Assembly: GCF_902833045.1 (NCBI RefSeq)
Contig: NZ_CADFDU010000009.1
Coordinates: 218,663 to 282,662 of the forward strand
From: Burkholderia sp. BCC0322
Lineage (GTDB): Bacteria > Pseudomonadota > Gammaproteobacteria > Burkholderiales > Burkholderiaceae
DNA length: 64,000 bases
Direction of reading: 5' to 3'
Positions within the stretch are counted from its first letter, which is position 1, and each line of letters starts with the position of its first letter. The notes below the pieces were generated by a model. That model did not search any database. It saw nothing but the letters and a program-made list of their open reading frames with translations, and was not told the origin of the DNA. This document shows, in pieces, positions 1 through 64,000 of the stretch. Position numbers and translations under genes: made by a program.

Positions 1-2
1 CC

Positions 3-1697
3 TCCGACGCGGCCGCCGTGAAGAAGGCGGGGCCGCCGTGGCGCTTCACGACCAACCGGGTGGCCGACGATCGTCTCGTCAGCGACCTCACGGCCGCCGG
101 CATCCGCTATCGCGGCGCGCCGGATTCGGGCTGGCTCGAAACGCTTGCCGGGTGGCTATTGCCGGTGATCGTCCTCGTGATGCTGTGGAGCTTCATGATG
201 CGCAGGCCGGGCGGGGTCCGGGACTTGAGCGGCATGGGCAAAAGCCGGGCGCGCGTGTACGTGCAGCAGGAAACCGGCATCACGTTCGACGATATCGCGG
301 GCATCGACGAAGCGAAGGCCGAGCTGCAGCAGATCGTCGCGTTCCTGCGCAACCCCGAGCGCTACCAGCGGCTCGGCGGCAAGATCCCGAAAGGCGTGCT
401 GATCGTCGGCGCGCCCGGCACCGGCAAGACGCTGCTCGCGCGCGCGGTGGCCGGCGAGGCGGCCGTGCCGTTCTTCACGATCAGCGGCTCGGCGTTCGTC
501 GAGATGTTCGTCGGCGTCGGCGCGGCCCGCGTGCGCGACCTGTTCGAGCAGGCGCAGCAGAAGGCGCCGTGCATCGTGTTCATCGACGAGCTCGATGCGC
601 TCGGCAAGGCGCGCGGCGTCGGTGTGATGTCCGGCAACGACGAGCGCGAGCAGACGCTCAACCAGCTGCTCGTCGAGATGGACGGCTTCCAGGCCAATTC
701 GGGCGTGATCATCATGGCTGCGACCAACCGGCCCGAGATCCTCGATCCCGCGCTGCTGCGGCCCGGGCGCTTCGACCGCCACATCGCGATCGACCGGCCC
801 GACGTGAATGGCCGGCGGCAGATCCTCGGCGTGCACGTCAAGCACGTGAAGCTCGCGGCCGACGTCGATCTCGGCGAACTCGCGCAGCGCACGCCGGGCT
901 TCGTCGGCGCGGATCTCGCGAACGTCGTCAACGAGGCCGCGCTGCATGCGGCCGAACTCGGCAAGCCGGCGATCGGCATGGCCGACTTCGACGAGGCGAT
1001 CGATCGCGCGATGACGGGCATGGAGCGCAAGAGCCGCGTGATGAACGACGAGGAAAAGCGGACCATCGCGTACCACGAAGCGGGGCACGCGCTCGTCGCG
1101 CAAAGCCGCGTGCATTGCGATCCGGTGAAGAAGGTGTCGATCATCCCGCGCGGCATCGCGGCGCTCGGCTATACGCAGCAGGTGCCGACCGAGGATCGCT
1201 ACGTGCTGCGCAAGAGCGAGCTGCTCGAGCGGCTCGACGTGCTGCTCGGCGGCCGGGTGGCCGAGGAAATCGCGTTCGGCGACGTGTCGACCGGCGCACA
1301 GAACGATCTGGAACGGGCGACCGCGCTGGCGCGTCACATGGTCATGCAGTACGGGATGAGCGCGAAGCTCGGCCTGGCGACGCTCGACGACGCGACGGCG
1401 CAGGGCGGTTCGCCCGGCGTGTGGACGCCGGGCGACGGCCGGTGCAGCGAACACACCGCACGGTTGATCGACGAGGAAGTGCGCGCGTTGCTCGAAGCGG
1501 CGCACGAGCGGGTCGCGGCGACGCTCGGCGCGCATCGCGACGCGCTTGAGCGGATCGCGCTGTGCCTGCTGCAGCACGAGTCGATCGATCACGACACGCT
1601 GGTGGCGCTCATCGCGCCGCCGGACGATGGCGGCGATAAGCGCGGGCCTGCGCGCGCCGATGCGGAGCCGGCGACGGCCACGGACGCGCCGGCCTGA
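3..1697 (+). CDS. ftsH: ATP-dependent zinc metalloprotease FtsH, 5' end cut by window
   Basis: Membrane-anchored AAA+ protease that unfolds and degrades membrane and regulatory proteins. The frame is open to the left edge, so the first membrane helix and part of the periplasmic domain are missing; the GTG at 18 is only the first visible in-frame start. Counting from that GTG: one membrane helix at about residues 39-60, Walker A GAPGTGKT at 131-138, Walker B ending IDELDALG, the second region of homology ([10 protein letters not shown], then RPGRFDR), and the zinc site HEAGH at about 353-357. All catalytic motifs are intact. The C-terminal tail is rich in Ala, Asp and Pro. This is likely an accessory FtsH paralogue, given its neighbours (class II ribonucleotide reductase and PfkB kinase); that is inference. 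It ends 23 bp from the convergent reductase gene. Confidence 0.95.
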
Positions 1698-1720
1698 CCG
1701 GCTGCCGTCGATCGGGCCGC

Positions 1721-3514
1721 TCAACAGCCGATGCAGACCGCGCGGTCGCGCAATTGCGCGGTGTCGTCGGTGACGACCGACGCGAGCCGCGGATCGGGCC
1801 GAAACACCGTGATGCCCTTGAGCCGTTCGCGCCATGCCGCGAAGAACAACGCATCGACCTGAGCCAGCGAACACTGGCTGTCCGTCGTCACGGTCTTCGA
1901 GATGCCGGCATCGACGCAGGGCTGGAGCACCGCGAGCATCGCGATGTGATCGATCGGCGCGATCTCGGCCGCGGTGGCGAAATAGTCCGGCAGCGCGACG
2001 CCGTCGCCGTGCAGCGCGCGAAAGAGCCGGTAAGCGTGGTTCTGCACCCGGAATGCGTGCACCTGTCCGTCGACCGTGCGGACCATCCGGCGCTGCGTCC
2101 AGCCGACGGCCGGCTCGATGCCGTTCGAGCAGTTGTCGCAGAACGCGAGGCTCACGCTGCCGGCCGGCGCGAACGACAGCAGATGGCTGTTGCGCAGCCC
2201 GTGCCGCGCGATCGCGTGATGCACCTTCAGCGGCAGTCGCGTGCGGTATGCGGGGCCGGTCAGGTAAGCGGCCGGATCATAGGCGGGAAACGCGCCGCGC
2301 TCGGCGGCCAGCGCGGCCGATGCGGCAAACGCGTGCTCGCGCATCGTCAGTGCGATGCTGCGCGCACATGCGCGCGCGTCGACGCTGTCGTAGCGCAGCC
2401 GCAGCATCGTCAGCGCGTCGCCCAGGCCCGTCACGCCGACACCGATGCGCCGCGTCCGATGCGCTTCACGTGCGTGCGCGGCGAGCGGCCACGCGGTGAG
2501 GTCGAGCACGTCGTCGAGCAGGCGGACCTGGACGCGCACCGCGTCGGCAAGCGTCGCGAAATCGAAGCATGGCATGCCGTCGATACCGAACGGATGGCGC
2601 ACGAACCGCGACAGGTCGATCGGCCCGAGCACGCAGCTGCCGTAGGGCGGCAGCGGCTGTTCGCCGCACGGGTTCGTCGCGTCGATCCGCTCGTGCTCGC
2701 GCATTGGATTCGCGTCGCGGATCGTGTCGAGGAACAGCAGCCCGGGTTCGGCGCTGTCGCGTGCGGCGTTGACGATCGCTTGCCACATCTTGCGAGCGGG
2801 AACCGTCGCATGAAGGTAGCGCCCGTCCGGCCGCCGGGGCGACGCAACGGCGGCTGCATGGCGCGGCGCGTGGTGGACGAGCGCCCATGGCAGGTCGTGC
2901 GTGACCGCTTCCATGAACGCGTCCGTGATGCCGACCGACAGGTTGAAGGTCGGCCAGCGTGATCGCCCGCGCTTGGCCGTGACGAACGCAAGCAGGTCCG
3001 GATGGTCGCAGCGCAGGACGCCCATCTGCGCGCCGCGGCGCGGGCCGGTGAACGGTAGTGCGCGGCACATCGCATCGAATCGGTCGATCGCCGCACATAC
3101 GCCGCGTTCGGGCGACAGGCGGCGTTCGTATGCGTCGGCGGGCGGCACCGGCGAGAAGTCGTAGCCGATTCCTCCGCCCATCAGCAGCGTGAGCCGGGCG
3201 TCGTCGAGCGCCTGCGCGAGCGCCGCATCGACACCCTGCAGCGGCAGGTCCAACGGAACCGCGAGCGGGTGGACGAAGCAGTTGATCATCGTCCCGCCGG
3301 CCTTCGAGCCGGCATTCGCCATGATGCGACCGGCGCCGATCGCGCCGCGCTGCAGGTTCAGGAAGAACATGCGCTCGGCCCGCGCGCGCAGCGCGGGCGG
3401 CTCGGCGAGCGACAGTGCATGGGCGACACGCCGGAAGACGGCCGCGCGCGACGTTTCGCCGGGCTGCGCATAGCGCTCGGCGAGCACGGTGGTGCAAAGT
3501 GGCTGCTCGTCCAT
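1721..3514 (-). CDS. nrdJ: Adenosylcobalamin-dependent (class II) ribonucleotide reductase
   Basis: Reduces ribonucleotides to deoxyribonucleotides using adenosylcobalamin as radical source, so it works with or without oxygen. The 597-residue protein has the active-site motif NPCGEQPLPPYGSC, the substrate-cysteine region around NCFVHPL, the phosphate loop near FAPAGSVSLAF, and a C-terminal CIGC redox pair. It is compact: there is no N-terminal ATP-cone and no long C-terminal zinc-ribbon extension. I chose the ATG at 3514 (MDEQPL) because homology begins soon after it; the frame stays open to 3619, but the extra residues look non-coding and would cover the promoter dyad. The gene is divergent from the PfkB kinase gene. 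A perfect TTGAC-N4-GTCAA dyad (3606-3619) and a weaker TTGAT-N4-CGCAA (3570-3583) lie between them, fitting low-oxygen induction. Confidence 0.93.
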   Translation of the reverse strand: MDEQPLCTTVLAERYAQPGETSRAAVFRRVAHALSLAEPPALRARAERMFFLNLQRGAIGAGRIMANAGSKAGGTMINCFVHPLAVPLDLPLQGVDAALAQALDDARLTLLMGGGIGYDFSPVPPADAYERRLSPERGVCAAIDRFDAMCRALPFTGPRRGAQMGVLRCDHPDLLAFVTAKRGRSRWPTFNLSVGITDAFMEAVTHDLPWALVHHAPRHAAAVASPRRPDGRYLHATVPARKMWQAIVNAARDSAEPGLLFLDTIRDANPMREHERIDATNPCGEQPLPPYGSCVLGPIDLSRFVRHPFGIDGMPCFDFATLADAVRVQVRLLDDVLDLTAWPLAAHAREAHRTRRIGVGVTGLGDALTMLRLRYDSVDARACARSIALTMREHAFAASAALAAERGAFPAYDPAAYLTGPAYRTRLPLKVHHAIARHGLRNSHLLSFAPAGSVSLAFCDNCSNGIEPAVGWTQRRMVRTVDGQVHAFRVQNHAYRLFRALHGDGVALPDYFATAAEIAPIDHIAMLAVLQPCVDAGISKTVTTDSQCSLAQVDALFFAAWRERLKGITVFRPDPRLASVVTDDTAQLRDRAVCIGC

Positions 3515-3605
3515 GGCGGGGCTCGGCGACGACGGATGACTCACTGTAAGAGCCTCCCCGTCCGCTTCGTTGATCGAGCGCAACCCGGCGCTGTTGCGGC
3601 ATGGC

Positions 3606-3619
3606 TTGACGGTCGTCAA
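3606..3619. promoter_or_regulatory. FNR/ANR-like box between nrdJ and pfkB genes
   Basis: TTGACGGTCGTCAA is a perfect 5-4-5 inverted repeat matching the FNR/ANR/DNR family pattern TTGAY-N4-RTCAA. Its centre is about 81 bp upstream of the pfkB-family ATG (3694) and 98 bp upstream of the nrdJ ATG (3514). If it sat at -41.5 for the kinase gene, transcription would start near 3654. A second imperfect copy (TTGATCGAGCGCAA, 3570-3583) is closer to nrdJ. Regulator identity is inferred from the motif only. Confidence 0.6.
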
Positions 3620-3693
3620 TGTCGCGCGAAGGGGCGCACGTAAGGTGGTGCCAGAGCCGGCCCGCGAATCGCGCCTTTTACCGGCTACGCGCC

Positions 3694-4656
3694 ATGACCG
3701 AGATCGTTACCGTCACGTTGAATCCGGCCGTCGATGTCTCGACGTCGGTCGAACACATCGTCGATACGCACAAGCTGCGCTGCGCGCGGCCACGGCGGGA
3801 TCCGGGCGGCGGCGGGATCAACGTCGCGCGGACCGTTCATCGGCTCGGCGGCGACTGCGTCGCGCTGTACCTGGCGGGCGGGCCGACCGGCGATGTGCTG
3901 ACGCGGCTGCTCGAAGCCGAGCAGGTGCCGGCCGTGCGCCTGCGGATCGCCGGCGAGACGCGCGAGAACGTCTGCGTGACCGAAACCGCGACGGGGCGCG
4001 AATACCGGTTCCTGATGCCGGGGCCGTCGGTCACGGCAGCCGAGTGGCGCGACTGCGCGACACGCATCGCGGCCCTGCGACCCGCGCCGCGCTATCTGGT
4101 GCTGAGCGGCAGCCTGCCGCCCGGCGCACCCGATGACCTGTACGCCACGCTCGCGCGGACGGCCGCCGCAAACGGCAGCCGGGTGGTGGTCGATGCGGCG
4201 GGCCCGGCGCTGCGCGCGGCGCTCGACGCCGGGGTTCATCTCGTGAAGCCCAGCCTCGACGAACTGAGCGCGCTGGCCGGCGCAGCGCTCGACGAGGCGT
4301 CGGCATGCGACAAGGCCAGCGAACTCGTCGCGCAGGGGCGAGCGGACATCGTTGCAGTGACACTCGGCGCGCGCGGCGCATGGGTCGTCACGCGCGAGCG
4401 TGCGCTGCGCCTGCCCGGCAGGCTCGCGACGGTGTGCAGCACGGTGGGCGCCGGAGACAGCTTCGTCGGCGGGATGGTCTGGGCGCTGGCGCGCGGCGTG
4501 CCGTTCGACGATGCGTGCCGCTATGCGCTGGCGGCATCGGCCGCGTCGGTCGAGCATCCCGGCACGGCGCTGTGCACGCGCGCCGACGTCGAGCGGATTC
4601 ATGCGGAACTGGTTGCTCAGGCAGGCGGCACGGCCATTGCTCGAGGTGCGGCATGA
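3694..4656 (+). CDS. PfkB-family sugar kinase (1-phosphofructokinase / 6-phosphofructokinase II type)
   Basis: Predicted cytoplasmic ribokinase-fold kinase of 320 residues that phosphorylates a sugar phosphate, most likely fructose-1-phosphate, fructose-6-phosphate or tagatose-6-phosphate. It starts with the family signature TLNPAVD and has the GGGGINVAR substrate loop, the SGSLPPG segment and the C-terminal PfkB signature around TVGAGDSFVGG, where the Asp is the catalytic base. I chose the ATG at 3694 because the family N-terminus starts there. The TGA overlaps the next ATG (ATGA at 4653-4656), so it is translationally coupled to the polysaccharide deacetylase gene. It shares a divergent promoter and an FNR-like box with nrdJ. 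The exact substrate cannot be read from sequence. Confidence 0.88.
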   Translation: MTEIVTVTLNPAVDVSTSVEHIVDTHKLRCARPRRDPGGGGINVARTVHRLGGDCVALYLAGGPTGDVLTRLLEAEQVPAVRLRIAGETRENVCVTETATGREYRFLMPGPSVTAAEWRDCATRIAALRPAPRYLVLSGSLPPGAPDDLYATLARTAAANGSRVVVDAAGPALRAALDAGVHLVKPSLDELSALAGAALDEASACDKASELVAQGRADIVAVTLGARGAWVVTRERALRLPGRLATVCSTVGAGDSFVGGMVWALARGVPFDDACRYALAASAASVEHPGTALCTRADVERIHAELVAQAGGTAIARGAA

Positions 4657-5444
4657 GGGTCCGCTCGATCGTCTGCTTGATGCTGCTGTCGTGCTTGCCG
4701 CAGGTATCGCCCGCCGGCGCGGGGACGGGCGAGCCGGTGCCGCAACGCGTGCTGATCCTCGTCTATCACAGGTTTGCGGCGCAACGCCTGGATTCGATGA
4801 CGGTGCGCCCCGGGACGTTCCTCGATCAACTGCATGCGATCGACGCGAGCGGCTACCGCATCGTGCCGCTCGCCGACATCGTGCGCTGGCACGCGGGCCA
4901 GACGGACGCGATACCGCCGCGGGCGGTCGCGATCACGGTGGACGACGGCCACCGTTCCGTCTACGACGTGCTGCGCCCGCTGCTGGCCGCGCATCCGGTA
5001 CCGGTCACGCTGTTCATCTATCCGTCGGCGATTTCCAACGCGAGCTACGCGATGACATGGGACCAGCTGCGCGTGCTCGGGCAATCCGGCGGATACGATA
5101 TCGAGTCGCATACCTACTGGCATCCGAATTTCCGCACCGAACGCGCGCGGCGCACTGCGGAGGATTACGAACGATTCGTGTCGATCCAGTTGAGCCGCTC
5201 CCGCGAACGGCTCGAATCCGAAACCGGCCGGCCGGTCCGGCTGCTGGCCTGGCCGTTCGGTATCCATGACACGCAGACGGATCGACTGGCCGCTCGGGAA
5301 GGCTATGTCGCGGCGTTCACGATCGAGGCTCGCCCCGTTCGGCTCACGGATTCCCCGATGGCGCTGCCGCGCTACCTGATGACGGATGCGTGCGATACGC
5401 GATGCATGGACGGATTGCTGCAAACCACCGGGGAGAAACAGTGA
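4653..5444 (+). CDS. Secreted NodB-fold polysaccharide deacetylase
   Basis: Predicted 263-residue exported carbohydrate esterase (CE4/NodB fold). It starts with a signal peptide (MRVRSIVCLMLLSC, then an Ala/Gly-rich cleavage region). Family features are LVYHRF near residue 37, the metal and catalytic motif VDDGH (canonical TFDDG), and the His pair HTYWHP. A late block around AWPFGIHD matches the motif-3 region (usually RxPYG). Likely substrates are acetylated amino-sugar polymers such as poly-GlcNAc or peptidoglycan; which one is not visible. The ATG overlaps the kinase stop (ATGA), so the two genes are co-transcribed and coupled. Confidence 0.86.
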   Translation: MRVRSIVCLMLLSCLPQVSPAGAGTGEPVPQRVLILVYHRFAAQRLDSMTVRPGTFLDQLHAIDASGYRIVPLADIVRWHAGQTDAIPPRAVAITVDDGHRSVYDVLRPLLAAHPVPVTLFIYPSAISNASYAMTWDQLRVLGQSGGYDIESHTYWHPNFRTERARRTAEDYERFVSIQLSRSRERLESETGRPVRLLAWPFGIHDTQTDRLAAREGYVAAFTIEARPVRLTDSPMALPRYLMTDACDTRCMDGLLQTTGEKQ

Positions 5445-5607
5445 CTGATCGCCGGATCGCGGGTTTGCCGCCACCGTTCGCGGATGCCGTTTCCGTTCGG
5501 GTCCACGCCCGGCGGGATCCCGTGGCGCCGGTACACGCGCCGCGGCGCTGCCGCGTGCCTCGTTGACCGGCACATCGGGATGCACACCGGTACGAGAGGA
5601 ACCGACC

Positions 5608-5796
5608 ATGCCGTGGGATGACGAACGCTATCCGCCGTCTATGCGGAACCTGTCGCCGCCGGTGCGCGGCAAGGCGATCGAGATCGCCAACGCGCTGCTG
5701 CGCCAAGGGCGTGCCGAGGGCAGTGCGATCCGTATCGCGATCGCGCAGGCGAAGCGCTGGGGGCGGGGGCATGCCGATTTACGCCGGCTCGGGTGA
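5608..5796 (+). CDS. Small YdaT-like conserved protein
   Basis: A 62-residue protein beginning MPWDDERYPPSMRNL, followed by a stretch with KAIEIANALL and AIRIAIAQAKRW. This resembles the small domain of Bacillus YdaT-type proteins, found in stress-related gene sets; the function is unknown. The ATG at 5608 is preceded by a good GAGAGGA ribosome site (5594-5600), which decides against the upstream in-frame ATG at 5563. It probably has its own transcript or reads through from the deacetylase gene 163 bp upstream. The family call is from memory of the motif and was not searched. Confidence 0.7.
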   Translation: MPWDDERYPPSMRNLSPPVRGKAIEIANALLRQGRAEGSAIRIAIAQAKRWGRGHADLRRLG

Positions 5797-5828
5797 GAGG
5801 CGGGTGCGTCATGCCGATTCGGGCGGCG

Positions 5829-6341
5829 TTAGGCCCCGCAGCGAGCCGGGCAGGCGTGCGCGTCCGGCGTGCGTTCGACGGATGCCGCATGCAGCCGCCC
5901 GGCCAGCACGCAAGCCAGCAGCATGACGACGACCGCGACGCCGTGTACAGGGTTGCGCAGGCACGACGCGACCTGATCGCTCCTTGCAACGCCGAACAGG
6001 CACCACAGGCAGAAGTGCTCGCAGTTGTTGGTGAGCAGCCGGTAACGGCATTCGCCGAGGCGCGACGCGGCGCGCCTCGCCGCTTCCGTGCCGTCGTACA
6101 GGGTCCGCGCGTGCCGGACGATCGCGAGTTCGAAACCGGCGCAGAAGCCGTCGACGGAGACGATTTCGACGGGGCCGCCGCTCAGCCGGTGCGCCAGGCC
6201 CGCGTAGTGGATCACGTTGCCGTTGCCGATGTAGATCCCGTGATGCACGTAGCCGGGGCGCCGGGTCACGAGGTGCGCGCCGACCGGAAGGTCGCGATCC
6301 GGCGTGGCGTCGTCGGCTTGTGCTGCGCTCGGGTGAGTCAT
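5829..6341 (-). CDS. LRAT/NlpC-P60-fold domain protein
   Basis: A 170-residue protein with the permuted papain-like LRAT fold. Visible signatures are a His in a strand context (YVHHGIYIGNGNVIHYAG), the GPVEIVSVDGF segment, and the catalytic Cys motif NNCEHFCLWC. A hydrophobic segment near residues 130-150 (VVVMLLACVLAG) probably anchors it to a membrane, as in eukaryotic LRAT/HRASLS proteins. Activity could be phospholipid acyl transfer, amidase or peptidase; it cannot be told. The start at 6341 (MTHPSAAQ) is preceded on the minus strand by an AGGAG-like site. It lies convergent with the YdaT-like gene (32 bp between ends) and divergent from the secreted-protein gene at 6751. Confidence 0.78.
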   Translation of the reverse strand: MTHPSAAQADDATPDRDLPVGAHLVTRRPGYVHHGIYIGNGNVIHYAGLAHRLSGGPVEIVSVDGFCAGFELAIVRHARTLYDGTEAARRAASRLGECRYRLLTNNCEHFCLWCLFGVARSDQVASCLRNPVHGVAVVVMLLACVLAGRLHAASVERTPDAHACPARCGA

Positions 6342-6750
6342 GGCCAGCTCCTGGATCCTGCGGCGGCCGTGCGGAAAACCTGCTCGCCAGCCGCGGAATG
6401 CGTTGCGTCCTGTCACGTCTCCAGTATTGGCGGCGGACCCGGGCCGGACAATCAGCGTGGTCTGAGCTTGCTGTCCGATGTCGGGCCGCCGTGTCGGAAA
6501 TTTCCGACGCGCGATGCAATATCGGCTGACAGCCGGAACGGACAACGGCGCCGGCCGTCGCCGCCGTGCCGTGAGGGCACGCCGCACCGCCCGGTCGGGT
6601 GCGCTTGACCTGCGTCAACGGGAAATCGGCGTTTCGCGCGACGCTGGCTTCGTCAACGATGCGAATGCGTCACGTCGCGGCACGCCGGCCGTGACGCGGC
6701 CGGACGAACGAGCCGCATCGCCACCCACGTGCATGAACCGGGAGAATGAC
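6342..6750. other. Divergent intergenic region, 409 bp
   Basis: I see no convincing gene here. The stretch separates the divergent LRAT-like gene (start 6341) and the small secreted protein gene (start 6751). It contains the FNR-like dyad at 6605-6618. The ORFs crossing it are GC-driven open frames without start-site or composition support. Confidence 0.6.
6605..6618. promoter_or_regulatory. FNR/ANR-like box upstream of 6751 gene
   Basis: TTGACCTGCGTCAA is a second perfect TTGAC-N4-GTCAA dyad with the same half-sites as at 3606. Its centre is about 139 bp before the ATG at 6751; at -41.5 it would place a transcription start near 6653. A degenerate third copy (TTGATCTGCCTCAC) lies at about 7261-7274, before the glycosidase gene. 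Confidence 0.55.
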
Positions 6751-7215
6751 ATGCGGACTGGAATCGCCGGGTCGCTGCTGCTGTCGACCTGTTTGCTGGC
6801 CACTGCCTCGAGCGTGCTGGCTCAAGCGCTGCCCGAGCCGATCGAGCAGAACGGCGCCGCGTACATCACGGGCGGCATCGGTGCGGAGGAGGTCGCCGCG
6901 TTTCACGCCGCCGCGCCGCATTACAACCTGCGGATCATGTTCGCGACGAAGGCCGGCCATTACCTGTCCGACGTCGATGTCACGCTGACGTCCGGCAAGT
7001 CGACGATCCTCGACGCGCACACGGCCGGCCCGTTCCTGTTCGCGCGCGTGCCGCCGGGGCGATATACGGTGTCGGCGCACGACCGGGCCGTCCAGGAGGT
7101 CCGGCACGTCGTCGTGCCGGCGCGCGGCGGCGTCGACGTGCGGTTTTACTGGCAGAACCCCGAGCGGCGCGGCGTGATACGGCTTTGCGGTGGGTGTCCG
7201 GGCGCCGGGCCGTAG
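6751..7215 (+). CDS. Small secreted carboxypeptidase-regulatory-like protein
   Basis: A 154-residue exported protein of unknown function. It has a clear signal peptide (hydrophobic SLLLSTCLLATASS, cleavage after VLAQA). The mature part has a transthyretin/CarboxypepD-regulatory-like pattern in LSDVDVTLTSGKSTILD and VPPGRYTVSAHD. A GGAG ribosome site (6741-6744) sits just upstream of the ATG at 6751, so I prefer it to the ATG at 6733. An FNR-like dyad lies in its promoter region. A carbohydrate- or peptide-binding periplasmic role is possible but not shown. Confidence 0.72.
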   Translation: MRTGIAGSLLLSTCLLATASSVLAQALPEPIEQNGAAYITGGIGAEEVAAFHAAAPHYNLRIMFATKAGHYLSDVDVTLTSGKSTILDAHTAGPFLFARVPPGRYTVSAHDRAVQEVRHVVVPARGGVDVRFYWQNPERRGVIRLCGGCPGAGP

Positions 7216-7420
7216 ACGCACGCTTCGATCGAGCGCTTCGGGTGGTGCGCGATGCGCGCCGTTGATCTGCCTCACGGGCCGTTCCGCTGGCTTCGTAACA
7301 ATGTCCACACGAATTCGCGTCGCGAGGTGTGCATTGAAGAATCTTCGGGCAATCGTCTGCGTGCCGTGTGCCGTGCGGCACCGGCATGAACCGCTGCGGC
7401 GCGGGGGGCAGCGCGCAGCG

Positions 7421-8662
7421 ATGCTCGGCCGCATGCTCGCAGGCATGCTGCTGGCGATGACTTGGGTCGCAGCCTTCGCCGGAACCGTCTCGGTGACGGT
7501 CGTCGATGCCGGCAGCGGCCGGCCGGTGGCGGGTGCGGTTGGGTATGCGTCGGGCAGCAACCTGATCGCGTCGGCCGCCGGTGAGTTTGCCGCGCCGTCG
7601 GCCGACACGACGCTCAGCGTGACCGCGCCCGGCTATGCGCGCGTGGAGGTCGCGCTCGCCGCCGGCGAGACGGCGCGCACGGTGCCACTCGTGCCGTTCC
7701 GTCCCAAGGCCGTCTACCTGTCGGCCTACGGCCTCGCGGACCGCACGCTGCGCGACGCGGCGCTCGCGCTGCCGGGCCGCACGGCCGTGAACGCGTTCGT
7801 GATCGACGTCAAGGGCGATCGCGGCATGACGCCGTATCGCAGCGGCGCGCGCGAAGCGATCGGCGCGACCGGCGAGGCGGGCCCGCGCGTGGCGGACCTG
7901 CCGGCGCTGATCCGCGCATTCCACGCGCGCGGGCTGTACCTGATCGCGCGCATCGTCGTCTTCAAGGACGATCCGCTCGCGGCTGCCCATCCCGACTGGG
8001 CCGTGCACGACGCGGCCGGCGCCATCTGGCGCGATCGCGAGCACCTGCGGTGGATCGACCCGACCGTGCGCGCCGCACGGGAGCACAACTTCGACGTGGC
8101 CGAGGAGGCTGCGCGGATGGGCTTCGACGAGATTCAGTTCGACTACCTGCGCTTTCCCGACGCGAGCGGCCTGCGGTTCGGCGAGCCCAACACGGAGGCG
8201 AACCGCGTGGCCGCGATCACCGGCTTCCTGGAAGGCGCGCGCGCCCGGCTGCGGCCCTACAACGTCTACCTGTCGGCCGACATCTTCGGCTACGTGTGCT
8301 GGAACGCCGACGACACGCAGATCGGGCAGCGGCTCGACACACTGGGCGGGCTGGTCGACTACATTTCGCCGATGCTGTATCCGTCGGGATTCACGTGGGG
8401 CCTGCCGGGCTGCCGCAAGCCGACCGATCACCCCGGCGAAATCGTCGGGCGCTCGCTCGCGGAGGCGATGCGCCGCACGGGGCTCGACGGCGTGCGTTTC
8501 CGGCCGTGGCTGCAGGCGTTTCGCGATTATGCATTCGACCGGCGCGCCTTCGACGCGGCGGATATTCGCGCTCAGGCCGACGCCGCCGACGCGGCCGGCA
8601 CGGACGGGTGGATGCTGTGGAATCCGCGCAATCGCTACGATCCCGCTGCGCTGCCGCGCTGA
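7421..8662 (+). CDS. Secreted putative glycoside hydrolase (DUF4015-like)
   Basis: A 413-residue exported protein. It has a signal peptide (GRMLAGMLLAMTWVAAFAG), then a short carboxypeptidase-regulatory-like beta domain (about residues 20-90), then a TIM-barrel-like domain with KAVYLSAYGLAD, NAFVIDVKGDRG, the segment DEIQFDYLRFPD and YISPMLYPSGF. These match my memory of the DUF4015 putative glycosyl hydrolase family; the acidic residues in FVIDVKGD and EIQFDYLRF are candidate catalytic groups. The ATG at 7421 follows a G-rich ribosome site and directly precedes the signal peptide; a TTG at 7334 is an alternative. Its last 46 bases overlap the start of the NamZ-fusion gene, so the two enzymes are probably made together and act on cell-wall glycans. 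Confidence 0.75.
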   Translation: MLGRMLAGMLLAMTWVAAFAGTVSVTVVDAGSGRPVAGAVGYASGSNLIASAAGEFAAPSADTTLSVTAPGYARVEVALAAGETARTVPLVPFRPKAVYLSAYGLADRTLRDAALALPGRTAVNAFVIDVKGDRGMTPYRSGAREAIGATGEAGPRVADLPALIRAFHARGLYLIARIVVFKDDPLAAAHPDWAVHDAAGAIWRDREHLRWIDPTVRAAREHNFDVAEEAARMGFDEIQFDYLRFPDASGLRFGEPNTEANRVAAITGFLEGARARLRPYNVYLSADIFGYVCWNADDTQIGQRLDTLGGLVDYISPMLYPSGFTWGLPGCRKPTDHPGEIVGRSLAEAMRRTGLDGVRFRPWLQAFRDYAFDRRAFDAADIRAQADAADAAGTDGWMLWNPRNRYDPAALPR

Positions 8663-11001
8663 CCGGCGCGCTGCTGTTCGCGCTGATGCCGGCCGGTGCC
8701 GGCGCGGCGCCCGCCGCAGCGTCCGACGCGGCGACGGCGCTGCAGCCGCAGGCTGCCGCGATCGATGCGGCGATCGCCGCCGAGATCGCCGACGGCCATC
8801 TTGCCGGCGCGGTGGTCGAGACGGGCGACGCGCGCGGTGTGCAGGTGCGCGTGGCGCGCGGCCTGCGCGTGACGGGCGAGCACGCCGAGGCGATGACGGC
8901 CGATACCGTGTTCGATCTCGCGTCGCTGACCAAGCCCGTGGCGACGGCAGTCGCGATCATGCAGCTCGCCGAACGCGGCCTGCTGAACCTCGACGCGCCG
9001 GCCGCGCGCTACTGGCCCGCGTTCGACGCGCACGGCAAGGCCGCCATCACGATCCGCCAGTTGCTCGCGCACATATCGGGGCTGCCGGCCGGCGTGTCGT
9101 CGTCGCGCGCACTGCGCAGCCGTGCCGCCGTGCTCGCCGATATCGTCGCGATGGCGCCTGCGGATCCGCCCGGCACGCGGGTGCGCTACAGCGACGTCAA
9201 CTACGTTGCGCTCGGCGAGATCGTCGAGCGCGTGTCGGGGCAGCCGCTCGACGCGTGGTGCGCGGGGCACGTATTCGCGCCGCTCGGCATGGCCGACACG
9301 GCCTTCAGGTCGAGCCCTGCGACGTCGGCACGCGTCGCGCCGACGATCGTTCGCGATGGCAGGTTGCTGCGGGGGCGCGTGCACGATCCGATCGCGGCCG
9401 CGATGGGCGGCGTCGCGGGCAATGCGGGGCTGTTCGCGAGTGCCGACGACCTCGCGCGCTTCGCGCGCATGCTGCTGAACGGCGGCACGCTCGGCACGGC
9501 ACGTGTGCTCGGCGACGACAGCGTCGCCGTGCTCGAGACGCCGGCTACGCTCGACGCCGAAGGCGACTGGCATACACCCGGCTGGCAGGTCGGGCCGCCG
9601 CTCGTCGCCAACCGCTACCGGTTGCCGCCGGCTGGCGCGCTGCAGCACCTTGGCTATACGGGCACGGCGCTGTGGATCGATCCCGTGACGCGCCGCTTCG
9701 CGATCGTGCTGACGAGCCGGCTGTATCCCGGCGAAGCCGGCACCGCGATGCCGTTGCGTGCGCTCGTGCTCGGCATCGTGTCGAGCGCGGCCGCGCCGGT
9801 AGCGTCGTCGCAGATCGCGGCGCGCGTGCCGACGATGGCGGCGGCCGTTGCGCAGGCCGGCCGGTTGCCGGTCTCGCACGGGCCGGTGCTGGCCGGCATC
9901 GACGTGCTCGTGGCGAGCGGCTTCGCCGCGGTGGCCGGCAAGCGAATCGCACTCCTGACGAACAGAAGCGGCTTCGACCGGTTCGGCCGGCGCACGGCCG
10001 ACCTGCTCGCGCAGGCGCCGGGCGCACGGCTCGTCGCGCTGTTCGCGCCCGAGCACGGGCTCGGCACGGACGTCGACGAAACGTTCGGCGACACGACCGA
10101 CGCCGCGACGGGCGTGACCGTTCACAGCCTCTACGGCGACCGGCGCAGGATCGCGCCCGAGGGGCTCGCCGGCGTCGACATCCTGGTGATCGACCTGCAG
10201 GACGCGGGCGTGCGCTTCTTCACGTACCTGGCGACGCTCGGCTACGCGCTGGAGGCGGCGGCCGCCGCGCACCGCCCGGTGCTCGTGCTCGACCGCCCGG
10301 ACCCGTTGGGCGCCGACGTGGCCGGCGGCCCCGTGGCCGATGCGGAGCCGGCCACGTTCACCGGTTATTACCCGTTGCCGTTGCAGCCCGGCATGACAAT
10401 CGGCGAGCTCGCGCGGTTGTTCAACGAACGGCGGCACATCGGCGCGGCGCTCACCGTGGTGCCGATGGCGAACTACGCGCGCGCGATGCGATTCGACGAT
10501 ACGGGCCTCGGCTGGGTGCCGCCGTCGCCGAACCTGCGGGATGCCGCCGCGGTGTCGCTGTATCCGGAGACGGGGCTCATCGAGGGGGCGGCGCTCAGCG
10601 TGGGGCGCGGGACCCCGACGCCGTTCGACGTGATCGGCGCGCCGTGGATCGACGGGCGCATCCTCGCCGGCGATCTTCGCGCGACGGGGCTCGCTGCGAC
10701 GTTCACGCCGGTCCGCTTCGTGCCGACGGAGGGGCCGTATCGCGGCAGGTTGTGCGAAGGCGTGCGAATCGAGCGGCGGCCCGGCGCGACGCGGCCGGGT
10801 GAAATCGGGTTTGCGCTCGCGCTGGCACTGCACCGGCGTTATCCGGCGTCATTCCGGATCGATGCGATTCGCGCGTCGGTCGGCTCGCGCGAGGTGGCGG
10901 ACATGCTGGAAGCGGGGCGGCCGCTCGGCGATATCGAACGGGCGGTCGACGCACGCAATGCCGCATTCGGGCGCGAGCGCGCGGCGTTTCTGCTGTACTG
11001 A
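8617..11001 (+). CDS. Fused beta-lactamase-type serine hydrolase and NamZ (DUF1343) exo-muramidase
   Basis: One exported polypeptide of about 794 residues with two enzymes. Part 1 (about residues 40-390) is a class-C beta-lactamase-like hydrolase with SLTK (SxxK), YSDVNY, and HLGYTGT in place of the third motif. Part 2 (about 430-790) is a DUF1343/NamZ domain with APEHGLG, DLQDAGVRFFTYL, DRPDPLG, PPSPNLRD and SVGRGTPTPFD. NamZ of Bacillus subtilis removes terminal MurNAc from peptidoglycan fragments, and its neighbour AmlB is a separate beta-lactamase-like protein; here both are in one chain. The start is a GTG: 8617 gives a signal peptide (VESAQSLRSR, then TGALLFALM) inside the upstream gene; GTG 8608 and ATG 8686 are alternatives. 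A role in cell-wall amino-sugar salvage is inferred. Confidence 0.85.
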   Translation: MESAQSLRSRCAAALTGALLFALMPAGAGAAPAAASDAATALQPQAAAIDAAIAAEIADGHLAGAVVETGDARGVQVRVARGLRVTGEHAEAMTADTVFDLASLTKPVATAVAIMQLAERGLLNLDAPAARYWPAFDAHGKAAITIRQLLAHISGLPAGVSSSRALRSRAAVLADIVAMAPADPPGTRVRYSDVNYVALGEIVERVSGQPLDAWCAGHVFAPLGMADTAFRSSPATSARVAPTIVRDGRLLRGRVHDPIAAAMGGVAGNAGLFASADDLARFARMLLNGGTLGTARVLGDDSVAVLETPATLDAEGDWHTPGWQVGPPLVANRYRLPPAGALQHLGYTGTALWIDPVTRRFAIVLTSRLYPGEAGTAMPLRALVLGIVSSAAAPVASSQIAARVPTMAAAVAQAGRLPVSHGPVLAGIDVLVASGFAAVAGKRIALLTNRSGFDRFGRRTADLLAQAPGARLVALFAPEHGLGTDVDETFGDTTDAATGVTVHSLYGDRRRIAPEGLAGVDILVIDLQDAGVRFFTYLATLGYALEAAAAAHRPVLVLDRPDPLGADVAGGPVADAEPATFTGYYPLPLQPGMTIGELARLFNERRHIGAALTVVPMANYARAMRFDDTGLGWVPPSPNLRDAAAVSLYPETGLIEGAALSVGRGTPTPFDVIGAPWIDGRILAGDLRATGLAATFTPVRFVPTEGPYRGRLCEGVRIERRPGATRPGEIGFALALALHRRYPASFRIDAIRASVGSREVADMLEAGRPLGDIERAVDARNAAFGRERAAFLLY

Positions 11002-11098
11002 CACGGCCACCGGCTGCTGGAAGGGTTGCTGCAGGCGACGCGCGGAAACGAACGCGCTGCGCTCCCTGGTCGACGCGTACCCTCGCCATGCGTCGAGA

Positions 11099-11113
11099 TG
11101 GCAAAATTTGCCA
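11099..11113. promoter_or_regulatory. 15-bp palindrome upstream of FAD oxidoreductase gene
   Basis: TGGCAAAATTTGCCA is a perfect 7-1-7 inverted repeat in the 281-bp gap between the NamZ-fusion stop (11001) and the oxidoreductase start (11283). It is AT-rich against its surroundings and stands alone, like a dimer operator. The binding regulator is unknown. Confidence 0.45.
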
Positions 11114-11282
11114 ATTCATGCTGTTTTGTGGCTTTTCATGCGGATGTCATTTCGTGTCGCGATAGTGCGGGATCGGGCGACAGTCCTGGGAACGAACGGC
11201 GCGAGCCGGCCCGTTCGACGCGCTCCAGGGAGCCGTCGACGGGATGCGGCGCGTGTCATCTCGACAGAAGGAACGTGCAATC

Positions 11283-12416
11283 GTGAATGCCATCGCAGCG
11301 GCGGATTCCTATGACGTGGTGATCGTCGGCGCCGGCATCGTCGGCCTCGCGCATGCCTATACGGCCGCACTCAAGGGGTTGAGCGTCTGCCTGATCGAGC
11401 GCGATGCCGCATGCGTGGGCGCGTCGATCCGCAATTTCGGCTTCATCACCGTCACCGGGCAGCACGCCGAACACAGCTGGCGGCGTGCGCGGGCGAGCCG
11501 CGAGGTCTGGGCGGACGTCGCGCCGCAAGCCGGTATCGACGTGCTTCACCGGGGCCTGCACCTGATTGCGCGTCGCCCCGAGGCGATGCAGCTGATCGAT
11601 GCCTTCATGCAGACCGGCATGGCCGACGGCTGCCGGGTCATGACACCCGGCGAAGCGGCGGCCGTGGCGCCGGAACTGCGGCTGGACGGCGCGCAAGGCG
11701 TGCTGCACAGCCCGCATGAACTGCGCATCGAGCCGCGTACCGCAATCGGGTTGCTGGCGTCATGGCTGGCGGAGCGCTTCGGCGTGCGGTTTCGTTACGG
11801 CGAGATGGTGCACGAGGTGCGCACGCCGACCGTGCGGACGTCGCGCGGCGTGTTGCACGCGGAGCGCGTGATCGTCTGCGGCAATGCAGACAGCCGCCAC
11901 CTGTACGGTGACTGGTTCGCGCGGCACGCAGTCCGGCTGTGCCAGTTGCAGATGCTGCGCGTGCGGCCGCGCCGCCCGTTGGCGCTGCGCGCCGCGGTGA
12001 TGAGCGACCTGAGCCTGCTGCGGTATGCGGGTTTCGCGGCGCTGCCCGCCGCCGACGCATTGCGCACGCGCCTGAAGGCGGAGGAACCGGTGTGCCTCGG
12101 TTACGGCATCCACCTGATCGCGGTGCAGAGCGCCGACGGTAGTCTCGTCGTGGGCGATTCGCATGAATACGGCGCCGCACCGCTGCCGTTTGCGACGCAG
12201 GAGATCGACGCCCAGATCCTGCGTCTGCTGCACGAGACGCTCGATATCTCGGAACTGGACATCGTCGAACGCTGGACCGGCAGCTATCCGTCGGCGCCCG
12301 ATGCCGATTGCGTGATCGAGGCGCCGGATGACGGCACGCGCGTCGTCGTCGTGACGAGCGGCGCCGGGATGAGCACGGGCTTCGGCATCGCGCGGGACGT
12401 GTTTGCCGCGTGGTGA
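11283..12416 (+). CDS. FAD-dependent oxidoreductase (DadA/TIGR03364-like)
   Basis: A 377-residue flavoprotein of the D-amino-acid-dehydrogenase/glycine-oxidase fold. The N-terminus has the FAD-binding VVIVGAGIVGLAHAY, then IERDAACVGASIRNFGF, a pattern I associate with TIGR03364, a clade named for its links to phosphonate utilisation. The C-terminus has the conserved flavin loop around VVVVTSGAGMSTGF. No phosphonate gene is nearby; instead the importer, MIO-less lyase and HutC-type regulator follow, so a role in oxidising an amine or amino-acid betaine is inferred. The GTG at 11283 follows a GAAGGAA ribosome site; an ATG at 11244 is an alternative. It is separated from the importer genes by 345 bp containing operator-like sites, so it may be its own transcription unit. 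Confidence 0.8.
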   Translation: MNAIAAADSYDVVIVGAGIVGLAHAYTAALKGLSVCLIERDAACVGASIRNFGFITVTGQHAEHSWRRARASREVWADVAPQAGIDVLHRGLHLIARRPEAMQLIDAFMQTGMADGCRVMTPGEAAAVAPELRLDGAQGVLHSPHELRIEPRTAIGLLASWLAERFGVRFRYGEMVHEVRTPTVRTSRGVLHAERVIVCGNADSRHLYGDWFARHAVRLCQLQMLRVRPRRPLALRAAVMSDLSLLRYAGFAALPAADALRTRLKAEEPVCLGYGIHLIAVQSADGSLVVGDSHEYGAAPLPFATQEIDAQILRLLHETLDISELDIVERWTGSYPSAPDADCVIEAPDDGTRVVVVTSGAGMSTGFGIARDVFAAW

Positions 12417-12761
12417 CGGCGTGGGCGTACGCGGCCGGCACGCATGCCCGATTCCGCCGATGCGCTTGCAGGCATGACGGTGGCATTCGACGGGTGATTT
12501 AGTGTGTTTAGCGAAACAGGCGAATCATGAATTTGTCTAGTCATCCTGACAGAAAGATCATACGGAATGCACCAAGTTCGTGCCGCGAATCACCGCGAAG
12601 AGGCACGAAAAAGCCCCGTTATTAGGGGATTTCCCGCGTTTACCCGGTTTTTTTTGATCAACGCTTGTCGCTCCGTTTTTCTTCTTGCATGCTTGTATAG
12701 ACAAATTCCTGAGGCTTGCATGACCGAGGGGATGACGAACTTCAACGCAAGGAGAAATCTC
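12417..12761. promoter_or_regulatory. Regulatory intergenic region with two HutC-like dyads
   Basis: An AT-richer 345-bp gap before the importer operon. TTGTCTAGTCAT (12533-12544) and TTGTATAGACAA (12693-12704) share the TTGT-N4-ACAA style of GntR/HutC operators; the second is the better dyad and contains a possible -10 (TATAGA). A short hairpin CCCC-N7-GGGG (12614-12628) is followed on the minus strand by CTTTTT, and a run of eight T follows at about 12646-12653, which could end the oxidoreductase transcript. The likely regulator is the product of the GntR gene at 17573. Confidence 0.5.
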
Positions 12762-13622
12762 GTGAACGGCAAGCGCATCAAGTGGGCAGTCAGGACGATC
12801 GGCATCATTGCGGCGGCTGCGGCCACGCTTTCGGCGCCGGTGCAGGCGAAGGAATGGAAGACCGTGACGGTGGCGCTCGAAGGCGGCTACGCACCGTGGA
12901 ACCTCACGCTGCCGGGCGGCAAGCTCGGCGGCTTCGAGCCCGAACTGCTCGCCAACGTGTGCGAGCGTATCAAGGTGCAGTGCAACATGGTCGCGCAGGA
13001 CTGGGACGGGATGATTCCGGGGCTGCAGGCCGGCAAGTTCGATGTCCTGATGGATGCGATCTCGATCACGCCGGAGCGCGAGAAGATCCTGCTGTTCTCG
13101 CGTCCTTATGCGGCCACGCCCGCGACGTTCGCCGTCACCGATACGAAGATCCTGCCGAAGGCGGCGCCGGGCGCGCCGATCGTCAAGCTGTCGGGCGACG
13201 CGAACGCCGACAAGCCCACCGTCGACGCGCTGCGCAAGCAACTGAAAGGCAAGACGATCGGCATCCAGTCGGGCACCGTCTATACGAAGTTCATCAACGA
13301 CAGCTTCAAGGACATCGCGTCGATCCGCGTGTACAAGACCTCGCCCGAGCGCGATCTCGACCTCGTCGCCGGCCGTATCGACGCATCGTTCGACGATGTC
13401 ACGTACTACGCGGCGAACAACGCGAAGAAGGACAACGCATCGATCGTGCTCGCGGGCCCGAAGCTCGGCGGGCCGATCTGGGGGCCGGGCGAAGGGCTGG
13501 CCTTCCGCAAGCAGGATGCCGACCTGAAGACGAAGTTCGATACCGCGATCGGCGCCGCGCTCGCGGACGGCACCGTGAAGAAGCTCGCCGACAAATGGTT
13601 CAAGACCGACGTCACGCCGTAA
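12762..13622 (+). CDS. Periplasmic binding protein of polar amino-acid ABC importer
   Basis: A 286-residue periplasmic solute-binding protein of the HisJ/ArgT family. The signal peptide runs KRIKWAVRTIGIIAAAAATL, with cleavage after SAPVQA. The mature part has GGYAPWNL, LGGFEPELLANVCERI, the DWDGMIPGLQAGKFD block, and a lobe-2 QSGTVYTKFI segment. The GTG at 12762 is chosen because AAGGAG lies 7 bp upstream (12749-12754); in-frame ATGs at 12720 and 12732 lack as good a site. It heads the importer operon and is followed by a strong hairpin, typical of operons where the binding protein is made in excess. The ligand is inferred from the lyase downstream: an imidazole betaine such as ergothioneine or hercynine. 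Confidence 0.9.
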   Translation: MNGKRIKWAVRTIGIIAAAAATLSAPVQAKEWKTVTVALEGGYAPWNLTLPGGKLGGFEPELLANVCERIKVQCNMVAQDWDGMIPGLQAGKFDVLMDAISITPEREKILLFSRPYAATPATFAVTDTKILPKAAPGAPIVKLSGDANADKPTVDALRKQLKGKTIGIQSGTVYTKFINDSFKDIASIRVYKTSPERDLDLVAGRIDASFDDVTYYAANNAKKDNASIVLAGPKLGGPIWGPGEGLAFRKQDADLKTKFDTAIGAALADGTVKKLADKWFKTDVTP

Positions 13623-13636
13623 GCGCGCGTCCGGCC

Positions 13637-13674
13637 GCCGCCGCGCCCGCGGCATGAGCCGCGCGCGGCGGCGT
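13637..13674 (+). other. Intercistronic RNA hairpin after binding-protein gene
   Basis: A near-perfect GC stem of 11 plus 4 pairs with a two-base bulge and a six-base loop (CATGAG, 13654-13659). It lies 15 bp after the binding-protein stop and 40 bp before the permease start, with no T-run. It probably protects the upstream message from 3' decay or attenuates downstream transcription. Confidence 0.6.
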
Positions 13675-13714
13675 ACATCCTGCCGATCCAATCAACGCTT
13701 GCCGGGAGGCACGC

Positions 13715-14437
13715 ATGGCGATCCTTGAAATGCTGGGCTTCGGAACCGAAGGCTGGGGCGGCGTGCTGCTGCTCGCCGCGCTGATGACGGTTGCGCTGAC
13801 GCTTGCCGCGCTCGCGGTGGGCGCGGTGATCGGCGCGGGCATCGCGGCCGCGAAGCTGTCGCGCTACCGCAGCGCCCGCCTGCTCGGCGACCTGTACACG
13901 ACGGTGTTTCGCGGCGTGCCCGAGCTGCTGGTCATCTACCTGTTCTATTTCGGCGGCTCGACGCTCGTCACGGCCGTCGGCCAGTGGTTCGGCGCGGAAG
14001 GCTTCATCGGCGTGCCGCCATTCGTGATCGGCGCGCTGGCGGTGGGAATGATTTCCGGCGCGTACCAGGCCGAGGTGTATCGCGCGGCCGTGCTCGCCGT
14101 GTCGAAGGGCGAGCTTGAAGCGGCGCGCTCGATCGGCATGCCGCGCGGCATGGTCCTGCGCCGCATCCTGGTTCCGCAGGTCCTGCGCTTCGCGTTGCCG
14201 GGCATCGGCAACGTGTGGCAGCTGAGCCTGAAGGATTCGGCGCTGATCTCGGTCACCGGGCTCGCCGAGCTGCTGCGCACGAGCCAGATCGCGGCGAGTT
14301 CGACCCATCAGTATTTCGTGTTCTTCGTCGCGGGCGGCGCGCTCTACCTGGTCATGACGGGGCTGTCGAACCGCGTGTTCAACCGGGCCGAAGCGATCGT
14401 CGGCCGGTCGTTCCGCCGCAACTTCGCACGCAACTGA
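13715..14437 (+). CDS. ABC importer permease (HisQ/HisM family), first subunit
   Basis: A 240-residue inner-membrane permease of a polar amino-acid importer. It has about five membrane segments, the family element VFRGVPELLVIYLFYFG, and the EAA loop around LEAARSIGMPRGMVLRRILVPQ that couples to the ATPase. The start at 13715 has a GGGAGGC ribosome site. It pairs with the second permease 12 bp downstream to form the channel. Confidence 0.92.
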   Translation: MAILEMLGFGTEGWGGVLLLAALMTVALTLAALAVGAVIGAGIAAAKLSRYRSARLLGDLYTTVFRGVPELLVIYLFYFGGSTLVTAVGQWFGAEGFIGVPPFVIGALAVGMISGAYQAEVYRAAVLAVSKGELEAARSIGMPRGMVLRRILVPQVLRFALPGIGNVWQLSLKDSALISVTGLAELLRTSQIAASSTHQYFVFFVAGGALYLVMTGLSNRVFNRAEAIVGRSFRRNFARN

Positions 14438-14449
14438 CGGAGCGCGCCC

Positions 14450-15196
14450 ATGTCACTCGATTTCGACTTCCTGTTCGATACGCTGCGCCAGCTGCTCGCG
14501 GCGGTACCGACCACGCTCGGCCTGTTCTTCGCGTCGCTCGTGCTGGGCGGCCTGCTGTCGCTCGTGATCGTCACGATGCGCGTGTCGCCGCGCTGGCTGC
14601 CGAACCGCTTCGCGCGTGCGTACATCCTCGTGTTTCGCGGCTCGCCGCTGCTGATCCAGATGTTTCTCGTGTACTACGGGCTCGGCCAGTTCGGCGTGAT
14701 CCGCGAGAGCTTCATGTGGCCGCTGCTGCGCGAGCCGTACGTGTGCGCGGTGCTGTCGCTCGCGCTTTGCACCGCCGGCTACACGGCCGAGATCCTGCGC
14801 GGCGGGCTGATGGCCGTGCCGGTCGGGCAGATCGAGGCCGGCTATTCGATCGGCCTGTCGGGCTTCGCGCTGCTGCGCCGCGTGATCGGCCCGATCGCGC
14901 TGCGCCAGTGTCTGCCCGCGTATTCGACCGAAGCCGTGCTGCTGGTCAAGTCGACCGCGCTCGCCAGCCTCGTGACCGTGTGGGAGGTGACGGGCGTCGC
15001 GCAGCAGATCATCCAGCAAACCTACCGAACCACCGAGGTGTTCGTGTGCGCGGCCCTCATCTACCTGGGCCTGAACTTCGTCGTCGTGCGCCTGCTCGGC
15101 GCGCTCGAATGGCGGCTGTCGGGCCACCTGCGCGCGCCGAAGCCGTCCGGCCCGCCCGCGGCCGGCGCACGCGATGCGCGCCGCGTCGCATCCTGA
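14450..15196 (+). CDS. ABC importer permease (HisQ/HisM family), second subunit
   Basis: A 248-residue inner-membrane permease, partner of the preceding subunit. It has the family motif VFRGSPLLIQMFLVYYGLGQ, several membrane segments, and an EAA-type loop (IEAGYSIGLSGFALLRRVIGP). The C-terminus is a polar Ala/Pro/Arg tail. It starts 12 bp after the first permease stop and is followed within 27 bp by the ATPase gene, so all are one transcript. Confidence 0.92.
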   Translation: MSLDFDFLFDTLRQLLAAVPTTLGLFFASLVLGGLLSLVIVTMRVSPRWLPNRFARAYILVFRGSPLLIQMFLVYYGLGQFGVIRESFMWPLLREPYVCAVLSLALCTAGYTAEILRGGLMAVPVGQIEAGYSIGLSGFALLRRVIGPIALRQCLPAYSTEAVLLVKSTALASLVTVWEVTGVAQQIIQQTYRTTEVFVCAALIYLGLNFVVVRLLGALEWRLSGHLRAPKPSGPPAAGARDARRVAS

Positions 15197-15223
15197 CCGC
15201 GTCCTTCCATCCAGGAGAATTCG

Positions 15224-16015
15224 ATGAACACAGCTGCTCCCGTCGCCCTGTCGGTCAGGAACATCCACAAGTCGTTCGGCGATCACCACGTGCTGAAGGG
15301 CATCTCGCTCGATGCGCACGAAGGCGACGTCATCTCGATCCTCGGTGCGAGCGGATCGGGCAAGAGTACCTTCCTGCGCTGTCTGAACCTGCTCGAAACG
15401 CCCGACGACGGCACGGTCGCGCTCGCCGGCGAAGAACTGAAGATGAAGCGCGCGCGCGACGGCAAGCTGCATCCGGGCGACCGGCGCCAGGTCGATCGCA
15501 TCCGCTCGCAGCTCGGGATGGTGTTCCAGAACTTCAACCTGTGGTCGCACATGACCGTGCTCGACAACCTGGTCGAAGGGCCGCTGCGCGTGCAGAAGCG
15601 CAGCCGCGCGGAAGCGGTCGAGGAGGCCGAGGCGTTGCTCGCGCGCGTCGGCCTCGCGGACAAGCGCGGCTACTATCCGGCCCATCTGTCGGGCGGCCAG
15701 CAGCAGCGGGTCGCGATCGCACGCGCGCTCGCGATGCATCCGAAGGTGATGCTGTTCGACGAACCGACGTCGGCGCTCGATCCGGAGCTGGTCGGCGAGG
15801 TGCTGCGCGTGATGCGCTCGCTCGCGGAGGAAGGGCGCACGATGCTGGTCGTCACGCACGAGATGGGCTTCGCGCGGCATGTGTCGAACCGCGTGATGTT
15901 CCTGCATCAGGGCGAGGTCGATTCGGACGGGACGCCCGGCGAACTGTTCGGCGGCCAGTGCTCCGAGCGCTTCCGCCAGTTCGTGTCGAGCCATCATGAC
16001 CGCGCCGCGAACTGA
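15224..16015 (+). CDS. ABC importer ATPase (HisP/GlnQ family)
   Basis: A 263-residue ATP-binding subunit on the cytoplasmic face of the importer. It has Walker [10 protein letters not shown], the Q-loop [15 protein letters not shown], signature [14 protein letters not shown], Walker [14 protein letters not shown] and the H-loop VVTHEMGFA. Length and order are typical. It has an AGGAG ribosome site at 15211-15215. The stop is 7 bp from the lyase start, so uptake and catabolism are on one transcript. Confidence 0.94.
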
Positions 16016-16022
16016 GGCAGCC

Positions 16023-17516
16023 ATGACCGTATTCCGTTCGGCACGGCCGCTCGACTGGCGGCAGATTGCGGCGGTGGCGGCCGGCGCGCCGCTCGCGTTG
16101 TCCGACGACGCGCGCGGACGCGTCGTCGCGGCGCGCGAACTCGTCGAGGAAATCGTCGCGCGCGGCATTCGCGCATATGGCGTCAACACGGGCGTCGGTG
16201 CGCTGTGCGACGTGATCGTGTCGCCGGCGCAGCAGGGCGCGTTATCGCGCAACATCCTGATGAGCCATGCGGTCGGCGTCGGCGCACCGCTCGGCGCGGC
16301 GGAAACGCGCGCGATCATTGCCGCCGCGATCAACAACTACGCGCACGGGCACTCGGGCGTACGCGCCGACATCGTCGACCAGCTGGTCGCGCTGCTCGAA
16401 CACGATTGCCTGCCGGAAGTGCCGGCACACGGTTCGGTCGGCTACCTGACCCACATGGCGCACGTCGCGCTCGTCTGTATCGGCCACGGCCATGCGCGTC
16501 ACCGCGGCGAACGCGTGCGCGGCGACGAGGCGCTGCGCCGCATCGGCCGTGAGCCGCTGGTGCTCGGTGCGAAGGAGGGGCTGAGCCTCGTCAACGGCAC
16601 CCCGTGTGTCACCGGGCTCGCCGCGCTCGCGCTTGCGCGCGCGGAGCGGCTGCTCGACTGGGCCGACTGGATCGCGGCGACGAGCTTCGAGAATCTCGGT
16701 GGCCAACTCGCCGCATTCGATCCGGCGTCGCTGGCGCTGCGCATTTCGCCGGGCATCGGGCACGTCGGCGCGCGCCTGCGCGCGATGCTTGCCGACAGCG
16801 CGATGCTCGCCGCGGCGAACGGGCGGCATACGCAGGATCCGCTCAGCCTGCGCACGATTCCGCACGTGCACGGCGCGGCGCGCGACGTGCTGGCGGTCAC
16901 GGCGGAAGTCGTCGACCGCGAGCTCGCGTCCGTCACCGACAATCCGATCGTCGCGGGCACGCGCGACGCGCCGGCCGTGCATTCGCAGGCGCATGCGGTC
17001 GGCGCGGGCATCGCGCTCGCGATGGACAGCCTCGCGGCCGCGATGGCGCAGGTCGCGGCGATTGCCGAGCGGCGGCTCGACCGTCTCGTCAATCCGCTCG
17101 TGAGCGGGCTGCCGGCGTTTCTCGCGACGCCGGGCGGCACGTGTTCCGGATTCATGATCGCGCAGTACACCGCGGTTGCGCTGGTTGCGCAGAACCAGCG
17201 GCTCGCCGCGCCCGCGAGCCTCGACGGCGGCATCACGTCGGGCCTGCAGGAAGATCACCTGTGCCATGCGACGCCGGCCGCGCTGAAGGCGCTCGATATC
17301 ATCGAGAACACCACGCGTGTGCTCGCGATCGAGTTGCTGGCCGCCGCGCAGGCGTACGATCTTCAGGAGAACCGCGCATTGCGGGCGGCACCGACCGACG
17401 CGCTGTGGCGTTACGTGCGCGAACGCGTGCCGGCGTATCACGACGACCGGCCGCTCGCGGACGACATCGCGAGCGCGGCGGCCATCGTCGCGGGCGCCCC
17501 GCCGTCGCTGGCGTGA
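16023..17516 (+). CDS. MIO-less histidine-ammonia-lyase-family lyase, probable ergothionase
   Basis: A 497-residue member of the HAL/PAL fold. Conserved are the tyrosine loop AYGVNTGVGALCDV, SLVNGTPCVTG, QDPLSLRTIPHVHGA, SVTDNPIV and GLQEDHLCHATP. The canonical GSVGASGDLAPLAHM stretch is replaced by GSVGYLTHMAH: the Ala-Ser-Gly that cyclises to the MIO electrophile is deleted. Ordinary HAL cannot act without MIO. The known MIO-free member is ergothionase (Treponema denticola; activity also known from a Burkholderia), where trimethylamine is already a good leaving group and thiolurocanate is formed. I therefore predict ergothionase or a hercynine lyase. The importer is directly upstream and a HutC-type regulator follows 56 bp downstream. 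The ATG at 16023 starts the family N-terminus; thiolurocanate-processing enzymes are absent from the window. Confidence 0.78.
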   Translation: MTVFRSARPLDWRQIAAVAAGAPLALSDDARGRVVAARELVEEIVARGIRAYGVNTGVGALCDVIVSPAQQGALSRNILMSHAVGVGAPLGAAETRAIIAAAINNYAHGHSGVRADIVDQLVALLEHDCLPEVPAHGSVGYLTHMAHVALVCIGHGHARHRGERVRGDEALRRIGREPLVLGAKEGLSLVNGTPCVTGLAALALARAERLLDWADWIAATSFENLGGQLAAFDPASLALRISPGIGHVGARLRAMLADSAMLAAANGRHTQDPLSLRTIPHVHGAARDVLAVTAEVVDRELASVTDNPIVAGTRDAPAVHSQAHAVGAGIALAMDSLAAAMAQVAAIAERRLDRLVNPLVSGLPAFLATPGGTCSGFMIAQYTAVALVAQNQRLAAPASLDGGITSGLQEDHLCHATPAALKALDIIENTTRVLAIELLAAAQAYDLQENRALRAAPTDALWRYVRERVPAYHDDRPLADDIASAAAIVAGAPPSLA

Positions 17517-17572
17517 AGCAGCGGCGGTGCGATGGTGGGCAGGTCATCCAACCTTCATTCGATCGAGGGCGC

Positions 17573-18328
17573 ATGAACGAAGCGGAACGATACACGGCTG
17601 CCCGGCCGGGTGCCGCACCGGGCGACGACGTGCCGGCGCGCGCGCTGCCGGCCTACCAGCAGATCAAGCGCTATGTGGTCGAGCGGATCGCGAACGGCGA
17701 CTGGAAGCCGGGTGGTGCGATTCCGACCGAGGCCGAACTGGTGAAGGAGTTCGGCGTGGCGCGAATGACGGTGTCGCGTGCGCTGCGCGAGCTGACTGCC
17801 GAGCGCGTGCTGACCCGCATCCAGGGCGCGGGCACCTTCGTCGAGCGCCGTCATTACGAATCGACGGTGCTCGAGATCCGCAACATCGCGGACGAGATCG
17901 CCGAGCGCGGCCATCGGCACAGTGCGCGCGTGGTGTCGATCGAAAGCAGCGACGATCCCGAAGCGATCGAAGCGCTCGGGCTGCGTACGGGGCCGGTATT
18001 TCATTCGCGCATCGTGCATTGCGAGGAGGGCGAGCCGATCCAGTTCGAGGATCGCTACGTCAATCCCGCGCTGTTTCCCGCTTACCTCGAGCAGGATTTC
18101 ACGGTCGAGACGCCGAATCACTACATGGTGCGGCTCGCGCCGATCCAGCGCGCGGAATTCCGCATCTACGCGCAGAAGCCCGATGCGCAGGTGCGCCGGC
18201 ACCTCGTGATGGAAATCGGCGAACCGTGCCTGCTGCTGCGGCGGCGCACGTGGGTCGGCGGGCAGGTCGCGACGTCGGTGCAGTTGTGGCATCCGGCGTC
18301 GCGGTTTCATCTGGCGGGGCGGGTGTAG
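17573..18328 (+). CDS. GntR/HutC-family transcriptional regulator
   Basis: A 251-residue repressor-type regulator. The N-terminal winged helix (about residues 25-95) has PAYQQIKRYVVERI, PTEAELVKEFGVARMTVSRA and a wing ending RIQGAGTFVE. The C-terminal UTRA ligand domain has EALGLRTGPVFHSRIVH, FEDRYVNP and LLLRRRTW. HutC of histidine catabolism senses urocanate; by analogy this one could sense the thiolurocanate or urocanate product of the lyase it follows. The dyads at 12533 and 12693 are candidate operators. The ATG at 17573 has a GAGGGC site upstream. Confidence 0.9.
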   Translation: MNEAERYTAARPGAAPGDDVPARALPAYQQIKRYVVERIANGDWKPGGAIPTEAELVKEFGVARMTVSRALRELTAERVLTRIQGAGTFVERRHYESTVLEIRNIADEIAERGHRHSARVVSIESSDDPEAIEALGLRTGPVFHSRIVHCEEGEPIQFEDRYVNPALFPAYLEQDFTVETPNHYMVRLAPIQRAEFRIYAQKPDAQVRRHLVMEIGEPCLLLRRRTWVGGQVATSVQLWHPASRFHLAGRV

Positions 18329-18543
18329 CGAGGGGGAGGGCCGCTGCCGCTGTTGGCCGTCGCCACCGGAAGGCGATCGTCGGGGCGGGTCGCGCAGCCG
18401 GCTGCCTGATGCGCGAACCCCGCGCGACCGGCGTTCGGGCCGCTCGCGCGGGCCGGTCGACCGGGCACGCAAGCTGCTCGTGGATCGGCGGCGCCCGTGC
18501 CATTGCGTGCGCCGAGATCGACATCCTTTTCCGCGAGGCGGCC

Positions 18544-19056
18544 ATGCGTGAAGCGAACCCTCCATCCCGCGCCCGGTCGGGCGCACACGACCGGACCTCG
18601 GCGGATCCTCGGGCGGTCGCGGTCCGGCATCCCGTCACGCGCGCGTTCGAACGGTTCGCGTCACACGTGACCGTGTGGGCCGGTTCGCCGATCGCATTCG
18701 GCAGTGCCGTGGCCGTCACGCTGCTGTGGCTCGTCACCGGGCCGCTGTTCCACTATTCGGATGCATGGCAGCTCGTCATCAATACCGGGACGACGATCGT
18801 CACGTTCCTGATGGTGTTTCTGCTGCAGCGCAACCAGAATCGCGACAGTGTCGCGATGCACCTGAAGCTCGACGAACTCGTCGCCGTCACGCACGCGGCC
18901 AGCGACCGGCTGATCGGGATCGAGGACGCGTCGGAGGAAGAACTGCGCGCGATGGCTCAGACCTACCTCGACATGGCGAAGCGGGTCGCCGCCGGAGACG
19001 ATAAACGGGACGCCGATCGCGATCGCAAGCCGGCCGACCCTTCGCCGGAATCCTGA
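18544..19056 (+). CDS. Low-affinity iron permease-like membrane protein
   Basis: A 170-residue inner-membrane protein of the family named after fungal low-affinity iron permease. Visible features are the conserved FERFASHVTVWAGSP block, two membrane helices (about residues 60-77 and 84-105, with VTLLWLVTGPLFHYSD between), and a cytoplasmic block QRNQNRDSVAMHLKLDELV. Bacterial members usually have this two-helix form; actual iron transport is not established. The ATG at 18544 starts the conserved region; the frame is open further upstream without a good ribosome site. It stands alone between the GntR gene and a long non-coding stretch. Confidence 0.8.
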   Translation: MREANPPSRARSGAHDRTSADPRAVAVRHPVTRAFERFASHVTVWAGSPIAFGSAVAVTLLWLVTGPLFHYSDAWQLVINTGTTIVTFLMVFLLQRNQNRDSVAMHLKLDELVAVTHAASDRLIGIEDASEEELRAMAQTYLDMAKRVAAGDDKRDADRDRKPADPSPES

Positions 19057-19580
19057 CGGGCGGCGGCGCGACTGCGCGACTGCGCAACGACCGGCACGTG
19101 AGCCGCGGACGCTTTTTCAAGCGCTTGTCAATTCTGTCCCGCCGCCGCGGCGCGTGACGGCTTCGGCACGACGAAGCGTCGTGAGATGCGCGAACGCCGT
19201 GGCTCGAAGGCCTGGAAGTATTTTCACGGGGGCGCGCACGCCGAGCCAGGCACGCAAATCGCTCCGATCCGCAAGTGAACGCTGCACGACCAGTGTCCTT
19301 CGTTCAGATTGCCTGCGGGGGTAAAGAATCTTCCGCACCTGCGGGGAATCGCGTGCAGCGACGAAGCACAACCTGATGCAGTACGGCCCGTGGCCGCGGC
19401 AGCGTTTGCCTGGCGCCCGGAGATCCGTCGCCGGTATGACTCGGGTCAAGCGCTTGTCTCCCGCCGGTTGACCGGATGTCGATGGGTGGCAAACACACTG
19501 TCAAGCGACATCGTTTCGGGTGTTTCAGGAGCGGCGCTTCACTCAGCGAAATCGCGATCTATTGTCAAGAGGGCAACGCC
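19057..19580. other. Non-coding stretch, 524 bp, with 13-bp direct repeat
   Basis: No supported gene. TCAAGCGCTTGTC occurs at 19117-19129 and again at 19446-19458; each contains the palindrome CAAGCGCTTG. Open frames on the minus strand between them lack recognisable motifs. The region precedes the DUF3096 gene and may hold its promoter. Confidence 0.55.
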
Positions 19581-19727
19581 ATGCACGCATTCACGAACCT
19601 GAGCCCATTGGTCTCGCTGATCGCCGGAATTCTCATTCTGGTGGTACCGCGCCTGCTGAACTACATCGTCGCAATCTACCTGATCGTCATAGGATTGCTC
19701 GGGCTGTTCGGCGGACATTTCCACTGA
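19581..19727 (+). CDS. DUF3096-type mini membrane protein
   Basis: A 48-residue hydrophobic protein with NLSPLVSLIAGILILVVPRL and the end block IGLLGLFGG, matching the DUF3096 family as I know it. It spans the membrane twice or as one hairpin. The ATG at 19581 has an AAGAGGG ribosome site. Such proteins are common in beta-proteobacteria near stress genes, but the function is unknown. Confidence 0.75.
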   Translation: MHAFTNLSPLVSLIAGILILVVPRLLNYIVAIYLIVIGLLGLFGGHFH

Positions 19728-19924
19728 CGCGCCGCGTGGAGAGACGCTGTGCATGACCGAACCGGGGCACGCACGCGAATGTGCGGGAACGCAGAGGACA
19801 TTCAAATAAGACGGCGCATCGGAACCTGCGTGCGTTCGACGTGCACCTCGACTGAATCCCTGGGCACGGTCAATCGCGTGCGGCCACGCAGTGCGTAGGA
19901 GGGCGCGGCCAGGGGGAGAGGTTC

Positions 19925-20270
19925 CGACCGTTTCATGGATGTAGTCGCCCACGTGCACGACGAAATCGAGATCGCGTTCGTCGGCCGGCAGCGTCATCGC
20001 TTTCCGGTGGTTCGCGCTGCAGTCCTGGCGGGTGAGCCACGCGAAGCGAACCTGTTCGTCGGCCTCATGAGCGTCCGGCGCAGTGCGCGCGATACCCGTC
20101 ATGCTGCCGTCGTCGCCGGCGACGAACCTGTCGTGTTAGAGGGGCTTCGGCGAGAGGGCCGTTACCTTCGCGCGCACGATGAAGTCGTGGGTGGCCAGCG
20201 CCCTCGGCGGGACGCTGCGCGCGAGCGCCCGGCCGGTCGAACGCGCTTGCGGGTCGATATCATCAGACAT
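19925..20270 (-). pseudogene. Remnant of PhoD-type alkaline phosphatase
   Basis: Translation on the minus strand gives a PhoD N-terminal fragment: DFIVRAKVTALSPKPL, an in-frame TAA, then HDRFVAGDDGSM, VRFAWLTRQDCSANH and DLDFVVHVGDYIHETVG. The last block is the metal-binding HVGDYIYE region of PhoD phosphodiesterases. The stop codon sits where family members have a Tyr (TAA from TAC/TAT). Similarity ends soon after, so most of the enzyme, including later metal ligands, is gone. It is a decayed gene and occupies most of the 610-bp gap before the AsmA gene. Confidence 0.65.
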
Positions 20271-20337
20271 CACCGTTCAACGTATATTCAGGAACACGAA
20301 TTGCGCAATACCGTGCAGCAAACTCGGGGAGTGAGCC

Positions 20338-22785
20338 ATGCACATCGGCCACACCGTCGGCAAGGCGGCCGCGTGGCTTGCCGTGATCGTCACCCTGGCG
20401 CTTGCCGCGCTGGTGATCGTCATCGTGACGTTCGACTGGAATCAAGCCCGGCCCTGGATCGATGACAAGGTGTCGGACGCGATCGGACGGCAGTTCGCCA
20501 TCAACGGCGATTTGCATGTCGGGTGGCGCCGGCCCGTGAGCGAGCGGGGCCGGCGCGCCTGGGTGCCATGGCCGCGGTTCATCGCACGCAACGTCACGAT
20601 CTCCAATCCCGATTGGGCGCGCACGCAGTATTTCGTCACGCTGGACGCGATCAGTTTCGAGGTCGAGGCGCTGCCGCTGATGGCTCGCCGCATCGTGATA
20701 CCGGCAATCGACCTGGTCAATCCATCCGTCGACCTCGAGCGCCTGAAGGACGGTCGAGCCAACTGGACGTTCAAGCTCAGGAAGCCCGCGCAACCGGGCC
20801 GATGGACGCTCGACCTGCATGAGATCGCGTTCGCCCAAGGCCATCTCGGCTACTACGACCAGCAAAAGCAATTCGATCTGAGCGCGGTGATCGACACGCT
20901 CGGCCAGCCGATTCCGTTCGGCGCGGTGATGAAGCAGCAGGAGGCGCTGGCGCACCACGAATCGGCACAGACCGTCGGGCCGGCAGGTCAAAGAAAGCTC
21001 GCGGCCCAGGCGCACTCCCGTTCGGTGCAACCGGTGGTTCCCGCGTCGGGTGCCGACGCGGCGTCCCGTGCATCGGCAGCGGCCTCGCAAGCATTGGTCG
21101 CTGCTTCGCATGCCGTCGCGACGACATCCGGCGCCGCCATCGCCCCGGCCGCATCCGGCCCACCGGTGGCATCGAACCCGCCCGCGGCTGTCGCACCGGG
21201 CGCAGTGGCCCCGGCGACAACGCGTGCATCGGCGGGCGCTGCGCCCGCCGCATCGACCGGCGTAGGTATTTACACGATTGGCTGGACCGTCAAGGGGGCC
21301 TACAAGCAGGGCAATGTCGCCGGCACGGGGAAGATCGGCAATTTGCTGGACGTGCAGGACACGCAACGCCCGTTTCCGGTTCAGGCCGATGTGCGCTTTG
21401 GCGATACGCATCTGGCGCTCGTCGGCACGCTGGCCGATCCGTCTCACCTGGCCGCGGTCGATCTCAGGCTGTGGCTCGCGGGCACGAGCATGGCCCACCT
21501 GTATGACGTCACGGGCATCACGCTACCCGAAACCTCGCCTTATGCGACCGACGGCCGACTGATCGGCCAATTTCGGGCGTCCGGTAACGTGTTCAAGTAC
21601 GAGGACTTCACGGGACGCGTCGGCGGCAGCGATCTCGGCGGCACGTTGGTGTACGTGTCGCGCGAACCGAGGCCGCTCTTGTCCGGTACGCTGGTGTCCA
21701 GGCTGCTGCAGTTCTCCGACCTTGCGCCGCTCATCGGCGCCGACACGAATGCCGGCAAGGCGCGGCGGGGCGCCGCGGTCGCGCAGCCCGCGAACAAGGC
21801 GTTGCCGGTCGAGGCATTTCGCACGGACCGCTGGAAGAAGATCGACGCCGACGTTCGGTTGACCGGGCGGCGCATCGTCAAGAGCGCGAGCTTGCCGATC
21901 ACCGACCTGTCGGCCCACATCGTGATGCATGACGGCGTGCTGACGCTCGACCCGCTGAACTTCGGCGTCGCGGGCGGTACGCTTGCTTCGAACATCCACC
22001 TGGACGGCAGCGGCATGCCGCTCAAGGGGCGGTTCTCGCTGCAGGCGCGGCATCTGAAACTCAAGCAACTGTTCCCGACGTTCCCGGTGATGCAAACGGC
22101 GCTCGGCGAGGTCAACGGCGATGCCGCGTTATCGGCCACCGGCAATTCGCCGGCGGCGCTCGCGGCGACGTCCAACGGCGAGGTGAAGACATTGGTGACC
22201 GATGGCACGGTGAGTCTCTTGCTGATGGAAGCCGCGGGGCTGAACGTCGCAAACGTGGTGTACGAGAAACTGTTCGGCACACGTGACGTCAGGATCAACT
22301 GCGGCGTGGCCGACTTCGTGGCCACCAACGGCGTGCTCGACTCGCGTGTATTCGCGCTCGACACCGAGGATGCGGTGATCGGCATGGACGGCAACGTGAA
22401 CCTGCGGGACGAGACCATGAATCTGACGATCCATCCCCATACCAAGGGATTCCGGGTGATATCGCTCCGCTCGCCGCTGTATGTCACCGGGTCCTTCAAG
22501 CAACCACACGTCGGGGTGAAGGCTGGCGCACTGATCGCGCGTGGCGGTGCGGCGGTCGGGCTGGGCTTGCTGAATCCGCTCGCCAGCCTGCTCGCGTTGC
22601 TGCAGCCGGGCCACAGTCGCCCGTTGCCGTGCGGGCAGATGCTGGCCGACATGACGCAGCGCCCGACGGCGCCACCACCGGGTGTCCGACAGAAGACGAA
22701 GGCGGCGCCGGCGTACATGAGCGTGCCGCCGGCGGCTTCCGCCGCTTCCGCGGCGGCGGGTGCCGAACCCCGGCATGCGAAGTGA
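20338..22785 (+). CDS. AsmA-family envelope protein
   Basis: An 815-residue protein with one N-terminal membrane helix (about residues 12-33) and a long periplasmic part. The AsmA N-terminal domain shows RPWIDDKVSDAIGRQFAINGDL, the ISNPDWA motif, and LVNPSVDLERLKDGRANW. A low-complexity Ala/Pro/Ser linker (about residues 230-305) divides the N-domain from the C-terminal AsmA-like domain, with NIHLDGSGMPLKGRFSLQ and GNVNLRDETMNLTIHPHTKGF. AsmA-family proteins are bridge-like lipid-transfer proteins in outer-membrane biogenesis. A GGGAG ribosome site precedes the ATG. It is monocistronic as far as visible. Confidence 0.88.
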   Translation: MHIGHTVGKAAAWLAVIVTLALAALVIVIVTFDWNQARPWIDDKVSDAIGRQFAINGDLHVGWRRPVSERGRRAWVPWPRFIARNVTISNPDWARTQYFVTLDAISFEVEALPLMARRIVIPAIDLVNPSVDLERLKDGRANWTFKLRKPAQPGRWTLDLHEIAFAQGHLGYYDQQKQFDLSAVIDTLGQPIPFGAVMKQQEALAHHESAQTVGPAGQRKLAAQAHSRSVQPVVPASGADAASRASAAASQALVAASHAVATTSGAAIAPAASGPPVASNPPAAVAPGAVAPATTRASAGAAPAASTGVGIYTIGWTVKGAYKQGNVAGTGKIGNLLDVQDTQRPFPVQADVRFGDTHLALVGTLADPSHLAAVDLRLWLAGTSMAHLYDVTGITLPETSPYATDGRLIGQFRASGNVFKYEDFTGRVGGSDLGGTLVYVSREPRPLLSGTLVSRLLQFSDLAPLIGADTNAGKARRGAAVAQPANKALPVEAFRTDRWKKIDADVRLTGRRIVKSASLPITDLSAHIVMHDGVLTLDPLNFGVAGGTLASNIHLDGSGMPLKGRFSLQARHLKLKQLFPTFPVMQTALGEVNGDAALSATGNSPAALAATSNGEVKTLVTDGTVSLLLMEAAGLNVANVVYEKLFGTRDVRINCGVADFVATNGVLDSRVFALDTEDAVIGMDGNVNLRDETMNLTIHPHTKGFRVISLRSPLYVTGSFKQPHVGVKAGALIARGGAAVGLGLLNPLASLLALLQPGHSRPLPCGQMLADMTQRPTAPPPGVRQKTKAAPAYMSVPPAASAASAAAGAEPRHAK

Positions 22786-23259
22786 GGGAGTCGGGCCTCC
22801 TCTCACGGGCGGCATCGCCGTTATCGATGGTTGCAAGACGGTGGCGGGCGCAGGCCAGGACGTTTCCACGGGCGGCCGGGCGATCAAGCATGAGGCGCAA
22901 GAAGCCAAATAATGGCGCCCGACAGGGAGCGCGCCGCCGAAAGCAAGCGCCGAAGTCAACGCGTTCATGCTCTGCGAATCAGCGCAGCACACGCGCTGCT
23001 GGATCGTAACGTCGATTTCGCGCGGGTTATCGCGTCGATGGGTCACCCGTTCGGTTCCGGGCGACTGGCGTTCGTTTCGCATGGCATCGGGCGACGGGAA
23101 ATATAAATTAATTGTGAACACTCCCCGCCGCAAAATTTTGCACAATGGCGGCAGCGCGGCCCGTTGCCGCGATTCGACCCCCGGGAACCCGGCCAGCCGG
23201 ACCGGGGCTTGCCCGAACCGATACCCGACCTCGGCACCGCCGTGCCGCCGCCCGCCGCC
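22786..23259. other. Intergenic region, 474 bp, with AT-rich promoter
   Basis: No supported gene. The last 160 bases become AT-rich: ATATAAATTAATTGTG at about 23101-23116, then the 12-bp palindrome GCAAAATTTTGC (23130-23141). These probably form the promoter and a control site of the two-component operon downstream. Confidence 0.5.
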
Positions 23260-23979
23260 ATGGACCAACCGAAACGCATCCTGATCGTCGAGGACGACGC
23301 CGACATCGCCGACGTGTTGAGCCTGCACCTGCGCGACGAGCGCTACGAGGTCGTGCACAGCGCGGACGGCGCCGAAGGCCTGCGCCTGCTCGAGCAGGGC
23401 GGCTGGGATGCGCTGATTCTCGACCTGATGCTGCCGGGCGTCGACGGCCTCGAAATCTGCCGGCGCGCACGCGCGATGACGCGCTACACGCCGATCATCA
23501 TCACCAGCGCCCGGTCGAGCGAGGTGCACCGGATCCTCGGCCTCGAACTCGGCGCCGACGACTATCTGGCCAAGCCGTTCTCGGTGCTCGAACTCGTCGC
23601 GCGCGTGAAGGCGCTGCTGCGGCGCGTCGATGCGCTCGCGCGCGATTCGCGGATCGACGCGGGCACGCTCGACGTCGCGGGGCTGGCGATCGACCCGATC
23701 GCGCGCGAGGCGAGCGTGGACGGCGTGCGCATCGATCTCACGCCGCGCGAATTCGACCTGCTGTATTTCTTCGCGCGGCACCCGGGCAAGGTGTTCTCGC
23801 GGATGGACTTGCTCAATGCCGTGTGGGGCTATCAGCACGAAGGCTACGAACACACGGTCAATACCCACATCAACCGGCTGCGCGCGAAGATCGAGGCCGA
23901 TCCGGCCGAGCCCGTGCGGATCCTCACCGTATGGGGCCGCGGCTACAAGCTCGCCGCGCCGGGCCAGCGGGACGCATGA
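23260..23979 (+). CDS. OmpR-family response regulator
   Basis: A 239-residue regulator. The receiver domain has the acidic pair in VEDDADIAD, phospho-acceptor Asp in LILDLMLPGVDG, the Thr/Ser switch in IITSAR and Lys in YLAKPFSVLE. The C-terminal winged helix has LTPREFDLLYFFARHPGKVFSR and VNTHINRLRAKIE. I use the ATG at 23260 (MDQPKR), where the receiver domain begins; a TTG at 23164 would add 32 Pro-rich residues. Its stop overlaps the kinase start (ATGA at 23976-23979). Confidence 0.93.
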   Translation: MDQPKRILIVEDDADIADVLSLHLRDERYEVVHSADGAEGLRLLEQGGWDALILDLMLPGVDGLEICRRARAMTRYTPIIITSARSSEVHRILGLELGADDYLAKPFSVLELVARVKALLRRVDALARDSRIDAGTLDVAGLAIDPIAREASVDGVRIDLTPREFDLLYFFARHPGKVFSRMDLLNAVWGYQHEGYEHTVNTHINRLRAKIEADPAEPVRILTVWGRGYKLAAPGQRDA

Positions 23980-25484
23980 TGAAGCTCACCCTCACCCAGC
24001 GGCTGTCGCTCGTGTTCTCGGTGCTGCTGCTTGCGTGCTCCGGCGCGTCCGCGTGGCTGCAGATCCGCGCGAACGACATGCGCGAGCAGGAAGTCGTGCA
24101 GGGGCTGTCGCGCGACCTGGCCGCCAATATCGTCAACAGCGTGACCCACAGCGCGCCGCTGATGGATGCGAACGGGCTGCGCCCGGATGCCGTGCGCACG
24201 CTGTTCGGCCAGTTGATGGGCGTGAACCCGAGCGTCGAGGTGTACCTGCTCGACAACGCGGGGCGCATCAAGGGCGACGATGCGCCGCCCGGCCACGTGA
24301 AGCGCGAGCGCGTCGATCTCGCGCCCGTGCAGCGCTTCATCGCGGGCGAGCCGCTGCCGATCCTCGGCGACGACCCGCGCAGCCCCGACGCGCGCAAGGT
24401 GTTCAGCGCCGCGCCGCTGCAGCGCGCGGGGCAGCCGCCGTCGGGCTACATCTACGTGGTGCTGCTCGGCGAGGCGCACGACCGGCTGGCCGCGCGCGTC
24501 GACGCAGGCAACGTACTGCGCACGACACTGTGGTCGATGGCGCTGGTCGCGCTGCTCGGCTTGCTCGCGGGCCTCACCGCGTTCAGCTTCATCACGCGCC
24601 CGCTGCGCCGGCTCACGGATGCGATGCGCCGCTTCGACGCGAACGGCACGCCCGACACGCAGCCGCCGGTGCCGCGCTCGCGGCCGGGCCGGCGCGGCGA
24701 CGACATCGTCGTGCTCGAATCCGCGTTCGCGCAGATGGCCGACCGGATCGGCGACCAGTGGCGCGCGCTGACGCACCAGGACCAGCAGCGGCGCGAACTG
24801 ATCACGAACATCTCGCACGACCTGCGCACGCCGCTCACGTCGCTGCACGGCTATCTGGAGACGCTGTCGCTGAAGTCGGACACGCTCGCCGAGCAGGAAC
24901 GGCGGCGCTACCTGTCGATCGCGCTCGCGCAGAGCGCGAAGGTCGGCCGGCTCGCGCAGGCGCTGTTCGAGCTCGCACGGCTCGAATCGGGCGGCGTGCA
25001 GGCCGAGCGCGAGCCGTTCTCGCTCGTCGATCTCGTGCAGGACGTGTTCCAGAAATTCGAGCTGACCGCGCAGGCGCGCGGCGTCGCGCTGCATGCGCGG
25101 ATTCCGCCGCGGGTGCCGGTCGTGTCGGCCGATCTCGGGATGATCGAGCGCGTGCTGACCAACCTGCTCGACAACGCGCTGCGGCATACGCCGGCGCACG
25201 GCGAGGTCGAGGTCGCGCTGGAGCCGCGCGGCGACCGCGTGCTCGTGACCGTCGCCGATACCGGGGAAGGGATTTCGGCGGCCCGGCGCGAAGGGCTGTT
25301 CCAGCGGCCGCAGCGGCCGATGAGCGGCGCTGCCGTGACGAGCGGCGGGCTCGGGCTGCTGATCGTGCACCGGATGCTGGCGCTCAACGGCAGCAGCATC
25401 CGGCTGGTCGACCGGGCCGGGCGCGGTGCGGTGTTCGAGTTCGCGCTGGCGGTGGCTACGCCTGCTGCCGGCGACGGGCGCTGA
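23976..25484 (+). CDS. Membrane sensor histidine kinase
   Basis: A 502-residue kinase, partner of the preceding regulator. It has two membrane helices (about residues 8-28 and 185-205) enclosing a periplasmic sensor of roughly 155 residues, a HAMP segment (TRPLRRLTDAMRRF), the H-box NISHDLRTPLTSLHGYLE, N-box NLLDNALRHTPAHGE, and G-boxes VADTGEGI and SGGLGLLIV. ATGATG gives two adjacent starts; the first couples it to the regulator. The signal is unknown. It ends 19 bp from the convergent AraC gene. Confidence 0.93.
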   Translation: MMKLTLTQRLSLVFSVLLLACSGASAWLQIRANDMREQEVVQGLSRDLAANIVNSVTHSAPLMDANGLRPDAVRTLFGQLMGVNPSVEVYLLDNAGRIKGDDAPPGHVKRERVDLAPVQRFIAGEPLPILGDDPRSPDARKVFSAAPLQRAGQPPSGYIYVVLLGEAHDRLAARVDAGNVLRTTLWSMALVALLGLLAGLTAFSFITRPLRRLTDAMRRFDANGTPDTQPPVPRSRPGRRGDDIVVLESAFAQMADRIGDQWRALTHQDQQRRELITNISHDLRTPLTSLHGYLETLSLKSDTLAEQERRRYLSIALAQSAKVGRLAQALFELARLESGGVQAEREPFSLVDLVQDVFQKFELTAQARGVALHARIPPRVPVVSADLGMIERVLTNLLDNALRHTPAHGEVEVALEPRGDRVLVTVADTGEGISAARREGLFQRPQRPMSGAAVTSGGLGLLIVHRMLALNGSSIRLVDRAGRGAVFEFALAVATPAAGDGR

Positions 25485-25503
25485 CCATCGTCAATGCCCG
25501 CGT

Positions 25504-26604
25504 TCAACCGCCGCGCTTGCGCCGCACGTCGCTCGGCGTCATGCCGGTCCAGCGCTTGAACGCGTGGCGGAATCCCACGGCGTCGCTGAAGCCGAGCGAC
25601 AATGCGATGTCCTCGGTGCTGAGCGTGGTCGTAGTCAGGTAGTCGATTGCCAGCGCCTTGCGCACGCTCGCCAGCAGGTCGCTGTACGACGTGCCTTCGG
25701 CTTCGAGTTTGCGGCGCAGCGTGCGCGACGTGATGCACAGGATCGCCGCGATCGCGTCGATGTCGGGAAACTGCCCGGGCGTGCGGGTGAGTTCCTGGTA
25801 CACGCGCCGCGTGACGCCGGCCTGGCTGCGCAATTCGTCGAGCAGGCTCGCGCAATGCGACGACACCTGCGCGGCGGTGATCGGATTCGCGAGCTGCGGC
25901 GCGCGCGTGAGCCACGCGGCCGGGTAGCTGAGCACATGATGCGGCTGGTCGAACGCAATCGGGCATTCGAGCGCATCGGCCAGCAGCGCCGCGTGCGCCG
26001 GCTGCGGTTGTGCGAACTGCGCACGCGCCGGCACGCACCACGCACCCATCACGTCCTTGATGATCGTCACGTGCAGCGCGAACTGCATGTCGATCAGGAA
26101 ACGGTACAGCGGCTCGTCGAGATCGGGCAGCGCGACTTCGTGCCGGTCGGGAAACTGCCACGACGCGGTGTCGCCCTGTTCGACCCAGCGGATCGCGAGC
26201 ATGCCGTTCGCGAGCCGGTGATATTTGACGGCCGATTCGAACGCGTGCGCAAGCGACTCCGAGCACAGCATCGCGTAGCCGTACATCCCGTAGCTCGACG
26301 CGTGCAGCCGGTGGCCGACGCGCACGCCGAGATCGGTGCCGTCGTAGCGGCCGATCGCATTGCGCGCGGCGGTGAGGAACTGCAGCGGCGACGTGAGCGT
26401 GAACGGGTCCGCGACGGCGGCCGGCGTGAGGCCGGTGCCGTCGAGCACCGCGACCGGGTCGAGGCCGGCTTGCGCCGCCACGTCGAGCAGCACGGCCAGC
26501 TTGGCCGGCGTGAAGCGCTGCTGGCGCAACGCGTGGGTCGGCTCGATGTCCGGCAGGCGGGCTGCGCGGGCGGTCGTCGGGTTCAAGGGCGCACTGCGCG
26601 GCAT
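25504..26604 (-). CDS. AraC-family regulator with arabinose-binding-type N-domain
   Basis: A 366-residue activator-type regulator. The N-terminal two-thirds matches the PF12625-type sensor found in OruR/ArgR-like AraC proteins (DLGVRVGHRLHASSYGMYGYAML). The C-terminal double helix-turn-helix has CITSRTLRRKLEAEGTSYSDLL and DIALSLGFSDAVGFRHAFKRWTG. I chose the ATG at 26604 (MPRSAP); the frame is open to 26685. It is divergent from the broken acyl-CoA ligase gene, which is a plausible target. Similarity to the second AraC at 28698 is in architecture, not a recent duplication. Confidence 0.9.
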   Translation of the reverse strand: MPRSAPLNPTTARAARLPDIEPTHALRQQRFTPAKLAVLLDVAAQAGLDPVAVLDGTGLTPAAVADPFTLTSPLQFLTAARNAIGRYDGTDLGVRVGHRLHASSYGMYGYAMLCSESLAHAFESAVKYHRLANGMLAIRWVEQGDTASWQFPDRHEVALPDLDEPLYRFLIDMQFALHVTIIKDVMGAWCVPARAQFAQPQPAHAALLADALECPIAFDQPHHVLSYPAAWLTRAPQLANPITAAQVSSHCASLLDELRSQAGVTRRVYQELTRTPGQFPDIDAIAAILCITSRTLRRKLEAEGTSYSDLLASVRKALAIDYLTTTTLSTEDIALSLGFSDAVGFRHAFKRWTGMTPSDVRRKRGG

Positions 26605-26972
26605 GGGAGCATCCTGCGTCCGAATCGATATCGTTGACGGCACGCAATTCTGCGCGGGATCGGTTCCGGGCGCCACGGGGTTCACCCTGATACGCGCGCC
26701 GGCGCCACCCGGCGCGGCGGGCTTCGGTGGCGCCCTTGTCGCCGCAGCCGGCCTGGAGCATGCCGGCCCGCCATGTCGGCGGTATGCGGTGAAGTTGCCT
26801 AGACAGGCGCCGCCCGCATGTCCGTTTCGATCATCTTTTCGGCCACGCGGATCATTTTCAAAATGCGCTGCGCGGGCGATAGTCGCCGGTCAGGCGATGG
26901 TCCGCGCTTCTCCGGCGTGCAGGCCATCGTGCGAACGGCGCGGCCGGCGCGCCGTCCCCCGTGGAGTGAGAC
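26605..26972. promoter_or_regulatory. Divergent promoter region between AraC and acyl-CoA ligase genes
   Basis: A 368-bp gap with no supported gene. It contains CATTTTCAAAATG at 26853-26865, a perfect 6-1-6 dyad in an AT-richer patch about 110 bp upstream of the ligase ATG. That is a fair candidate for a promoter or operator. Confidence 0.4.
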
Positions 26973-28596
26973 ATGACGAACAGACACTGGACCGCCTCAT
27001 ATGGCGCGATCCCCGCCGAGATCGATCCCGATCGCTTTCCTTCCGTCAGCGCGCTGCTGGACGGCGCGATGCGCCGGTTCGCCGATCGCCCGGCGTTCCA
27101 CTCGTATGGCCGCACGCTCACCTATGCCGACGTCGACCGCGCTGGCCGCGTATCTGCAGCAGGTCGTGGGCGTCCGCAAGGGCGATCGCGTGGCCGTGAT
27201 GCTGCCCAACGTGCTCGCGTTTCCGGTCGCGTTCGTCGCCGTCGCGAAGATCGGCGCGATCCAGGTCAACGTGAACCCGCTCTACACGGCGCGCGAACTC
27301 GAGCATCAGCTCGATGACGCGGGCGTCGAAGTCGCCGTGGTGTGCGGCGGGTCGATGGGCACGTTCGCCGAAGTGGTCGGCGGCACGCGCGTGCGCACCG
27401 TGCTGAGCGTCGGGCGCGGCGATCTCGGCGTCGTCGATGCGCCGGCCGGCGCGTGCGACGCACTGCCGCCCGGTTCGATCCCGCTCGCGGATGCCATTGC
27501 CGCCGGGGAATCGCTCGCGCTCGAACCGGTCGCGCTCGGCGGCGCGGACCTGCTGCTGCTGCAGTACACCGGCGGCACGACCGGCCTGTCGAAAGGCGCC
27601 GCGCTGTCGCACCGCAACCTCGTCGCGAACATCGAGCAGTTCGGGGCGATCGTGCCGGCCGCGCGCGAGCCGGGCGAGGAGGTCGTCGTCACGGCAATCC
27701 CGCTGTACCACATCTTCGCGCTGACGGTGAACTTCCTGTCCTACTTCGCGATCGGCGCGCAGAACTGGCTGGTTGCGAACCCGCGCGACATGGACGGCTT
27801 CATCGACGTGCTGAAGTCCGCGCGGCCGACGGTGTTCGTCGGCGTGAACACGCTGTACGCGGGGCTCGCCGGCCATCCGCGCCTGACGGAAGTCGACTGG
27901 TCGCGGCTGAAGCTGTCGGCCGGCGGCGGCGCGGCCGTGATCGACGTGATCTCGTCGCGCTGGAAGGCGGTGACGGGCAACTTCATCCGCGAGGGCTACG
28001 GGCTGTCGGAAACGTCGCCGGTCGTGTCGTTCAACCCGCAGTCGATCGACGCGTTCACGGGCACCACCGGGGTGCCGCTGCCGTCGACCGACGTGAAGCT
28101 GCTCGACGAACAGGACAACGAGGTGGCGATCGGCGGCGCGGGCGAGATCTGCGTGAAGGGGCCGCAGGTGATGGGCGGCTACTGGCGGAAACCGGACGCG
28201 AACGCGGCCGCGTTTACGGCCGACGGCTATTTCCGCACCGGCGACGTCGGCGTGTTCGATGAAGCCGGTTTTCTGCGAATCGTCGACCGCAAGAAGGACA
28301 TGATCATCGTGTCGGGCTTCAACGTGTACCCGAACGAAGTGGAAGCCGTGGCGACCGCGGTGCCGGGCGTCGCCGAATGCGCCTGCATCGGCGTGCCGGA
28401 CGCGCGCACGGGCGAGGCCGTGAAGCTGTTCGTGGTGCTGGCGCAGGATGCCGACGTGACGGAGGAACAACTCGTCGCGCATTGCCGCGAGAGCCTCGCG
28501 GGCTACAAGGTGCCGAAGCGCATTCGCTTCGTCGACCGGCTGCCCAAGTCGACCGTCGGCAAGATCCTGCGCCGGGAACTCAGCCGCACCGACTGA
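26973..28596 (+). pseudogene. Long-chain acyl-CoA ligase (FadD-like), frameshifted near its 5' end
   Basis: AMP-forming acyl-CoA synthetase. The first 55 or so residues (MTNRHWTASYGAIPAEIDPD to GRTLTYADVDR) are in one frame from the ATG at 26973. From about 27139 the homology continues in the next frame (LAAYLQQVVGVRKGDRVAVM) to the stop at 28596. Between DVDR and LAAYLQQ about four residues expected in the family are missing. An 11-nt deletion would explain both the gap and the frame change. The rest is intact: YTGGTTGLSKGA, GYGLSETSP, YFRTGDVG and the DRKKDMIIVSGFNVYPNEVE block. Internal restart would lose part of the N-domain, so the gene is probably dead unless this is a sequencing error. 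It is divergent from an AraC gene and precedes another. Confidence 0.85.
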
Positions 28597-28697
28597 TGGC
28601 GTCGGCGCGCCGCGCAGCACCCGGCGCGCCGAGGGCCCGGAAGGCTCCGCGCGGGCCGCTCAAGTACAATGCGAGCGGTTCGATCGACGGGGACGCG

Positions 28698-29744
28698 ATG
28701 ACCGGTTCAGATTCACTTTCCGCCCAGCCCGGGCGTGCGCTGCCGTCGCCGAGCGCGACGGTGCCGATCTCGCTCGTCAACGGTTTCCTCGCGAGCGCGG
28801 GCGTGCAGCGCGACATCGTCGAGCGCTACCTGCGCGGGGCCGGCATCCCGATTGAGCTGCTCGGCGAGCCGCATGCGCGCGTGACGGAGGAGCAGTTCTC
28901 GACGCTGTACCGCACGCTCGCGATCGACCTCGACGACGAGATGCCCGGCATCTTCTCGCGCCCGCTGCGCGGCGGCACGCTGAAGTACCTGTGCCTGAGC
29001 CTGCTCGATGCGCGCAACCTCGAAACGGCGCTGCATCGTTTCGGGCAATTCTTCCATATTCTGCTCGACGATTTCTTCGTCGAATCGAAGCGCGACGGTC
29101 TCGTCGCGCAGGTGCTGCTGCGCCCGAACGACGCCATCGGCCCGATCGGCGCGCTCGGCCAGGAACTGATGCTCAAGCTCGTGCATGGCGTGTGCTCCTG
29201 GCTGATCGGGCAGAAGATCCCGCTGCTGCGGATCGAGTTCGCGTGCCCGCGGCCGCGCCATGCGGTCGATCACCTGTACTTCTTCACCGGTTCCGTGCAG
29301 TTCGATTGCGAGCGCACGCTGATGCGCTTCAGCGCGGACTACCTCGATGCGCCGATCCGGCAGAGCAAGCGTAACCTGCGCAAGTTCCTTGCGCGCGCAC
29401 CGGGCGACTGGATCTTCGAATCGTTCAGCGAACAGCTGGTGTGCCATCGCGTGCGGCAGTACCTGTCGAAAGCGTTGCCCGACCTGCCGGCGATCGACCA
29501 GGCGGCCGAGCACCTGCATTGCTCGGTGCGCACGCTGAGCCGCCACCTGGCTGCCGAAGGGACGACGTTCCAGGTGCTCAAGGACGAACTGCGGCGCGAC
29601 ATCGCGATCCAGCGGCTGACCGACACGCCCGACACGATCGCGGCGATCGGCGCCGACATCGGCTTCGACGATCCGAGCGCGTTCCATCGCGCGTTCCGGC
29701 ACTGGACGGGGAGCACGCCGGGCACTTACCGGCGGCGCGCGTAA
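28698..29744 (+). CDS. AraC-family regulator with arabinose-binding-type N-domain (second copy)
   Basis: A 348-residue regulator of the same architecture as the one at 25504. The N-domain has ARVTEEQFSTLYRTL, GGTLKYLCLSLLDARNLETAL and DHLYFFTGSVQFDC. The C-terminal helix-turn-helix pair has CSVRTLSRHLAAEGTTFQVLKD and AAIGADIGFDDPSAFHRAFRHWTG. The ATG at 28698 is supported by a GGGGA site. It lies 101 bp after the acyl-CoA ligase stop. Such regulators often control fatty-acid or lipid-related genes, so the broken ligase may have been its target. Confidence 0.9.
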   Translation: MTGSDSLSAQPGRALPSPSATVPISLVNGFLASAGVQRDIVERYLRGAGIPIELLGEPHARVTEEQFSTLYRTLAIDLDDEMPGIFSRPLRGGTLKYLCLSLLDARNLETALHRFGQFFHILLDDFFVESKRDGLVAQVLLRPNDAIGPIGALGQELMLKLVHGVCSWLIGQKIPLLRIEFACPRPRHAVDHLYFFTGSVQFDCERTLMRFSADYLDAPIRQSKRNLRKFLARAPGDWIFESFSEQLVCHRVRQYLSKALPDLPAIDQAAEHLHCSVRTLSRHLAAEGTTFQVLKDELRRDIAIQRLTDTPDTIAAIGADIGFDDPSAFHRAFRHWTGSTPGTYRRRA

Positions 29745-29762
29745 CGCGTAGCGCGTCGCTTC

Positions 29763-29820
29763 AAGGTAGCCGGTTCCCATAATCGGCTACCTTCTCGAGT
29801 TCCCATGGATGGCTCCCATA
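29763..29820. repeat. Hairpin and TCCCAT repeat element, copy 1
   Basis: AAGGTAGCCG (29763-29772) and CGGCTACCTT (29784-29793) form a perfect 10-bp stem with an 11-base loop. TCCCAT occurs at 29775, 29801 and 29814, spaced 26 and 13 bp. A 36-bp stretch (29773-29808) matches a stretch at 36846-36881 at about 27 of 36 positions. It could end the AraC transcript, or be a repeated regulatory element around the RND operon. Confidence 0.5.
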
Positions 29821-29844
29821 CGCGACGTGCCCGGACTCGCGTGT

Positions 29845-30111
29845 TCATCGACGGGTGCGCGGCGCGCGCAGCAGTTTGACCAGATCGACGACCGACGCGA
29901 CCAGTCCGGCCAACAGCAACGCGGCGAGTACCAGGTAGTCCGGTGCCGCGCGAATCACGGCTGCGAGCGCGCCGTTCGTCGCGGGAAACCAGACCACATG
30001 AATCAGGCCGTACGCGACGAACGCTGCATCGGCGATCGTCAGCGCGGCGGCAACCGTCAGGAGGCCGAAGATCCGCGCCACACGCCGCCGCGATCCATGG
30101 CGCGCGTTCAC
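29845..30111 (-). CDS. Small two-helix membrane protein coupled to response regulator
   Basis: An 88-residue protein starting at a GTG that overlaps the response regulator stop (GTGA at 30108-30111), so it is translationally coupled. It has two membrane helices (about residues 12-34, FGLLTVAAALTIADAAFVAYG, and 50-75, YLVLAALLLAGLVASVVDLV) and a basic C-terminus. No family is recognised. A longer frame to 30177 would overlap the regulator more deeply and lacks hydrophobic sense. It could be a small signalling partner of the regulator or an accessory of the efflux system. Confidence 0.6.
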   Translation of the reverse strand: MNARHGSRRRVARIFGLLTVAAALTIADAAFVAYGLIHVVWFPATNGALAAVIRAAPDYLVLAALLLAGLVASVVDLVKLLRAPRTRR

Positions 30112-30806
30112 TGCGTGCTGCGCAGCCGGTAGCCGACGCCGCGCATCACCTCCGGCATCCCCGACGCGCCCGCGCATTCGAGCTTCTTGCGCAGCCGGCT
30201 GATATGGCTGTCGACAGTACGCTCCAGCGCATCGACGTCGGCGAGGCAGGCGTCGATCAGTTCGCTGCGCGTGAACACGCGATTCGGCGAGCCGGCCAGG
30301 TGCGCGAGCAGCCGGAATTCGGTCAGCGTCAGCGAGACGCCGGTTTCTCCGGTGTCCGTGCGGATCGCGGTCAAGTAGCTTTGCGTGTCGATTTCAAGGT
30401 TGCCGACCTTGAGGAAGCGTCCCGACGCGGCCGTTTCGACGCGACGCAGGATCGCCCGGATGCGCGCGACCACCTCGGCCGGATTGAACGGCTTCGTGAT
30501 GTAGTCGTCGGCGCCGAAGCGCAGCCCCTGCAAGCGGTCGATCTCGCGGTCGAGCGCCGTGATGATGACGATCGGCGTGTCGCCGCGGCGTCGCAGTTCG
30601 ACCAGGACTTCCCAGCCGTCCTTCTCCGGCATCCTGACGTCGAGCAGGATCAGGTCGGGCTTCAGCACGGGCTGCACGTCGAGCACGGCCTGGCCGTGGC
30701 CGACGCGGTAGGTGCGAAAGCGGTCGTGGGCAAGGTAGGCGTCGAGTATGTCGGCGATCTCCGGATCGTCTTCGGCAATGAGTATCAGAGGGTTCATCGG
30801 GTTCAC
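30108..30806 (-). CDS. OmpR-family response regulator of RND efflux locus (no adjacent kinase)
   Basis: A 232-residue regulator. The receiver has AEDDPEIADIL, phospho-Asp in LILLDVRMPEKDGWE, ITALDREIDRL and KPFNPAEVVARI. The DNA-binding domain has LTLTEFRLLAHLAGSPNRVFTRSEL and TVDSHISRLRKKLE. It resembles BaeR/AdeR-type efflux regulators. It is the next gene after the outer-membrane factor (105 bp) in the same orientation, so probably in the efflux operon. No histidine kinase gene is adjacent; the partner must be encoded elsewhere, or the regulator acts without one. ATG 30797 is an alternative start. Confidence 0.9.
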   Translation of the reverse strand: MNPMNPLILIAEDDPEIADILDAYLAHDRFRTYRVGHGQAVLDVQPVLKPDLILLDVRMPEKDGWEVLVELRRRGDTPIVIITALDREIDRLQGLRFGADDYITKPFNPAEVVARIRAILRRVETAASGRFLKVGNLEIDTQSYLTAIRTDTGETGVSLTLTEFRLLAHLAGSPNRVFTRSELIDACLADVDALERTVDSHISRLRKKLECAGASGMPEVMRGVGYRLRSTQ

Positions 30807-30910
30807 TGGAAGTGAGCGTGACCGGTAGGCGGGCCGGCGGCGCGGCGCGTGCGCCGCCGGACTTCACCGTGCTTTCAGTCGTCGCGAACGGATCGGCGAC
30901 GGCGCATGGC

Positions 30911-32353
30911 TCAGTTGTTCGCCACGTTGTCGGCGGGCGGCACGTCGGTGTCGATCAGCCCGCCACCGAGCGCCTTGTAGAGCGCGACCGCGTTGTTCAG
31001 TTCGGCGTTGCGCAGATCCAGCAACGCCTGACGCGCGGCATACAGCTGCCGCTGCGAGTCGAGCAACTCCAGCCGATCCTCGATGCCGGCGCGATAGCGC
31101 AGGTTCACGAGATCGGTGCGGCGCTCGGCGCTCTTGACGACCTTCGTCTGCGCGTCGATCTGGCGGCTGAAGGTCTCGCGCCCGGCGAGGCCGTCGGCCA
31201 CTTCGCGGAACGCGGTCTGGATCGCGCGTTCGTACTCGACGACCGCGCTGGACTTGCGCACTTCCGCGAGCGTCAGCTCGGAACGCAGCCGGCCGCCCTG
31301 GAAAATCGGCAGCGTGACCTGCGGCGCGAAGCTCCACACGCGCTGGCCGCCGTCGAACAGGCTGCCCAGTCCCGGGCTCAGGAAGCCGATCGACGAGGTC
31401 AGCGACAGGCGCGGGAAGAACGCCGCGCGCGCCGCGCCGATATCGGCATTGGCGGCGACGAGGTTCTGCTCGGCCTGCTGGATGTCCGGCCGGCGGTACA
31501 GCAACTCCGACGGCAGCCCGGCCGGCAGTTGCGTCATCACCGGCTGGCGCTCCAGCGACAGCGGGTCGGGCAGGGTCTTCGGCAGGTCGGTGCCCACCAG
31601 CAGCCGCAGCGCGTTGTGCGCCTGCTCGACGGCGCGCGAACGCGCCTCGAGATCGGCGCCGGCGCTCGCGACCTGGCCTTCGGCCTGCGCGATGTCGACG
31701 CCGCTCGCCTGGTTCGCTTCCTTGAGCCGGCGTGCGAGATCGAGCGACTGGCGCCAGTCGTTCAGCGTGCGTTCGGACAGCGCGCGTTGTTCCTGCGCGA
31801 GGCGCTCGGCGAAATACGCGTTGGCCACGGAGCCGACGAGCGCGATCTGCACGGCGCGGCGGCCGTGATCGGTCGCGAGGTAGCGCGCGAACGCCGCATC
31901 GGACAGCGACTTCACGCGGCCGAACAGGTCGATCTCGAACGCTCTGACGCCGATGTTCACACCGTACTGGTTCTGCGTGTTTTCGAGCAGCGGCGGGTTC
32001 GATTGCGAGTCGGCCGCCGTGCGCTGGCGCGTGAAGCTCGCGCCGGCGCCGATCGACGGCAGGCGCGCGGAACGCTGGATGCCGTACTGCGCTTCGGCGG
32101 CCTGGACGTTCAGCGCGGCCAGGCGCAGGTCGCGGTTGTTGTCGAGCGCGAGCTCGATCAGGCGCTGCAGGCGACGGTCGCCGAACATCGTGCGCCAGCC
32201 GAGATCGGCCGCGTTCGCGTGCGGGTCGGCAGCGGCAGCGGTCGTATAGGCGGTCGGCACCGGCATCCCGGGCCTGACCAGCTTCGGTGCCATCGAGCAC
32301 GCCGACAGCGCGAGAGCAGCGGCAACCGCGGCGGAAAGAATGAGTAATCGCAT
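30911..32353 (-). CDS. RND efflux outer-membrane factor, NodT-family lipoprotein
   Basis: A 480-residue outer-membrane channel (OprM/TolC type). The N-terminus is a lipoprotein signal with lipobox LSAC (MRLLILSAAVAAALALSAC). Two repeats of the OEP domain are visible, with LIELALDNNRDLRLAALNVQAAEAQ, RRPDIQQAEQNLVAANADIG and NLRYRAGIEDRLELLDSQRQLY. The ATG at 32353 has a GAAGG ribosome site; an ATG at 32368 overlaps the pump stop. It completes the tripartite pump with the two genes upstream. Confidence 0.93.
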   Translation of the reverse strand: MRLLILSAAVAAALALSACSMAPKLVRPGMPVPTAYTTAAAADPHANAADLGWRTMFGDRRLQRLIELALDNNRDLRLAALNVQAAEAQYGIQRSARLPSIGAGASFTRQRTAADSQSNPPLLENTQNQYGVNIGVRAFEIDLFGRVKSLSDAAFARYLATDHGRRAVQIALVGSVANAYFAERLAQEQRALSERTLNDWRQSLDLARRLKEANQASGVDIAQAEGQVASAGADLEARSRAVEQAHNALRLLVGTDLPKTLPDPLSLERQPVMTQLPAGLPSELLYRRPDIQQAEQNLVAANADIGAARAAFFPRLSLTSSIGFLSPGLGSLFDGGQRVWSFAPQVTLPIFQGGRLRSELTLAEVRKSSAVVEYERAIQTAFREVADGLAGRETFSRQIDAQTKVVKSAERRTDLVNLRYRAGIEDRLELLDSQRQLYAARQALLDLRNAELNNAVALYKALGGGLIDTDVPPADNVANN

Positions 32354-32357
32354 GGCA

Positions 32358-35300
32358 TCAACCTTCATGTTCGTGGGCCACGGCGGCGGGCTGCTTGCCC
32401 GATGCGCGCCATGCCGAGAGGCGTTCCTGGATGCTCATCACGAACACGTAGAAAACCGGAACGAAGAAAATGGCCAGCACGGTGGCGGTCACCATGCCGC
32501 CGAACACGCCGGTGCCGATCGCGTGCTGCGTTTCGGCGCTCGCGCCGGTCGCGATCATCAGCGGCACGACGCCGAGGCCGAACGCGAGCGAGGTCATCAG
32601 GATCGGGCGCAGGCGCAGCTTCGATGCCTGCACGGCCGACTCGATCAGCCCCATGCCTTCCTCGCGCAACTGCTTCGCGACCTCCACGATCAGGATCGCG
32701 TTCTTCGCCGACAGGCCGATCACGGTGATCATCCCGACCTTGAAGAACACGTCGTTCGGCAGCCCGCGGAGCATCACGGCGCCGAGTGCGCCGATCAGGC
32801 CGAGCGGCACCACCAGCATCACCGACAACGGAACCGCCCAGCTCTCGTAGAGCGCCGCGAGCACCAGGAACACGACGACCATCGACAGCGCCATCAGCAT
32901 CGGCGCCTGCGAAGCCGACTCGCGCTCCTGCAGCGACTGGCCGGTCCACGCCACCGTGAAGCCCGGCGGCAGCTGCGCGGCCAGATGCTCCATCTCGGCC
33001 ATTGCCGCGCCGCTGGAGTAGCCGGGGGCCGAGCCGCCGGAGATACGGGCGGACGGATAACCCTGGTAGCGCACCATCTGAAGCGGGGTTTCCGACCAGA
33101 CCGGACGCACCACTTCGGACAGCGGCACCATGCCGCCGGTCGCGTTGCGCACGTAGAGCTTCATCACGTTCTCGATCTGCATGCGCGCCGGCGCATCGGC
33201 CTGGATGATCACCTGCTGCATGCGGCCCGCGTTCGGGAAGTCGTTCACGTAGGTCGAGCCCATCGCGGCCGACAGCGTGTCGCTGATGGTCGTGAACGAC
33301 ACGCCGAGCGCTTCGGCCTTGTCGCGGTCGATGTCCAGCTTCACGCTCGTGCCGGGCGGCAGGCTGTCCGGATAGACGCCGGTCACCACCTTGCTTTGCG
33401 CGGCCAGTTCGAGCAGCTTGGTTTCGGCCGCCTTGAGCGCCGCGTAGCCCTGGTTCGCGCGATCCTGCAGGCGCATCGTGAAGCCCGAGCTGGTGCCCAG
33501 CCCGTCGATCGCGGGCGGCAGCAGGCTCATGACCGTGCCTTCCGTCACGCCGCCCATCGCGGCCTGCGCGCGCATCGCTTCGTCCATCGCGGTTGCGTCT
33601 CCGCGCTTGTCCCAGTCCTTGAGCACCGCGTAGTTCAATGCCGCGTTGGAGCCGAGGCCGGAGAAGCCGTAGCCGATGATCGAGATGCTCGATTCGATGC
33701 CCGGACGCGATGCGAGATGCTTCTCGAGCGTCTTGACCACGTCGCCGGTGCGCTCGACGGTCGAATCCGCCGGGAGCAGGAAGCCGGTCATGAAGTAGCC
33801 CTGGTCTTCCTCGGGCAGGAACGACGACGGCAGCATGCGGAAGCCGAACACCAGCGCGGCGGAAATCGCGACGAACAGCATCATCATGCGGCCCGTGCGG
33901 CCGACCAGCCGGCCGACGCGCGTCTCGTACCATTGCGTGAGGCGGTCGAAGCGGCGGTTGAACCAGCCGAAGAAGCCGCGCTTCTCGTGGTGGCCATGCT
34001 CGACCGGCTTGAGCATCGTCGCGCACAGGGCCGGCGTCAGCGTCAGCGCGAGCAGGGCCGAGAACATGATCGACACGGCCATCGACATCGTGAACTGCTG
34101 ATAGATCACGCCGACCGAACCGCTCGACAACGCCATCGGCAGGAACACGGCCGTCAGCACCAGCGTGATGCCGATGATCGCGCCGGTGATTTCCTTCATG
34201 GCCTTGATCGTCGCGTCTTTCGGCGACAAGCCTTCTTCCACCATCAGGCGTTCGACGTTCTCCACGACGACGATCGCATCGTCGACGATGATGCCGATCG
34301 CGAGCACCATGCCGAACATCGTCAGCACGTTGATCGAGAAGCCCGTCATCAGCATGACCGTGAAGGTGCCGAGCATCGCCACCGGCGCGACGATCGCCGG
34401 GATCAGCGTGTAGCGCACGTTCTGCAGGAACAGGTACATCACCAGGAACACGAGCACCATCGCCTCGATCAGCGTGTGAATCACCTTCTCGATCGAGATC
34501 TTCACGAACGGCGCGGTATCGAACGGGATCGAGTAGGTCATGCCGGCCGGCATCGTCTTGGCGATCATGTCGAGCTGCTCGCGCACGGCCTCGGCGGTCT
34601 TCACCGCATTGGCGCCCGGCGCCAGCTGCACGCCGGCGAAGGTGGCGGGCTTGCCGTTCTCGCTGTTGACGAAGGTGAACGCCTGCGGGCCGAGTTCGAC
34701 CCGCGCGACATCGCCGAGCACGACCTTCGAGCCGTTCGCATTCGCGCGCAGCACGATCTTCGCGAACTGCTCCGGCGTCGTGAGCTGGCCTTGCGCGGTG
34801 AGCGGCACCGTGACGCGCTGGCCCGGCAGCGCGGGCGCCGCGCCGAGGCTGCCCGGGGCGATCTGCACGTTCTGCTGGCTGACGGCCGTCGTCAGGTCGT
34901 TCATCGACAGGCCGTAGGTGATCAGCTTCTGCGGATCGACCCAGATGCGCATCGCCTGTTCGGCGCCGAACAGCTGCACCTTGCCGACGCCTTCGACACG
35001 TCGCAGGTCCTCGACGACGTTGCGCGCCATGTAGTCGGCCAGCGCGTTTTCGTCGTAGCGGCCGCTGTCCGACTTCAGGCCGACGAACAACAGGAAGCCC
35101 GTGGAGGCGGATTCCACGATCACGCCGTTTTGCCGCACGACGGGCGGCAGGCGCGGCTCGACCGACTTGAGCTTGTTCTGCACCTCGACCTGCGCCATCG
35201 CGGAGTCGGTGCCGGGCTTGAAGGTCGCGGTGATCTTCGCCTGGCCGGAGGTATCCGACGCCGATTCGAAGTACAACAGGTTCCGCACGCCGGACAGCTC

Positions 35301-35501
35301 GCGCTCGATGAGGCTCAGCACGCTGTCGTTCATCGTCTGCGGCGTGGCGCCCGGGTAGGTGGCGGTAATGGTGACGGTCGGCGGCGCGACCGACGGATAG
35401 CGCGCAACCGGCAGTTCGGGGATGGCGATCAGGCCCAGCAGGATGATGAAGAGGGCGATCACCCACGCGAACACCGGGCGCCGGATGAAGAATTGGGACA
35501 T
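32358..35501 (-). CDS. RND multidrug efflux transporter (HAE1 family)
   Basis: A 1047-residue inner-membrane proton/drug antiporter of the AcrB/MexB type and full length. It starts with FFIRRPVFAWVIALFIILLG. The proton-relay Asp pair is in GIIVDDAIVVVENVERLM (helix 4), and the helix-10 Lys in GLSAKNAILIVEVAKQ. Two large periplasmic loops follow helices 1 and 7 as expected. A large open frame on the opposite strand is a GC shadow. It lies 20 bp after the membrane fusion protein gene. Substrates cannot be read from sequence. Confidence 0.96.
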   Translation of the reverse strand: MSQFFIRRPVFAWVIALFIILLGLIAIPELPVARYPSVAPPTVTITATYPGATPQTMNDSVLSLIERELSGVRNLLYFESASDTSGQAKITATFKPGTDSAMAQVEVQNKLKSVEPRLPPVVRQNGVIVESASTGFLLFVGLKSDSGRYDENALADYMARNVVEDLRRVEGVGKVQLFGAEQAMRIWVDPQKLITYGLSMNDLTTAVSQQNVQIAPGSLGAAPALPGQRVTVPLTAQGQLTTPEQFAKIVLRANANGSKVVLGDVARVELGPQAFTFVNSENGKPATFAGVQLAPGANAVKTAEAVREQLDMIAKTMPAGMTYSIPFDTAPFVKISIEKVIHTLIEAMVLVFLVMYLFLQNVRYTLIPAIVAPVAMLGTFTVMLMTGFSINVLTMFGMVLAIGIIVDDAIVVVENVERLMVEEGLSPKDATIKAMKEITGAIIGITLVLTAVFLPMALSSGSVGVIYQQFTMSMAVSIMFSALLALTLTPALCATMLKPVEHGHHEKRGFFGWFNRRFDRLTQWYETRVGRLVGRTGRMMMLFVAISAALVFGFRMLPSSFLPEEDQGYFMTGFLLPADSTVERTGDVVKTLEKHLASRPGIESSISIIGYGFSGLGSNAALNYAVLKDWDKRGDATAMDEAMRAQAAMGGVTEGTVMSLLPPAIDGLGTSSGFTMRLQDRANQGYAALKAAETKLLELAAQSKVVTGVYPDSLPPGTSVKLDIDRDKAEALGVSFTTISDTLSAAMGSTYVNDFPNAGRMQQVIIQADAPARMQIENVMKLYVRNATGGMVPLSEVVRPVWSETPLQMVRYQGYPSARISGGSAPGYSSGAAMAEMEHLAAQLPPGFTVAWTGQSLQERESASQAPMLMALSMVVVFLVLAALYESWAVPLSVMLVVPLGLIGALGAVMLRGLPNDVFFKVGMITVIGLSAKNAILIVEVAKQLREEGMGLIESAVQASKLRLRPILMTSLAFGLGVVPLMIATGASAETQHAIGTGVFGGMVTATVLAIFFVPVFYVFVMSIQERLSAWRASGKQPAAVAHEHEG

Positions 35502-35521
35502 GACTGGAGGCTCCCCGTGAC

Positions 35522-36679
35522 TCAGTGCGAGGAAGCGGTCTTGACCGCTTCAGGCGCCTTCCATGCGGTCGCCGCCACGGTCGCGCCGTCGCTCAGGCGC
35601 TCCATGCCTTCGACGACGATCTTCTGGCCGGCCTGCAGCCCCGACTTGATGCGGTAGCTGCGGTTCGTCAGCTCGCCCACTTCGACGGCCTTCAGGTGCG
35701 CCTGGCTCTTCGCGTCGAGCACCCACACCTGCGGCTTGCCGCCCGCGCGGACGATCGCCTGTTGCGGCACCATCAGCGCGTTGTCGTAGTGCCCGCGCGG
35801 GATGCGGGCACGCACGTACATGCCCGGCAGCAGCTCGCGCTTCGGGTTGTCGACCAGCACGCGCAGCAGCACGTCGCCGGTGCCGGGGTCGACGTTGACG
35901 CCCGAGAACAGCATGCGGCCGCGCGCGTCGTAGCGCGAATCGTCGTCGCGCAGCACGTCGACCGGCAGCCCGTTGCCCGCGGTGTCCGGCTGGGCCGCGA
36001 GCGCGCCGCGCAGCGATTCGAGCGATGCGGCCGGCTGGCGCACGTCCACGTAGACCTGGTCGATCTGCTGGATGCGCGCCATCGGCTGGCTGTCGCTGCT
36101 CGCGACCAGCGCACCTTCGGTCACGAGGGCCTGGTCGATGCGGCCCGTGATCGGCGCCTCGACGGTCGCGAACTTCAGGTCGAGCTGGCGGCGCGCGAGC
36201 GTCGCGCGGGCCTGTGCGACGTCGGCGGCAGCCTGGTCGCGTTGCGATACCGAATCGTCGTACACCTGACGGCTGATCGCGTCGGCCTCGACCAGCGGCT
36301 TAAGACGGGTGGTCTGCACCTTGGCCCGCTCGAGCGCGGCTTCCGCGCGTTGCAGGGCCGCCGCGGCCGTGTCCATGTCGGCCTTGAACGGTGCCGGGTT
36401 GATCTGGAACAGCGGCTGGCCGGCGCGCACTTCCGTGCCCTGCTCGAACAGCCGCCGCTGCACGATGCCGCTGACCTGCGGCCGGATCTCGGCGATCCGG
36501 ACGGCCGCGACGCGGCCCGGCAGGTCTTCGGTCAGGTCGAGGGGCGCGCCTGCCAGCGTCATCGCTGCGACCGGGGTGGCCGGCGCGGCGGCCTGTTGTT
36601 CGGAAGGCCCGCAGCCCGCCAGCATCGCCGCCACCAGCACGCATACGGCGCTGTAGCAGCCTCGTTTCTGAATTTTCAT
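35522..36679 (-). CDS. RND efflux membrane fusion protein (lipoprotein)
   Basis: A 385-residue periplasmic adaptor of the AcrA/MexA type. It has a lipoprotein signal with lipobox LAGC (MKIQKRGCYSAVCVLVAAMLAGC), a lipoyl half (RVAEIRPQVSG-like, here AAVRIAEIRPQVSGIVQRRL), a coiled-coil hairpin (about residues 90-160), the second lipoyl half (FATVEAPITGRI) and the beta-barrel part. The ATG at 36679 has a GGAG site. It is first in the efflux operon (adaptor, pump, channel, regulator, small membrane protein). Confidence 0.94.
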   Translation of the reverse strand: MKIQKRGCYSAVCVLVAAMLAGCGPSEQQAAAPATPVAAMTLAGAPLDLTEDLPGRVAAVRIAEIRPQVSGIVQRRLFEQGTEVRAGQPLFQINPAPFKADMDTAAAALQRAEAALERAKVQTTRLKPLVEADAISRQVYDDSVSQRDQAAADVAQARATLARRQLDLKFATVEAPITGRIDQALVTEGALVASSDSQPMARIQQIDQVYVDVRQPAASLESLRGALAAQPDTAGNGLPVDVLRDDDSRYDARGRMLFSGVNVDPGTGDVLLRVLVDNPKRELLPGMYVRARIPRGHYDNALMVPQQAIVRAGGKPQVWVLDAKSQAHLKAVEVGELTNRSYRIKSGLQAGQKIVVEGMERLSDGATVAATAWKAPEAVKTASSH

Positions 36680-36845
36680 GTGGACTCCATGAGACGCAGG
36701 CACCCAACGGCCCGCATTGTCGGATCGCAGTGTGCGTGCGCCCGATGGAGTTTTTTGTGCGGAAAGATGGAGGTTTGATGGAGGGGAGGGCCATGCGGGA
36801 GGAAGGGGGAAGCGGCCGGGCCGCTACCTTGCTTGGAAGCCGCGG

Positions 36846-36881
36846 GCTCCCATAACCGGCAACCTTCGTGCGCTCCCATGA
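36846..36881. repeat. TCCCAT repeat element, copy 2
   Basis: This stretch matches 29773-29808 at about 27 of 36 positions, with TCCCAT at 36848 and 36874, again 26 bp apart. It lies 167-202 bp upstream of the membrane fusion protein start. The two copies bracket the RND operon and are in the same orientation. The function is unknown. Confidence 0.45.
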
Positions 36882-36953
36882 ACGACACCCGTTGGCGATG
36901 CCGACGGCGGCCGTCGTGCAAGCGTGCGACGCGAGGACTTCGAAGCCGGCCGG

Positions 36954-37694
36954 TCAGGCCGCGACCGAGGCGGCCGCCGCGCGCACCTTTGCCGCGCGCA
37001 GATGCCGATCACGATCGGCCAGCCAGTCCTTCCGTTCGCCGCGCCAGCCCACCGCATGGATTCGATCCATCCGGCGAGCGGCCAGGGTTGCCGCACAGGC
37101 CAGGCCGGAGAGCGGGATGTCGAGCAGGCGCCAGTGGCCGGCATGCGGCGTATCGACCTCGCGCAATGCCCCCGCGAGCGGCGCCAGCGCATCGAGCGTG
37201 GCGCCGTGTCCGGCCCCGCACGCATTCGAGATGCTGTCCAGCCGCAGCTGGTCGCGCGATGCCGGATCGGCGAGCGCGCCGGTCTGCGCCATGCCGAGCC
37301 CGATCGGGCCACGGGCGATCGCGATGACGATCCAGATCCCGGCATGGCCGACCACGACGTCGAGCCCGTCCAGCCCGTCGCAGCCCGCGACCGCGATATG
37401 GTCGGCATCGCGGTCGATCAGCGTCAGCTCGTCGGCCGCGCGGCCGGCCAGCGTCCCCAGGATCACGCGTAGCGCCGACCGGCCGATCGCGAAGCGGCGG
37501 CCGTGCGCGCGATTCGGATGCGTCCGGGCACGCCGCAGTTCGGTCTTCGACAGGTAGAGATGGCCTTGCTCGCTGGTGACGAGCTGCCATTCGCCGCGCA
37601 GCCGCCACAACAGGATTTCGCCGGGATCGGGGAGCCGCGACGGACATGACGCAAGCGTGTGCGAGCCGGTGATCGTCAGGGTGGGATAGCGCAT
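36954..37694 (-). CDS. Degenerate phosphopantetheinyl-transferase-like protein
   Basis: A 246-residue protein. The N-terminal part, LSKTELRRARTHPNRAHGRRFAIGRSALRVILGTLAG, has the pattern of Sfp-type 4'-phosphopantetheinyl transferases. Next comes VVVGHAGIWIVIAIARGPIGLGM at the place of the usual LSHSGDWALVAVA-x-PVGVDVE, but the Mg-binding acidic residues (VDxE) are absent. It may be inactive or do something else. The ATG at 37694 has a GAGGG site. It is the last gene of the leftward run, 52 bp after the preceding gene, so it may be co-transcribed with the efflux and monooxygenase genes. Family placement is by eye. Confidence 0.5.
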   Translation of the reverse strand: MRYPTLTITGSHTLASCPSRLPDPGEILLWRLRGEWQLVTSEQGHLYLSKTELRRARTHPNRAHGRRFAIGRSALRVILGTLAGRAADELTLIDRDADHIAVAGCDGLDGLDVVVGHAGIWIVIAIARGPIGLGMAQTGALADPASRDQLRLDSISNACGAGHGATLDALAPLAGALREVDTPHAGHWRLLDIPLSGLACAATLAARRMDRIHAVGWRGERKDWLADRDRHLRAAKVRAAAASVAA

Positions 37695-37746
37695 GCCGGC
37701 CCTCGTGTCGGTGGCGAATTCAACATGGCGTGGCGCACCGGCCGCG

Positions 37747-38187
37747 TCATGCCTGTTGTCCGGCCTGCCGTGCTTCGTTCTCCGAAGGCTGCCGCGTGAG
37801 TCGCGTGGCGAGCGAGACGGCTTGCTCGAACGACGCCACCGCATGATGCGGAATCCCGAATGCCTTGACGGCGACTTCGCCCTGCGCCGCGACTTCCGCG
37901 CGTCGGTCGGGATCGGGTTCGACGCTGATGAGCGCCTTGCAGACGGCGCCCAGCGCCACCTTGTTCTGCTTGAGCCAGACCGCGCGATGCTTGCGGTCGT
38001 CGTGGCTCTCGTCGGTATCGAGCTCGACGTAGACGATCACGAACGGCTCGCCATGGCGCATCAGCGTGTCGATCTCGCCTTCCCAGCGGGGTGCATAGCC
38101 CGGCGTCGCGTGTTCGGCGCGAAACACGCAGACCGGAAAGAGCTGGATGTCGTGTAATGCGAAATCATTCGGATTGAGAGCGGGCAT
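37747..38187 (-). CDS. Conserved hypothetical protein
   Basis: A 146-residue soluble protein that I do not recognise. It has no signal peptide or membrane helix. The middle (PFVIVYVELDTDESHDDRKHRAVWLKQNK) looks like alternating strand and helix, and the end is a mixed-charge helix. It lies 57 bp after the outer-membrane factor and 52 bp before the phosphopantetheinyl-transferase-like gene, all leftward. Composition is normal for the genome and the frame has strong GC3 bias, so it is a real gene. Confidence 0.65.
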   Translation of the reverse strand: MPALNPNDFALHDIQLFPVCVFRAEHATPGYAPRWEGEIDTLMRHGEPFVIVYVELDTDESHDDRKHRAVWLKQNKVALGAVCKALISVEPDPDRRAEVAAQGEVAVKAFGIPHHAVASFEQAVSLATRLTRQPSENEARQAGQQA

Positions 38188-38244
38188 CGGGATGGCTCCG
38201 GTGGATGAGCGACGCCGAAGCGTCGGGGCGCCATGTGGCGGCGT

Positions 38245-39729
38245 TCAATTCGCATTCGCTGGCGGCGCGCCGGCCTGTGCGACCGGCGACGCATCGCGCC
38301 AGCCGACGCCGAGCGACTTGTAGAGCGCGATCGCGCCTTGCACCTGCGCGAGCCGGCTGAGTGCGAGCGCATCGCGTGCGCGGTACGTCGCACGCTGCGC
38401 CGTCAGCACCGACAGGTATTCGCCGAGGCCGTTGCGGTACAGCCGCGTCGCGCGCGACTGCGCGTCCTGGCTGCTGTCGACCGCTGCGGCGAGCATGGCC
38501 TGCTGGTTGCGCGCGGCGCCGATTGCCACCAGCGCGTCCTCGACATCGCGAAACGCGCCGCGGATGCGCTGCTCGTATGCCAGCCGGGCGGCCTCGGCCG
38601 CCGCGCGCGCGGCGTCGACGCCGGCTTTCGCGCGGCCGCCGTCGTACAGCGTCTGCGTGCCGTCAAGTGCGACCGACCAGGCGACGCTCGCGCCCGTGAA
38701 CAGGTCCTGCACGAGGCTAGCCGTCGTGCCGAGGCTCAGCGGGATCGCGAAATGCGGAAACTGCTCGGCGCGCGCGACGCCGATCTGCGCGGTCGCGGCG
38801 GCAAGCCGCCGTTCGGCGGCGCGAATGTCGGGGCGTTCGCGGATCACGTCCGACGGCAACGTGACGGGCAATGCGGGCGCGACCGGCAGTGTCGCGCCGG
38901 GCGCGCTCAGCGTGTCGCGCAGCGTTTCCGGAAAACCGCCGACGAGCACGCCGATCGCGTGGGTGAGCTGTGCGACGTCCTGATGCAGCGGTGGCAACGT
39001 CGCCTGCGCGAGCTGCAGTTCGGCCCGCGCCTGCGCGACCGCGAACGACGTGCCGAGGCCGCGCCGGTTCGACTGCTCGGTCAGCCGCCGCGTGGCGTCG
39101 AGGCTCGCGACGTTGTCCGTCGCGATCCGCAGCCGCTCCTGGGTCGCGCGCAGCGCCGCGTAATCCGACGCGAGTTCGGCCAGCAGGCTCACGAGGATCG
39201 CGTGGCGATCGTCGTCGAGCGCATCGATCCGCGCGTCGGCCGATTCGACCGCGCGTCGCGTGCCGCCGAACAGGTCGAGTTCCCACGACGCATCGAAGCC
39301 GAGCCGGTAGGTGCGCGACTGGCCGATCCCGGGCGGCCAGTCGAGCGCCCGGGACGAGCGTAACCCATCGGCATTGCCGCCCGCGGTGACGGTCGGGCCG
39401 AGGCGGCTCGCGATCTGGTCGCGTTCGGCGCGCGCCTGCAGCAGCCGCTGGCGCGCGATCGCGAGATCCTGGTTGTGCGCGATCGCCTGGTCGACCAGCG
39501 CATCGAGCCGGGCGTCGCCGAACGTGCGCCACCAGTTCTGCAACTGCGCGGGGTCGGTGGTGACCGTGTCACGCGGCGCGCTCCAGCCGGGCGGGTGCGC
39601 GGGCTGCGGCGCCACGTAATCGGGGCCGACGGTCGTGCAGGCGGCCAGCGCGCACGCGCAGGCCGCGATGAAGGCGCGCACGCAGCGTGTCGCACGCGGC
39701 GCAGGGAGCGGGTATCGCATCGTCGCCAT
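38245..39729 (-). CDS. Outer-membrane factor of FUSC/AaeAB-type efflux, NodT lipoprotein
   Basis: A 494-residue outer-membrane channel with a lipoprotein signal (AFIAACACALAAC) and OEP repeats (LVDQAIAHNQDLAIARQRLLQARAE, RERPDIRAAERRLAAATAQIG, LYRNGLGEYLSVLTAQRA). It starts two bases after the stop of the membrane fusion protein gene; ATG 39720 is an alternative. It is the exit duct for the efflux pump encoded just upstream (FUSC protein, DUF1656 protein, fusion protein). Confidence 0.92.
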   Translation of the reverse strand: MATMRYPLPAPRATRCVRAFIAACACALAACTTVGPDYVAPQPAHPPGWSAPRDTVTTDPAQLQNWWRTFGDARLDALVDQAIAHNQDLAIARQRLLQARAERDQIASRLGPTVTAGGNADGLRSSRALDWPPGIGQSRTYRLGFDASWELDLFGGTRRAVESADARIDALDDDRHAILVSLLAELASDYAALRATQERLRIATDNVASLDATRRLTEQSNRRGLGTSFAVAQARAELQLAQATLPPLHQDVAQLTHAIGVLVGGFPETLRDTLSAPGATLPVAPALPVTLPSDVIRERPDIRAAERRLAAATAQIGVARAEQFPHFAIPLSLGTTASLVQDLFTGASVAWSVALDGTQTLYDGGRAKAGVDAARAAAEAARLAYEQRIRGAFRDVEDALVAIGAARNQQAMLAAAVDSSQDAQSRATRLYRNGLGEYLSVLTAQRATYRARDALALSRLAQVQGAIALYKSLGVGWRDASPVAQAGAPPANAN

Positions 39730-39731
39730 CT

Positions 39732-40646
39732 TCACATCCACGCGTGCAGCCACGACGCGAGCCGGCCGCGCGGCGTGCGCTCGCGTCCGCGTTCGCCGAC
39801 TTCGACGCTGCACGTCATGCCTGCCGCCAGCAGCACGCCGGCCGGCACCCGGTCAATCTCGATACGCACCGGAATGCGCTGCGCGAGCCGCACCCAGCTG
39901 AAGGTCGGATTGACCGCGGGCAGGCCGAGTTCGTCGAGCGTGCCGTTCTCGTCCGCGATGCCGCGGCCGATGCTCGTCACGTGCCCGCTCAGCAGCGGAT
40001 CGAAGCCCATCAGCCGGATCGTTGCGGGCGCACCCGTCGCGATGCGGCGCAGCTTGGTTTCCTCGAAATAGCCGGTGATCCAGAAGCTGTGCGCGTCGAG
40101 CACCGAGATGCCGGGTTTGCCCTCGACTGCGTAGTCGCCGTGGCGCAGGCGCAGCTGCGTCACGTAACCGTCGACCGGCGAGCGCAGCGTCGTGCGTTCG
40201 AGGTCGAGCCTGGCGACGTCGAGCGCCGCCAGCGCCTTGCGGTGCTCGGCCTGCGCGATCGCCACCGCGCGGCTCGAGCGCTGGATGTCCTCGCGCGGCA
40301 CGAGATCGTCGAGGCCGGTGCGCCGCTGCGCTTCGTCGCGCTTCTGGCGCATCGCCTCGGCGGTCGCGGCGACCTGCGCTTCGGCCTGCTCCACCGCGAG
40401 CGCGAAGCGCTGCGGATCGATCCGGTACAGCACGTCGCCTTTCGCGACACGCTGGTTGTCGACCACCGCGACTTCGACGACGGTGCCCGACACTTCGGGC
40501 GCGATCCGCACGACGTGCGCGCTGACGCGCGCGTCGCGCGTCCACGGCGCGAGCACGTACGCATGCCAGAGCGCGGCGACGAGCACGATCGCGACGGCCA
40601 CCGTGGCGAGCGTCAGCAGGGAGCGGGTGAAGGGTTTGAGCGACAT
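39732..40646 (-). CDS. HlyD/AaeA-type membrane fusion protein
   Basis: A 304-residue adaptor with one N-terminal membrane anchor (about residues 9-30) and a periplasmic part. It has WTRDARVSAHVVRIAPEVSG (the usual TDDAYV-type entry), a coiled-coil hairpin of about 60 residues, the LRSPVDGYV lipoyl motif, and IRLMGFDPLLSGHV. It belongs to the AaeA/FusE-like group that pairs with FUSC pumps. It lies 24 bp after the DUF1656 gene. Confidence 0.92.
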   Translation of the reverse strand: MSLKPFTRSLLTLATVAVAIVLVAALWHAYVLAPWTRDARVSAHVVRIAPEVSGTVVEVAVVDNQRVAKGDVLYRIDPQRFALAVEQAEAQVAATAEAMRQKRDEAQRRTGLDDLVPREDIQRSSRAVAIAQAEHRKALAALDVARLDLERTTLRSPVDGYVTQLRLRHGDYAVEGKPGISVLDAHSFWITGYFEETKLRRIATGAPATIRLMGFDPLLSGHVTSIGRGIADENGTLDELGLPAVNPTFSWVRLAQRIPVRIEIDRVPAGVLLAAGMTCSVEVGERGRERTPRGRLASWLHAWM

Positions 40647-40670
40647 GACGCGAGACGTTCCGACGAGGGG

Positions 40671-40865
40671 CTAGAAGTAGAGGATCAGCGTGGCGACCAG
40701 CACGAGCGAAATCGCGAACTCGAACAGCGCCGGGTGCCACACGCGGCGCAGCACGCCGAGCCGCGCGAGCAGCGCGCGCACGGCCATGTAAAGCGGCACG
40801 GTCGCGCACGCATAGACGAAGAAGGGTGGCAGGTAGATGCCGGCCAGCGGGAATTCACTGAGCAT
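40671..40865 (-). CDS. DUF1656 small membrane protein (AaeX-like)
   Basis: A 64-residue protein with two membrane helices (YLPPFFVYACATVPLYMAV and FEFAISLVLVATLILYF), matching DUF1656/AaeX proteins that always sit between FUSC pump and adaptor genes. The start overlaps the FUSC stop by 11 bases, so translation is coupled. It is a probable pump accessory. Confidence 0.9.
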   Translation of the reverse strand: MLSEFPLAGIYLPPFFVYACATVPLYMAVRALLARLGVLRRVWHPALFEFAISLVLVATLILYF

Positions 40866-42957
40866 CGCGGGCGCGCTCCGGAACGGCGGTGAAATAGGCG
40901 GCGTACGTGTGCAGCAGCACGTGGACGTCGGCGAAGGCGGCCATCAGCCACTTCAGTTCGGTGTTGCCCGGCTGGGCGGCGGCGAGGCCGGCCAGCGCAT
41001 GCGCGGCGCGCCGTGCATGCCGGGCCGCGCGGGTGGGGGCGGCTGCATGCCGCGCGAGGCCGGCGAGCCCGGCGCGCACGCGGCGTCGCGCGGCGTCGGG
41101 CAGCCCGTCGCGCGCGGCGCCGCGGCGGATGCGCAGCAGTTCCTTGCCGACGTGCAGCGCCGCGAGCGCCTCGATGCTCGCCTGCGTCATCGCGGCCGGC
41201 TGGCTCGCGAGCAGCGCGCCGAGCTGCGCGATGCGGTGCTGCTGGCGCTGCTGCCAGCCCGTCGCCGTGACGCGCTTGCCGGCCACGAGCGCGAGCGTGT
41301 CGTCGCGGATCGTGCGGCGCAGCCGCGTGGCGTCGGTGGCCAGGTTGCGCGGCAGGATCAGCCGGAACGTGAGCAGCGTGAGGAAGGTGGCGAGCACCCA
41401 CGCGACCGACTGGTTCAGGAACAGCGCGACGTCGGGCCGGAACGGATTGGTCGCGCCGGTCAGCGTGTTGAACGCGACCAGATACGCGAGCCCCGCGAGC
41501 GAGGTCTTCGGCACGCTCGTCGCGTAGATGCCGGGCATCCAGAACAGCGCGAGTGCCACGACGAGCAGCGGAAAGCCTTCGATGCGCGGCAGGATGCCGA
41601 ACGCGCACACGAACGCGGCCGGCACCGCCAGCACCGTGCCCTTGATGAACGCCTGCGCGCCGGCGGCCGGGTTGCCGGCGGTCGCGAGCAGCGCGCAGTA
41701 CGGCGCGACGACGAGCAGCATCATGTCGCCCTGGTTCCAGCCGGTCGCGAGCCAGAACGCGCCGGAGAGCGCGATCGCGCAGGCCGAGCGCACGCCGTTG
41801 CGCAGCGCGGCGCCCGTGTCGCGGTGAAAGCGCACCCGGGCGGGCCGGTCGCCCGGCCGCGGGCGCTGCAATTCGACGAGCCCGTCGAGCGCCGCGCGGT
41901 AGTCGTCGATCTGTTCGATCAGCCGCTCGCCGGCAATCAGCCACGCCGCCTCGTCGCGCGGATCGCCGAGCGCGATGCCGTCGAGCGCGTCGCGCAAGCG
42001 TTCGCGCGCGTCGCCCAGCAGCGCAAGCGCGTGCGCCGCGCCGCCGGGGCCGGCGCCCAATGCATCGGCGGCGGCCTGCCACGCGGCCGCGAGGCGCGGC
42101 TGCAGCGACGCGACCGCTTGCGCGCCGGGACTGTCGGCCGGCAGCGGCGGCATGCCGCCCGCGAGCGCGCCGAACAGCGACGCCATCCCGTGCCGCACGG
42201 CAGCCGCGCGCTGCGCGAGATCTTCCGATTCGGCCTTGCCGAGCGCGAGCAGATCGTCGATGCCGTAGATGCCGGCGAACAGCGCGTGCCGCTTGTCGTC
42301 GGCGGGCGCCGCCGCGAGGCCGTTGCGCTGCGCGGCGATGACCCGTGCGACGTCGGCCGTGACGCGCGTCACCAGCGCTTCGAGTTTGGCGTGCACGTCG
42401 CGCGTGCCGAGCAGCATCGACACGAGGCTCAGGCACAGCACGCCGATCGCGACCGTCGAGCCGCGCCCGATCACGTGCTCGAAGGTCAGCTCGGGATGCT
42501 GCATCGCGCCGTAGGTCGCGAGGCCGATCGTGTAGCCGGCCACCACGGTGCCCGACGCGCGGAAGTGCCGCAGCAGCGTCATGCCCGCGACGCAGACGCC
42601 GAGCCAGAACGCGAAGCCGAGGATGAACAGCAGCGGCTGCTGCGCGAAGCAACCCATTAGCACGAACGCGACGACCATCCCCGCGATGGTGCCGACCACG
42701 CGCCACACGCCCTTGCCGATCACGGCGCCCTGCACGGGATTGATCACGAGCAGCACCGTGGACGCCGCCGAGTACGGGGTTTCCAGTTCGAGCAGGTACG
42801 CGACGCCGAGCGCGAGCGCGGCGGCAATGACCGAGCGCGCGACATACGCGCCGCGCGGCGTGAAGATGTCGATGCGCGCGATCATCGCCGCGGCCGCGCG
42901 ATTCAGGCGGCGGGGCGGCGCCGCGACGGCGCGCGTCTGATCGGCTGCGTCATGCAC
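40855..42957 (-). CDS. FUSC-family aromatic acid efflux pump (fusaric acid resistance/AaeB-like)
   Basis: A 700-residue inner-membrane protein. It has two blocks of about five membrane helices (residues about 40-185 and 385-530) separated by cytoplasmic regions, and the FUSC hallmarks PYSAASTVLLVINPVQGAVIGKG and RNGVRSACAIALSGAFWLATGW. Known relatives export fusaric acid or p-hydroxybenzoate-type aromatic acids. It is the core of a four-gene export system (pump, DUF1656, adaptor, outer-membrane factor). In this context it is the likely exporter of the aromatic product made by the adjacent genes. The LysR gene is immediately upstream (100 bp), same strand. Confidence 0.93.
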   Translation of the reverse strand: MHDAADQTRAVAAPPRRLNRAAAAMIARIDIFTPRGAYVARSVIAAALALGVAYLLELETPYSAASTVLLVINPVQGAVIGKGVWRVVGTIAGMVVAFVLMGCFAQQPLLFILGFAFWLGVCVAGMTLLRHFRASGTVVAGYTIGLATYGAMQHPELTFEHVIGRGSTVAIGVLCLSLVSMLLGTRDVHAKLEALVTRVTADVARVIAAQRNGLAAAPADDKRHALFAGIYGIDDLLALGKAESEDLAQRAAAVRHGMASLFGALAGGMPPLPADSPGAQAVASLQPRLAAAWQAAADALGAGPGGAAHALALLGDARERLRDALDGIALGDPRDEAAWLIAGERLIEQIDDYRAALDGLVELQRPRPGDRPARVRFHRDTGAALRNGVRSACAIALSGAFWLATGWNQGDMMLLVVAPYCALLATAGNPAAGAQAFIKGTVLAVPAAFVCAFGILPRIEGFPLLVVALALFWMPGIYATSVPKTSLAGLAYLVAFNTLTGATNPFRPDVALFLNQSVAWVLATFLTLLTFRLILPRNLATDATRLRRTIRDDTLALVAGKRVTATGWQQRQQHRIAQLGALLASQPAAMTQASIEALAALHVGKELLRIRRGAARDGLPDAARRRVRAGLAGLARHAAAPTRAARHARRAAHALAGLAAAQPGNTELKWLMAAFADVHVLLHTYAAYFTAVPERARDAQ

Positions 42958-43057
42958 TGCGCTTGCTCCATGAGAAAGGACGAAGCCAGTCTACGGTCGA
43001 GCCATGCATGCCGAACAGTGATGTCTTTGCACTCGACGAGTGCGTGCGACGCATGCG

Positions 43058-43981
43058 TCATGCGTGCGCCGGATGCAGCACCGGCTGGCCCGTGCACAGC
43101 CCGCGCACGACACGCCGCAACCACTGGTGCGCGGGGTCGCTCTGGAAGCGCGGATGCCACGCCTGCGTGATCAGCACGGTTTCGAGCGGCACCGGCAGTT
43201 CGAACGCGCGCACGCCGAGCCCGGCCTGCACCGCGCCGCGCGCGAGATGTTCGGGCAGCGGCAGGATCAGGTCCGACGCCTGCAGCGCGAAGATCGCCGC
43301 ATACGGCGTCGGCACGACGAGCAGCACGTGCCGCGCGAGGCCGCGCGCGGCGAGCGCGTCGTCGATCGGCCCGGCCGACTTGCCGCGCCGCGAGACGCCG
43401 ATATGCGGCCAGCGCGCGAAGCGCTCGGGCGTGATGTCGTCGTCGAAGATCGGGTGGTCGTCGCGCGCGAGGCCGACGAAGGTCGTCGTGAACAGCGGCT
43501 GCACGCGAATTTCCGGCCCCAGGCGGCGCGATGCGCTGATGAACAGGTCGATGCGGCCGCTGCGCAAGGCATCGTCGTCGATGTCGTCTTCCTCGGGCGT
43601 GAAGCGCAGCATCGCGCGCGGCATCCCGCGCGCCATCTCCTCGAGCAGGCGGCTGCTGTGCAGGCCGACGAAGATGTCGTTCGCGCGCACGTTGAACTGC
43701 TTGTCGAGCGTGCCGAGATCGATTTCCGCGGACGGGGCGAGCAACTGCGACGCGCGCTCCACGGTTTCGCGCACGACGCCGCGCAGCTCGAGCGCGCGCG
43801 GCGTCGGCACCATCTTGCGGCCGGCTTGCACGAAGATCGGGTCGCCGACCGTTTCGCGAATGCGCGCGAGTGTGCGGCTCATCGCGGGCGGGCTCAGGTT
43901 CATGCGGCGTGCGGCGCCGACGACGCTCCCCTCTTCGAGCAGCGCGTCGAGCGAAATCAGCAGGTTCAGGTCGGGTGCCAT
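43058..43981 (-). CDS. LysR-family transcriptional regulator
   Basis: A 307-residue regulator. The N-terminal helix-turn-helix is NLLISLDALLEEGSVVGAARRMNLSPPAMSRTLARIRE, followed by an effector domain with DLFISASRRLGPEIR and PLPEHLARGAVQAGLGV. I chose the ATG at 43981 (MAPDLNLL). It lies between the flavin reductase gene and the efflux operon, all leftward. LysR regulators next to AaeAB-type pumps commonly respond to the exported aromatic acid, so it probably senses the cluster product. Confidence 0.92.
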   Translation of the reverse strand: MAPDLNLLISLDALLEEGSVVGAARRMNLSPPAMSRTLARIRETVGDPIFVQAGRKMVPTPRALELRGVVRETVERASQLLAPSAEIDLGTLDKQFNVRANDIFVGLHSSRLLEEMARGMPRAMLRFTPEEDDIDDDALRSGRIDLFISASRRLGPEIRVQPLFTTTFVGLARDDHPIFDDDITPERFARWPHIGVSRRGKSAGPIDDALAARGLARHVLLVVPTPYAAIFALQASDLILPLPEHLARGAVQAGLGVRAFELPVPLETVLITQAWHPRFQSDPAHQWLRRVVRGLCTGQPVLHPAHA

Positions 43982-44103
43982 CGGCTTCTCCGTGTCATCG
44001 CGTGCATGCGGCGCAATGGTAATGCGGGATAGGCGCGCGCAGCGTGACTGCAACGCACGCAACGATTGCGCGCGGCATCACGCGTGACGCACGCATCGGG
44101 GTG

Positions 44104-44628
44104 TCATTGGCCGGCGCCGGCATCGGGCGACAGCGAGCGGACGGCGGCGAATGCGCCGTTCACGTACATCAGCGGATTCACGTCGTCGGACATCGCGACG
44201 CGCGTGACCCGTCCGACCAGGATCGAATGCGAGCCGACCTCGACCTGTTCGAGCGTGTCGCAGAAGAACGACGTCTGCGCGTTCTCGAGGTAGGGCAGGC
44301 CGGTCGCCGCGTCGGTGCGCCACGCGTCGTGCGCGAAACGCGCGTCGGAGCCCGTCGTGCTGCACGCGAGCGCGAGCGGCACGTGGCAGCTTCGCAGCGC
44401 GTTCACGCAGAAGCGCCGGTGGCCGGTGATCGACGCGTGAATGCTGGCGCGCCGGTTGATGCACACCAGCACGGTCGGCGGATCGAGCGCGACCGACGTG
44501 AACGAGCTGGCGGTCAGCGCGCACGGTGCGGCCGCGGCGCCATCGCCGCCGGTCGTGACGATCGTGACGGTGGCGGCTACGCCGCGCATCGCCTGTTTCA
44601 GTTGCTGCGCAATGTCCACGGTGTTCAT
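44104..44628 (-). CDS. Flavin reductase (HpaC-like)
   Basis: A 174-residue NAD(P)H:flavin oxidoreductase. It begins with LKQAMRGVAATVTIVTTGG, then the flavin-binding ALTASSFTSVALDPPTVLVCINRRASIH, FCVNAL, and the late GSHSILVGRVTRVA. Such proteins supply reduced FMN or FAD to a two-component monooxygenase; the luciferase-like monooxygenase gene two positions upstream is the natural partner. It lies 68 bp after the FAD monooxygenase gene, same strand. Confidence 0.9.
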   Translation of the reverse strand: MNTVDIAQQLKQAMRGVAATVTIVTTGGDGAAAAPCALTASSFTSVALDPPTVLVCINRRASIHASITGHRRFCVNALRSCHVPLALACSTTGSDARFAHDAWRTDAATGLPYLENAQTSFFCDTLEQVEVGSHSILVGRVTRVAMSDDVNPLMYVNGAFAAVRSLSPDAGAGQ

Positions 44629-44696
44629 CCTGATGCGGTCCTGTCACGAGGGCCCCGGTGCCGCGCGGCTCGCGCCACACGGCGCCGGGGCGGGCG

Positions 44697-45923
44697 TCAA
44701 AGCTGGTACGCGTCGGCCCAGGTCCAGTGGTAGGACTTGAAGTCGGCGCGGCGCGACTTGAGCTCGGCGTCGCGCGCCTGTTGCTCGGGGCCGTCGGGCA
44801 GGTGGAACACGCCGCCGTTGCCGGCCGACGCAAGCTGGATCCGCGCGCTGCGGTCGATCCGCAAGCGCTGGTACTCGACCAGCGCGGCGCCGAGCGCGTC
44901 CTTCGACGCGAGCCCCGTCACGCACCGGCCGAGCACGACCGCGTCCTCGAGCGCCTGCGCGGCGCCCTGCGACTGGTACGGCAGCATCGGATGGCACGCG
45001 TCGCCGAGCAGGCACACGCTGTCCCACACCCAGCGCGTGAGCGGCTGGCGGTCGTGCAGCGACCAGCGGCTCAGGTCCGACGCGCAGCGGATCAGCCCGA
45101 CGAGGCGCGGATCCCAGCCGTCGAGCTCGGCCTCGAGCGTCGCGCGGTCGCCCTTGCTGCTCCACGATTCGCGCGTGCTGCCGTCGCCCGGCACGATCAC
45201 GACGAGATTCAGCAGCCGGCGATCGCGCACCCAGTAATGGATCGCGTGCCGGCCGGGCCCGAGCCAGATCGTCACCTGCGGTTCCTTGACGATCTCGAAG
45301 ACGGGCGAGCGCGGATCGATCGCATCGGCGTCGATCAGCGCGCGATACGCGTCGTCGCCGCTGTAGTGCGGCGCGTCGTCGCCGAGCAGCGCGTGACGCA
45401 GCGTCGAATGAATACCGTCGGCCGCGACGACGAGATCTGCGCGCCAGCGCGTGCCCGCCGCATCGACGAGCGTCGCGCCGTCCGGCCCGCACGCGTCGAG
45501 CCCGCGCACCGCGATGCCGCCGAGCACGGCGACGGGCGGGCCGGCCGTGTACGGGTCGCGCACGGCGTCGAGCAGCGCGGCATGCAGGTCGGCGCGATGC
45601 GCATTCCAGTAAGGCGCGTTGAAGGCGGCCTCGACGTCGTCGCCGAGCGGGAAGGCGCCGAGCAGGCTGCCGTCCTGCCAGCGGCGGCGGATCGTCGCGG
45701 TCGGGGCGACGGCGGCCAGCCGCTGCCGGTCGAGCACGCCGAGCGCGCGCAGCGCGCGCGTGGCGTTCGGCACGACCTGCAGCCCCGCGCCGACTTCACG
45801 GAATGCCCGGCTCTGCTCGAGGACGGTGACCCGATGGCCGGCACGGCGCAGCGCGAGCGCGGCGGCCAGGCCGCCGATGCCGGCGCCGACGACGATCGTG
45901 TCGAGTGACAGGGAGGGTGTCAT
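44697..45923 (-). CDS. FAD-dependent aromatic hydroxylase (salicylate/6-hydroxynicotinate monooxygenase type)
   Basis: A 408-residue single-component flavin monooxygenase. Features are the Rossmann motif VVGAGIGGLAAALALRRAG, the mid DG motif in VVAADGIHSTLR, and the second FAD motif GDACHPMLPYQSQGAAQALEDA. Relatives hydroxylate, often with decarboxylation, phenolic or pyridine acids. An aminohydroxybenzoate made by the divergent genes would be a fitting substrate (inference). Start uncertain: ATG 45923 begins the domain; ATG 45959 lies four bases from the previous stop. Confidence 0.88.
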   Translation of the reverse strand: MTPSLSLDTIVVGAGIGGLAAALALRRAGHRVTVLEQSRAFREVGAGLQVVPNATRALRALGVLDRQRLAAVAPTATIRRRWQDGSLLGAFPLGDDVEAAFNAPYWNAHRADLHAALLDAVRDPYTAGPPVAVLGGIAVRGLDACGPDGATLVDAAGTRWRADLVVAADGIHSTLRHALLGDDAPHYSGDDAYRALIDADAIDPRSPVFEIVKEPQVTIWLGPGRHAIHYWVRDRRLLNLVVIVPGDGSTRESWSSKGDRATLEAELDGWDPRLVGLIRCASDLSRWSLHDRQPLTRWVWDSVCLLGDACHPMLPYQSQGAAQALEDAVVLGRCVTGLASKDALGAALVEYQRLRIDRSARIQLASAGNGGVFHLPDGPEQQARDAELKSRRADFKSYHWTWADAYQL

Positions 45924-45963
45924 GGGCGAGTTTGCGGTGGGTCCGGAAGGGATCGGCATGGCG

Positions 45964-47022
45964 TCACAGTCCCGGCAGCACGTCGCGGGCGAACACCTCC
46001 AGGTTGTTGCTCATCAGCTCGTACGGCTGCGCGCCATAGTCGATGTGCCACAGGATCGCGTCGAGCCCGAGATCGGCTTCCAGCGCGCGAATGCGCTGGC
46101 GCACGGTGTCGGGCGTGCCGAGCACGGCGGTCGCGTCGAGGTCGGCCGTGTCCATCCCGCCCATCTTGTTCTTCATCGCCTCGTTGTAGCCCTGGTAGGC
46201 CGACGACTGCACCTGGTCCCACGATTTCGCGGCTTCCGCGAAATAGCGCCAGTGATGGCGCAGGCGCGGCTCCGCGAGCGCCAGCGCGTGCGCGTCCGAC
46301 GTGCCGATCATCAGCGGGATGCTGATCGCGACCTGCGGCCGGCGGCCGGTGTGGCCGTGATGGCGCTCGAACGTCTCGCGATAGAGCGCCACCATCTCCT
46401 GCGTCTTCGCGAGCGCGGCCTTGCGCGGCGGCGCGGCCATCAGCAGGTTGAAGCCGCGCTCGCCGATCCACTCGAAGCTGGACGGCGTGAGCAGCGCGGC
46501 GACCCAGACCGGCGGGCGCGGCTGCTGCGTCGGGCGCGGCAGCGATTGCGCGTCGCGATAGCGGAAGAACGGCGTGTCCTCGCTGACCGATTCCTCGGCG
46601 AGCAGGCGCACCGTCGCGTCGATCGTCTGCTGGAAGCGCGCCTTGCTCGAATCGAGATCGATGCCGAACGCATCGAATTCATACGGCAGGAACGCGCGCG
46701 CGAAGCCCAGCTCGAGCCGCCCGTTCGAGATCGCGTCGAGCTGCGCGGCCTCGGCCGCGAGCTGGATCGGATGATGGAACGACGCCTGGATGCCGCCCGT
46801 CATCAGGCGGATCGACTTCGTCTGCGCGGCCGCGGCCGCGAGGAACATCAGCGGCGACGGGCTGTAGCCGCCGTACGGCTTCAGGTAGTGCTCGGTCATC
46901 TTCACGTACGCGTAGCCGAGCCGGTCGGCCAGCGCGCTGAGCTTCAGCGCGTGCGCGTAGTAGTCGGCCGCCGGGCGGTCGGCCGGGCCGGTATCGGGCA
47001 AAAAGGACACGCCGAACTTCAT
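45964..47022 (-). CDS. Luciferase-like (LLM-class) flavin-dependent monooxygenase
   Basis: A 352-residue TIM-barrel monooxygenase of the bacterial luciferase family, which uses reduced flavin. It has MKFGVSFLPDTGP, YVKMTEHY, PSPLMFLAAAAAQTKSIRL, HHPIQLAAEAAQLDAISNGRLELGFARAF and a late LGTPDTVRQRI. Relatives catalyse oxidation, N-hydroxylation or desulfonation of small molecules. The ATG at 47022 has an AGGTG site. It is the first gene of the leftward operon and is divergent from the aldolase gene, with a 19-bp palindrome between them. Confidence 0.9.
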   Translation of the reverse strand: MKFGVSFLPDTGPADRPAADYYAHALKLSALADRLGYAYVKMTEHYLKPYGGYSPSPLMFLAAAAAQTKSIRLMTGGIQASFHHPIQLAAEAAQLDAISNGRLELGFARAFLPYEFDAFGIDLDSSKARFQQTIDATVRLLAEESVSEDTPFFRYRDAQSLPRPTQQPRPPVWVAALLTPSSFEWIGERGFNLLMAAPPRKAALAKTQEMVALYRETFERHHGHTGRRPQVAISIPLMIGTSDAHALALAEPRLRHHWRYFAEAAKSWDQVQSSAYQGYNEAMKNKMGGMDTADLDATAVLGTPDTVRQRIRALEADLGLDAILWHIDYGAQPYELMSNNLEVFARDVLPGL

Positions 47023-47136
47023 AGACACCTCACAGGTTGATGTGCTGCCGTTGTCTGCAAAGGGGAACCGATGCCGCGTCGAATGCGTCCCCCGGTCGGG
47101 AAACAGGATCGCTCGCAATGTACTTGCAAGGATGAT

Positions 47137-47155
47137 CCAATCATAGGATGATTGG
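47137..47155. promoter_or_regulatory. 19-bp palindromic operator in divergent promoter
   Basis: CCAATCATAGGATGATTGG is a perfect 8-3-8 inverted repeat between the luciferase-like gene (start 47022) and the aldolase gene (start 47295). A related sequence, CGAATGATCGGATGATAGG on the minus strand, lies at 52222-52240 upstream of the FadR-type regulator gene. The pairing suggests this regulator controls both arms and itself. Confidence 0.65.
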
Positions 47156-47294
47156 GTCTATGCAAGTCTTACACGATGCAAGATTTGCTGCAAGCGTTGC
47201 TCGGTTGTTGCTCCAGTTCCGCCCGCAAGCGGGCACTCCGGGGGCAGGCTGAAGTGCACGGGCCGGCCTCTCCATTTCCGGCGAGGAATCAAGG

Positions 47295-48095
47295 ATGGAC
47301 GCTCTTCTATCGGTTTCTGGCAAGGCGCTCAGGATGCGGCGGGTGGTGCGCGCCGCGTCGGGCAAGTGTCTGATGGTGCCGCTCGACCATTCGCTCGCGG
47401 ACGGGCCCATCGCCCATCCGCAGCAGTTGCGGCAACTGGTTGGCGACATCGCCGCGCACGGCGGCGACGCGATCGTCGTGCATCGCGGCCGCGCGCGTTT
47501 CCTGTCGCCCGACGTGCTGAGCGATCTCGCGCTCGTGGTGCACCTGAACGGCTGCACGCGCTACGCGGAGGACGCGAACGCGAAGACGCTGTTCGCGAGC
47601 GTCGAGGATGCGCTGGCATGCGGCGCGGACGCGGTCAGCGTGCACGTGAATCTCGGCTCGAAAACGGAAAGCCAGCAACTGCTCGACCTGAGCCGCATCG
47701 CGACCGAGTGTGCGCGCTGGTCGCTGCCGCTGCTCGCGATGATCTATCCGCGCGGCCCGGGCCTCGGCGATCGTCCGCAGACCGAACTGATTGCCCACGC
47801 GGCGAACGTCGCGGCGGATCTCGGCGCCGACATCGTCAAGCTGCCGTACAGCGGCGACGCCGCGAGCATGGCCGACATCATCGCCGGCTCGTCGCTGCCG
47901 GTGCTGGTCGCGGGCGGCGCGAAGCTGCCGGAAGACGAGTTCGTCGCGTTCACGTCGCGCGTGATGCACGCGGGGGCGCTCGGCATTGCAGCCGGTCGCA
48001 ACGTGTTCGCCGCGCCGAAAGCCGCACCGCTGATCCGCCGCCTGTCCGATGCCGTGCACGGCGTCGACCGGCGCGCCGCGCACCTGGCCGCCTGA
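47295..48095 (+). CDS. ADH synthase / DhnA-type class I aldolase
   Basis: A 266-residue class I aldolase resembling archaeal 2-amino-3,7-dideoxy-D-threo-hept-6-ulosonate (ADH) synthase. Key residues are kept: MVPLDHSLADGPI (Asp of the active site), MIYPRGPG (Tyr) and DIVKLPYSGD (Schiff-base Lys). In archaea this enzyme starts an alternative shikimate entry; in actinomycetes the homologue GriI condenses aspartate semialdehyde with dihydroxyacetone phosphate toward 3-amino-4-hydroxybenzoate. The DHQ-synthase-II-like genes follow at once, as in both pathways. A bacterium of this kind already has the normal shikimate pathway, so secondary metabolism is the likelier role. A GAGGAA site precedes the ATG. 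Confidence 0.88.
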   Translation: MDALLSVSGKALRMRRVVRAASGKCLMVPLDHSLADGPIAHPQQLRQLVGDIAAHGGDAIVVHRGRARFLSPDVLSDLALVVHLNGCTRYAEDANAKTLFASVEDALACGADAVSVHVNLGSKTESQQLLDLSRIATECARWSLPLLAMIYPRGPGLGDRPQTELIAHAANVAADLGADIVKLPYSGDAASMADIIAGSSLPVLVAGGAKLPEDEFVAFTSRVMHAGALGIAAGRNVFAAPKAAPLIRRLSDAVHGVDRRAAHLAA

Positions 48096-48147
48096 GCCGG
48101 TGCGCCGGGCCGTCGCGCCCGGTTTCTTTCGATCATCGAGGGTTTCC

Positions 48148-49212
48148 ATGTATCGCTATCCGTGGATCGACCTGCGCGCGCTCGGCGCGCAGGCAGGCGC
48201 CGTCGCGGCCGACGCAGCGAGGGCCGGCGCGTGCCGCTTCGTGGTGGCCGAGGCCGCGCGCGACACGTGCGCGCCCGCCGTGGCCGCGCAACTGGCCGTT
48301 TCGACGGCGGGCGTCGCGACGCTGGTCGACGACGCGCATGCGCCGCTCGCCGGCGTTCGCGTGAGGATCGACGGCGCGGCCGATTTCGACGCCGCGCGCA
48401 CCGCGATCGCGCGGCACGCGCTCGTGCTGCTCGACTACGCGCTCGCGACCACCGTGCCGCTCGAGCGCCTGCTCGCGAGTGTCCGCGATGCCGCGTGCCG
48501 CATCGTCGTGTCGCTGGCCGATCCGCACGGCGCGGCCTACCTCGCGCGCAAGCATGCGCAGTCGCCGGTCGACATCGCGTTCGCACCGCGCGATGCGGCC
48601 GCGTTGCGCGGCGTGCTGGCTGCCTGCGGCGAGCTGCGTCCGCGCGAGCCGCTGAAGCTGAAGACGTTCGAGGTGCAGCGCGTCGAGCCGCTCGGCGCCG
48701 GGCTGCATGCGGTGATCGACGGCTGTTCGCAGCTGGACGGCGAAGAGTGCGTGCTGGCCGGCGCGAGCGCGACCAGCATGCTGCTGGTCGTCGCGGCCGG
48801 CGCCGCGCACCCGCCTGGCCAGCCGCTCACGTTCGGCATCGACGCGGGCTCGGCCGAATCGTTCGTGTTCTGCGGCGGCGACCGCGCGCGCCAGCTTTCG
48901 CTGCTGCGTTCCGGCGAGCGGATCCTGACGGTCGGCGCGGCAGGCGACACGCGCGCGATCGTGGTCGGCCGCGTGCGGATCGAATCCGCGCCGCTCGTCG
49001 CGCTGCACACGCGCAGCGCATCCGGCGCGAACACGCGCGTCGTGATGCGCGGCGACCGTGCGGTGCAGTTCCGGACCGACGACGGCGCGCGCGTCGGTCT
49101 CGCCGATGTCGCGCCCGGTGTCCGGCTTGCCGGCTACGAACCGGGCGCCGGCTGGGTGGATTGCCGGATGAGGGCCGCCGCGTCGCGTTTGGCCGTTTCC
49201 GTCAGCCGCTAG
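48148..49212 (+). CDS. Divergent 3-dehydroquinate synthase II homologue
   Basis: A 354-residue protein, weakly similar to the next gene product. It starts MYRYPWIDLRALGAQAG and keeps the C-terminal layout (VQRVEPLGAGLHAVIDGCSQL, RSGERILTVG, AIVVGRVRIESAPLVAL). It departs at conserved points: family GSYS reads GASA, and the TRPFRVNAGxxHAY stretch reads LTFGIDAGSAESFVF. It is therefore either a second cyclase with altered chemistry or a non-catalytic partner. It starts 52 bp after the aldolase stop, with a GAGGG site. Two tandem paralogues suggest a heteromer or two different steps. Confidence 0.72.
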   Translation: MYRYPWIDLRALGAQAGAVAADAARAGACRFVVAEAARDTCAPAVAAQLAVSTAGVATLVDDAHAPLAGVRVRIDGAADFDAARTAIARHALVLLDYALATTVPLERLLASVRDAACRIVVSLADPHGAAYLARKHAQSPVDIAFAPRDAAALRGVLAACGELRPREPLKLKTFEVQRVEPLGAGLHAVIDGCSQLDGEECVLAGASATSMLLVVAAGAAHPPGQPLTFGIDAGSAESFVFCGGDRARQLSLLRSGERILTVGAAGDTRAIVVGRVRIESAPLVALHTRSASGANTRVVMRGDRAVQFRTDDGARVGLADVAPGVRLAGYEPGAGWVDCRMRAAASRLAVSVSR

Positions 49213-49262
49213 TTTCATCCTGTCATTCAACCTGCGTTATCCCCTTTCGAAGGAGATTGGCC

Positions 49263-50363
49263 TTGAAGAAGCTTTCCTGGATTGACCTGCGCAACATCGG
49301 CGAGCTCGCGGACGAGATCACCGAGGAAGCGCTGCATGTCGGCGTGTCCGCATTCGTCGTGAAGGATGCGGAGCAGGCCGGCCGGCTGCCGCCGAGCGCG
49401 CGCAAGGTCGCGGTCGTCGATCGGCAGCCGGCCGATGCCGCGCTGCTCGAGCAGGTGCAGATCGTCCTCGTGAAGGATGGCCTGCCGGTCGATTTCGCGG
49501 TGCCGGACGGCGTCGAACTCGGCGTGTTCATCGAGGTGACGGGCGAGGCGACGCTCACCCGTGCGTGCGAGCTGTCGACGTCCACGCCGTGGCTGCTCGT
49601 CGAATTCCTGCAGGACCCGAGCAAGATCCCGCTCGAGATCCTGCTGGCGGCCGCCGATCGAGCGACGGGCGAGCTGATCACCGTCGTCGCCGACCTGGAG
49701 GATGCGGAGGTCACGCTGAACGTGCTGCAGCGCGGCCCCGAAGGCGTGCTGTTCACGCCGACGCAGGTCGGGCAGGCCACGCAACTGGTGTCGATCTGCA
49801 GCGACACGGTCGAGGATCTGCAGCTCGAGGAAATCGAGATCGTGGGGCTCACGCACCTGGGGCCGGGCGAACGCGTGTGCGTCGATACCTGCTCGCGCTT
49901 CGAGCAGGACGAGGGCATCCTCGTCGGCTCGTATTCGACCGGCATGATCCTCATCAGCAGCGAGACGCACCCGCTGCCGTACATGCCGACGCGCCCGTTC
50001 CGCGTGAACGCGGCCGCGCTCCATTCGTACGTCGTCGCGCCGGACAACCGCACGCGCTATCTCGCCGAGCTCGAATCGGGCGCGGAGATTCTTGCCGTCA
50101 ACGTGCAGGGCAAGGCGCGCCGCGTCGTGGTCGGGCGCGCGAAGGTCGAGACGCGTCCGCTGCTGCTGATCGAGGCGAAGAATGCCGCCAATCGCGCGAT
50201 CAACATCATCGCGCAGGACGACTGGCACGTGCGCGTGCTCGGGCCGAAGGGCAGCGTGCACAACATCACGGAGCTCAAGCGCGGCGACCGCATCCTCGGC
50301 TACACGCTCGATGCGCAGCGCCACGTCGGCTACCCGATCCGGGAGTTCCTGCACGAGCAGTGA
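49263..50363 (+). CDS. 3-dehydroquinate synthase II family enzyme (AroB'/GriH-like)
   Basis: A 366-residue enzyme of the archaeal DHQ synthase II family. It begins KKLSWIDLRNIGELADEITEEAL and has LGPGERVCVDTCSRFEQDEGILVGSYS, TRPFRVNAAALHSYVV, YLAELESGAEILAV and VVGRAKVETRPLLLIEA, all close to archaeal sequences. Family members make 3-dehydroquinate from ADH or, as GriH, 3-amino-4-hydroxybenzoate. The start is a TTG at 49263: AGGAG lies 7 bp upstream (49251-49255) and no better start exists. It follows the divergent paralogue by 50 bp. Confidence 0.88.
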   Translation: MKKLSWIDLRNIGELADEITEEALHVGVSAFVVKDAEQAGRLPPSARKVAVVDRQPADAALLEQVQIVLVKDGLPVDFAVPDGVELGVFIEVTGEATLTRACELSTSTPWLLVEFLQDPSKIPLEILLAAADRATGELITVVADLEDAEVTLNVLQRGPEGVLFTPTQVGQATQLVSICSDTVEDLQLEEIEIVGLTHLGPGERVCVDTCSRFEQDEGILVGSYSTGMILISSETHPLPYMPTRPFRVNAAALHSYVVAPDNRTRYLAELESGAEILAVNVQGKARRVVVGRAKVETRPLLLIEAKNAANRAINIIAQDDWHVRVLGPKGSVHNITELKRGDRILGYTLDAQRHVGYPIREFLHEQ

Positions 50364-50440
50364 TCCGCATGCTTCATTGACGATGCGATCGCCCGGTGCG
50401 TCACGCGCCGGCGCGGTCGATTCATGTTCAGGAGTACTTT

Positions 50441-51463
50441 ATGGAAAATGCGGCAAAACAGGTGCTGGACACGCTGTTCGGACGGTGGCGCAGCCGGATC
50501 CTGTATGCGGGCACGCGGCTCGGCGTGTTCGATGCGGTCACGACGGACGCGCCGGTGTCGTCGGCCGCGCTCGCAGCGAAGCTCGACGTCGACGAGCCGC
50601 TGCTGTATCGGTTGCTGCGCGCGCTTGCGTCGCTCGGCCTGCTCGACGAGGATACGCGCCGCGGCTTCCGGGCCACCGCGTCGGGGGCGCTGCTGCATGC
50701 GGACGCCCCGAGTACGCTGCGCGATTTCGTGCTGCTGCAGGAAGGCCCCGAGCACTACGCGATCTGGGCGCACCTGCCCGACATGGTGCGCGAGGGACAG
50801 CAGAACGGCTTCATCCGCGAGTTCGGCGCGATGGCATTCGACTATGCGAAGGACCACGAACGCTACCGCACCGATTTCAAGCGCGCGATGTCGAGCTTCT
50901 CGACCGTGCAGTCGGAACAGGTCGTCGATGCGCTGCGCGACGTCACGTTCGCGCCGGGCACGCATGCGTGCGACATCGGCGGCGGCCAGGGGCACATGCT
51001 GTGCAGCCTGCTGCGGCGTTTTCCCTCACTGACCGGCGTCGTGTTCGACCTGCCCGAAGTGATCGACGGCGATGCGGATGACTGGGCGCAGCGGATGGGC
51101 GTGAGCACACGCTGCAGCAAGGCGGGCGGCAACATGTTCGATGCGGTGCCGGCGGCCGACGTCTATCTGCTGAAGCTGATCTTGCATGACTGGAACGACG
51201 ACGAGTGCGTGGCGATCCTCAAGCGGGCACGCGAAAGCGCCCGGGACGGCGCGCGCGTGTTCGTGATCGAACGGGTCGTGCCGGCGCCGGGCGTCGCGCA
51301 TTTCTCGAAGCTCTACGACATCCACATGATGTGCTGGGGCAGCGGCTGCGAGCGCACGCGCGACGAATACGACGCGTTGCTCGGCGCCGCCGGCTGGCGG
51401 CCCGCCGGGGTACGCGCCGCGCCGGACGGGCAGATCGACGTGATCGAGGCCGTCGCGGCGTAG
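50441..51463 (+). CDS. SAM-dependent O-methyltransferase (acetylserotonin/caffeate type)
   Basis: A 340-residue methyltransferase. The N-terminal dimerisation and winged-helix part has YAGTRLGVFDAVTTDAP and LLYRLLRALASLGLL. The catalytic part has the SAM motif HACDIGGGQGHMLCSLL, acidic FDLPEVIDG, and the catalytic-His region LLKLILHDWNDDECVAIL. Relatives methylate phenolic hydroxyls of natural products. It is last in the rightward arm, 77 bp after the cyclase gene, and would tailor an aminophenol product. An AGGAG site precedes the ATG at 50441. Confidence 0.9.
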   Translation: MENAAKQVLDTLFGRWRSRILYAGTRLGVFDAVTTDAPVSSAALAAKLDVDEPLLYRLLRALASLGLLDEDTRRGFRATASGALLHADAPSTLRDFVLLQEGPEHYAIWAHLPDMVREGQQNGFIREFGAMAFDYAKDHERYRTDFKRAMSSFSTVQSEQVVDALRDVTFAPGTHACDIGGGQGHMLCSLLRRFPSLTGVVFDLPEVIDGDADDWAQRMGVSTRCSKAGGNMFDAVPAADVYLLKLILHDWNDDECVAILKRARESARDGARVFVIERVVPAPGVAHFSKLYDIHMMCWGSGCERTRDEYDALLGAAGWRPAGVRAAPDGQIDVIEAVAA

Positions 51464-51478
51464 CGCGGGCCGGGCGCG

Positions 51479-52186
51479 TCAGGCGGCGGGCGTCTCGCGG
51501 GTCTCGAGCCAGGTCATCTGGGGCTTGAGGATCGCGAGCGTGGCGCGAACCGCCTTGTTCTCGTCGCGTTGTTCGATCGCGTCGAGCACCGCCTGGTGCG
51601 CCCGCATGTCCGGCTCGGGAATCTCGGCCTCGTCGAGTTCGACGAGGATGTCCTCGACGTTCGCGAGGATCGAGCCGGAGAAGTAACGATACAGCGCTTC
51701 CAGCGCGTGATTGTGCGATGCGGCGGCCACGGCGATGTGAAACGCGCGGTCGCGCTCGACGAACTTCTTCACGTCGCGCGTCGCTTCGCGCTCGCCGCGT
51801 GCCTTCAGCAGCTTGCGCAGCGTCGCGAGATCCTCGTCGGTGCGCCGGCGCGCCGCGTAGCGCGCGCATTCCGTTTCGAGCATGCACTGCAGCTCGAGAT
51901 GGTCGCTGCGCGCGGCGCGATCGACATTGCGCATCGTCTCCGCCGGATCGACGTTGCGGCGCACATAGGTGCCGTCGCCCTGGCGCACTTCGAGCACGCC
52001 GGAATACGCGAGCGTGCGGACTGCCTCGCGCACCGTATTGCGCCCGACTTCGAGCTGCTTCGCGAGATCGAGCTCGGTCGGAATGCGCTGACCGACGCGC
52101 CAGATGCCGGAAGTGATATTGGATTTGAGGATCTCGATCGCCGAATCGACGAGCGAGTGTCGGATGGCCGGGGGCAGGCTTGACAT
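51479..52186 (-). CDS. GntR/FadR-family transcriptional regulator
   Basis: A 235-residue regulator. The N-terminal winged helix has LVDSAIEILKSNITSGIWRVGQRIPTELDLAKQL and VGRNTVREAVRTLAYSGVLEVRQGDGTYV. The C-terminal all-helical FCD domain has DRAFHIAVAAASHN, with metal-ligand-type Asp and His, and MRAHQAVLDAIEQRD. It faces the methyltransferase gene tail to tail (15 bp between). The operator-like sequence at 52222-52240 lies 36-54 bp before its ATG and resembles the 47137 palindrome, so it likely controls itself and the divergent biosynthetic promoter. Confidence 0.92.
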   Translation of the reverse strand: MSSLPPAIRHSLVDSAIEILKSNITSGIWRVGQRIPTELDLAKQLEVGRNTVREAVRTLAYSGVLEVRQGDGTYVRRNVDPAETMRNVDRAARSDHLELQCMLETECARYAARRRTDEDLATLRKLLKARGEREATRDVKKFVERDRAFHIAVAAASHNHALEALYRYFSGSILANVEDILVELDEAEIPEPDMRAHQAVLDAIEQRDENKAVRATLAILKPQMTWLETRETPAA

Positions 52187-52488
52187 TGCGTGTTTCGCTT
52201 GAAACTTGAGGGTGTCGCTATCCTATCATCCGATCATTCGTTTGGTCGTTCAGGATAACGATATTCAAACGTGACATTTTGTTAACGTCAGACGAATAAA
52301 TCTTCGGCCGATCGATGCGTGCCGCACATTCGTCGATTGCGTCCACCGGCATTTACCCGCGCCGCGCCGGCGTAAATGATTCCCATTCGCTGTTCAGTCG
52401 AGGTCGCCGTTGCATGAGCGGCCCGTCTTCCTACTCGAGGGCGCGGCGTAACCGCCGACGTCCGTCTCCGCTTTCCGGATAACCCGAG
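52187..52488. promoter_or_regulatory. Divergent regulatory region: FadR-type operator and Fur-like boxes
   Basis: A 302-bp gap without a gene. CCTATCATCCGATCATTCG (52222-52240) resembles the 47137 operator. GATAACGATATTC (52254-52266) matches most of the Fur half-site pattern GATAATGATAATC. AAATGATTCCCATTCG (52374-52389) is a second Fur-like site, about 100 bp before the TonB receptor ATG at 52489. Iron control of the receptor is inferred. Confidence 0.55.
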
Positions 52489-54732
52489 ATGATTCGATCA
52501 CACACCGGCCGCCGTGCGCGGCCAGGATTTCCGTTGCCGCGGGCGGCGTTGCGGCGCGTGCCGGGCTGGGCGGCCGCACTGGCCTGCACGGCCGCGATGC
52601 CGGTTGCCGCCGCGGCGCAGGATGCGCCGGATGCGGGCGAGCCCGCGAATACGCAGATGCTCGCGCCGATCGTCGTCGACGGGCGGCGCGAGACGGGCGT
52701 CGGCCCCGTGCAGGGCATCGCGGCCGACGTATCGCGCGCGGGCACCAAGACCGACACGGCGATCGTCGAGGTGCCGCAGGGCCTGTCGGTCGTCACGCGT
52801 GAACAGATGGACCGGCAGGACGTGCACAGCGTCGGCGACAGCCTGCGCTACACGCCGGGCGCCTATGCGGACTCGCGCCCCGGCGGCGTGCTCGAGAGCG
52901 TGTTCCTGCGCGGCTTCGGCGGGTTCGCGGCGGCGGCGATCAATCCACAGATGCTCGACGGCCTGCCGCTGCCGAAAGGCGTGAACTGGGCCGCGAGCGT
53001 CGTCGATCCGTGGACGCTCGAACGCATCGACTTATTGCGCGGCCCGGCGTCGGTGCTGTACGGACAGGCGAGCCCCGGCGGCATCGTCGACATGGTCAGC
53101 AAGCGGCCGACGCGCGATGCGCAGCGCCTGCTTGCCGTGCAGACCGGCAACCGCGATCGCGGGCAGCTTGCATTCGATTTCAGCGGGCCCGTGACGCAGG
53201 ACGGCACGTGGCGCTACCGGCTCGACGGCCTCGCACGCCGGGCCGACGAGCAGATCGACTATTCGCGACAGCAGCGGATCGTCGTCGCGCCGTCGCTGAC
53301 GTGGCAGCCGAACGCCGATACGCGTTTCACGCTGCTGGGGTCGTTCCAGCGCGATCCCCACAACAACTTCGCGGGCTGGCTGCCGGCCCTCGGCACGCTT
53401 TGGCCGGATGCGGGACGGCGGATTCCGACACACTTCTTTCCGGGGCTGCCCGGTTTCGACACGTATGACCGCACGCAGGCAATGATCGGCTATGCGTTCG
53501 AGCATCGTTTCGATTCGACGTGGAAGGTCCGGCAGAACGTGCGCTACACGCATCTCGATGTCGACTTCGCGGGTGCGGCCGTCAACTTCATTGCGCCGTA
53601 TCTGGCGCCGGGCGTGCTGAATCGTTCGCTGTCGTGGTCGCGCGAGCACGTGAACCATCTCGCGCTCGACAACCAGGCCGAGATGCGCGTGATGACGGGG
53701 CCGGTCGAGCATACGGTGCTGGCCGGGCTGTCGTATGAGCATGCGGTGGCGAACCTCGTCGGGTCGGGTTTCGGTGCGGCGCCGCCGCTCGATACGCGCG
53801 CGCCCGATTACGGGCAGCCGTATGCGGTGCCGCCGGTCGCGCAGCAGACGCGTCAGACGCCTGACCGGATCGGCGTCTATCTGCAGGATCAGGTGCGCTG
53901 GAATCGGTGGGTCTTTACGCTCGGCGGGCGCGAGGAGTGGTCGCGCACGACGACCGATGACCTGCTGCGATCCGCGAGCGTGCGGCAGAGCACGCGGGCG
54001 TTCACGGGGCGTGCGGGAGCGGTCTATCTGTTCGATAGCGGTTTCGCGCCGTACATGAGCTATTCGACGTCGTTCGAACCGGCACTCGGCACGCGCTTCG
54101 ATGGCCAGCCGTTCACGCCGACGAAGGCGAAGCAGTTCGAGGTCGGGCTGCGTTATCAGTCGCCGGATCGGCGGCAGAACGTGTCGATCGCGGCGTTCGA
54201 TATTCGCCAGCGCAATGTGCTGACTGCGGATCCCGAGCATCCGTTCTTCAGCGTGCAGACGGGGGAGGTGCGATCGCGCGGGATCGAGCTGGAAGGGCGT
54301 GCGCGCGTGTGGAAGCAACTGGATGTGATTGCCGCGTACACGTATCTCGACACGACGGTGCAGGCCGATACGGATCCGGCTGTCGTCGGCAAGCGCGTGG
54401 CGGCGGTGCCGCGCCATCTCGCGTCGCTGTGGCTGGATTACGCGGTCGATCGGCCCGGGTTGCGCGGGTTGAAGGTCGGTGGCGGTGTGCGTTATGTCGG
54501 GCGCAGCGCGGGTGACAACGTCAATACGTTCGATGTGCCGGCTGTCGTGCTGTTCGATCTTGGGCTGTCGTATGACCTTGGCGTTGAGCGGCCCGCGTGG
54601 AAGGGGTGGCGCGTTGCAGCGCACGTGAACAACCTGTTCGACCGGACTTATGTGTCGTCGTGTTTTTCGGCGGGCGGGTGTTTCTATGGCACGCGGTTGA
54701 TGGTGACGGGGGATGTGAGTTACCGGTGGTGA
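52489..54732 (+). CDS. TonB-dependent siderophore receptor (FhuA/FoxA-like)
   Basis: A 747-residue outer-membrane receptor for ferric siderophores. It has a signal peptide (AALACTAAMPVAAAAQ), a plug with EVPQGLSVVTREQMDRQDV, SLRYTPGAYAD and ERIDLLRGPASVLYGQASPGG, and a barrel ending in SYRW. The C-terminal aromatic residue, the NNLFDRTYVSSC block and the GGCFYGTR segment are typical of hydroxamate-type receptors. Fur-like boxes lie upstream. No siderophore synthesis gene is adjacent, so it probably takes up foreign siderophores; uptake of an iron-chelating product of the neighbouring cluster is a further possibility. Confidence 0.93.
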   Translation: MIRSHTGRRARPGFPLPRAALRRVPGWAAALACTAAMPVAAAAQDAPDAGEPANTQMLAPIVVDGRRETGVGPVQGIAADVSRAGTKTDTAIVEVPQGLSVVTREQMDRQDVHSVGDSLRYTPGAYADSRPGGVLESVFLRGFGGFAAAAINPQMLDGLPLPKGVNWAASVVDPWTLERIDLLRGPASVLYGQASPGGIVDMVSKRPTRDAQRLLAVQTGNRDRGQLAFDFSGPVTQDGTWRYRLDGLARRADEQIDYSRQQRIVVAPSLTWQPNADTRFTLLGSFQRDPHNNFAGWLPALGTLWPDAGRRIPTHFFPGLPGFDTYDRTQAMIGYAFEHRFDSTWKVRQNVRYTHLDVDFAGAAVNFIAPYLAPGVLNRSLSWSREHVNHLALDNQAEMRVMTGPVEHTVLAGLSYEHAVANLVGSGFGAAPPLDTRAPDYGQPYAVPPVAQQTRQTPDRIGVYLQDQVRWNRWVFTLGGREEWSRTTTDDLLRSASVRQSTRAFTGRAGAVYLFDSGFAPYMSYSTSFEPALGTRFDGQPFTPTKAKQFEVGLRYQSPDRRQNVSIAAFDIRQRNVLTADPEHPFFSVQTGEVRSRGIELEGRARVWKQLDVIAAYTYLDTTVQADTDPAVVGKRVAAVPRHLASLWLDYAVDRPGLRGLKVGGGVRYVGRSAGDNVNTFDVPAVVLFDLGLSYDLGVERPAWKGWRVAAHVNNLFDRTYVSSCFSAGGCFYGTRLMVTGDVSYRW

Positions 54733-54883
54733 TGGCGGGTGACGATCGCGATGCCGGTGCGGCCGGCTGTGCGCGTGCGGTTGTCCCGACCGCGCCGCCG
54801 CCCGGATACACTGATGCCTTCGCCGTATGTGTCGCGGCAGCGTGGGCCGTCGCGTCGGCCGCGGATTCGTGGAGAAATCACCC

Positions 54884-55798
54884 ATGAGCATCGTCGTTCG
54901 TCGAAACCGGATCGCCATCCGCCTGTGTCGGGTGCTGGTCTCGGGCGCGTTGATCGCTTCCGTTGTCGGCTGCACGTCGACGGCGGTCGAAGACACGTCC
55001 ATCGCGCCGGATCTGCATGAAACCGTCGTCAAGATCCCGGTCGACGAAGGGGCGGGCACGCGCGACATCGTCGCCACCACCTACCTGCCGGACGGCCCCG
55101 GGCCCTTTCCGCTGATCGTGCTGAGCCACGGCAGCCCGCCCGATCCGCGCGACCGGCCGAAGGTGGGCCGCTACCGCGCGTTGCCGCAGATCCGGACGTT
55201 CGTGCAACTCGGTTTCGCGGTCATTGTGCCGATCCGCCGCGGGTACGGGGCGACGGGCGGGGTCGATGAAGAGGATGCGGGTTCGTGCAGGCATCCCGAC
55301 TACCTTGCTGCGGGCCAGCAGGCCGCGCGCGATGTGTTGGCGGCCGTGCGGTATGGGCAGACGTTGCCGCAGGTGGATCGAAACCGCGTCGTGCTGGTCG
55401 GGCAGTCGGCGGGTGGTTTTGCTTCGCTGGCGGCGGCCAGCTACGCGCCGCAAGGGGTGGTCGCGGTGGTGAACTTCTCGGGTGGACGTGGGGGGAATCC
55501 GACGACTCATCCCGGGATGCCGTGCGATCCGAAGCAGATGGCCGATACGATCGGGCATTTTGCGAGTACGACGAGGGTGCCGGTGCTCTGGCATTACGTG
55601 CAGAACGACAGGTATTTTGCGCCGGAGGTTGTGGCGACCTGGTTTGCCGCGTTTCAGGGGGCGGGGGGGCGCGGGCAGATGATTGTCGAGCCGCCGTACG
55701 GCAAGAACGGGCACGGGATGTTTTCGGTCAAGGAGGCGATACCGATCTGGTTGCCGCACTTTGAGCAGTTTGTCGGGCCGTTGGTGGCGATGAAGTAG
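54884..55798 (+). CDS. Lipoprotein alpha/beta hydrolase
   Basis: A 304-residue hydrolase. It has a lipoprotein signal (VLVSGALIASVVGC), then the fold's oxyanion segment PLIVLSHGSPPD, RRGYGATGG, the nucleophile elbow VGQSAGG (Ser), and late Asp/His candidates (VQNDRYF, NGHGMF). It resembles dienelactone-hydrolase or S9-type esterases found beside TonB receptors, where some open siderophore esters. The ATG at 54884 has a GGAG site and lies 151 bp after the receptor stop. Confidence 0.83.
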   Translation: MSIVVRRNRIAIRLCRVLVSGALIASVVGCTSTAVEDTSIAPDLHETVVKIPVDEGAGTRDIVATTYLPDGPGPFPLIVLSHGSPPDPRDRPKVGRYRALPQIRTFVQLGFAVIVPIRRGYGATGGVDEEDAGSCRHPDYLAAGQQAARDVLAAVRYGQTLPQVDRNRVVLVGQSAGGFASLAAASYAPQGVVAVVNFSGGRGGNPTTHPGMPCDPKQMADTIGHFASTTRVPVLWHYVQNDRYFAPEVVATWFAAFQGAGGRGQMIVEPPYGKNGHGMFSVKEAIPIWLPHFEQFVGPLVAMK

Positions 55799-55880
55799 GG
55801 GGGAGGCTGGGCACGCATCCGGTCTGATCCGGGGAGACCGAATCGGGCCTGTCTACATCGGTGGGACAGGCCCCCGGATA

Positions 55881-57194
55881 TCAAGCCGCACGACTCATGC
55901 GCAGCGCCCGCCACTCACCGAGCGTTTTATCGATCGAGGACTTGTCGTGCCCACTCAATGTCAGCGTGTCTTCGACGACACTGTCGAAAAACTCCAAGGA
56001 CTCGGCGTTGTGTCGGCTTACCAGTTCGAACGCTGTCGCAAGATTGGGTGGGGCGCTGGATAGTCGCTCGATTTTTACGAGCACATGCTTGGGCATCAAT
56101 CTGCCTCCGACACCCGTGACAAACTCGCTAATCTCGCGCGCTTGCTCTTGAGAAACATGACCATCCACGGCAACGCAGGCCAGGCCGATAGCATGGGTCG
56201 ATACGATAAGTTCGAAGTACTCTTCCAAGTTGTTGGTCCTCTCAAACACCGCCGCCACCGCAGCCTCCAGCTTTGTCTGTCGGGCTCGCATTTCGGCAGC
56301 AGCATCGGGCGTGGGGCCCGGCTCCTTGGCGGTCTGGCGCTTAGGCAAGACCGCGTCGGTCGCAGAGGCATAAGCGTTCCTGGCGATGGCTGCGCTCACC
56401 GCTGCCCAATAGCCGAATCGCCCACCCGGAACGCCAACCGGCCTCGAACTCGGCGCGTCTTGGGAAGTGGCGTCCTCCTGATGCATGGCCCTCCGCATGT
56501 ATGCGATCTGAATGACGCAGGGGATCGTGACTCGATACGCTGCTCCACTAATACTGGGCACCATGAGGAATGCGGAGGCCGCCAGGCCGAACGGGCCAGC
56601 AAATGCACGCAAGACTGCACCGCCGCCCGCGAGCAGGATTGCCTGACCGGTCAGCGTGTATCCGATAGACGCTGCAAGCGCCCTCACGATCGCAAACGCA
56701 ACGGGGCCGCCACCTTGCAAAAGGATCTGAAGCGATAGCAGCCCGCTGCCGCCCACCTTGCAAACGCCCCCAACTCCGGCCAGCAGCGCATCCTGCTCGG
56801 CTGGCGACAGCTTGCCCCATGCATCGGAGATGACCTTGTCAACCACCTCCGTCTCGATTTCAGAGACCGTTCCCTTTTTATCTGCCTTGACGTTCAGCTT
56901 TGCGCATACATCCAGCAGAATTTCTCTGTAAAGGACTCCGGTGCCGCGGACCAGGTTTGCAAGCGTGTCCCCGCCGAAGTGCTGCAGTTCACCTGCAATG
57001 GCGTCCCAGGATTTCCGGTGACGGTCGGGTTGACCCTCGGCCTTCTGGAAATCGGGATCGCTCAGTAACTCGCTTGCGCGCCTCGGCTTGCCGTCCTTGT
57101 CATGGGTCAGATAGCGCGCGAGTACGGCCAGGTCCTCCTCCGAACTGTATTTCAGAAACGTCAGGTCGTTGTCCGCCCGATACTTGATACCCAT
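55881..57194 (-). CDS. YaaW-like protein with C-terminal TerB-like domain
   Basis: A 437-residue protein. The first 235 or so residues follow E. coli YaaW closely in layout: DNDLTFLKYSSEEDLAVLARYLTHD, AIAGELQHFGGDTLANLVRG, a Gly/Ala-rich membrane-like stretch, and SGAAYRVTIPCVIQIAYMRR. After a low-complexity linker, the last 110 residues (LIVSTHAIGLACVAVDGHVSQEQAREI) resemble a TerB/co-chaperone helical domain with the DGxVSxxE pattern. E. coli YaaW is only 237 residues, so this is a fusion. Base composition is lower in GC than the genome. It lies in a leftward pair with the gene at 57404, 209 bp apart. Confidence 0.75.
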   Translation of the reverse strand: MGIKYRADNDLTFLKYSSEEDLAVLARYLTHDKDGKPRRASELLSDPDFQKAEGQPDRHRKSWDAIAGELQHFGGDTLANLVRGTGVLYREILLDVCAKLNVKADKKGTVSEIETEVVDKVISDAWGKLSPAEQDALLAGVGGVCKVGGSGLLSLQILLQGGGPVAFAIVRALAASIGYTLTGQAILLAGGGAVLRAFAGPFGLAASAFLMVPSISGAAYRVTIPCVIQIAYMRRAMHQEDATSQDAPSSRPVGVPGGRFGYWAAVSAAIARNAYASATDAVLPKRQTAKEPGPTPDAAAEMRARQTKLEAAVAAVFERTNNLEEYFELIVSTHAIGLACVAVDGHVSQEQAREISEFVTGVGGRLMPKHVLVKIERLSSAPPNLATAFELVSRHNAESLEFFDSVVEDTLTLSGHDKSSIDKTLGEWRALRMSRAA

Positions 57195-57403
57195 TGTTGT
57201 CCTTGGTCTGTTCAGTTCTTGTCATTTGCCCACGGGCCAATGTCCGGCGAACACGCTGGCACCGGCGCAGAAATAGCCTGATGGTTTCCCCATCACGGGG
57301 TTGCCAGGGGAAAGCGGCATGCCGGTCTGGATGGGCCTCTTTCATACTTTCGCCGAGCCACGGTGCCATCGGCTCGGTATGGGGTCCGGCGCTCCGAATC
57401 GCC

Positions 57404-59017
57404 TCAGCCAGCGCGTGGCGCCAGCGCCTGCAACAAGCGTTCGCACTCCGCCATGGACGCTTCGGTGTCTGCCTTCAGCATGTTTCCCACCTGTTCGTCG
57501 CGCATGGCTGCTTCGGCGCCGAACAGATCGAGATGATCCAGCGTAAGCGCACACAGGAGTGTCGCGATAGCGACGAGAGAGCCAACAATGACCGCGCCGG
57601 CAACGTCGGCGATAAGGCCCAGTCCGATTGCCTGGAGCTGGCGCACCAGAACCTCTTCAACGGCAACCCCGCCAATCACCAGCGCGCCCCCAAACGCGAG
57701 CTTTGACGCTTCGTGCATGGCCTGCTGGTAGGTCATGCCCTCCGGCCGCACGATGATCGTCTTGAACGCGCGGAACATCGAAAACACACCTTCCCGAACC
57801 ATTCTCCCGACGCGCTTGTGCGTGGTGACGAAGGCATTGATCACGACCGTGGCAAGGTTTGAGATGAACCCTGAAAGTGCGCCTTGAAGGCCGTGCGACA
57901 GGAATTCCTTCCACCTGGAGATGACACGGTCGCGGACGCGTCCGAATCGCACCTTGAAGTTGATGTCCTTGCGACCGTTGCGATACCAGTCCTGGATTTC
58001 GTCGACGAGTGCGACGAGAAACTCCGCAACGGCCGCGCCGATCATCTGTTGCCCCCCCATCTTGGCGCCTTCGGCAAGCCCGCTGCCAAGCACGTTGAGC
58101 GCAAATTTTTCGCTGGTGTAGTACTTGCGATTGACCTCTCCGTCCCGGTCCTTCCGCGCCTTTTCATCTAGCTCCCGGGCGCGGGTTTCATCGACGCTTG
58201 CCTGCTCCTTGAGCTTGCCGAGTTCCTTGTGTTCCTTGTCGGAGAGTTCGGGTTTCGAGGCAAGTACCTCGATTCGCGCGTCTCGTGATTCCTTCTGCTC
58301 GTCCAGCCACACCAGGTACGCCGACATGCTCTTGTCCTTCTTCGACGTGTTGATCGAAAAATGTGTGGGAGCCAGATTGTCGGGGCGATTTGCCATGTCC
58401 GTGTGGTCCAACTCCGCAAGCGTAATGCCCGCGTCGTCGTGCGTTTCTTTCGCCGAGACCACGTGGTCGAGTTGCTTCTGTTTGTGTCGGAGAACCTTGC
58501 CCGTGACGGCATCCGTTGCCGTGCCGGCCTTCACGCCTGCCGACGTCTCGGCGTTCTTGGCTTTGTAATCCGCGTGGGTGTGGTACGGCGTCGGGTCATA
58601 CTCATCCCGGCTCTCGTGTTTTTCCCGCTCGGCGTCCGTTGCCCAGACGCCGTTGCGCACGTTGTGAACCGTGTCGACATTTCCACCGCGCTTGTCATAT
58701 GCGCTGATGAACTTGCCGAGCCCGAACGGGCCGACAATCGACTGAATCACGTCCGATTTGCACTTCTCCAACGTCGCTTCGAGTCGATCGCGGTTGTAGA
58801 GATCCGTTACCTCTTTCAGGATTGCGTCAACTTCCGCTGAGTGCACGCAGAGGTCAGGCATGACAAACACATCCGTCCCGAGCGTCGCGAGAAGGGCCTC
58901 ATCCACTTGACCGTCTGTCGATGATTCCGGAACGGGTGTCCCGTTGGCAAGCTCGGGGCTCCGCTCCCGGCTCGTCAGAGCCTTGCGTCGCTGGAATCTA
59001 TCTACGCTAGTCGACAT
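57404..59017 (-). CDS. Unrecognised membrane protein with HNH-like segment
   Basis: A 537-residue protein. Residues about 175-235 (LDHVVSAKETHDDAGITL, then NRPDNLAPTHFSINTSKKDK) resemble an HNH-type nuclease fold: an Asp-His, a His and Asn-rich loop, seen in phage and defence proteins. A charged coiled-coil-like region follows (about 240-295). The C-terminal half has amphipathic and hydrophobic helices (AFGGALVIGGVAVEEVLV, LIADVAGAVIVGSLVAIATLLCAL) that probably insert in the membrane. GGAGAAC precedes the ATG at 59017. It is upstream of, and likely co-transcribed with, the YaaW-TerB-like gene. The function is unknown; a stress or phage-defence role is speculation. Confidence 0.6.
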   Translation of the reverse strand: MSTSVDRFQRRKALTSRERSPELANGTPVPESSTDGQVDEALLATLGTDVFVMPDLCVHSAEVDAILKEVTDLYNRDRLEATLEKCKSDVIQSIVGPFGLGKFISAYDKRGGNVDTVHNVRNGVWATDAEREKHESRDEYDPTPYHTHADYKAKNAETSAGVKAGTATDAVTGKVLRHKQKQLDHVVSAKETHDDAGITLAELDHTDMANRPDNLAPTHFSINTSKKDKSMSAYLVWLDEQKESRDARIEVLASKPELSDKEHKELGKLKEQASVDETRARELDEKARKDRDGEVNRKYYTSEKFALNVLGSGLAEGAKMGGQQMIGAAVAEFLVALVDEIQDWYRNGRKDINFKVRFGRVRDRVISRWKEFLSHGLQGALSGFISNLATVVINAFVTTHKRVGRMVREGVFSMFRAFKTIIVRPEGMTYQQAMHEASKLAFGGALVIGGVAVEEVLVRQLQAIGLGLIADVAGAVIVGSLVAIATLLCALTLDHLDLFGAEAAMRDEQVGNMLKADTEASMAECERLLQALAPRAG

Positions 59018-59064
59018 TCATAGTTCTCCAACCAAGCCAGATCTCCGGCGAGAAACACCGGTCC

Positions 59065-59241
59065 ATGGTTCATCGCTTACTGCCGGAGGGCTCCACCGAA
59101 AGCGAGAGGAAGCTGCTTGTCGGGGAAGCGCCGCATCTCGGCAAATTCTGCTCACTGCTCTTTCTCGAGAGGCTTGCAGATCACGGGGGCGAAAACGTAC
59201 ACACCTATATCGACCGCCTCCAAGACATCTTTAGCCCGTGA
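59065..59241 (+). CDS. Short ORF, possible gene fragment
   Basis: ATG at 59065 to TGA at 59239-59241 gives 58 residues (MVHRLLPEGSTESERKLLVG to LQDIFSP). No family is recognised. It sits in the disrupted stretch between the membrane-protein gene and the IS remnant, so it may be the tail of a lost gene. Support is weak. Confidence 0.25.
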   Translation: MVHRLLPEGSTESERKLLVGEAPHLGKFCSLLFLERLADHGGENVHTYIDRLQDIFSP

Positions 59242-59263
59242 TCAGGCCATGCTTCGTGCTTAA

Positions 59264-59554
59264 CCGCATCCGAAGGTCAAGGCGTGGCTGGCGGCACGCC
59301 CCCGCTGGCACATGCATTTCATTCCTACCTACAGTTCGTGGCTCAACCAGGTCGAACGCTTCTTTGCGTTGATCACCGACAAAGCGATCCGGAGAGGCTC
59401 GTTCGGCTCGGTCAAACAACTGATCAAGCGAATCGATCACTTTGTCTCCCACTACAACGAAAACTGCAAACCGTTCGTCTGGACCGCGTCAGCCGATTCC
59501 ATCCTCGAAAAGCTGCATCGACTTTGCTCGCGAATCAGCGGAACGGGACACTAG
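59264..59554 (+). mobile_element. IS630-family transposase fragment (C-terminal part)
   Basis: The frame from 59264 encodes PHPKVKAWLAARPRWHMHF, then IPTYSSWLNQVERFFALITD and IRRGSFGSVKQLIKRIDHFV, the end of an IS630 DDE transposase including the WLNQVERFF block with the last catalytic Glu. The N-terminal two-thirds is missing, and a TAA (59261) closes the frame upstream. It is a dead remnant marking past insertion in this lower-GC stretch. Confidence 0.85.
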
Positions 59555-59792
59555 CCAGTTCCGCTCGGTGCGGCTTGCTGCTGATCAGCGTCTTGAAGAT
59601 CGGGCCGATGGCTTCGTGTTATGGGCGACAGTGGCGCCTTCCGTGGCGCTGCGCCATCTGCTGTTGCAGCATGCGCCTTCGGTCGAGGTGATTTCTCCGC
59701 CAGAATTGCGCGAGGAAATCGCGGAGTTGCTGGATGTGACGCTCCGGCGCTATAGGGCTCCGGTGACTCCCGCCGCGGAGCGCGGCGATTGA
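59555..59792 (+). pseudogene. C-terminal fragment of WYL-domain regulator
   Basis: The frame reads FRSVRLAADQRLEDRADGFV, then LWATVAPSVALRHLLLQHAPSVEVISPPELREEIAELLDVTLRRY, like the C-terminal end of YafY/WYL-domain transcription regulators. No start or N-terminal DNA-binding part is present; the fragment begins right at the IS630 remnant. The IS event probably removed the front of the gene. Confidence 0.6.
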
Positions 59793-59954
59793 AGTTCGAG
59801 CCGCTCGGTCCGGCAGCAAGGATACTGATACGTCGCGGTGAAACTGCCCGTGTCGGTTATTCCGTTTCCCCGCTTCATTCCGCACCAGACTTGCGCTGGC
59901 GCTAATAGCGCCGGCAATATACCTGATCCTGACATATAGGTTCCTCCAGCTAAT

Positions 59955-60446
59955 ATGCTCACTGCCTTTGAACTCGCAGGTTTTGTTGCTGCGCATGCTG
60001 TTTGGTGTGTCTCCGATACGGACGGCCTTGTTCCCATGGCCGCGTTCCGGACCGACGATGGTCAGCGTAGACTTGAACGACTCGTATTCGACGATTCAGG
60101 GGTTGCGGTTGAGCATGGCCGGAAGCTTCTTGAGAGCGCACCATTCAGCGCGAGCGACGGCGTGCTGGCGTACGACGGCCGGATAGCGATTCCGGAAGGC
60201 AAAAAGCTTGATGCGATCATTCTGGAAGCGCGTGCCTATGCTTTCCCGTGGGCAAAAGCAGCGATTGCGGTGGCGTACACCCCGAAGAGCACCGGCAACT
60301 TCCGTGTTCACAAGCCAAAGCTCGTCTTATGGGACAAGTGTGATGACTTTGATATGGGCGCCGCCATCGAGTCATTCTTCAACGGCATTGCTTCCCATGA
60401 GCAGGGCGCGAAGGTTTGGAACGATGCATTGGACGAGAGCAGGTAG
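59955..60446 (+). CDS. Hypothetical protein
   Basis: A 163-residue soluble protein that I do not recognise. It has no signal peptide. Features are an N-terminal helix (FELAGFVAAHAVWCV), a run of strands with DGVLAYDGRI and KKLDAIILEARAY, and FRVHKPKLVLWDKC. GC is lower than in the flanking genome. The ATG at 59955 follows an AT-rich upstream patch (TATAGGTTCCTCCAGC). It lies alone between remnants, so it may be cargo of the same accessory segment. Confidence 0.55.
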   Translation: MLTAFELAGFVAAHAVWCVSDTDGLVPMAAFRTDDGQRRLERLVFDDSGVAVEHGRKLLESAPFSASDGVLAYDGRIAIPEGKKLDAIILEARAYAFPWAKAAIAVAYTPKSTGNFRVHKPKLVLWDKCDDFDMGAAIESFFNGIASHEQGAKVWNDALDESR

Positions 60447-60621
60447 GAATCGCCATTTGCTGTTCGTCACGGCCGGTACCTGGTCGAGCGGCTAGCCGTC
60501 GCTCGCGAACCCGGCAACTGGCCTCTCGGCTTGCGGGAGGGCCACAGGTTGGTCAAGGCCGGGATCGATGAGATGTGAGAGAAGAGATGTTCCGTCATTC
60601 AATCGCGGGAGAAAGGTATCC

Positions 60622-61488
60622 ATGCTGAGTCGACTGTTATCGCCAATTGCAGTGCTGATGCTCGCCGGATGTGCTGCTACACCAAGTAGCCCTCCGCCAT
60701 CCGCGTCTTCGCAAGGGAATGTTTCCATTGCTATTTCCAGTACCGTGCCAACCTCAAACTATTTGCCGGAACAATCGGCCATAGCGCCCGGTACAAAATA
60801 TGTTGTCGTTCAGCCCGGCGGTGGAAGTATTCTGCTCGGACCGATTCTTGGCAGCATGAACATCTCTGCAAATACAAGGGCGATGGTCGATGAATACAAC
60901 GGCTCGGTGTTTCTGGTTGACCCCGAGCCCGTGGCTTTGGAGGCGATACGTCAGGCTGGACTCCTCGTGGACGGCAAGGCGGCACTGTATACGGTCGAAC
61001 CATTCGTTTTTATGCAGCACTGCGATGACGGCAGGTTCCGGCTATCGTTGGTGTTTCACGCGCATGACAATTCCAGCCCTTCGCCATGGGTGGGGCGTTA
61101 CATTTATGATCTGCCCACGTCGTATGGCGAGTCCCAGCTAAAGTCGTTGAGTTCGAGAGACCTGGCGAACTATCGTGCAGAACTTTCCGGCGGTGCGGCA
61201 GCATTGTCGGATTTGATGCAAAGGGATTTGAATGGAAAGCTGCCAACGAGGGGGAAACCGGTGAACTTCGGTTCGCTATACATCGTTGGTAGCAAACTTG
61301 GCGGCATGGGAATCTATACTCCGCCCCAGGCGATTCATTTCTCCGGTCAGCTGATCGAAGAGACAGATTCCTATGTGACGGTTCGGCTTGACGGTCACAT
61401 GCACAATACGCTTCTGGGGGGCGGACTGGCCTTCGGCGTACATCGCACGAGCAGAAAGCTTGTCCATACGTTGACTTCGGCGGGGTAA
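60622..61488 (+). CDS. Hypothetical lipoprotein
   Basis: A 288-residue lipoprotein with signal and lipobox LAGC (MLSRLLSPIAVLMLAGC), then a Ser/Pro linker. The body has alternating strands, for example YVVVQPGGGSILLGPILGSM, FRLSLVFHAHD and VGRYIYDLP. No family is recognised. GC is visibly lower than in the flanking housekeeping genes. The ATG at 60622 has a GAAAGG site. It is probably anchored in the outer membrane facing the periplasm. Confidence 0.6.
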   Translation: MLSRLLSPIAVLMLAGCAATPSSPPPSASSQGNVSIAISSTVPTSNYLPEQSAIAPGTKYVVVQPGGGSILLGPILGSMNISANTRAMVDEYNGSVFLVDPEPVALEAIRQAGLLVDGKAALYTVEPFVFMQHCDDGRFRLSLVFHAHDNSSPSPWVGRYIYDLPTSYGESQLKSLSSRDLANYRAELSGGAAALSDLMQRDLNGKLPTRGKPVNFGSLYIVGSKLGGMGIYTPPQAIHFSGQLIEETDSYVTVRLDGHMHNTLLGGGLAFGVHRTSRKLVHTLTSAG

Positions 61489-61500
61489 CAGGAGCGACTC

Positions 61501-61674
61501 ATGGCCAGAACAGTCGTGCGGATGTTCGTGTCGACCGGCCACGACTGGCCGGGTACCGTCAATGGGCAACGATTCCCGGAATTGCTAAAAACCGAAACCT
61601 GTTGCCTTGAGCGTGATCCGCGCAATGAAAATAAAGGCCGTGTTCTTCGACGTCGGCGCAACGTTGGTCGATGA
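61501..61674 (+). CDS. Possible small protein overlapping HAD gene
   Basis: ATG at 61501 lies 6 bp after a strong AGGAG (61491-61495) and 10 bp after the lipoprotein stop. It encodes 57 residues (MARTVVRMFVSTGHDWPGTV and onward) and ends inside the first codons of the HAD gene in another frame. No family is recognised. It may be a real coupled mini-protein or a leader; the ribosome site is the only support. Confidence 0.3.
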   Translation: MARTVVRMFVSTGHDWPGTVNGQRFPELLKTETCCLERDPRNENKGRVLRRRRNVGR

Positions 61675-62272
61675 AACCCGCGACTGGAATGAGTGGGCCG
61701 ACTATCTCGGCGTTTCGCGCCGCGCGTTTCACACGTCCCTCCGGGCAGTGATCGAACGCGGTGAGCCTCACCGCAGGGTGTTCGACCTCGTGAGGCCCGG
61801 TGTCGACTTCGCCACGTTGCGTCACGAACGCGAGTCGACCGGGAGTGCCTACACGGTGACCGCGGAAGATCTCTACCCCGACGTCGTGCCGTGCCTGAAA
61901 TGGTTGCGCGAAGCCGGAATTCTGGTCGGCATTGCTGGGAATCAGCCCGTCGAAACGGAACGTGCACTTCGTGCGCTCGGCGTGCCGGCGGATATCGTCG
62001 CATCATCCGCATCCTGGGGTGTCGAAAAGCCGGACGTGCGCTTTTTCGAGCGCATCATTGCCGAGACGGACGGGTTCGATCCGTCGCAGATCGCCTACGT
62101 CGGCGATCGACTCGACAACGATGTCGATCCGGCGCGCCAGGCAGGCATGGTTGCGGTGTTTTTGCGGCGCGGCCCGTGGGCACGGATCCAGTTGCGCTCA
62201 GGACGGTTCGAGACCCCGCCCCACGTCATAGACGATCTTTCTTCACTTCCGGTTTTTTTGCGCGGGATTTAA
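61625..62272 (+). CDS. HAD-superfamily hydrolase
   Basis: A 215-residue phosphatase-type enzyme. It has motif I FFDVGATLVDE (nucleophile Asp; the second Asp is replaced by Ala-Thr, DVGAT rather than DxDxT), motif II-like GIAGNQP, a Lys in GVEKPD, and motif IV YVGDRLDNDVD. The cap is helical. The missing second Asp suggests a changed chemistry, as in some HAD subfamilies. Start ATG 61625 is where homology begins; GTG 61613 is possible. The substrate is unknown. Confidence 0.82.
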   Translation: MKIKAVFFDVGATLVDETRDWNEWADYLGVSRRAFHTSLRAVIERGEPHRRVFDLVRPGVDFATLRHERESTGSAYTVTAEDLYPDVVPCLKWLREAGILVGIAGNQPVETERALRALGVPADIVASSASWGVEKPDVRFFERIIAETDGFDPSQIAYVGDRLDNDVDPARQAGMVAVFLRRGPWARIQLRSGRFETPPHVIDDLSSLPVFLRGI

Positions 62273-62686
62273 GCGCTCTCCGACCTCCGCGTGATCGTTT
62301 CCACACAAGGTGCTTCCCGGCTTCGGGCCGGAATTGCCAGCAGGCGCGCGACACGCATCGTGGATCAAGGTAAACCCGTAGCCCGAAAGCCGCCGCGCAA
62401 ACCTGCCCATCTCGACCGCACCATCCCGACGACGCGGCACACCGTTTGCTCGCCAATTCCCCAAACCCGCCGATCCGGTCCACGCTCAAACCCACGTCCA
62501 GCCAGCCTTTCCCCGCCCCCCCAAAAGATCCCGTGGCCGATTTTGTCACCACATGGGCCGGATATGACAATAAGAATCGCCCGCCACAGCATTACGATGC
62601 CTCACGTCGTCGCCTGGGCCTGAGCCGGTTTTCCCGCCTCGAGCCCCATAGCGCCCCACATACCCCGTCTGATTGGAACATCGACC
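62273..62686. other. Intergenic region, 414 bp
   Basis: No supported gene, RNA gene or repeat was seen. Open frames here lack ribosome sites and motifs. The last 100 bases presumably hold the promoter of the acyl-CoA dehydrogenase gene. Confidence 0.5.
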
Positions 62687-64000
62687 ATGAGCTATCACGC
62701 CCCCGTCAAGGACATGCTGTTCGTGCTGAAGGAACTGGCCGGCATCGAGGCCGTTGCGCAGTTGCCGGGCTTCGAGGATGCCGGCTACGACACGGCGCAG
62801 GCCGTGCTCGACGAATCCGCGAAATTCTGCGGCGAGGTGCTGGCGCCGCTGAACGTCGAAGGCGACCGCAATCCGAGCAGCTGGAAGGACGGCGTCGTGA
62901 CCGCGACGCCGGGCTTCGGCGAAGCGTTCCGCCAGTTCGTCGAAGGCGGCTGGCAGGGGCTGCAGCATCCGGCCGAGTACGACGGCCAGGGGCTGCCGAA
63001 GCTGATCGCGACGCCGTGCATCGAGATGCTGAACGCGTCGAACTTGTCGTTCGCGCTGTGCCCGCTGCTCACCGACGGCGCGATCGAGGCGCTGCTGACG
63101 GCCGGCACCGACGAGCAGAAGCAGCGCTACGTGCCGAAGCTGATCTCGGGCGAATGGACCGGCACGATGAACCTGACCGAGCCGCAGGCGGGCTCCGATC
63201 TGGCGCTGGTGCGCTCGCGCGCGGAGCCGCAGGGCGACGGCACGTACAAAGTGTTCGGCACGAAGATCTTCATCACGTGGGGCGAGCACGACATGGCGGA
63301 CAACATCGTCCACCTGGTGCTGGCGCGCACGCCGAGCGCGCCGGAAGGCGTGAAGGGCATCTCGCTGTTCATCGTGCCGAAGTTCCTGGTCAACGACGAC
63401 GGCTCGCTGGGCGCGCGCAACGACGTGCACTGCGTGTCGATCGAGCACAAGCTCGGGATCAAGGCGAGCCCGACGGCGGTGCTGCAATATGGGGACCACG
63501 GCGGCGCGATCGGCTACCTGGTCGGCGAGGAAAACCGCGGCCTCGAATACATGTTCATCATGATGAACGCGGCGCGCTTCGGAGTCGGGATGCAGGGGAT
63601 CGGCGTGGCCGACCGTGCGTACCAGAAGGCGGCGGAATTCGCGAAGGAGCGCGTGCAGAGCCGCCCGGTGGACGGTTCGGCCAAGCAGTCGGTGACGATC
63701 ATCCATCACCCGGACGTGCGCCGCATGCTCGGCACGATGCGCGCGCTGACCGAAGGCGCGCGGGCGCTGGCCTACGTGGCCGCCGCGCACAGCGACATTG
63801 CCCACCGCCATTCGGACGAGGCGACGCGTGCGCGTCATCAGGCAATCTACGAGTATCTGGTGCCGGTCGTGAAGGGCTGGAGCACGGAGATGGTGAACGA
63901 CGTGGCGAGCCTGGGCGTGCAGGTGCACGGCGGGATGGGTTTCATCGAGGAGACGGGCGCGGCGCAGTATTACCGCGATGCACGTATCCTGGCGATCTAC
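62687..64000 (+). CDS. Acyl-CoA dehydrogenase, 3' end cut by window
   Basis: The first 438 residues of a flavoenzyme that introduces a double bond into acyl-CoA, probably the long DmdC/FadE-like form of about 595 residues. Visible are LTEPQAGSDLALVRSRAE (FAD-binding region), FGTKIFITWGEHD, NAARFGVGMQGIGVADRAYQKA and VQVHGGMGFIEETGAAQYYRDARI, the last near the C-terminus of the core fold. The catalytic Glu and C-terminal domain may lie outside. The ATG at 62687 begins the family N-terminus (MSYHAPVKDM). The gene runs past the window edge. Confidence 0.93.
   Translation, partial: MSYHAPVKDMLFVLKELAGIEAVAQLPGFEDAGYDTAQAVLDESAKFCGEVLAPLNVEGDRNPSSWKDGVVTATPGFGEAFRQFVEGGWQGLQHPAEYDGQGLPKLIATPCIEMLNASNLSFALCPLLTDGAIEALLTAGTDEQKQRYVPKLISGEWTGTMNLTEPQAGSDLALVRSRAEPQGDGTYKVFGTKIFITWGEHDMADNIVHLVLARTPSAPEGVKGISLFIVPKFLVNDDGSLGARNDVHCVSIEHKLGIKASPTAVLQYGDHGGAIGYLVGEENRGLEYMFIMMNAARFGVGMQGIGVADRAYQKAAEFAKERVQSRPVDGSAKQSVTIIHHPDVRRMLGTMRALTEGARALAYVAAAHSDIAHRHSDEATRARHQAIYEYLVPVVKGWSTEMVNDVASLGVQVHGGMGFIEETGAAQYYRDARILAIY

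What the first reader, a model, noticed from the sequence alone, without database searches (positions are those of the whole stretch)
38245..52186. Uncharacterised aromatic metabolite gene cluster with dedicated export and control
An ADH-synthase-type aldolase, two DHQ-synthase-II homologues and an O-methyltransferase run divergently from a luciferase-like monooxygenase, a FAD aromatic hydroxylase, a flavin reductase, LysR and a four-part FUSC/AaeAB efflux system; a FadR-type regulator closes it. GriI and GriH homologues of this kind make 3-amino-4-hydroxybenzoate in Streptomyces, and FUSC pumps export hydroxybenzoate-type acids. Prediction: an oxidised, O-methylated aminohydroxybenzoate-derived product. 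I know of no described Burkholderia product with this set.
Basis: partly seen in the sequence, partly recalled or inferred. Interest (0 to 1): 0.88.

Follow-up and report, generated by a model that had tools for sequence, protein, structure and literature searches.

The report
Candidate genes for the siderophore cepabactin
This gene cluster most likely makes, exports and takes back up cepabactin, a small iron-binding antibiotic of Burkholderia cepacia whose genes had been reported as unknown, and it seems to do so by diverting an aminobenzoate pathway so that a pyridine ring forms instead.

Summary
The genes are there as described. Read as a siderophore cluster, the enzymes fit cepabactin (C7H9NO3): aldolase + DHQS-II give a C7H7NO3 ring; a decarboxylative FAD hydroxylase, an LLM monooxygenase with flavin reductase, and an O-methyltransferase give C7H9NO3. 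The FAD enzyme's best solved relative is a decarboxylative para-hydroxylase, as predicted beforehand. Papers of 2017 and 2024 call cepabactin's genes unidentified. B. cepacia ATCC 25416, a reported producer, carries the whole cluster; a B. vietnamiensis and a B. cenocepacia, species reported as non-producers, lack it. One draft genome lost the biosynthetic genes but kept the receptor. No experiment was run; ring closure through nitrogen and step order are inferred.

The parts
38245..39813 (-). NodT-type outer-membrane efflux channel (start uncertain; frame overlaps the adaptor gene)
   Evidence: PF02321 147 bits, TIGR01845 347 bits over cut-off 210
39732..40646 (-). AaeA/HlyD-type periplasmic adaptor
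   Evidence: best NCBIfam model AaeA, 257 bits, below cut-off 400
40671..40865 (-). AaeX/DUF1656-type small membrane protein
   Evidence: AaeX model 30 bits, below cut-off 82
40855..42957 (-). FUSC-family inner-membrane exporter
   Evidence: PF04632 471 bits
43058..44062 (-). LysR-type regulator
   Evidence: PF00126, PF03466
44104..44628 (-). flavin reductase, proposed partner of the LLM monooxygenase
   Evidence: PF01613 127 bits; best NCBIfam model RutF 111 bits, below cut-off 255
44697..45959 (-). FAD hydroxylase, proposed oxidative decarboxylase of 5-hydroxy-6-methylpicolinate
   Evidence: PF01494; nearest solved protein decarboxylative vanillate 1-hydroxylase 8x38, 301 bits
45964..47118 (-). 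luciferase-like (LLM) flavin monooxygenase, proposed ring-N hydroxylase
   Evidence: PF00296 191 bits; nearest solved 7bip, 231 bits
47130..47155 (.). conserved operator-like site between the two arms (palindrome CCAATCATaggATGATTGG inside)
   Evidence: identical in the window and 9 other genomes and in ATCC 25416; 0 expected by chance in the window
47295..48095 (+). DhnA/GriI-type aldolase
   Evidence: PF01791; PRK07226 301 bits over cut-off 241; aligned over 8-255 to MJ0400 (2qjg) with the DH, MYPRG and DIVK segments kept
48148..49212 (+). DHQSa, degenerate DHQS-II paralogue
   Evidence: PF01959 118 bits; 37 of 76 invariant residues kept; dN/dS 0.30-0.58; no stop in 10 of 10 genomes
49242..50363 (+). 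DHQSb, DHQS-II/GriH-type cyclase (exact start uncertain, within about 25 bases)
   Evidence: PF01959 339 bits; BagC/FevH model 375 bits, below cut-off 750; dN/dS 0.06-0.13
50396..51463 (+). SAM-dependent O-methyltransferase
   Evidence: PF00891 159 bits, PF08100
51479..52186 (-). GntR/FCD regulator
   Evidence: PF00392, PF07729
52375..52387 (+). Fur-like site before the receptor
   Evidence: exact in 11 of 11 aligned loci, one change in ATCC 25416; 1 hit in the window, 0.01 expected
52489..54732 (+). TonB-dependent siderophore receptor, co-inherited with the cluster
   Evidence: TIGR01783 416 bits over cut-off 223.5; >=82% in 10 of 10 cluster-bearing genomes

Best explanation
The unit 38245-54732 is a complete cepabactin siderophore cluster: synthesis, export, control and uptake. 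Proposed route (inferred from families and the product's structure): the GriI-type aldolase joins aspartate semialdehyde to dihydroxyacetone phosphate; DHQSb, helped or steered by DHQSa, expels phosphate and water, and the amino group rather than a carbon closes the ring, giving 5-hydroxy-6-methylpicolinate, an isomer of 3,4-AHBA. The FAD hydroxylase replaces the carboxylate, which is para to the 5-OH, by OH. The LLM monooxygenase with its flavin reductase hydroxylates the ring nitrogen. The O-methyltransferase methylates the 5-OH. The FUSC pump exports the product, and ferric cepabactin returns through the adjacent TonB receptor, under Fur-type iron control. LysR and GntR proteins control the arms. 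Shown here: gene content, synteny, co-inheritance of the receptor, presence in a reported producer strain and absence from genomes of two species reported as non-producers, and the formula balance. Not shown: any enzyme activity, the C-N closure, the order of steps, the regulators' targets.
For: Formula balance from DHAP + aspartate semialdehyde to C7H9NO3 with each activity used once; cepabactin's structure and formula (PMC9958762, PMC7912996 passages). FAD hydroxylase: four of the five best-scoring solved relatives bear names, three of them decarboxylative vanillate 1-hydroxylase, 4-hydroxybenzoate decarboxylase and, acting on a pyridine, 6-hydroxynicotinate 3-monooxygenase, predicted before the search. 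Receptor co-inherited in 10 of 10 genomes; Fur-like site. G033 lost the synthetic genes and kept the receptor. Full cluster in B. cepacia ATCC 25416, a reported producer (LMG 1222T); absent from B. vietnamiensis LMG 10929 and a B. cenocepacia, species reported as non-producers. Genes reported as not identified.
Against: No enzyme or mutant data. Sequence cannot tell C-N from C-C closure by DHQS-II; NCBIfam places DHQSb nearest a subfamily that includes 3,4-AHBA synthases. Phenotype match rests on few species; with 10 of 65 carriers the type strain would be a carrier by chance with probability about 0.15. Production was reported in only 12% of 65 strains then called B. cepacia (PMC9958762 passage). 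B. cenocepacia uses cepabactin without FhuA or FeuA and the B. cenocepacia genome tested has no close copy of this receptor, so another receptor can do it. No Fur-like site stood out before the synthetic genes. N-hydroxylation by an LLM enzyme is an inference.
Confidence: 0.82

Rival explanations
1. One reading: 3,4-AHBA (benzene ring) is made, then decarboxylated or hydroxylated and O-methylated to an aminophenol or aminohydroquinone-type product, exported by the FUSC pump.
For: GriI/GriH-type families; the same bookkeeping gives an isomeric C7H9NO3 from 3,4-AHBA; FUSC/AaeAB pumps are linked to hydroxybenzoates by model names.
Against: Leaves the co-inherited siderophore receptor, its Fur-like site and the receptor-keeping deletion in G033 without a role; no such product is known to me in these species, while cepabactin is reported from the type strain that carries the cluster.
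Confidence: 0.1
2. A different, undescribed iron-binding product (for example another hydroxypyridone or an N-oxidised aminophenol) is made, and cepabactin's genes lie elsewhere in B. cepacia.
For: The receptor and Fur-like site speak for a siderophore in general; enzyme specificities are not tested.
Against: The set matches cepabactin with no activity missing or left over except the degenerate DHQSa.
Confidence: 0.06
3. A catabolic or detoxifying cluster for aromatic acids with an efflux relief valve.
For: FAD hydroxylases of this family and AaeAB-type pumps often serve catabolism (names).
Against: No ring-cleavage family in the block by Pfam; a siderophore receptor is bound to it; biosynthetic aldolase, cyclases and O-methyltransferase present.
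Confidence: 0.01

Closest known systems
Cepabactin (antibiotic BN-227), 1-hydroxy-5-methoxy-6-methyl-2(1H)-pyridinone
   Same: Proposed product; formula and functional groups match the enzyme set; reported from B. cepacia ATCC 25416T, which carries the cluster.
   Different: No gene cluster was described for it in the papers seen, so there is no reference cluster to compare with.
3,4-AHBA pathway of grixazone, bagremycin/ferroverdin (GriI/GriH, BagB/BagC)
   Same: DhnA-type aldolase plus DHQS-II family cyclase (gene roles PMC6692506 and PMC11429834 passages).
   Different: BagB/FevI 251 of 500 bits and BagC/FevH 375 of 750 bits, both below cut-off; a second, degenerate DHQS-II; no o-aminophenol oxidase family in the block by Pfam; siderophore receptor attached; proposed ring is pyridine.
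Decarboxylative 4-hydroxybenzoate/vanillate 1-hydroxylases and 6-hydroxynicotinate 3-monooxygenase
   Same: FAD hydroxylase aligned over nearly its whole length, 301, 269 and 193 bits.
   Different: Substrate predicted to be a picolinate; not tested.
FhuA-type hydroxamate siderophore receptors
   Same: TIGR01783 member; FhuA is the best NCBIfam model (652 bits).
   Different: Below the FhuA cut-off of 803; a separate cluster-bound lineage.
Fusaric-acid (5-butylpicolinate) FUSC pumps, e.g. FuaABC of Stenotrophomonas
   Same: FUSC transporter with adaptor and outer-membrane channel; substrate of FuaABC is a picolinate (PMC3517613 abstract and passages).
   Different: Here part of a biosynthetic cluster; substrate untested.

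Membership tests
Cepabactin biosynthesis and uptake cluster (proposed) | Present in a strain reported to make cepabactin | tested here: met
   G359 = B. cepacia ATCC 25416 by plasmid identity; all genes found, none with a stop in the aligned part
Cepabactin biosynthesis and uptake cluster (proposed) | Absent from species reported not to make it | tested here: met
   B. vietnamiensis LMG 10929 (G023) and one B. cenocepacia (G367) lack it; non-production is a species-level report, other strains untested
Cepabactin biosynthesis and uptake cluster (proposed) | Enzymes able to account for each bond of C7H9NO3 | tested here: met
   by family and formula only; activities untested
Cepabactin biosynthesis and uptake cluster (proposed) | Deletion abolishes cepabactin | not testable with these tools
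   needs mutants and LC-MS
3,4-AHBA synthase (BagC/FevH equivalog NF041224) | Score over curated cut-off (750 bits) | tested here: not met
   DHQSb 375 bits, DHQSa 84 bits
DHQS-II family (PF01959, NF002625) | Score over curated cut-off and conserved motifs | tested here: met
   DHQSb 339 and 569 bits, all 76 invariant residues; DHQSa 118 and 385 bits but only 37 of 76
ADH synthase equivalog (TIGR01949) | Score over cut-off (299.45 bits) | tested here: not met
   246 bits; the broader PRK07226 subfamily is met, 301 over 241
TonB-dependent siderophore receptor (TIGR01783) | Score over cut-off (223.5 bits) | tested here: met
   416 bits
FhuA equivalog (NF007465) | Score over cut-off (803 bits) | tested here: not met
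   652 bits
Cremeomycin-type diazo pathway | Nitrite-forming CreD/CreE and the CreM-type AMP ligase | tested here: not met
   no lyase or AMP-binding family among the Pfam hits of the genes scanned in 32358-57194; an AMP-binding gene lies far off at 27001-28596; roles from PMC11429834 passages

The most novel reading that the evidence does not exclude
A DHQS-II-family cyclase, paired with a degenerate paralogue, makes a pyridine rather than a benzene ring: the amino group of the aldol product of aspartate semialdehyde and dihydroxyacetone phosphate closes the ring to 5-hydroxy-6-methylpicolinate. This would be a new bacterial pyridine route and the source of a siderophore made without a peptide synthetase.
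Probability: 0.65. Interest if true: 0.88.

Novelty: new variant of a known kind. Interest (0 to 1): 0.8.

Why it matters
Cepabactin (BN-227) has been in print since 1979, and a 2017 review could not infer its distribution because no genes were known. The cluster would supply the genes, so carriers can be predicted from genomes (B. stagnalis LMG 28156, B. paludis MSh1, B. lata R-18110 and others); it names a candidate receptor, which was missing (for B. cenocepacia); and it offers a directly testable new way of building a pyridine ring from the 3,4-AHBA machinery. As far as I recall, few siderophores are made without an NRPS or NIS synthetase.

Tried and rejected
Considered and set aside: a cremeomycin-like O-methylated aminohydroxybenzoate (no nitrite or ligase genes among the families found); grixazone/ferroverdin-like products (no aminophenol oxidase family found); tropolone synthesis (the FAD enzyme scores 255 bits to tropone 2-monooxygenase but 301 to a decarboxylative vanillate hydroxylase); catabolism.

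Led nowhere: PMC12195442 (B. stagnalis YJ-2) came up for BN-227, but among the 12 of 15 places shown the term appears only in a reference-list entry, so it is no production evidence. A 19-base Fur consensus scan gave at best 12 of 19 matches; three of the five best hits lie before the receptor, two of them overlapping, and none convinces alone. Papers with the aldolase name and Burkholderia: none. The named genome search did not list B. cepacia, nor four other carriers found. A receptor homologue (61%) in G369 has no other cluster gene in the 16 kb examined. DHQS-II homologues at 43-44% in 4 of 65 genus genomes and at 43-45% in 4 genomes outside the genus among 299 of the family are too distant; in the one whose genes I scanned (G013) the neighbours are of another kind. 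A search of 299 genomes of the phylum with DHQSa found only G001 and a weak match in G192. Structure prediction of DHQSb never ran, so active sites rest on sequence alone. In one search (and in the script) my DHQSa query started out of frame; the start was corrected to 48148 from then on and those DHQSa rows are dropped. The script found no loci and gave nothing.
Full report
What is there. Leftward: LLM monooxygenase, FAD hydroxylase, flavin reductase, LysR regulator, then FUSC, a DUF1656/AaeX-type protein, an AaeA-like adaptor and a NodT-type channel. Rightward: DhnA-type aldolase, two DHQS-II proteins, O-methyltransferase. A GntR/FCD gene faces them. After a gap of 302 bases a TonB-dependent siderophore receptor follows (52489-54732; TIGR01783 416 bits, cut-off 223.5; best NCBIfam model FhuA, 652 bits, cut-off 803).

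Boundaries by comparison. A search of 65 genomes of the genus for the second DHQS-II protein (DHQSb) found it at 93-98% in 10, at 43-44% in 4 and not in 51. In these 10 the block from outer-membrane channel to receptor is syntenic (for B. paludis the locus holds only 189 residues of the channel). No stop lies in the aligned part of the aldolase, DHQSa, DHQSb, FAD hydroxylase, LLM, flavin reductase or O-methyltransferase gene in any of the 10; one stop lies in the channel frame of two genomes (B. lata R-18110 and G017; its start is uncertain) and in LysR of G026. The neighbours outside are conserved only in some: the gene at 36954 in 4 of the 7 loci that could show it, in ATCC 25416 and at least partly in D-99; the gene at 54827 in D-99, B. 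paludis, ATCC 25416, G033 and partly B. lata R-18110 (locus end) but not in SRS-46 or B. stagnalis. The unit is therefore channel to receptor.

The receptor goes with the cluster. It is >=82% identical in 10 of 10 cluster-bearing genomes; in G026 it reads in two frames, at 88%. Of the 55 genomes without DHQSb, G033 has it at 97% and G369 at 61%. Of the other 53, 28 of 29 (E <= 1e-100) have only matches of 44% or less and one has none; of 24 (E <= 1e-150) one has a 41% match and 23 have none at that limit.

G033 is informative although its assembly is only 82% complete. On one contig it keeps the first part of FUSC (to the contig end), LysR, the last bases of the flavin-reductase gene, the promoter region with the very start of the LLM gene (75% identical), the last 65 or so bases of the O-methyltransferase gene, the GntR gene, the receptor (97%) and the next gene. 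It has no match there to the FAD hydroxylase, aldolase, DHQS-II or O-methyltransferase proteins, and no DHQS-II anywhere in the assembly. Loss of synthesis with retention of uptake is what one expects of a siderophore non-producer that still uses the product.

Control sites. Between the arms a 26-base stretch holding the palindrome CCAATCATaggATGATTGG is identical in the window and 9 other genomes and in ATCC 25416; between these genomes DHQSa falls to 68% identity. Which regulator binds it is not known. Before the receptor lies AATGATTCCCATT, exact in 11 of 11 aligned sequences, G033 included, with one difference in ATCC 25416. Its likeness to Fur boxes is recalled. Support found here: AATGATTCYCATT occurs once in the window even with one mismatch allowed, against 0.01 expected, and four times in the 9-Mb genome G001 against none for the reversed control; by my reading of the frames three of those four lie before iron-uptake genes (this receptor, another TonB receptor, a ferric-siderophore binding protein) and the fourth by a DAO-type oxidoreductase.

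From genes to product. Described 3,4-AHBA pathways condense aspartate semialdehyde and dihydroxyacetone phosphate with a GriI-type aldolase and a GriH-type synthase (PMC11429834, passages). That adduct less phosphate and two waters is C7H7NO3. Closed carbon to carbon it is 3,4-AHBA; closed through the amino nitrogen onto the ketone it is 5-hydroxy-6-methylpicolinic acid, an isomer. Replacing the carboxylate by hydroxyl, hydroxylating nitrogen and methylating one oxygen gives C7H9NO3, and from the picolinate this is 1-hydroxy-5-methoxy-6-methyl-2(1H)-pyridinone, cepabactin (structure PMC9958762, passage; formula PMC7912996 Table 3). The synthetic activities are each used once, with the degenerate DHQSa left as a helper. 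The same bookkeeping allows a benzene-ring isomer, so the formula alone does not decide. A route through ADH (a deoxyketose phosphate donor) with an added oxidation would also reach the picolinate and is not excluded.

A test made after the idea was written down. The solved proteins closest to the FAD enzyme are a decarboxylative vanillate 1-hydroxylase (301 bits), a protein named 4-hydroxybenzoate decarboxylase (269), an FAD protein without a functional name (265), tropone 2-monooxygenase (255) and 6-hydroxynicotinate 3-monooxygenase (193), a pyridine-carboxylate enzyme. That the first, second and last replace a carboxylate para to a hydroxyl is partly recalled. The related 3-hydroxybenzoate 6-monooxygenase, which does not decarboxylate (recalled), is the best NCBIfam model (282 bits, cut-off 459), so the assignment rests on nearest relatives only.

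The two cyclases. Over seven DHQS-II rows (two DHQSb, three from Streptomyces plasmids, one Sinorhizobium, G030) 76 columns are invariant. DHQSa of the window keeps 37 and has lost most of the ETHPLPYM..RPFRVN, QDDWHVR and RHVG motifs. Between the window and B. stagnalis, SRS-46 and G009 its dN/dS is 0.55, 0.58 and 0.30, against 0.13, 0.11 and 0.06 for DHQSb, yet it has no stop in 10 of 10 genomes. It is under weaker but real constraint: a partner, a scaffold or a re-specialised cyclase. That a changed second copy goes with a changed ring closure is an inference.

Distribution against reported production. Cepabactin was detected in B. cepacia R-24575 and LMG 1222T only, of 14 isolates (PMC7912996 Table 3, passages); B. 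cepacia ATCC 25416T is given as a producer (PMC9958762, passage). That LMG 1222 and ATCC 25416 are the same type strain is recalled. BN-227 was also isolated from Burkholderia sp. MBAF1239 of the B. cepacia complex (PMC6009182, passages; genome not examined). A 2017 review lists B. cepacia +, B. cenocepacia -, B. vietnamiensis -, the other species with a question mark in the part shown, and says that the genes remain to be identified (PMC5681537, passages). Genome G359 has a 209,807-base contig whose first 20,000 bases are identical to the first 20,000 of NZ_CP012984.1, the ATCC 25416 plasmid of the same length. Its 1.196-Mb contig carries the whole cluster (the contig's two ends overlap by 8.2 kb, and the copy of DHQSb at the very start is cut and broken by the contig end, while the other copy is complete). 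B. vietnamiensis LMG 10929 (G023), a B. cenocepacia soil strain (G367), B. ambifaria AMMD (G012), a B. pyrrocinia (G373) and a B. contaminans (G024) were named the same way and lack DHQSb. So 3 of 3 species with a stated phenotype in that review agree, but for the two negatives by species, not by strain. With 10 of 65 carriers, a chance hit on the type strain alone has probability about 0.15. Named carriers besides: B. lata R-18110, B. paludis MSh1, B. stagnalis LMG 28156, Burkholderia sp. SRS-46 and D-99. The window's own species is not known; its cluster DNA is 95.6% identical to the closest genome compared (G014).

Results against. B. cenocepacia can use cepabactin without FhuA or FeuA (PMC10866019, passages), and the B. 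cenocepacia genome tested here has no close copy of this receptor (G367): another receptor can take it up. No Fur-like site stood out before the synthetic genes in a simple scan. Production was reported in only 12% of 65 strains then called B. cepacia (PMC9958762, passage), so even if this is right many strains lack or do not express it. B. cepacia was not in the named list, but neither were four other carriers, so that list was incomplete.

Exporter. The FUSC family is named for fusaric acid, 5-butylpicolinic acid, and a FUSC-type tripartite pump contributes to resistance to it in Stenotrophomonas (PMC3517613, abstract and passages). The predicted first aromatic intermediate is a picolinate. 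This is suggestive only.

What is in print. A search for cepabactin listed 34 papers; I saw passages of 8 of them (PMC10866019, PMC5681537, PMC7912996, PMC10826400, PMC9958762, PMC8560942, PMC12004965, PMC10702961) and only the listing of the rest. Searches for BN-227 and gene phrases, the aldolase name, hydroxypyridone siderophores since 2024 and DHQS with picolinate listed no gene assignment that I could see. [quoted passage not shown] The library holds only open-licence papers, so a report elsewhere cannot be excluded.

Verdict. Observation confirmed, interpretation partly supported. The product is most likely cepabactin (0.82). The new part, if true, is pyridine closure by a DHQS-II pair (0.65).

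Noticed in passing
L036 1-6431 (genome G033, contig C34): Natural loss of the synthetic genes with the receptor, GntR and LysR genes kept; looks like a siderophore user that no longer makes the product.
   Followed up: partly
L021 2294-14718 (G013); DHQS-II at similar identity also in G030, G358, G382: A different DHQS-II/aldolase cluster in four Burkholderia genomes; in G013 with YcaO, an AMP ligase fused to a haem-oxygenase-like domain, a methyltransferase, an FAD aromatic hydroxylase and an SDR.
   Followed up: partly
L028 4921-15172 (Sinorhizobium medicae plasmid): DHQS-II (39% to DHQSb) beside adenylation, cobalamin-dependent, SagB-type and 4-HPA 3-hydroxylase-type genes on a conjugative plasmid.
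   Followed up: no
L026 11025-14584 (Streptomyces sp. Mut1 plasmid): Aldolase and DHQS-II (55% to DHQSb) directly followed by an aspartate kinase gene, in line with use of aspartate semialdehyde.
   Followed up: no
L077 7044-9266 (G369): A 61% homologue of the receptor in a genome without the cluster; no other cluster gene within the 16 kb examined.
   Followed up: partly
window 36954-37844 (-): 296-aa frame without a Pfam family and with a very weak phosphopantetheinyl-transferase hit (21 bits), between the cluster and an RND pump.
   Followed up: no
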